IMG/VR virus record: IMGVR_UViG_3300032323_001958
Coordinates: 1 to 20,028 of that record
Reading direction: 5' to 3' (one strand)
DNA: 20,028 bases
Source: a virus
Under the pieces are notes generated by a model. That model saw only the letters and a program-made list of their open reading frames with translations. It searched no databases and was not told where the DNA came from. Shown piece after piece: positions 1 through 20,028 of the stretch. Within the stretch, counting starts at the first letter, position 1; each line of letters starts with the position of its first letter. A program made the position numbers and the translations under genes.

Positions 1-780
1 ACTGTTGAGTACTTAGTCATTGCAGGTGGAGGTGGAGGTGCTAACGCTGTATTTGGTGGCGGTGCTGCACCTGCTGGTGGTGCTGGCGGATATAGAACTT
101 CAAATTCATTTGCTGTTGCTTCAGGAACCGCTCTTACAGTCACAGTAGGTGCTGGTGGTGGCTCTGCAACAAAGGGCAGTAACTCTGTATTTTCTACGAT
201 TACTTCAACTGGTGGCGGTAACGGTGGAGCAACTGGCGGTAGCGGCGGTGGCGGTGGTGTGAACAGCCCTGGTCCAGCAGGAAACCAAGGTGGATATTCT
301 CCATCAGAAGGCAATGCTGGTGGTAGTGGTGGCGGCGCTCCAACATTTATTCTTGGCGGCGGTGGAGGCGCAGGGGCCGCAGGAAGCGGTCCTAATGGTG
401 GTGCAGGAGCATCTTCATCTATAACTGGTACTGCAGTTACTCGTGCAGGTGGTGGTGGAGGTGGTGCAGCAGGTTCTGCAGGTGGAACCGCTGGCGCTGG
501 GGGCTCAGGCGGTGGTGGCAATGGTCGCAATGATTCAGGAACAGGCATACCTCCAGGTTCTGGAACACCAAACACTGGTTCTGGTGGTGGCGCTGCTGGC
601 GGTGATTATGCGCAAGCAGGTGGAAGCGGCGGATCAGGCGTTGTGATTATTGCGTATCCTTCAACTTTTCCTGCGCTTACTACAGTCAGTGCAGGTTTGA
701 CATACTCAGTTTCAACATCTAGTCGTGCAGGGTTTAGAGTTTACACGTTTACTGGTGGCACAGGGACGGTGACTTTCTAG
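1..780 (+). CDS. Glycine-rich tail/fibre-type protein, C-terminal part (5' end outside window)
   Basis: The reading frame is open from base 1 to the TAG at 778-780, so the N-terminus lies left of the window. It opens with VEYLVIAGGGGGA followed by a GGAGGYR stretch, the typical start of the glycine-rich domain found in phage tail fibres and other surface adhesins. About 200 residues of Gly/Ala/Ser/Asn-rich sequence follow, and the last ~45 residues (from about GVVIIAYP) form a compact non-repetitive beta-type ending. Family knowledge: such domains fold as polyglycine II bundles or compact glycine-rich sandwiches at receptor-binding tips. Inference: a virion tail or fibre protein and a plausible target of the decoration enzymes encoded just downstream. 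The exact tail role cannot be seen from the C-terminus alone; any glycine-rich surface protein of the virion would look similar. Confidence 0.75.
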   Translation, partial: TVEYLVIAGGGGGANAVFGGGAAPAGGAGGYRTSNSFAVASGTALTVTVGAGGGSATKGSNSVFSTITSTGGGNGGATGGSGGGGGVNSPGPAGNQGGYSPSEGNAGGSGGGAPTFILGGGGGAGAAGSGPNGGAGASSSITGTAVTRAGGGGGGAAGSAGGTAGAGGSGGGGNGRNDSGTGIPPGSGTPNTGSGGGAAGGDYAQAGGSGGSGVVIIAYPSTFPALTTVSAGLTYSVSTSSRAGFRVYTFTGGTGTVTF

Positions 781-806
781 TTCACCTTTTCGCCGCAAGT
801 ATGTAG

Positions 807-812
807 TACAAT
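807..812 (+). promoter_or_regulatory. Putative -10 box (TACAAT) for the + strand decoration genes
   Basis: TACAAT lies 27 bases before the ATG at 840, in the 59-base gap after the tail-protein stop. No convincing -35 hexamer is seen 17 bases upstream. The box is followed by GTTGTA, resembling the extended -10 boxes on the - strand at 6741-6752 and 7341-7352. A GGGAG Shine-Dalgarno at 830-834 follows. Moderate to low confidence. Confidence 0.4.
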
Positions 813-839
813 GTTGTAGGACTCTAGCCGGGAGAAAAG

Positions 840-1649
840 ATGTCAGATAAACAAGAACAAGTGCAGATTACTCTGTCGAGAGAACAACTAAGTCAGTGGA
901 AGTTGTTTATTGCAGTTCCGTGTTATGACAGCACAGTCACAGAGCCTTTCATGATGTCTACAATTAGGACAATTATGAAGTTCAATGCTCTTGGGCTACA
1001 GACTGTTCTTGCGACTGTCTCAGATTCATTAGTTACTAGAGCGCGAAACACACTTGTCGCCAAGTTCATGGCCCAGACAGAGTACACGCATATGATGTTC
1101 ATTGACGCCGACATTGAATATGACCCAGACTCTATTATGAAGCTTTTGTGGCACAATAAGGACATCATCGCGGCAGCGTACCCAATCAAGCAAATTGAGT
1201 GGGAAAAGGTTGAGAAACGAGTTAAGAACGGCGAAGGCGCTGCTGAAGCAGCAAAGAATTCATCACGATATGCGTTTTCATTGATAAAACCAGGCCAGAC
1301 GCAGATCTCGATGTCTAACGGTGCGTTTGCCGCCTACGATCTTGGTACCGGCTTTATGTTGATTAAGCGCGAGACGATACAAACAATGTTTGACAAATAT
1401 CCAGAGCTTAGATATGTAGACGACACAGGCGCACTTAGCGAAGAAGAAAAGAAATGCACCTACGCTCTATTTGACACCTTAATTGATGAAAACGGTCGCT
1501 ATCTTTCTGAAGACTACGCGTTTTGTAGATACTGGCAACGCCTTGGCGGCCTAACGTGGCTTGATCCTTCTATTGATCTAACGCACGTAGGCAGGTACAG
1601 GTACGTCGGCGACGCGCAAAAATACGCTGATCAATTTATTGAAAAGTAA
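840..1649 (+). CDS. GT-A type glycosyltransferase-like protein
   Basis: 269 residues, ATG start preceded by GGGAG at a good distance. After a ~20-residue leader the protein shows a GT-A Rossmann-like core: KLFIAVPCYDS (residues 21-31) as the first strand and nucleotide-binding loop, RARNTLVAKFM (67-77), then the acidic metal-binding signature MMFIDADIEYD (85-95) with D89-A90-D91 as the DxD-like motif. A later GTGFMLIKRETI segment resembles the acceptor-side region of family 2-like enzymes. Small proteins of this type are common in phages. Likely reaction: transfer of a sugar from a nucleotide sugar to an unknown acceptor in the infected cell. It is the first of six decoration genes after the tail protein. 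Donor and acceptor cannot be read from the sequence; the family call is fairly secure. Confidence 0.75.
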   Translation: MSDKQEQVQITLSREQLSQWKLFIAVPCYDSTVTEPFMMSTIRTIMKFNALGLQTVLATVSDSLVTRARNTLVAKFMAQTEYTHMMFIDADIEYDPDSIMKLLWHNKDIIAAAYPIKQIEWEKVEKRVKNGEGAAEAAKNSSRYAFSLIKPGQTQISMSNGAFAAYDLGTGFMLIKRETIQTMFDKYPELRYVDDTGALSEEEKKCTYALFDTLIDENGRYLSEDYAFCRYWQRLGGLTWLDPSIDLTHVGRYRYVGDAQKYADQFIEK

Positions 1650-1655
1650 ATCGTG

Positions 1656-1674
1656 GATACAGCGGTGCTGTATC
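1656..1674 (+). other. Perfect 8-bp stem, 3-nt loop hairpin just after a stop codon
   Basis: GATACAGC, loop GGT, GCTGTATC: a perfect inverted repeat beginning 7 bases after the TAA of the 840-1649 gene, in the 49-base gap before the next gene. No T-run follows, so it is not a canonical intrinsic terminator. It may act as an RNA 3'-end stabiliser, processing site or weak attenuator. A second hairpin of the same geometry sits at 14202-14220. Confidence 0.55.
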
Positions 1675-1698
1675 ACTAAACCATAGTAGGATTCTTTT

Positions 1699-2256
1699 AT
1701 GAAAACTTTAGACTATAACCGCAGCGGACTGCTATCAGTGCTGCCAAATAACTCAGTATGTGCAGAAGTCGGCGTGTGGCTCGGTGAGTATTCTGAAGCG
1801 ATCATTAACCACAACAATCCAAAAGAGCTGTATCTCATTGACATGTGGGATGTTCAAGAGTTTAAGACAGCGTCGTACGCGGCGTATTACATAAACTTCA
1901 CTGAAACAGAACAGTATTTAGGTGTCTATAATCACCTGTTGCAGAAGTTTTCTCCGTATGAAAATGTCAAATTGGTGCGAAGCGACTCAGTTGAGGCGTC
2001 GCGTAGCTTTGAAGATGACTTTTTTGACTGGGTGTACATTGACGCAGATCATTCATATGAAGGCGTAACAAAAGATCTAAATGCGTACTATAAAAAAGTA
2101 AAGACCGGCGGATTCCTGTGCGGGCACGACTGGAACGCTCCTGAAGATGATGGAGTAAACGACGCCGTACTAGACTTTGTAAAAAGCAACGATGTCGAGT
2201 TCATTGGAATAACAAACGAGCAAAATTGGTCTTCTTACGTCCTAAAAAAGAACTAA
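1699..2256 (+). CDS. Class I SAM-dependent methyltransferase (Methyltransf_24-like)
   Basis: 185 residues, ATG start with a weak AGGA upstream. Motif I is AEVGVWLGEYS (residues 22-32), the glycine-poor SAM-binding loop typical of the Methyltransf_24 group; the acidic end of strand 2 is LIDMWD (46-51), the residue that binds the SAM ribose. FFDWVYIDADHSYEGV (108-123) is the hallmark motif IV of this family, and GGFLCGHDW follows. Related enzymes O-methylate sugars such as rhamnose or other small hydroxyl groups. Its position between glycosyltransferases and a sulfotransferase-like gene suggests a sugar or glycan substrate. It could instead act on a small metabolite; protein or nucleic-acid methylation is less likely for this family. 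The end is separated by 35 bases from the ATG of the next gene, another methyltransferase. Confidence 0.8.
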   Translation: MKTLDYNRSGLLSVLPNNSVCAEVGVWLGEYSEAIINHNNPKELYLIDMWDVQEFKTASYAAYYINFTETEQYLGVYNHLLQKFSPYENVKLVRSDSVEASRSFEDDFFDWVYIDADHSYEGVTKDLNAYYKKVKTGGFLCGHDWNAPEDDGVNDAVLDFVKSNDVEFIGITNEQNWSSYVLKKN

Positions 2257-2291
2257 AGACGCATCTACTATCTGCATTAGAAAGACTTACT

Positions 2292-2918
2292 ATGAAATCA
2301 AATTCAAGTAACATAGGGTACGAATACAACACAGCACTAGCCAAGGTATTGTTTGACTCCTTTGAAAATGCGCTCTCAGACAAAGGTGCGTACCACTGCT
2401 ACCACGAAGTATACTCACACATATTCTTTAAAAGAACAGTTAGATCTTTTCTTGAAATCGGGTTGTTTCTTTCTGACCACGTCGCTACAACAGATCTTCA
2501 TGCATGGGCAAACGTATTTCCAGATGCAAAGATTTACGGTGCAGATCGCAAAAAACACCTGCTGTTTGACACTGAAAAAATATCCACATTTTACGTAGAC
2601 CAAGACTCAAAAGAGTCTTTAGAGACGCTAAAGAAGAACCTTCCTGGCAAGGTAGATGCAATTTTAGACGACGCATCTCATATGTTTGATAAGAGCATCA
2701 ATACATTTGAAAGTATGTATGAAATTGTTGCCGACGGCGGAGTGTACATGATTGAAGATATTCTTGTCAATAGAACTGGCGCAGACTGGGAAAAGCACGC
2801 CCAAAGCGCAGAACAACTTATTGAGTACTTTTCTAAATCAGGCCTAGACTACGAGCTTTTCCATACTTCGGCAACGCACAGAGTAGGCGATAGCGCAGTC
2901 ATTGCTGTTTACAAATAA
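2292..2918 (+). CDS. SAM methyltransferase-like protein, second of the cluster
   Basis: 208 residues from the ATG at 2292, with AGAAAG about 8 bases upstream. The frame is open back to a TTG at 2226, but that start would overlap the upstream gene by 31 bases and lacks a ribosome-binding site. A motif I-like FLEIGLFLSD (53-62), an acidic strand end YGADRK (82-87), and VDAILDDASHMFDKS (121-135) followed by YEIVADGGVYMIEDI match the layout of cephalosporin-hydroxylase/Methyltransf_24-type enzymes. In these, D-D-x-S-H replaces D-A-D-H and can bind a metal. It differs clearly in sequence from the 1699-2256 gene, so the pair is not a recent duplication. Likely substrate: another position on the same glycan. 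Substrate unknown. Confidence 0.7.
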   Translation: MKSNSSNIGYEYNTALAKVLFDSFENALSDKGAYHCYHEVYSHIFFKRTVRSFLEIGLFLSDHVATTDLHAWANVFPDAKIYGADRKKHLLFDTEKISTFYVDQDSKESLETLKKNLPGKVDAILDDASHMFDKSINTFESMYEIVADGGVYMIEDILVNRTGADWEKHAQSAEQLIEYFSKSGLDYELFHTSATHRVGDSAVIAVYK

Positions 2919-2936
2919 AGTAGACAACACCTATCA

Positions 2937-3542
2937 ATGAATAACTCTGAGTACGAAGCTGTAAGAAAATACAATAAGCTTATTCTCAATCTAAGTCTTC
3001 CAAGAACTGCTACACAGTCGTTTCATTTAGCAGCTAAGCTTGGCGGACGGTCTTCAGTTCACTTTAACGAGTTCGAGTACATATTTAACTACCAAGATGA
3101 AGAAACTAGATGGAATGAATTCAAAAAAGTACTGAGCGGCTATGAGGTTGTTTCCGACCAGCCAATTCATTTTTTCGTTGAGAATTTGATGATAAACTAC
3201 GGAAGTAGTACGTTTGTTCTTGTTGAAAGAGATGTAGATTTGTGGGTGCAGTCAACTAAAAAACTTTGGGCAGGCATTGTTGTTCACAAAATAAATGAAC
3301 AACCTCCAATTGAACTTATAAAGTATGTAACTAAACGTGACTACAGTTCTTTTTCTCAGATTTCTGATGAAGTATTGCGAGAAGTCCACCGCAAGTATCA
3401 CTATGACGTAGAGCATCTTGCAAAAAAGCACGGTATAGAACTTATAAAGGCTTCATTAGATGACGGATCGTACGACGCGCTAGTACGCGACCTCTTTGGA
3501 GTACCTAGCCCGCATGAGGACTGGGTAAGAACAGCGTTTTAG
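2937..3542 (+). CDS. Sulfotransferase-like P-loop protein
   Basis: 201 residues, ATG at 2937, 18 bases after the previous stop, no strong ribosome-binding site. LNLSLPRTATQSF (residues 17-29) matches the 5'-phosphosulfate-binding loop of PAPS-dependent sulfotransferases (compare the GLPRTGT-type loop). FVLVERDVDLWVQS (93-106) matches the 3'-phosphate-binding region, with R98 and S106 in the expected places. ~200 residues fits the small bacterial sulfotransferase families. Likely reaction: transfer of sulfate from host-derived PAPS to a hydroxyl, here perhaps on a glycan made by the adjacent glycosyltransferases. The usual catalytic Lys/Arg in the loop is represented by R23. Sulfotransferases are unusual in phages. 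It could be an inactive relative or act on another acceptor; the family call is likely but not certain. Confidence 0.6.
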   Translation: MNNSEYEAVRKYNKLILNLSLPRTATQSFHLAAKLGGRSSVHFNEFEYIFNYQDEETRWNEFKKVLSGYEVVSDQPIHFFVENLMINYGSSTFVLVERDVDLWVQSTKKLWAGIVVHKINEQPPIELIKYVTKRDYSSFSQISDEVLREVHRKYHYDVEHLAKKHGIELIKASLDDGSYDALVRDLFGVPSPHEDWVRTAF

Positions 3543-3584
3543 ATAATATGTACTAGGCGTCAAACGACATAAGAGGCAAGAAAA

Positions 3585-5324
3585 ATGAAAATAGCAGTAT
3601 ACACGATAGCTCTTAATGAAAAGAAGTTTGTTGACTCGTGGTACAACTCTGCAAAAGAAGCAGACTACTTGCTTATTGCTGACACTGGCTCAAGGGACGG
3701 CACAGTTGAATACGCAAAAGAACTTGGAATCAACGTAGCGCAAGTCATTGTCAAGCCTTGGCGATTTGACGACGCACGGAATGCCTCTCTTGCGCTACTT
3801 CCAGCTGATATTGACATGTGTGTATCGCTTGACATGGACGAGGTGCTTGTGTCAGGCTGGAGAGAGCATCTTGAATCTACACCAGAAGGAACAACTCGGC
3901 CAAGGTACAAATATGTGTGGAGTTGGAATGACGACGGCTCAGAAGGATTAGTCTACGGCGGCGATAAAATTCACGCCCGCTTTGGATACAGATGGGTTCA
4001 CCCAGTTCACGAAGTATTGGCTTCAACTGATGTTGAAGTGCAAAATTGGATATCACTTGAAATAAATCACCACCCAGACAACACAAAGTCACGTGGTCAG
4101 TACCTTCCATTACTCAAAAAAGCTGTTGATGAGCGTCCTAATGACGACCGCAATACTTATTACTACGCAAGAGAATTGTTTTTTCATGGAAGAAACGAAG
4201 AGGCTACCGTTGAGTTTAAGAGACACCTTGCTCTTCCAAACGCGCAATGGCGGCCTGAACGTGCAGCATCAATGCGGTACTTAGCAAAAATAGAAAAACA
4301 CGAAACGGAAACATGGCTACTTCGTGCAGCCGCTGAAGCGCCAGAGTTTCGCGAACCATGGGTCGAGCTTGCATTTCACTACTATGAAAATCACAAATGG
4401 GAAAACTGCCTATCATCTGTAAAAAGAGCGCTAACAATTAAAGAAAAACCTCTTGTGTACCTCAACGATGCTTCGGCTTGGGGCTCACTTCCGCACGACC
4501 TAGCAAGCATTGCTGCGTGGAACCTTGGGCTAAGCGCCGAGGCTATTTCGCATCTGCGTTCTGCAATTCTTATTGAGCCAAATAACGAAAGATTTCAAGA
4601 GAATCTTGCGATGATGCTTAGAACTACGTACCACGAAAAAATCACTGCTGTTATTCCAAGCAAATCAAACGCTGATGGACTTCTAAGTGTAGTAGAAAAG
4701 CTCCAAGACGACGCCCAAGTTGAAACAATTGTTGTTGTAGCCGATGGAGAGTTGGCGCACAACGCATACAGTAAGCTTCTTGCAGATAAGAAAAAAGTTG
4801 TTCTAAAACAAGTTCCTCTTGGGGTCGGTATTCATGCCATGTGGAACCTTGGAATTGATGTGGCAATTGAAAACAACACAAGTGCAGCGTTTATAAATGA
4901 TGACGTAATTCTTGGTGAAAACTGCATAGGAGCTCTTGGATCTCTTCTTGAATATGACAAATCAATTGGCATTGTGTGCCCCGGCTACGACTATCGTAAG
5001 TTTGCTGACATCACTCAGGACGTAGACACTGTATGCAATAGTCGGTACGACGGCACAGGTGGGCTTGGTGGATTTTGTATGGTGCTGTCAAAAGATCTTA
5101 CGAAAAAATGGAGATTTGACGAGTCAATGAAGTGGTGGTACGGCGATAATGACGTACTTTTATGGGTTCTTAGAATACAACAACGTCGCGCGGCTATTGC
5201 AAGCATTGCGCGCTGCAGTGGAAATAGTTCAGCTACAATTGAAAATGATCGTCCAGACAACTTTGTTCAGACTGTTCAAGATGATAAGCTTAAGTTTTAC
5301 ATTAAATGGAATTTGGAGGATTAA
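3585..5324 (+). CDS. Two-domain glycosyltransferase with TPR-like middle
   Basis: 579 residues, ATG preceded by GAGGCAAG. Domain 1 (about 1-150) is a family 2 glycosyltransferase: YTIALNEKKF (6-15), ADTGSRDGT (32-40), PWRFDDARN (58-66) and the DxD-type LDMDE (82-86), the pattern of WaaE/SunS-like enzymes. Residues ~185-345 are helical with repeated YYYAREL, MRYLAKIE, WVELAFHYYE and AWNLGLS segments spaced like TPR repeats. Domain 2 (about 352-579) is a second GT-A fold: ITAVIPSKSN (353-362), FINDDVIL (437-444) as metal site, GGLGGFCMVLS (492-502), and YGDNDVLLW (519-527) as the acceptor/catalytic region. The architecture suggests consecutive sugar additions on a polypeptide or glycan, with the TPR part holding the acceptor. 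It ends directly against the next start codon, so the two are co-translated. Confidence 0.82.
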   Translation: MKIAVYTIALNEKKFVDSWYNSAKEADYLLIADTGSRDGTVEYAKELGINVAQVIVKPWRFDDARNASLALLPADIDMCVSLDMDEVLVSGWREHLESTPEGTTRPRYKYVWSWNDDGSEGLVYGGDKIHARFGYRWVHPVHEVLASTDVEVQNWISLEINHHPDNTKSRGQYLPLLKKAVDERPNDDRNTYYYARELFFHGRNEEATVEFKRHLALPNAQWRPERAASMRYLAKIEKHETETWLLRAAAEAPEFREPWVELAFHYYENHKWENCLSSVKRALTIKEKPLVYLNDASAWGSLPHDLASIAAWNLGLSAEAISHLRSAILIEPNNERFQENLAMMLRTTYHEKITAVIPSKSNADGLLSVVEKLQDDAQVETIVVVADGELAHNAYSKLLADKKKVVLKQVPLGVGIHAMWNLGIDVAIENNTSAAFINDDVILGENCIGALGSLLEYDKSIGIVCPGYDYRKFADITQDVDTVCNSRYDGTGGLGGFCMVLSKDLTKKWRFDESMKWWYGDNDVLLWVLRIQQRRAAIASIARCSGNSSATIENDRPDNFVQTVQDDKLKFYIKWNLED

Positions 5325-5840
5325 ATGCACGGCAGTGTTCTTGACTGGGTGTCCGAGTCTTTAGCGATACGCAAAACATTTGTATCAAAAGAAACTGGAG
5401 TACACGTTCTTGAGATTGGAAGTCTTGATATTAACGGAAGCGTTAGATTTCTTTTCAACGAGTTGATCTCAGATGGCGGGTCGTTTTTTGGTATTGATAT
5501 TCAAGAAGGTCCTGGAGTTGACCTTGTAGCCGACGCCAGCGTGTACCAAAGCGAAAAACAGTACGACATCGTCGTATGCGCTGAAGTCTTTGAGCATACA
5601 GCTGTTTGGCCAAAAATTGTAAAAAATGCGCATTCTCTTCTTATTCCAGGAGGAATGTTCATTGCAACAATGGCAGGCGAAGGCCGTGCGCCACACTCAG
5701 CTATTGATGAGAACCCAATTAGAAGCTGGGAATACTATAAAAATGTTACAGGTCCAGACTTAAAAGAAAAGCTTTTTATTTTTTCAGATTGGGAAGTTAA
5801 CGTAAAAGACACAGACACGCGATGCTGGGCCGTTAAGTAG
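5325..5840 (+). CDS. Class I SAM methyltransferase (Methyltransf_11-like)
   Basis: 171 residues. The ATG directly follows the TAA of the glycosyltransferase, with GGAGG inside the end of that gene, so start choice is secure. VHVLEIGSLDING (27-38) is motif I with E30 and G32; FFGIDIQEG (54-62) carries the ribose-binding acid; DLVADAS (66-72) follows; YDIVVCAEVFEHTAVWP (80-96) is the post-I/motif IV region with the EVFEH signature of small-molecule methyltransferases. LLIPGGMFIAT completes the fold. It is the third methyltransferase of the + block and the last gene before the strand switch; its stop overlaps the WhiB stop on the other strand by 8 bases. Substrate probably a sugar or polar metabolite, unknown. 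Confidence 0.8.
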   Translation: MHGSVLDWVSESLAIRKTFVSKETGVHVLEIGSLDINGSVRFLFNELISDGGSFFGIDIQEGPGVDLVADASVYQSEKQYDIVVCAEVFEHTAVWPKIVKNAHSLLIPGGMFIATMAGEGRAPHSAIDENPIRSWEYYKNVTGPDLKEKLFIFSDWEVNVKDTDTRCWAVK

Positions 5841-6363
5841 TTTTTTCTTTCTTTGCCTTTTTTAAGCTAGCTTTAGCTTTTTCAGTTTTTTTCTTTTCAG
5901 TTTTTGATTCTTTGTCGGCATGGTATGCAGTTACTGCGTTTGCGCTTGTACGGCTTCTCCAAACAAATTGACACTCATCGCAGACAACAAGTTTCATTGT
6001 TGTCCACCTTCCTCCTTCTGGAGACTCAGCGACAACTACGCGAAGCTTGCTAGGCCTAGCTCCACAGTGTGGGCAGTTTGGAAACCTTTTGCGCCTAACT
6101 TCTTGGCCAGTGTAAGAAACTGAAAGAGCGCGGCGAAGCTCGCCTTCGTCTTTTCCTCCCCACACTCCATGTATTTGTTTATTCTCAAGCGCCCACTTAA
6201 GGCATTGACTTCTAACAGGACATGTGTAGCACAAGTTTTTTGCAGTGTATTTTTCTTTTGGTACTTTAGAAAACCAATACTTTTTGATGTGAGCATTTTC
6301 TGGAAGTGCGCACGCAGCATCGTCCATCCAAGCCACATCGCTTAAGCCTCCAGGCTTTTTCAC
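5833..6363 (-). CDS. WhiB-family Fe-S regulator with C-terminal zinc-ribbon-like extension
   Basis: 176 residues, GTG start at 6363 that overlaps the upstream stop in GTGA. The N-terminal half is a WhiB domain: C18, then C45-x2-C48-x5-C54 for the [4Fe-4S] cluster and GVWGG (66-70), the turn that contacts the sigma factor. WhiB proteins are usually 80-130 residues. Here an added segment carries CPHC (97-100) and CDEC (128-131), a probable zinc ribbon, and the last 26 residues contain 12 lysines. Known of the family: WhiB proteins bind the primary sigma factor region 4 and alter promoter choice, and several actinophages carry them to redirect or repress host transcription. Inference: the extra ribbon and basic tail add direct DNA or RNA binding. 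Co-transcribed with the small unknown gene upstream. Confidence 0.9.
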   Translation of the reverse strand: MKKPGGLSDVAWMDDAACALPENAHIKKYWFSKVPKEKYTAKNLCYTCPVRSQCLKWALENKQIHGVWGGKDEGELRRALSVSYTGQEVRRKRFPNCPHCGARPSKLRVVVAESPEGGRWTTMKLVVCDECQFVWRSRTSANAVTAYHADKESKTEKKKTEKAKASLKKAKKEKTT

Positions 6364-6698
6364 GCGATCTCAACCCACACAACCTCATGAATTGAATCAA
6401 CAATGTCACCAAGCTGAGTTTCGCCATCTTCGTTGCACGCGTACTTTTCGTGCGACCCATCAATTGTCCCTGCGTACCCGTAGCTTGTCCTTGCGTTTTC
6501 TATTTTTTTGAAGGCATCGCCAAGAGAGTCAACAACTCCATCTCGTTGAATTGCAGACGCGAGTGCTCGCTTGACTAGCTCGTGCTCAATGTCAACATGA
6601 TCTTCTGTGTAGAAGATGACAGTAGAATTATTGTAAGTTCTATATCCCTCCCCAGACCACTCTGACCAGAGGCACTCGCCTTTTCTTGAATCCTTCAT
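6360..6698 (-). CDS. Protein of unknown function, coupled to WhiB
   Basis: 112 residues, acidic overall. I recognise no family. It has a soluble alpha/beta look, no signal peptide, membrane segment or cysteine cluster (only C9 and one other Cys). A strand-like STVIFYTEDHVDIEHELVKRAL is followed by helical ASAIQRDGVVDSLGDAFKKIE and ends in a strand-like VVWVEIA. The stop overlaps the WhiB GTG by four bases, so the two are translationally coupled and probably act at the same time. No Shine-Dalgarno is visible before the ATG; instead a TACAAT box ends 9 bases upstream of it, which suggests a leaderless or nearly leaderless message. A second, longer -10-like box lies at 6741-6752. Confidence 0.75.
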   Translation of the reverse strand: MKDSRKGECLWSEWSGEGYRTYNNSTVIFYTEDHVDIEHELVKRALASAIQRDGVVDSLGDAFKKIENARTSYGYAGTIDGSHEKYACNEDGETQLGDIVDSIHEVVWVEIA

Positions 6699-6707
6699 GC
6701 GTATAGC

Positions 6708-6713
6708 ATTGTA
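6708..6713 (-). promoter_or_regulatory. Putative -10 box (TACAAT) giving a near-leaderless transcript
   Basis: On the - strand TACAAT is separated by only nine bases from the ATG at 6698. With usual spacing transcription would begin about three bases before, or at, the ATG. Leaderless mRNAs are common in Actinobacteria, and the start has no Shine-Dalgarno. No clear -35 element is seen. Confidence 0.5.
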
Positions 6714-6740
6714 TCTCGCATTCTAGTGATTCCTGGTCAC

Positions 6741-6752
6741 GTTTACATTGTA
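6741..6752 (-). promoter_or_regulatory. Putative extended -10 element (TACAATGTAAAC)
   Basis: Matches at 10 of 12 positions the element TATAATGTAACC at 7341-7352 in front of the UV-glycosylase gene. It would start transcription near 6740 and give a leader of about 42 bases for the unknown gene and WhiB. An alternative or additional promoter to the box at 6708-6713. No -35 seen. Confidence 0.4.
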
Positions 6753-6814
6753 GATGCCCGGATATCAATCCGCACTTTTTTAAGAGCTTCTAGTGAATCT
6801 AAAAGCGTCTCAGA

Positions 6815-7321
6815 TCAAACTGTATAGCCGTCCTGATGAGGCCATAAGTAGTCGTAGGTAGGAGGCTTAGAACCAGTGTCCTCTGGCCAGTTGAACTGTT
6901 TGTACCAGTCGTAGTTTTTGCACAATAGCGCTGTACGGTGGGTCGAGCACAGGTCGGCATAGTACTTTGTATCTGACATCCAAGGTGGGACAACTAGGTC
7001 AGGCGAGATGCGACCAAGCTCGAGAGCTTTGTCGTACGTGCGATATGTTTTGTCAAGAAGCGTAGACTTGTAGCCACGAGCGCGCCACTCAAAATACGTT
7101 GCTGAAATGTACGAAACAAGCAACGTCTCGTAGCCACGCCACATACGAACAACGGGGTGGTTTGACCAACCTTTGGGATCTCGGTGGTTGCCGTCTGGGT
7201 CAAGATTGCACATGTTAAGCAGGCACTGCCACGCCTCGAGCGTCTGCTTGTGTAGACGCTTGTTGTCAAGGTGGTGAGCAGTAAGCTCGAATGACTCAGT
7301 GTTAGTAAGAAATGATTGCAT
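6815..7321 (-). CDS. Pyrimidine-dimer DNA glycosylase (Pyr_excise, DenV-related)
   Basis: 168 residues, ATG with AGGAC six bases upstream. MQSFLTNTESFE (1-12) followed by HHLDNKRLHKQTLEAWQ (16-32), GWSNHPVVRMWRGYE (51-65), EWRARGY (78-84) and a C-terminal THRTALLCKNYDWY match the bacterial and phage Pyr_excise family (the MSMEG_6728-like branch related to T4 endonuclease V). The H-x-RMWRGYE block and the C-terminal aromatic/basic motif are the family hallmarks. Known function: removal of UV-induced cyclobutane pyrimidine dimers by a glycosylase/AP-lyase reaction. For a phage in sunlit water this would repair the incoming or replicating genome. It has its own promoter-like region (7347-7352) and an inverted repeat overlapping the start, so it is probably a separate transcription unit start rather than only a read-through gene. 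Confidence 0.82.
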   Translation of the reverse strand: MQSFLTNTESFELTAHHLDNKRLHKQTLEAWQCLLNMCNLDPDGNHRDPKGWSNHPVVRMWRGYETLLVSYISATYFEWRARGYKSTLLDKTYRTYDKALELGRISPDLVVPPWMSDTKYYADLCSTHRTALLCKNYDWYKQFNWPEDTGSKPPTYDYLWPHQDGYTV

Positions 7322-7347
7322 GTAACCGTCCTATGTCGTTGGTTACA
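7321..7347 (-). promoter_or_regulatory. Inverted repeat TGTAACC-N13-GGTTACA, operator-like
   Basis: Perfect 7-base arms (7321-7327 and 7341-7347) with a 13-base spacer. The left arm touches the start codon of the glycosylase gene and the right arm abuts the -10 box at 7347-7352, so the repeat spans the expected transcription start and the Shine-Dalgarno. The placement is typical of a repressor operator; as RNA, a 13-base loop would expose AGGAC, so an RNA switch is an alternative. Confidence 0.55.
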
Positions 7348-7352
7348 TTATA
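7347..7352 (-). promoter_or_regulatory. Consensus -10 box (TATAAT) for the UV-glycosylase gene
   Basis: A perfect TATAAT on the - strand, 25 bases before the ATG at 7321, in a 68-base gap. Expected start of transcription near 7340. The -35 position shows only a weak ACGAAA, which is normal for actinobacterial promoters where the -10 dominates. Confidence 0.6.
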
Positions 7353-7389
7353 CATATCTAATGGCCGTTTTTCGTGACCGACCAAAGTA

Positions 7390-8637
7390 CTAGCTTTCTT
7401 TTGTGTAGTACTTCTTCTTAACTGCTTGGCGGCTAAAACCCTTGTCTGTATTGACTAACCACTCGCGGTCGCCAATTAGCTCGCCCTGTGGTCCGTTTGG
7501 CTGACCTTCAAGCGCGGCCTTCGCTGCATCAGCAATCCACTCTGCAGCCTGTACTGCAACTGCCTTGCCCCATGTTGACGACAATGGCGAGTAGTCTTTT
7601 GCTTCAGTAAACGCCCAGCTATCTGGAAGACCCTGCAGACGTGCTGCCTCGCGGTGAGTAATACGGCGCTCAAGTGTTGGGTGGATCACATGATCTAGCG
7701 CGCCGCCTGTCATAACGTGCGCCCACGAGTTACCGTCCCAGCGGCATGGCATCGTGAATCCCATGTTGAAATCATTAGCGCGAAGCTTTTCTTCTTGCGC
7801 AAGCCAAGACTGTGGAAACTGGTCATTGTTCTTTGCAACAGCTTCTCGAAGAGCCTTACTTACAGGTGTCATTGGCTTCCAACCTTCGTTGCCAAGAATG
7901 TCAAAGATTTCTTTAATGCGCTGTCCTTCAAGGTTTTGCTTGTTCATGTGGCCATCAACTACACCACTTTCATTGCGCAAGTGCGCAACAAACTTTGATG
8001 GAGCCTTGCTGTATGGCTGCGGATCCCATGACAACTCAAGATTCTCAAGGTCGCCAATAACGTCCATCATTGTCGGCATTTCATCAGGAGCAATAGCCTG
8101 CGCGCCGAATGGCATTCCTTTTTCAACGGCCGTCCAGAAGTAGCGCATGCGATATGAAAATCCACCAACCTGGAGGTTGTTCATTTTGACATGATACAGG
8201 TCGTACTCTTTTCCAGAAAGCTCTTCAACCATGTCGCGGTACTTAATCATTGCATCACGGCCTTGAGTAAGCGCTTGCTGCACACACTCAAAGATAATCA
8301 TCTTTGGTTTGATCCGCGCAGCATACTTCATAAAAGCGCGTGTATGTTCGTGTGCCTTTGCGTCAGGTCCACGGTTTGCAGGACCAGACCATACCGACCA
8401 ACCAGAGCATGGCGGGCAACCAAGCACGATGTCAGCCTTGTTGTCTGGCCATTCATTTGGATCATCTGAAAAGAATGAAGACCAGTTGTCGCCAAGGTGT
8501 TGTCGGTTTAACTCAGCAACTCGGTTGCCAAAGTTCAAAGTTCCTGTGCGGACATTCATATCAATGCCCTTGTTTACAAAGCCAAGGCTCATGAAGCCAG
8601 CGAGGCCGTTGCAGTCGTTAAAAGTAAATTCTGACAT
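7390..8637 (-). CDS. DNA (cytosine-5) methyltransferase, orphan
   Basis: 415 residues, ATG with GGAGAA upstream. C5-methyltransferase motifs in order: motif I-like FNDCNGLAGFMSLGF (6-20, a degenerate version of the FxGxGG loop), motif IV GCPPCSGWS (73-81) with the catalytic C77, motif VI FECVQ (116-120, usually ENV), motif VIII GGFSYRMRYFW (158-168) with the R-x-R pair, a target-recognition region of about 200-325, motif IX RRITHREAARLQGLPDSW (324-341) and motif X STWGKAVAVQAAEWI (353-367; GNA is usual). All catalytic features are present, so it is probably active. No restriction enzyme is encoded nearby; as in other phages it would protect the genome from host nucleases by methylating a specific sequence. 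Specificity cannot be read. A modifying enzyme with another outcome is conceivable because of the nearby glycosyltransferases. Confidence 0.87.
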   Translation of the reverse strand: MSEFTFNDCNGLAGFMSLGFVNKGIDMNVRTGTLNFGNRVAELNRQHLGDNWSSFFSDDPNEWPDNKADIVLGCPPCSGWSVWSGPANRGPDAKAHEHTRAFMKYAARIKPKMIIFECVQQALTQGRDAMIKYRDMVEELSGKEYDLYHVKMNNLQVGGFSYRMRYFWTAVEKGMPFGAQAIAPDEMPTMMDVIGDLENLELSWDPQPYSKAPSKFVAHLRNESGVVDGHMNKQNLEGQRIKEIFDILGNEGWKPMTPVSKALREAVAKNNDQFPQSWLAQEEKLRANDFNMGFTMPCRWDGNSWAHVMTGGALDHVIHPTLERRITHREAARLQGLPDSWAFTEAKDYSPLSSTWGKAVAVQAAEWIADAAKAALEGQPNGPQGELIGDREWLVNTDKGFSRQAVKKKYYTKES

Positions 8638-8697
8638 ATGTTCTCCGTTGTTGCCGTTTATTCAACTGTATCCGGTGACGCCAGAAAAGGTGGTAAC

Positions 8698-8979
8698 TTA
8701 CTTCTCGCCTACTTCGTAACCACAGGCCGCGTAGCCAGCGATGTCTACCCACGTGTCTGGTTGAAATCCAGACTTAGAAGCGTATCTGGCCACCTTTACA
8801 GCAACCATTGCCATAGCGACATCTTCTTGTGTAACCTCTATCCCAAAGATTACCGACCATAGTTTGGCAATCCTGGTGAAGTTCTCTTCTGGTCCGCCGT
8901 ACTGCGCATCGCGCTGGCCAGTAACAATTGTTGCTGCTTCGTCTAAGCAACGAGTTCTTCCGTTTTTAGCTTTGGTCAT
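8698..8979 (-). CDS. DUF6378 family phage protein
   Basis: 93 residues. LDEAATIVTGQRDAQYGGPE (12-31), ENFTRIAKLWSVIFG (32-46), VTQEDVAMAMVAVKVARYAS (49-68) and DTWVDIAGYAACGYE (75-89) match the conserved layout of the DUF6378 proteins widespread in phages of many hosts. The pattern of acidic and hydrophobic helices, with ED and D-IAGYAA, resembles all-alpha MazG/dUTPase-2 NTP pyrophosphatases, so a nucleotide-related role is possible; that is inference, and the family has no established function that I know. The start overlaps the end of the preceding gene by 14 bases, and 60 bases separate its stop from the methyltransferase start. Confidence 0.75.
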   Translation of the reverse strand: MTKAKNGRTRCLDEAATIVTGQRDAQYGGPEENFTRIAKLWSVIFGIEVTQEDVAMAMVAVKVARYASKSGFQPDTWVDIAGYAACGYEVGEK

Positions 8980-9169
8980 TTTCTACCTTTGTTCGCACGT
9001 ACACTATTGCTTTGTAGTCGCTTGCCGCCGACGGCTCGATGTGAATTTCCGTATCGTGTGGAAGTTCAATTTCGTCGTTTTCCATAAACTCTTTCCAACT
9101 TCTCAAGGCCTGTTCTTTGATCTCTTCTAGCGTTGATCCAAATACTTCAAATTCAATTGCTGCTCTCAT
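8966..9169 (-). CDS. Small protein of unknown function
   Basis: 67 residues, acidic, not recognised. It starts with a strand-like RAAIEFEVFG, continues into a helix (STLEEIKEQALRSWKEFMEN) and ends with two further strands around TEIHIEP and KAIVYVRTK, a beta-alpha-beta-beta arrangement like small ferredoxin-like or dsRBD-like folds. The ATG lies in a 4-base ATGA overlap with the upstream gene and its end overlaps the DUF6378 start by 14 bases, so it is clearly part of the operon. No catalytic motif, cysteines or membrane segment. Confidence 0.65.
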   Translation of the reverse strand: MRAAIEFEVFGSTLEEIKEQALRSWKEFMENDEIELPHDTEIHIEPSAASDYKAIVYVRTKVENDQS

Positions 9170-9405
9170 AAGAGTGCTCTTTTCTCCAGCGAGTACGGTG
9201 AGTGATGTGTTTCTGGTAATTCTGGAAGTATACCGTCAATGCTGCGAACAATCACGTCGCCTCCACCAACTGCAAGTACTTCGCAAAAGCGTCCGTTGTG
9301 TATTTCTCCAACGACACCTCGATATGCGTCTAGTTTGACGCGAACAATATCGCCAACATTTGTATCTTTTAGCGATACTTCACTCCAAGTTACTTCTGAG
9401 GGCAT
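9166..9405 (-). CDS. Small SH3/KOW-like protein of unknown function
   Basis: 79 residues from the ATG at 9405. The frame also has an ATG at 9420, but AGGAG at 9411-9415 lies five bases before the 9405 start, so the shorter form is preferred. It holds a compact beta-barrel-like segment, VGDIVRVKLDAYRGVVGEI, then FCEVLAVGGGDVIVRSIDG; the GDxVRV...GxVGEI pattern resembles KOW/SH3-like barrels of nucleic-acid or protein binding proteins. Function not known. The start overlaps the end of the MazG-like gene by 16 bases and its stop overlaps the next start in ATGA. It could be an adaptor or a small host-takeover protein, but nothing in the sequence proves this. Confidence 0.65.
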   Translation of the reverse strand: MPSEVTWSEVSLKDTNVGDIVRVKLDAYRGVVGEIHNGRFCEVLAVGGGDVIVRSIDGILPELPETHHSPYSLEKRALL

Positions 9406-9851
9406 GCTGTCTCCTGACATGTTGAAGTGTCAAAGTCGTCAAGTGCTCGAGAGCATGAGCCGCACTTTACGCCTTCAGCTTTTACTTTGTATCCTTTAAG
9501 TTGACGCTTACGATTTACTTCCATCTTGTTTACATAGTATGCGTCAAGTTGCTCGTCTGTACCGCCTACCGCGCAAATAATGTTTGCTACGAAGTGGAGA
9601 ATATCAACGCACTCTTTGACTACTGCTTCACGGTTGACATATGGATCGTCGTGCTGCCAAGGCTTCCACGAGATCTCTTTGCGAACTTCTGCAAGTTCGT
9701 CGTCAATTGCGAGCATATTCCATCGCAGATACTCGATGATGTTGTTGAGCTTATATGGCTGATCGCCCTCAAACTTGTGGTAGATGACTCCATAAGCTTC
9801 TTCCTGAAGCTCTTTTGTTTTCTTGAGCCAATCGTTGAATAGCACTCCCAT
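9390..9851 (-). CDS. MazG/dUTPase-2-like nucleotide pyrophosphatase with C-terminal cysteine cluster
   Basis: 153 residues, ATG in a 1-base TAATG overlap with the upstream gene. The all-alpha NTP pyrophosphatase signature is visible: DDELAEVRKE (50-59) giving E52, E55 and E59, then KECVDILHFVANI (79-91) giving E80 and D83, which together bind Mg2+ and the triphosphate. YVNKMEVNRKRQLKGY (106-121) is the C-terminal helix with the KM-x-N-x-x-R pattern of dimeric dUTPases. Probable reaction: hydrolysis of dUTP or another (d)NTP to the monophosphate, lowering dUTP during phage DNA synthesis or clearing damaged nucleotides. Unusual is an added tail with C130-x2-C133 and C145-x4-C150, probably a small zinc site. 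Substrate (dUTP or other) cannot be decided. Confidence 0.75.
   Translation of the reverse strand: MGVLFNDWLKKTKELQEEAYGVIYHKFEGDQPYKLNNIIEYLRWNMLAIDDELAEVRKEISWKPWQHDDPYVNREAVVKECVDILHFVANIICAVGGTDEQLDAYYVNKMEVNRKRQLKGYKVKAEGVKCGSCSRALDDFDTSTCQETACPQK
9411..9415 (-). promoter_or_regulatory. Shine-Dalgarno AGGAG deciding the start at 9405
   Basis: AGGAG on the - strand, five bases before the ATG at 9405. The alternative ATG at 9420 has no such site, so translation most likely begins at 9405. Confidence 0.6.
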
Positions 9852-10858
9852 TAGATTCCTATCTCTTTCTTTAGTTGTTGTACTGACTCGTATGTTCCTG
9901 GCACGCTGTTCATGTACTGATCTCGTTGAGCAACAGCAATTTCATATCTGTCGAGAACAGACATTTGCTCTAGTCCTGACGCTAGATGATTCCAGGCCTC
10001 TCCGATCTTTGATGCTAATCTCCACTCTGTAGCTACGGGAGTAAGCGTGTTCATCGCTTGAGCAAATCTTGATGACCACCACAACAACTTATCGTCATGA
10101 GGTCCGATAATTACTCCAAGAGAACTTGCAATGTTGTCTTGAACGTGCGCATCAGTCCACGTTCTGTTTTCTCTAGCCGCAGTTGACGGGTACATTAGAT
10201 GTTCTAATACGCCAGCGCACCATTTTGTTTTTGGGCTGTCAATGACCCAGTACTTTTGTCTATTTGTATTTATAGACATGTTTTGTTTTACAAGCATTGA
10301 GTCAAGGTTTACTCCAGAAAACGACGAACCCATTGACTCTGGAATACCAGAAGAATCAGACACCTTTTGATCAATCGGCAAGGCTGGGTAAATAGTTGTT
10401 GGCCATTTTTCAGAAAGCAATAGCGACGCTCCCCGAATAACCTTGTCTTTTGCCTTGGCGTTCTTCATGATTTCTTTGTACTCTTTTCGCATCGAGTACA
10501 GCTGCTTCGTAAGTCGTGAATTGTCTTTTTCAATTGACCGAAGGCTTGCATGGATCTTTGAAGGCTCTGGAGCATCAACGAAAAGACGTAGTTTTTTACT
10601 TCCATACAGCGTCTCAATTGCTGCAAGAACTCCGTAAGCTTTGTTCGCTGTCATGCTAAGAACTGGCGCAACTCCAACTAAAACAGAGTCATACTCATCA
10701 AAATGTTTTGCTGTCCACGATACGGCGGGATCGGCCCAGACTACCTCAACACTACTTTCAACAAGAGCGTCATTCAACATTCCAGCAAACGAGGCATTTC
10801 GCCTGCTTAATGAGTATGAGGACTGCGATGCAGTCATTCCGCATATGAGTACTTTCAT
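9851..10858 (-). CDS. Putative GT-B-like glycosyltransferase-related protein
   Basis: 335 residues, ATG in an ATGA overlap with the nucleotidyltransferase. The N-terminus MKVLICGMTASQSS looks like the first strand and loop of a Rossmann domain, followed by DSVLVGVAPVLSMTANKAYG and LRLFVDAPEPSKIH, a layout seen in N-terminal domains of GT-B enzymes. Residues ~110-135 are a basic helix that may be a coiled coil. The C-terminal half has LGVIIGPHDDKLLWWSSRFA and then ATEWRLASKIGEAWNHLA, like the donor-binding domain of GT-B enzymes, although the usual E-x7-E pair is not evident. Placement between an NTP-sugar nucleotidyltransferase and pyrophosphatase genes supports a transferase role. It could equally be a structural homologue without activity; the assignment is tentative. 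Confidence 0.45.
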   Translation of the reverse strand: MKVLICGMTASQSSYSLSRRNASFAGMLNDALVESSVEVVWADPAVSWTAKHFDEYDSVLVGVAPVLSMTANKAYGVLAAIETLYGSKKLRLFVDAPEPSKIHASLRSIEKDNSRLTKQLYSMRKEYKEIMKNAKAKDKVIRGASLLLSEKWPTTIYPALPIDQKVSDSSGIPESMGSSFSGVNLDSMLVKQNMSINTNRQKYWVIDSPKTKWCAGVLEHLMYPSTAARENRTWTDAHVQDNIASSLGVIIGPHDDKLLWWSSRFAQAMNTLTPVATEWRLASKIGEAWNHLASGLEQMSVLDRYEIAVAQRDQYMNSVPGTYESVQQLKKEIGI

Positions 10859-11586
10859 GCCAGGTCACCATTCTTACTTGCAATGTACGCAGACGGTATA
10901 CCGACATCAAAAGCTTTGACGTCGTATAGATGTGTTGGCCATCGCATAATCATGTTTAGGTACGGACCAATTTTCATTTCAGATGACTCTTTGCGATTTG
11001 CCCATTCATTTGAAAGTATGTCAAAGGCTCTACCCGTCTGAAAGACCACGGGGCCGCACCATACTTTTACATTTCCATCAATCCAAATATCGTCTATTCC
11101 GACTGGAGTTCCTTCAACGAACTTGTAGTTTTCATTGTCTTCATGTGCGTGCTGTATTCGCGTAAACCTAGATGCTTGCTCGAGTGTCACTGTTCGTACG
11201 CCAATTGCGTCGGTCTTGTTTACTCTGCTACTAAAAGCCATGTCAACTACGATGTCTTGATCCATCACGTTATCGCTCATAAGTAGCATTGTTTGGTCGT
11301 GCACCGCGTCCGACAGTCCAATCATTGTCGCGTGCCCTGGTCCCGCTGGCTCTTCTTGAACAACCAACCGCACCCACTTTGAGTATGAAGAAAGTGCAGC
11401 ACCAATGTCGTCATAGTTTGCTGCAGACGCGACCACTGTTACTCGCTCAACGCCAGAGGCTGAAGCGTATTCAACAGCGTATGCAACGAGCGGCATTCCA
11501 TTGATCTCAAGCAGTGGCTTGTAGAACGGCTTAGCAAAGCCTTCCATCCGCTGGCCACGGCCTGCGGCAAGAATTACTGCTTCCAA
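10855..11586 (-). CDS. Sugar- or alcohol-phosphate nucleotidyltransferase
   Basis: 243 residues. The start is a TTG at 11586: no earlier start exists in frame, AGGA lies about nine bases upstream, and the conserved loop at residues 6-13 needs this start. LAAGRGQRM (6-14) with K19 and KPLLEING (23-30) is the nucleotide-triphosphate binding signature of the RmlA/GlmU/LicC superfamily. PAGPGHATMIGL and LLMSDNVMD supply the base-contacting and metal (Asp) segments. Reaction: NTP + X-phosphate to NDP-X + PPi, where X is a sugar or an alcohol such as choline. Length matches short RmlA-N/LicC-type enzymes without the hexapeptide domain. Its neighbours, a kinase and a HAD phosphatase, suggest a complete activation path. 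The ends overlap the phosphatase gene by 13 bases and the downstream GT-like gene by four. Confidence 0.82.
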   Translation of the reverse strand: MEAVILAAGRGQRMEGFAKPFYKPLLEINGMPLVAYAVEYASASGVERVTVVASAANYDDIGAALSSYSKWVRLVVQEEPAGPGHATMIGLSDAVHDQTMLLMSDNVMDQDIVVDMAFSSRVNKTDAIGVRTVTLEQASRFTRIQHAHEDNENYKFVEGTPVGIDDIWIDGNVKVWCGPVVFQTGRAFDILSNEWANRKESSEMKIGPYLNMIMRWPTHLYDVKAFDVGIPSAYIASKNGDLA

Positions 11587-12092
11587 CGCCAGTCCTGCTT
11601 AGCCCAAATAAAATCCCAACCTGCTTCTTCCGCTGGACCTTTTCCTTCAATCCTGTCGTCAATGTACACACCAGATGAGTCAAGGCTTTCAAGTATTTCC
11701 TTGCGAGCGTCAGTCGTGGTGCTTGCAGCAACAAGGTTATCTGCGTTAAGCCCTAGCTCTTGCAGTATTACTGTTGCTGTTGCCTTAGCAGCGCCAGTGA
11801 CATAGAACACTCGAGCTCTCATGTCGTGTTCAAGCGCACGCATGATCTCTGCAAAAGGAAGCGCGTTCTTTAATGCAGCCCCTGCGCGAAGCACTTCAAT
11901 GTATGCCTCTGTCTTCTTTTCGTGAAGCTCGCGAGCTTTTTCGTGGGAACCGACAGCTGACGGCAGCCATGTCTGCCACGGGTGCCCCCAGGCTTGGACA
12001 GGCATATCAATCCCGACATATTTGTAAGACTCAATTACAAGGCTTCTTGAATCAACAAGAACACCGTCAATGTCTGAGCACCATGTTGCCAT
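11574..12092 (-). CDS. HAD-superfamily phosphatase
   Basis: 172 residues from the ATG at 12092, chosen because AAAGGAAA (12097-12104) precedes it and the catalytic motif then lies at residues 6-14; an in-frame ATG at 12107 overlaps the previous gene. HAD motifs: SDIDGVLVDS (6-15) with nucleophile D7 and acid/base D9, VFYVTGA (95-101) with T99, K131 in DARKEI, and YIDDR (143-147) with D145/D146 for Mg2+. The cap is small. Reaction: hydrolysis of a phosphomonoester, perhaps a sugar bisphosphate as in heptose activation (kinase, phosphatase, nucleotidyltransferase), or a regulatory or 3'-phosphate removal as in polynucleotide kinases. The gene is placed between kinase and nucleotidyltransferase, which favours the small-molecule path. 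Confidence 0.82.
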   Translation of the reverse strand: MATWCSDIDGVLVDSRSLVIESYKYVGIDMPVQAWGHPWQTWLPSAVGSHEKARELHEKKTEAYIEVLRAGAALKNALPFAEIMRALEHDMRARVFYVTGAAKATATVILQELGLNADNLVAASTTTDARKEILESLDSSGVYIDDRIEGKGPAEEAGWDFIWAKQDWRWKQ

Positions 12093-12093
12093 G

Positions 12094-12855
12094 TTATTTC
12101 CTTTCAATAGCTTTTTCTAAGACTTCAATTACACGAGGTAGCGCGTCTGGCATGTTTCGTTTCACGTACGGAATTGCGCGCATTACGTGAATGACTGCCC
12201 AAGACTCACCAACCTCAAATAGTTCTTCGTCGTTTACAACATCTGCAATGTCGTCGTGGCTGTACGCAAGCATTCCATTGTTGTACTTTGCGTGTTCCCA
12301 GCCGTATGCGCTTTGAAGCATCTTTCCAACATCAACTGCTGGAGAGTCTGGGACGACCTCAGTCGCTCTGATCGGATCAATCAACACGTTTCCATAGCCT
12401 GGGCGAAACATCACGTTTTCAGAAGTCGGGTCGCCGTGCGTCAGCGCGTGCTTTAGTCGGTATGCCCCAACAGCGGCCTTTGTTGCGTCAGCGATGATTG
12501 CGTCTTTTGCCGCGTTGCTGATAAGCGTGTCAAGATGCCGATCAATAGTTCCCTGCATCTTCTCCTTGAGAAGCTTGTGAGTATTTGTCGTCGGCGGAAC
12601 TGCTGGAGGCTGGGACCACACGTGACGTAGTAGCGCAACATGAACAAACGAGTTATCAATTGTCCAGTAGTCAATGTACTCAAGTTTTTCCATGACATAG
12701 CCGTCGTCAAGCAGGCTTACAATATTTGGAAATACGTGACTCCCATGCTGAATAAGCCACTCGCCTTGCTCGCGTGTTCGCTCTGGAATTCCACCTGACT
12801 TGGTGACAGTGCCATCGCCGTTGTCAATGACAACTGCACCAGATAGACCCCTCAC
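12094..12855 (-). CDS. APH/choline-kinase-like small-molecule kinase
   Basis: 253 residues, GTG start in a GTGA overlap with the upstream glycosyltransferase; no separate Shine-Dalgarno. Protein-kinase-like fold of the aminoglycoside phosphotransferase/choline kinase group: GLSGAVVID (3-11) as the glycine loop, K19 as the candidate ATP-binding lysine, MEKLEYIDYW (55-64) as hinge, LTHGDPTSENVMF (138-150) with H140, catalytic D142 and N147, and VLIDP (157-161) with D160 as the Mg2+ ligand. Reaction: ATP-dependent phosphorylation of an alcohol, sugar or aminosugar. With a LicC-like nucleotidyltransferase nearby, a LicA-like phosphocholine or a sugar-1-phosphate path is possible. Antibiotic resistance is unlikely here, given the phage operon context. 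Confidence 0.78.
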   Translation of the reverse strand: MRGLSGAVVIDNGDGTVTKSGGIPERTREQGEWLIQHGSHVFPNIVSLLDDGYVMEKLEYIDYWTIDNSFVHVALLRHVWSQPPAVPPTTNTHKLLKEKMQGTIDRHLDTLISNAAKDAIIADATKAAVGAYRLKHALTHGDPTSENVMFRPGYGNVLIDPIRATEVVPDSPAVDVGKMLQSAYGWEHAKYNNGMLAYSHDDIADVVNDEELFEVGESWAVIHVMRAIPYVKRNMPDALPRVIEVLEKAIERK

Positions 12856-14102
12856 GAAAAAGCGCTTTCAATCAATATCTCTGCGCTCTTGCGTGGATCA
12901 TTTCTTGTCCTGAGTACTTCACGATTATGCTTTGCAATTTCAAAGCGATCAGCATCTGAAATAGCAAGACACTGTTCAAACGCTTCTTTGCACTTGCGAA
13001 TAATCTCAAGACCATCTGCCTGAACAAGTCGTGACTGCGTTGGCGATCCTTTGTACCAGTCAAGAACAAGCATTCTGAACTGAGGATCAGACAGGTGGCC
13101 AGGAACAATACACATTGCACCAGCATCTGCTGCTTCAAGCGACGAGTATTCAACAAGTCCCCGAGCAAAGTTGTGTGCCGTAAGATTCATATGAACACGA
13201 AAGCGCGATGCAATTGCAGCAGAGTCCATGTAGTTTCCAAGATAGCGAACAAGCGCGTGTCCAGGAATACGAGCGTCCCACGGATAAGGAGTAATGATGT
13301 TTCCATCCGCACCCTTAGTCGGGTCAACTCTCTCTGCATAGCGCTTTGTCTGCGCGCCAAAGTGATCACGAAGCTGCTCGTAAACAATGTATGTTGGCGA
13401 TGGGCCAAGGCCTACTGAGCATGATCCCCAGATTTCAACAGTGACGTGCTCTGGAAGCTGCGCGCCAGCCAACGCGACAACTGGTTGTCCTTTGTTATAG
13501 ATAAAACGACCAGAAGTGCCCACGGTCCAATCATTTGTAATCGGCGCGTCAATGTCAAACTTTGGAATGTACGGCATGCAGCCTTTGATCCAGTCCATAG
13601 TCTTAAAAAGCTCATTGCTGTCGCTGGCTGAGTCATCGCTCATTGTCACAAGCTTTGTGCCGCGTGATGGTGACTCAAGAAGCTGTGGCACAAACGGAAT
13701 ATCTTTTTCTGGATAAAACGATCCATGCAGTGACGTTGTCCACTTTGTCTTTGTTCTGCGTAGCGCGTCAACATACTCTGGAAGAACGGCTTGGCCTGTC
13801 TTTGCAGACTCTTTGATTGCTGTTTTGTCGTGCAAAGGGACTTTGATCTCTGGCAATACAATCATGTCGTATGTGTCAAGCGTCTCAACCAGGTTTGCTG
13901 TTTTCACAACAACATTTGGCGCTTCACTCCACCACCTTCCGCCAGGCTGCGGCTTTCCCCAAGATGCTCGTGTCTTTCCACTCTTTGTAAATGAAACAAC
14001 ATCGCACTCATGTCCGAGTTGTTGAAAACCGTATCGTAAGCGAAATGCCCAGGCAGTCGGTCCTTTTACTCCTGGTTCTGGTTCAAGAATTGCTACGCGC
14101 AT
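12852..14102 (-). CDS. GT-B glycosyltransferase (GT4-like)
   Basis: 416 residues, ATG with GGAGAG upstream. MRVAILEPEPGVKGPTAWAF (1-20) is the N-terminal strand and Gly-rich loop, with a paired WAFRLRYGFQQLGHECDVV helix and strand typical of GT4-type enzymes. DMIVLPEIKVP is the next strand; VGTSGRFIYNKGQPVV is the linker and first C-terminal strand, like the GR-x-x-x-KG pattern. ARGLVEYSSLEAADAGAMC carries the E-x3/4-E-A-x-x-x-G donor-binding region close to the E-x7-E motif. Probably transfers the sugar or polyol activated by the three genes that follow. It opens the second decoration cassette. Acceptor unknown: virion protein, modified base, or host envelope. Confidence 0.78.
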   Translation of the reverse strand: MRVAILEPEPGVKGPTAWAFRLRYGFQQLGHECDVVSFTKSGKTRASWGKPQPGGRWWSEAPNVVVKTANLVETLDTYDMIVLPEIKVPLHDKTAIKESAKTGQAVLPEYVDALRRTKTKWTTSLHGSFYPEKDIPFVPQLLESPSRGTKLVTMSDDSASDSNELFKTMDWIKGCMPYIPKFDIDAPITNDWTVGTSGRFIYNKGQPVVALAGAQLPEHVTVEIWGSCSVGLGPSPTYIVYEQLRDHFGAQTKRYAERVDPTKGADGNIITPYPWDARIPGHALVRYLGNYMDSAAIASRFRVHMNLTAHNFARGLVEYSSLEAADAGAMCIVPGHLSDPQFRMLVLDWYKGSPTQSRLVQADGLEIIRKCKEAFEQCLAISDADRFEIAKHNREVLRTRNDPRKSAEILIESAFS

Positions 14103-14156
14103 AAATCTCTCCGTTGTATTAGTCGTGTGTAAATGATATCACGATTGAATCATAGA

Positions 14157-14186
14157 GGGCGTGCCTATCTTGCGACAGACACACCC
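14157..14186 (-). other. Intergenic hairpin on the - strand transcript
   Basis: Arms GGGTGTGTCT and AGGCACGCCC (- strand), ten pairs with two G-U, loop of about ten bases. It pairs better as - strand RNA than as + strand RNA, and lies between the SSB-like gene end and the GT-B start. No T-run, so if it ends transcripts it does so weakly; a 3'-end stabiliser is an alternative. Confidence 0.4.
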
Positions 14187-14201
14187 ATCTACGAGTATCG
14201 C

Positions 14202-14220
14202 GTTCTGATTAGATCAGAAC
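14202..14220 (-). other. Perfect 8-bp stem, 3-nt loop hairpin overlapping the SSB stop codon
   Basis: GTTCTGAT, loop TAG on the + strand, ATCAGAAC. It includes the TGA stop (14214-14216) of the SSB-like gene. No U-run follows on either strand. Same geometry as the hairpin at 1656-1674, also directly at a gene end. Confidence 0.5.
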
Positions 14221-14789
14221 GGTGCTGGCGGCGGAGTGTCCGTCGCTGGCGCTGCAGGTGCAGGGGCTGCTGCTTGCGGTGCTGGTGCTGCCGCTGGTGC
14301 AGGGGCCGGTGCTGGTGCTGGTGCTGGTGCTGGTGCAGGGGCTGGAGCCGCTGCAACAACTGGCGCAGCCGCCGCAGCATTTGCTACGGTGTAGTACGCT
14401 TTGATTTCGTTCTTCTTCTGACCTTGCCAAGTGCGTGAACCGACCTGTGCACGGAAGAACTTGTTCTTCATTGCAGCTTCAATTTGCGCGTTGGTTGGGC
14501 TGGTCGCAAAGAACTCACGGCCAAGACCGAGTGCGTTCATCTTGCGGAAGAAGATTCCAAGTGCTGTTGGGTTGTCAGTCGAGACAACCAGGTTGTCCCA
14601 GACAAGACGCTTTGCATGTGCGCCAGTCTGAACCTGTGCCTTGACCTTGAACATTGTCTTTCCAGACTGCGAAACAGCAGCGGTGGCCTCAACGATTTGA
14701 AGATCGTAGTCGCCATCCGGTAGTGGATCATATCCGCCAGCGGTGTCTCCTGCTTCCTTGATTAGGTCGCCCCAATTGAGGGTACTCAT
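14214..14789 (-). CDS. Single-strand DNA-binding protein, phage DUF669/gp2.5-like
   Basis: 191 residues, ATG with a modest AGGTAA upstream. Residues ~1-130 form a soluble domain with LPDGDYDLQIVEATAAVSQS and MFKVKAQVQTG like the OB-fold of phage DUF669 single-strand binding proteins, followed by NPTALGIFFRKMNALGLG and KNKFFRAQVGSRTWQG. Residues ~136-185 are almost only Ala and Pro in an (AP)n pattern, a stiff or disordered linker. The protein ends TPPPAPF; the final Pro-Phe recalls the PF tip through which SSBs recruit partners, though acidic residues are almost absent. Context with Sak4-like ATPase, nuclease, helicase and polymerase strongly supports a role in replication or recombination. 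Confidence 0.72.
   Translation of the reverse strand: MSTLNWGDLIKEAGDTAGGYDPLPDGDYDLQIVEATAAVSQSGKTMFKVKAQVQTGAHAKRLVWDNLVVSTDNPTALGIFFRKMNALGLGREFFATSPTNAQIEAAMKNKFFRAQVGSRTWQGQKKNEIKAYYTVANAAAAAPVVAAAPAPAPAPAPAPAPAPAPAAAPAPQAAAPAPAAPATDTPPPAPF
14308..14337. repeat. Hexanucleotide tandem repeat (GGTGCT)4 + GGTGCA
   Basis: Four perfect copies of GGTGCT plus one variant on the + strand, encoding the (Ala-Pro)n linker of the SSB-like protein on the - strand; imperfect copies extend on both sides (about 14270-14350). Such in-frame hexamers can change copy number by slippage without frameshift, altering linker length. Confidence 0.8.
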
Positions 14790-14819
14790 AGCTATTACCT
14801 ATGCTTTCTTTGTTGTTGG

Positions 14820-15575
14820 TTATTTGGATTTTTCTTGCGGACGCTGTCCGAACACGATGTCAAGCATTCGCTCAACACCGAGATTTTCTTGCTCGACTAC
14901 TTTGCCGAGCCTACCTTGAACACGCTCGCCAGCTTCATACTGGTTTGTGCGCTCAACAAACATACGACGTGCCTTGTATGGCGCCTGTGTTGGGTCACCA
15001 GGGAACACGTCCTCAACGGTAATTGCGCCGAGTATGTCGTAGAAGTATGGTGCTTGAATTGCAAGTTGCCCCTGCAGGTATGGACGGTAGCGGCCGTCTT
15101 TATCTTGTCGGGCCATCGCAGTAAGAACCACTGCTTCAAGCGGTGCTGTTGGGTGCATTGTCAAGTCGCGAAGGTCGCGCAATAGCGCTCCCATGTGGCG
15201 CAACAATTCGCCCCATTGCTGCATCTGCATCTGGTTTGTACCTGCGATGTTGTCCATGCACTTAACCTGAAGTTCAGATACAGAGTCAATGATCAGCGAC
15301 TTGAACTGATGACGACCTAGTTGTAGCCACTGGTACGCCTTGAGAACCGTGTCGTATTCGGTAACATTGACAACGCATGTGTCCCATGTTCCATCTGCTG
15401 CAGGCGGTTCCTCGCGAAGTGGATCCCAGTATCGCACGTTGATAGGCAAGAACCTGTGTCCTCCTTCAACGTCAAGCATCAATCTCGGGTATGGTGCGGT
15501 CACCGCGAACGACGACTTACCTACTTTTGACTCACCATAAACCATGATGGTCAACGAGCGTTGTACTTCTCCCAT
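14820..15575 (-). CDS. Sak4-like RecA-fold ATPase (AAA_24), recombination
   Basis: 251 residues, ATG in a TAATG overlap with the nuclease gene and AAAGGAAA upstream. YGESKVGKSSF (13-23) is Walker A, LMLDVEGGH (32-40) a second acidic strand, and SLIIDSVSEL (93-102) is Walker B with D97. Then ELLRHMGALLRDLRDL and the sensor-like AVVLTAMARQDKDG follow. This is the shape of phage Sak4/AAA_24 proteins, a short RecA relative that promotes single-strand annealing together with a DUF669-type SSB; here both are adjacent, with the SSB encoded next. Acts on the phage genome during recombination-dependent replication. RAD51-like filament formation is family knowledge; the annealing role is inferred from context. 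Confidence 0.82.
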   Translation of the reverse strand: MGEVQRSLTIMVYGESKVGKSSFAVTAPYPRLMLDVEGGHRFLPINVRYWDPLREEPPAADGTWDTCVVNVTEYDTVLKAYQWLQLGRHQFKSLIIDSVSELQVKCMDNIAGTNQMQMQQWGELLRHMGALLRDLRDLTMHPTAPLEAVVLTAMARQDKDGRYRPYLQGQLAIQAPYFYDILGAITVEDVFPGDPTQAPYKARRMFVERTNQYEAGERVQGRLGKVVEQENLGVERMLDIVFGQRPQEKSK

Positions 15576-16555
15576 TATTCGTTTCCTTTCTTCTCTTCTG
15601 TCTTGTAGTAACCATACGGGTCGGCGACCGCGTACATCTCGCTTATTGCATGTTCGGCGGCGCTGCCGTCGTCAAACAGTGGGCAAATTGCAAAGAACTG
15701 GCATTTCCATTTACAATCACGACTTGGTCGTGGGTAAGCAACTCCGTAATGATCTTGTCCTTCGTCAAGTGCGCCTCTGACAGCCAGCATATCCTTGATG
15801 GTGCCATGAATTCGTGACGCAAACGCACGAAGTGCAAACTGATTGTGACGAACTTCCATCTGCTCGTAGAACGGTGGTTTAGCGTTTGCTGTACGCTTCA
15901 CCTTCTTGAGCATTGTAAAGATACCGCCTTCACTGCGTTCGCCGGCATGCTTTCCAAGTTCTTTGTTTTGATAGTCTTCAAGAAGCATGTAAGTAAGGAT
16001 CTGCTCATTCATGTGAGCAAGACTTGCGAACTCAGCAAATGAGCCACCGACTGTTTTAAAGTCGCGAAACATACGCACGCCGTCGCCCTTGCGTCGGACA
16101 CGCATGTCAAGCTTTCCTTGAAGCTCAACCTCGCCATCAAACATCGGCATCGAGATGATTTCTTCAGTCGAGATCATCTCAAGCTCTGCGTCAATACCGT
16201 TTTCGTCTACCCACTGAAGATAGCCTTCAAGCATGATACGACCGAGCTCGGCTTCACTATCCAAGTCAACAGTGTCGCGATAGCTGTCAATAAGAATTTG
16301 TTTGTCTATCTTGACGAGCTCAGCGTGCGCCTCAAGAAGTGGAACGCCAAGACTGTAGTGCGCGTCAAGAGCGCCGTGAATTCGTGTTCCAAGCGCAAGA
16401 GCGCCAGTCATGTTTTGTGTCTTTGGTTGAAGCCGTCGGTAATAGGTTAGCCACCACTTACGGCGGCAGTCCTTAAATGTCTGGATTTCAGAGTTTGAAA
16501 TCTTGATTGGCCGTGGTGTGATTACCACGGGCATAGCTGGTGCTTCAAATGTCAT
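15575..16555 (-). CDS. PD-(D/E)XK nuclease, Cas4/RecB-like with Fe-S cysteines
   Basis: 326 residues, ATG in a TAATG overlap with the helicase gene. SNSEIQTFKDCRRKWWLTY (20-38) is the N-terminal box with C30; GTRIHGAL (56-63) gives H60; GKLDMRV (147-153) gives D150; FRDFKTVG (163-170) gives D165-x-K167; QILTYML (185-191) gives the QxxxY motif. C281-x3-C285-x5-C291 at the end would, with C30, hold a [4Fe-4S] cluster as in Cas4 and AddB nucleases. Function: 5'-3' or structure-dependent DNA resection that makes the single strands used by the Sak4-like ATPase and SSB. Not a CRISPR gene: no array or cas neighbours are present. Confidence 0.87.
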   Translation of the reverse strand: MTFEAPAMPVVITPRPIKISNSEIQTFKDCRRKWWLTYYRRLQPKTQNMTGALALGTRIHGALDAHYSLGVPLLEAHAELVKIDKQILIDSYRDTVDLDSEAELGRIMLEGYLQWVDENGIDAELEMISTEEIISMPMFDGEVELQGKLDMRVRRKGDGVRMFRDFKTVGGSFAEFASLAHMNEQILTYMLLEDYQNKELGKHAGERSEGGIFTMLKKVKRTANAKPPFYEQMEVRHNQFALRAFASRIHGTIKDMLAVRGALDEGQDHYGVAYPRPSRDCKWKCQFFAICPLFDDGSAAEHAISEMYAVADPYGYYKTEEKKGNE

Positions 16556-18351
16556 TATGAACTCGCTTTCTCATCTTTTAGGATCTTAAGAAGTTGTGTT
16601 TTGTCGCGCACGATTTGCTCAAAGTTATCGGCCTTTGTATCAAGGACATCAATAACTCGCTCTTCAATTGTGCCTTCAGTGACGTAGTCCATGATTACGA
16701 TGCTGTCGTGAATTTCACTGCCAATGCGGTGAACGCGGTCCATCGCCTGCTTGTGATCAACGAGCGACCAAGGACGTTGAAGCATAACTAACCGACGAGC
16801 CGCGGTAAGTGTAATTCCAACACCGCCTGCCTGTGCGGTAAACAAGACCCATTTAATCTTTCCAGACTGAAAATCATCAACGGCTTTCTGTCGTTCATCT
16901 TCGTCTTGGGCACCTGTAATAAGGCCGTGTGGGATCTTTGCCTTAGTCATTTCTTCGCTTAAAAGTTCAATTAGCTGACGTGATACCGCACAAACAGCAA
17001 CTGAGTCATCGCCAAAGTCGCCGTTTGCGATGTCGTCCATAAGCGCATCAACCTTGCACGACGGGCCGATGAGCTTTACCTTGCTTTCACCGGTGATCTC
17101 GTCAACATTCATTTCAGCGTATGAACTTGCGAACTGAAGAAGCCGTGTCGTCTGAGTAAGCGGACTTGGAGCAACAACAGCCTCACCGCCTTCAAGTTCG
17201 GCAATCATGAGCTCGCGCATCTGGTCGTACGCTTTTTTCTGTTTTGCCGACATCTCAATGTCACGGCGCTCGTTAAGTACTGGAGGCAACCACGGAAGTA
17301 CGCGAGCCTTGAGCATTCTGCGCATGCGCGGATTGATTGCCGCGTAGAACTCATCTGTCATTTGAGGCTTTACGCCAATAACAATCATTCCGCCAAAGGC
17401 GTTCATCATCGTGTCAACCATGCGATCAATCCAACGTGTCTTGCTTGGCCACTCATTTGGTGATAACCAGTGAAGGATAGGCCAAAGATCAACAACATCA
17501 TTTGCAATTGGTGTGCCTGTTAGCGCAAAACGAACATCGGCATCGCCTGTTGCCGCCCATAGCGCACGTGTTTGCTTTGACTTTGGATCCTTTGACCGGT
17601 GAATTTCGTCGGCAACAACTGCCTTGAAGTCAATGTGGTTCAATTCGCGTAAATGAACTTCGCAACGGTTTTCTGTAACCTTTTCGTCATGGCCTCCGCA
17701 ATCAACACAGCGAGCAAGCGCAACAGAGCCGTAAGGCGCAAGTCGCGAGTGCGCACGCAATGATTCCCAGTTGATGACGTACACATCTGCCTCTGTCTCA
17801 AATTGCTTGCGACGCTGACCAGCAGAGCCGCGGATAATTTGAACACTGGCTTCTGGCCACCACTTTGCAAACTCACGCTTCCAATTCTTTTTTAGTGTGT
17901 TTGGGCAAACAATCAACGCTGGCAGAGACTCGCTTCCATCGTCGTTTAGCTTTTTTAGAGCACGAATTGCCTGTGCTGTTTTTCCTAGGCCTGGCTCGTC
18001 AGCTAAAAGCGCGCGCCGCGCGGTTGATAAGAACGCAACTCCAGCTCGCTGGTGAGGAAACAAAGCCTCGTCGCCGTCGTATGTATCAAGATCGCGAAGA
18101 TCATTTGACGGCGTAACTCTTGTAGCAAGCTCGTTGGCCGCCCATGCAGATAGGGCAGGACCAATGGCAAGATCATTCTTGAATACAGACCGAAGCGCAA
18201 GACATGACGACCAGCCCAGCGGTACACGCCATGCTTGTTCTCCTGCGTTCCATGTGGCTCCAGGTATGCTCTTGCATAGCTCTTTGAACCGCCACTCTGT
18301 CTCAATTCGGATGTACTCACCCGTTGGGTTGAGATCAACATTTACTGGCAC
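16555..18351 (-). CDS. SNF2-family helicase/translocase with zinc-site insertion
   Basis: 598 residues, GTG start with GAGGAG seven bases before it. The N-terminal ~60 residues (RIETEWRF, IPGATWNAGEQAWRVP) resemble the HARP-like annealing domain of SMARCAL1-type enzymes. FPHQRAGVAF (98-107) is the Q-like motif, ADEPGLGKTAQ (117-127) Walker A, DEIH (248-251) Walker B, LTGTPI (277-282) motif III; C-terminal FTAQAGGVGITLTAA and QAMDRVHRIGS are motifs V and VI. An insertion before motif II carries C215-x2-C218 and C230-x2-H233, a probable zinc site. Function: ATP-driven movement on duplex or forked DNA, fork regression or annealing during phage replication. First gene after a promoter-like gap. 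Confidence 0.9.
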   Translation of the reverse strand: MPVNVDLNPTGEYIRIETEWRFKELCKSIPGATWNAGEQAWRVPLGWSSCLALRSVFKNDLAIGPALSAWAANELATRVTPSNDLRDLDTYDGDEALFPHQRAGVAFLSTARRALLADEPGLGKTAQAIRALKKLNDDGSESLPALIVCPNTLKKNWKREFAKWWPEASVQIIRGSAGQRRKQFETEADVYVINWESLRAHSRLAPYGSVALARCVDCGGHDEKVTENRCEVHLRELNHIDFKAVVADEIHRSKDPKSKQTRALWAATGDADVRFALTGTPIANDVVDLWPILHWLSPNEWPSKTRWIDRMVDTMMNAFGGMIVIGVKPQMTDEFYAAINPRMRRMLKARVLPWLPPVLNERRDIEMSAKQKKAYDQMRELMIAELEGGEAVVAPSPLTQTTRLLQFASSYAEMNVDEITGESKVKLIGPSCKVDALMDDIANGDFGDDSVAVCAVSRQLIELLSEEMTKAKIPHGLITGAQDEDERQKAVDDFQSGKIKWVLFTAQAGGVGITLTAARRLVMLQRPWSLVDHKQAMDRVHRIGSEIHDSIVIMDYVTEGTIEERVIDVLDTKADNFEQIVRDKTQLLKILKDEKASS

Positions 18352-18384
18352 TAAAGCTCCTCGTCATTTGGTATGTGTCACTGT

Positions 18385-18390
18385 ATCATA
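18385..18390 (-). promoter_or_regulatory. Putative -10 box (TATGAT) for the helicase-to-SSB genes
   Basis: On the - strand TATGAT lies 33 bases before the GTG of the SNF2 gene, in the 85-base gap. The -35 position is weak (ACTGCA). A long inverted repeat directly upstream (18390-18436) covers the -35 region. It would allow transcription of helicase, nuclease, Sak4 and SSB separately from polymerase and resolvase. Confidence 0.4.
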
Positions 18391-18436
18391 TACTAAGACA
18401 AAATACGTGCAGTTTTGCAAATTTTTTTCTTAGTAT
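18390..18436. promoter_or_regulatory. Inverted repeat ATACTAAGA-N29-TCTTAGTAT with nested CAAAA/TTTTG
   Basis: Perfect 9-base arms at 18390-18398 and 18428-18436 around an AT-rich centre that contains a second 5-base pair of arms (18399-18403 and 18413-18417) and the palindrome TTTGCAAA. It starts one base from the resolvase stop and ends in the -10 box. Either a protein-binding site or an RNA stem; on the - strand no T-run follows, so a plain terminator is unlikely. Confidence 0.5.
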
Positions 18437-18904
18437 CTATTGAAGTAGTCTTTTTGGCGTCCAGCCATGCTTTGCAAGATAAAGAAGACCATGACGAATG
18501 GCGTCCAAAGCGTGGCCTTCTCCACCTTTGTGCCAATACCCAAGCTTCTTTATCGCTTCGTTTGGAAACAACCTTTTTGCATCTACTGGCGCTTGAAACA
18601 CTAATTCACTGGCAACTCCGTCGCTTTCCCGTATGAGGTGCTTTAGAACTCCGATTTGCTCAAGCGAGTACGGTGCTTGCGAGTTCTTTGCTGTTTGCGC
18701 TGTAATAGTAAAACGCTCACAAGCTACTTCAAGCATTGTTTCTCTCATCTGTGCGTGAGCAATTGCTGACCGAACTGCCCAAGCAAATTCATCTGCTTGA
18801 TACTCACCAGACCAGAGTAGTTCTGGTTCTCCGTTTTCGTACAAAAATAAGCATATCCCAGTTGCTTTGCCAGGGTCTACTGCAAGAATAAGTCTGCCTG
18901 TCAT
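18437..18904 (-). CDS. RuvC-like Holliday junction resolvase (RNase H fold)
   Basis: 155 residues, ATG in an ATGA overlap with the polymerase. LILAVDPGKATG (5-16) gives the first catalytic Asp D10, ACERFTIT (61-68) gives E63, and GHALDAIRHGLLYL (130-143) gives H131 and D134 in the terminal helix. This is the RuvC arrangement of three or four acids; the HALDAxRHG ending is typical of phage RuvC-like proteins, and the length fits. Function: cleavage of four-way or branched DNA made by recombination and replication, clearing it before packaging. Neighbours polymerase and helicase agree. A broader RNase H-like nuclease with another branched substrate is possible. Confidence 0.82.
   Translation of the reverse strand: MTGRLILAVDPGKATGICLFLYENGEPELLWSGEYQADEFAWAVRSAIAHAQMRETMLEVACERFTITAQTAKNSQAPYSLEQIGVLKHLIRESDGVASELVFQAPVDAKRLFPNEAIKKLGYWHKGGEGHALDAIRHGLLYLAKHGWTPKRLLQ

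Positions 18905-20028: not shown

Follow-up and report, generated by a model that had tools for sequence, protein, structure and literature searches.

The window analysed here, a stretch of 20,028 nucleotides, comes from a virus of freshwater actinobacteria that appears to encode, in a phosphatase, a kinase and a nucleotidyltransferase, its own means of producing an activated sugar. Beside them are two glycosyltransferases whose likeliest role is to add sugars to a chemically altered cytosine of the viral DNA. The locus is, in our judgement, probably part of a T4-like system of cytosine hypermodification supplied with a sugar donor that the phage makes itself. Most known cases of glycosylated cytosine are from T4-like phages, and a sugar on phage cytosine would act as a shield against host defences. 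Here, enzymes of the RB69 kind form a compact kinase-HAD-nucleotidyltransferase cassette in phages of actinobacteria, a cassette which supplies small, separate enzymes for the assay of sugar-donor synthesis.

Organisation of the gene block

Five adjacent open reading frames on the minus strand occupy positions 9851-14102 and encode, in this order, the glycosyltransferase GT4, an APH-fold kinase, a HAD phosphatase, a nucleotidyltransferase and the protein X335 (Table 1), in agreement with the earlier note on this DNA. That note also had four of the genes joined by overlaps of 4 or 13 bases; three junctions overlap in this way (GT4/kinase, 4; HAD/nucleotidyltransferase, 13; nucleotidyltransferase/X335, 4), while the kinase/HAD junction depends on the start chosen, overlapping only with the HAD start TTG 12107 and leaving a one-base gap with ATG 12092, the position at which the HAD proteins of most relatives begin. 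Compared with L009, the nearest relative and itself a carrier of the cassette, all five genes have dN/dS values of 0.017-0.09. The motifs claimed for the kinase, the HAD protein and the nucleotidyltransferase are real, with intact active sites that are kept across 11-12 diverse relatives. Likewise, the GT-B character claimed for the two glycosyltransferase-like genes is recovered in both predicted structures; neither protein has a significant Pfam match.

Table 1. Genes of the locus and the basis of their assignment
Feature	Coordinates	Strand	Basis
C5-cytosine DNA methyltransferase homologue (C5-MT)	7390..8637	-	PF00145; catalytic motifs kept
dUTPase_2/MazG-type nucleotide pyrophosphatase	9390..9851	-	PF08761
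X335, second GT-B protein, BGT/SenB-like, 335 aa	9851..10858	-	AF2 model; VIA match
Sugar-1-phosphate nucleotidyltransferase, 243 aa, TTG start	10855..11586	-	NTP_transf_3; phrog_3980; PDB profile matches
HAD phosphatase, 172 aa (ATG at 12092)	11574..12092	-	Pfam Hydrolase; conserved motifs
APH-fold small-molecule kinase, 253 aa	12094..12855	-	Pfam APH; phrog_21938; invariant catalytic residues
GT4, GT-B glycosyltransferase, AGT/GT4-like, 416 aa	12852..14102	-	AF2 model; VIA fold match; motif

Sugar activation

The kinase matches Pfam APH at 25.4 bits (cut-off 23.2), has invariant catalytic residues in the motif H140-G-D142...N147...D160, and matches phrog_21938 (E 0.002), the family of RB69 ORF052c; its predicted role is that of a sugar 1-kinase. 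It has no NCBIfam match, and no host relative was confirmed in GTDB genomes, so that no cellular pathway can be assigned by analogy. The HAD protein (Pfam Hydrolase, 29.0 bits, cut-off 26.4) conserves D7xD9, T99 and D145/D146 and is predicted to be a sugar-phosphate phosphatase. PDB profile searches with the kinase, the HAD protein and GT4 gave nothing usable. The nucleotidyltransferase, which matches NTP_transf_3 at 54.8 bits (cut-off 27) as well as phrog_3980, has the motifs GxGQRM, K23, D105 and D227, and its PDB profile matches include sugar-1-phosphate nucleotidyltransferases and also LicC (1jyk), the latter matched over the first 51 positions (E 4e-4). On this assignment, a sugar phosphate of the host would lose a phosphate through the HAD enzyme, the kinase would rephosphorylate the sugar at its anomeric carbon and the nucleotidyltransferase would convert the sugar-1-phosphate into an NDP-sugar.

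The same chemical logic operates in MupP-AmgK-MurU cell-wall recycling, which consists of a HAD phosphatase, an anomeric kinase of APH fold and a nucleotidyltransferase. Membership of this MurNAc pathway was rejected, the nucleotidyltransferase scoring 43 bits where the MurU model requires 250 and the kinase falling outside the NCBIfam kinase models. The proposed likeness to heptose activation by HddA-GmhB-HddC also fails, since HddA is a GHMP kinase and the kinase here is APH-type, and since the HddC model scores 31 bits against a cut-off of 300. In the comparison with LicA-LicC the kinase is placed in the APH superfamily only, and nothing points to choline, the other substrate suggested earlier. 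More generally, choline and alditol activation also use APH-fold kinases and short nucleotidyltransferases, LicC being one of the matches listed above, but it is very improbable that the group attached to DNA or to a glycan is an amino alcohol or a polyol, activated in the manner of LicA/LicC or of CDP-glycerol, given that the fold of GT4 is that of a nucleotide-sugar GT-B enzyme and that the phage families nearest to the kinase and nucleotidyltransferase sit in the RB69 arabinose locus.

Two glycosyltransferases

The AF2 model of GT4 (pLDDT 84, pTM 0.85) was matched by VIA to the T4 α-glucosyltransferase AGT (1y8z) with Z 22.9, tied with GT4-family enzymes at Z up to 23.9. The modelled fold is that of AGT, but other GT4 enzymes are equally alike. 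GT4 and AGT have the motif EYxxLE in common, their match by sequence is weak (an equally high score arose in 4/1000 shuffles), and the top 12 in the viral library include SP-15 glycosyltransferases and two proteins annotated as DNA alpha-glycosyltransferases. An AGT His-Asp match that MAFFT put forward was dismissed as an alignment error. GT4 is predicted to move the phage-made sugar onto modified cytosine in DNA.

For X335 (AF2 model, pLDDT 93), the best VIA match is the T4 enzyme BGT (1qkj, Z 17.2), and the protein may add or extend a sugar. A direct sequence link to T4 BGT was rejected, its score being no better than that of shuffles. By eye alone, the invariant Asp95 of X335 (...LFVD) looks like Asp100 of BGT (...YLFTD), a pair that MAFFT left unaligned.

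Nucleotide and DNA-modification genes

The cassette sits within a DNA replication/nucleotide operon, and in relatives that carry it a dUTPase_2-family enzyme and a C5-methyltransferase always flank it. In the window the former (PF08761, 46 bits, cut-off 22.9) is predicted to remove dCTP and/or dUTP, and the latter matches PF00145 at 2e-22. In relatives, the DNA polymerase is preceded on its upstream side by a P-loop kinase, a thymidylate synthase (TS) homologue and a dCMP deaminase, a place that for the window falls just beyond the 20 kb record. The dUTPase_2 enzyme, the C5-methyltransferase and the TS homologue are key partners that the pathway of the earlier note leaves out. The TS homologue has R/S/D at T4 gp42 positions R123/S169/D179 in the freshwater relatives and in the phages DSL-LC01, Kurnik and GMA2, and keeps the catalytic Cys148 in relatives including GMA2 and Kurnik. 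R/S/D at these three thymidylate-synthase specificity positions constitutes a dCMP signature (PMC5175136); judged by its residues, the homologue bears a dCMP-type signature, which speaks to the substrate, not to methyl versus hydroxymethyl. Its best PDB profile match is the CMP 5-hydroxymethylase MilA, and hhalign with T4 gp42 gave E 5e-13. The TET/JBP dioxygenase family PF12851 scored above cut-off in none of 23 records, and GMA2 gave no such match either.

We infer the following order of reactions. The dUTPase_2 enzyme would convert dCTP to dCMP, the TS-family enzyme would add a one-carbon hydroxymethyl group to C5 of dCMP, and the neighbouring P-loop kinase together with cell enzymes would raise the modified dCMP to the triphosphate, which would then be polymerised; GT4 would place the activated sugar on the modified cytosine of the DNA. 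It is unlikely, though not remote, that the system acts on cytosine in DNA through a different handle, either 5-hydroxy-dC (the case for the 5-ara-dC of Mosigvirus) or plain 5-methyl-dC. TS-family enzymes of RB69-like phages do produce 5-hydroxy-dCMP (PMC13390438), the nucleotidyltransferase-kinase-HAD triad is the same as in RB69, and a C5-methyltransferase is co-inherited; against such a handle, the TS homologue retains N170, D171 and Y218 as in T4 and Kurnik, where RB69 ORF048c has Q, N and F. The conservation of the C5-methyltransferase is not explained by the hydroxymethyl scheme that we prefer.

Inheritance and exchange

The TS homologue, dUTPase_2, C5-methyltransferase and first glycosyltransferase are jointly present in 14 records and jointly absent from 9, the Kurnik dUTPase_2 being counted by annotation only. 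The joint absence, in class D phages, represents one or two losses, and the co-occurrence therefore amounts to few independent events. The earlier note had named the five genes as one possible pathway, to be doubted if they were scattered independently in relatives. In every relative examined the kinase, HAD and nucleotidyltransferase genes form one unit, linked to one GT4 allele, while X335 is found on its own in 14 related contig groups, and class D phages have it without the module; the five genes do not form an obligatory set. This persistence of X335 in phages lacking the module counts against the scheme.

The note had also left the acceptor as virion protein or DNA. GT4-type enzymes often work on glycans and small molecules, and the phage has a separate plus-strand island in which a gene for a glycine-rich protein is accompanied by glycosyl-, methyl- and sulfotransferase genes; that the donor decorates a virion protein or host surface glycan is nevertheless quite unlikely. 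DNA is favoured because the cassette lies inside the replication/nucleotide operon and occurs only where the dCMP-hydroxymethylase-like enzyme, dUTPase_2 and C5-methyltransferase also occur; the context thus points to DNA, and the virion-protein option is unsupported.

The cassette is found only beside the A-type GT4 allele and is exchanged with GT4 as a block. For example, core genes place L057 as sister to the window clade (99/97), but it lacks the cassette and its GT4 stands at 58%, and this GT4 groups with that of L060 (100/100), a pairing that the core data reject (p 5.7e-17). Physical linkage alone could be a sufficient explanation of this exchange. In DSL-LC01 a UDP-galactopyranose mutase occupies the slot of the cassette. 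The presence of the cassette with one glycosyltransferase allele, its absence with another and the mutase in DSL-LC01 suggest a modular exchange of sugar identity. It is possible, and we put it forward tentatively, that the cytosine carries a sugar new to DNA, made through self-contained phage salvage (dephosphorylation, rephosphorylation at C1, activation, transfer), the type of sugar being swapped between phages by the glycosyltransferase-plus-activation block.

Comparison with known systems

T4 hypermodification (gp42, gp56, gp1, AGT, BGT) is alike in its TS-family enzyme with dCMP signature, its dUTPase/dCTPase-family enzyme, its nucleotide kinase and its pair of GT-B folds, one of the AGT and one of the BGT kind. 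T4 differs in using host UDP-glucose, without a kinase-HAD-nucleotidyltransferase cassette, whereas the phages studied here have a co-inherited C5-methyltransferase and glycosyltransferases that are by sequence not clear AGT/BGT homologues.

The cytosine arabinosylation locus of RB69/NP (Mosigvirus; PMC6024577) likewise has an NTP-transferase, an APH-type kinase and a HAD-motif protein beside a TS-family enzyme and a nucleotide kinase. Its triad is matched here, the nucleotidyltransferase and kinase being linked by profiles; RB69 ORF051c, for which a phosphatase domain is described (PMC8056088), has HAD motifs by eye and no Pfam match. The gene order differs, the window having three separate genes and two glycosyltransferases in one block, and the TS homologue is like T4 gp42, unlike RB69 048c. 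The RB69 locus also has a SIS-domain sugar isomerase, whereas PF01380 was absent from 18 records of relatives and found in 14/14 control genomes. The arabinose pathway is still described as uncharacterised (PMC13390438, 2026).

In the consulted sections of PMC12838424, the pentosyl-cytosine system of Shewanella phage Thanatos (TH1_060, TH1_063) is alike in the phage-encoded sugar activation reported for DNA modification and in glycosyltransferase/nucleotidyltransferase-like and phosphotransferase domains, and differs in having a bifunctional protein and a separate UDP-xylose pyrophosphorylase, with no HAD protein reported there.

Cultured phages

The base module is present in two cultured phages, Gordonia phage GMA2 and Micrococcus phage Kurnik, which makes the DNA prediction testable. 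The consulted sections of PMC10611076 and PMC4524720 report no base analysis of DSL-LC01 and GMA2 DNA, respectively. GMA2 has the gene order of the window, with a glycosyltransferase (Orf54), an X335 homologue (Orf53), a dUTPase (Orf52) and a C5-methyltransferase (Orf51), and additionally the kinase-TS-deaminase genes and a separate ThyX. The GMA2 gene annotated as thymidylate synthase was rejected as the dCMP-type enzyme, being ThyX; the dCMP-type TS homologue is Orf72, annotated as hypothetical.

Folds and conservation of the five-gene block

The window spans a stand-alone virus record of 20 kb, and its five adjacent - strand ORFs are present as the earlier note described them, with an APH-type kinase, a HAD phosphatase and a nucleotidyltransferase (NT) forming a cassette between two GT-like genes, GT4 and X335. 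The above-cut-off Pfam assignments in this block are APH, HAD and NTP_transf_3, with no significant Pfam match for the two outer proteins, both of which adopt a GT-B fold in AlphaFold models (pLDDT 84 for GT4 and 93 for X335). TarM, BshA and the T4 alpha-glucosyltransferase (AGT) are tied within about one Z unit as structure matches of GT4 (Z 22.9 over 337 residues for AGT); in a viral library its top match comes from Gordonia phage GMA2, and its first twelve matches include glycosyltransferases of phage SP-15 as well as two proteins with a DNA alpha-GT annotation. For X335 the top structure match is T4 beta-glucosyltransferase (Z 17.2, 297 residues), SenB being slightly lower (16.5); the protein may serve as a second glycosyltransferase on DNA.

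Kinase, HAD and NT keep their active-site residues across 11-12 relatives. Against the related locus L009, dN/dS is 0.02-0.09 over the block; the highest value is that of X335, for which comparison with a further locus, L003, gives 0.18. X335 is 69% identical between phages in which the remaining cassette proteins exceed 90% identity. Because it evolves faster than its neighbours and survives alone in the class D loci described below, where homologues from phages without the modification module retain the invariant Asp95, X335 may have a second function.

Coordinates of the features discussed
Feature	Record	Positions	Strand
Island of GT-A-like, three methyltransferase, sulfotransferase and GT2-TPR genes, adjoining a glycine-rich protein gene	window	840-5840	+
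WhiB, next after a small ORF that follows the pyrimidine dimer DNA glycosylase	window	5833-6363	
Pyrimidine dimer DNA glycosylase (Pfam Pyr_excise, T4 DenV family)	window	6815-7321	
C5-MT	window	7390-8637	
dUTPase_2	window	9390-9851	
Five-gene block	window	9851-14102	-
X335	window	9851-10858	-
GT4	window	12852-14102	-
DUF669 protein with long proline-alanine repeat tail, a short way upstream of the five-gene block	window	14214-14789	
UDP-galactopyranose mutase adjoining a GT, where the window has the cassette	DSL-LC01 (L022)	5850-7986	
Glycosyltransferase and tryptophan halogenase, at the place matching the + strand island	DSL-LC01 (L022)	13714-17787	
Module genes	GMA2 (KR063281; L143/L144)	51538-57162 and 72861-75363	

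Locus classes and exchange of the cassette

Viral contigs were scanned with GT4, X335, kinase and NT, and loci were collapsed by a shared exact 400-mer. Class A (15 contig groups) has the order GT4-APH-HAD-NT-X335-dUTPase_2-...-C5-MT wherever sequence covers it; class B (5 groups, with Kurnik, which appears twice in the output, counted once) has GT4 without APH, HAD and NT; class C (7 groups) combines a different GT with X335, dUTPase_2 and C5-MT; and class D (14 groups) has X335 only. The cassette slot of DSL-LC01 holds a GT, a UDP-galactopyranose mutase and X335, and the mutase suggests a galactofuranosyl donor.

GT4 proteins at least 76% identical to that of the window are always accompanied by APH, HAD and NT if the contig is long enough, and those less than 60% identical always lack them. 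By helicase, nuclease and ATPase, the related locus L057 branches as the sister lineage of the window clade with 99/97 support, and its ATPase and dUTPase_2 proteins share 95% and 82% identity with those of the window; between these genes its GT4 and X335 are 58% and 45% identical and the cassette is missing. In the GT4 tree L057 forms a clade with another locus, L060 (100/100), a pairing which the core genes reject (AU p 5.7e-17). This conflict, together with the missing cassette, shows that the GT4-to-X335 region has been exchanged as a block. Such exchange is consistent with a donor pathway suited to its own transferase; physical linkage alone, with neighbours moving together, could produce the same pattern.

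Co-inheritance of the module

DSL-LC01, Kurnik and the long records of classes A, B and C all contain the TS homologue, dUTPase_2 and C5-MT, each searched in whole records; for class A records outside both TS searches the TS homologue was read from the loci, and the Kurnik gene, annotated MazG-like, is missed by the dUTPase_2 model. None of the three was found by whole-record search in nine class D records (21 to 132 kb), control genomes being positive for TS and C5-MT and giving just one dUTPase_2 match, below cut-off. On the core-gene tree the grouping of class D as one clade is weakly supported (56), the alternative being two clades with good support, so the absence of the module represents one or two losses. 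C5-MT has intact catalytic motifs in the window and class A-C relatives, and its distribution matches that of the TS homologue and GT module without exception; that it protects residual cytosine is a guess.

Beyond the window, a P-loop kinase, the TS homologue and a dCMP deaminase lie upstream of the polymerase in L036, a contig with core proteins ~97% identical to those of the window, and in other class A contigs reaching so far. The TS homologue carries Arg, Ser and Asp at T4 gp42 positions 123, 169 and 179, of which Arg and Ser mark deoxyribosyl substrates and Asp marks cytosine, as against Asn in uracil enzymes (PMC5175136). In PDB profile comparison it matches the CMP hydroxymethylase MilA best (1e-24), with true thymidylate synthases behind (9e-19). 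N170, D171 and Y218 of gp42 are kept; they differ in RB69 ORF048c, which, judging by TS homology and position, is probably the counterpart of the 5-hydroxy-dCMP synthase described in PMC13390438.

Proposed pathway and known DNA sugar systems

We propose that dCMP would be hydroxymethylated at the nucleotide level, with dCTP removed, and the modified nucleotide incorporated into DNA, where GT4 would glycosylate the modified base using a sugar donor supplied by HAD, kinase and NT. The order HAD, then kinase, then NT is taken by analogy with the logic of MupP-AmgK-MurU, to whose family the three proteins do not belong. The earlier suggestion that an activated donor is transferred to DNA is supported; transfer to virion protein and the heptose and choline analogies are not.

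The only phage family matched by the kinase (E 0.002) is the one that includes RB69 ORF052c (E 1e-116), and single pairwise profile comparisons with RB69 proteins give 1.5e-4 for the kinase and 6.7e-5 for the NT, values that are not database E-values. ORF051c, the neighbour of ORF052c, has HAD motifs by eye and is listed with a phosphatase domain (PMC8056088). A phage UDP-xylose pyrophosphorylase is shown in a pentosyl-cytosine phage in PMC12838424. Since the RB69 SIS isomerase has no counterpart in the window phage or its relatives, nothing points specifically to arabinose. The finding holds up, and its interest lies within phage biology. This kind of system is already known, and the present form was not found in the literature searched.

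Gordonia phage GMA2

GMA2 represents a third, distant lineage, in which Orf54 (GT4-like, hhalign 1e-11), Orf53 (X335-like, 4e-23), the dUTPase_2 Orf52 and the C5-MT Orf51 retain the same gene order. It has in addition a second, class-C-like GT (Orf56), a kinase-TS homologue-deaminase cluster and a separate ThyX; because the latter serves dTMP, the gene content argues that the ThyA-type enzyme has a job other than dTMP synthesis. As a cultured phage bearing the module, GMA2 is a candidate for direct DNA analysis. Its kinase-TS homologue-deaminase cluster is annotated as hypothetical.
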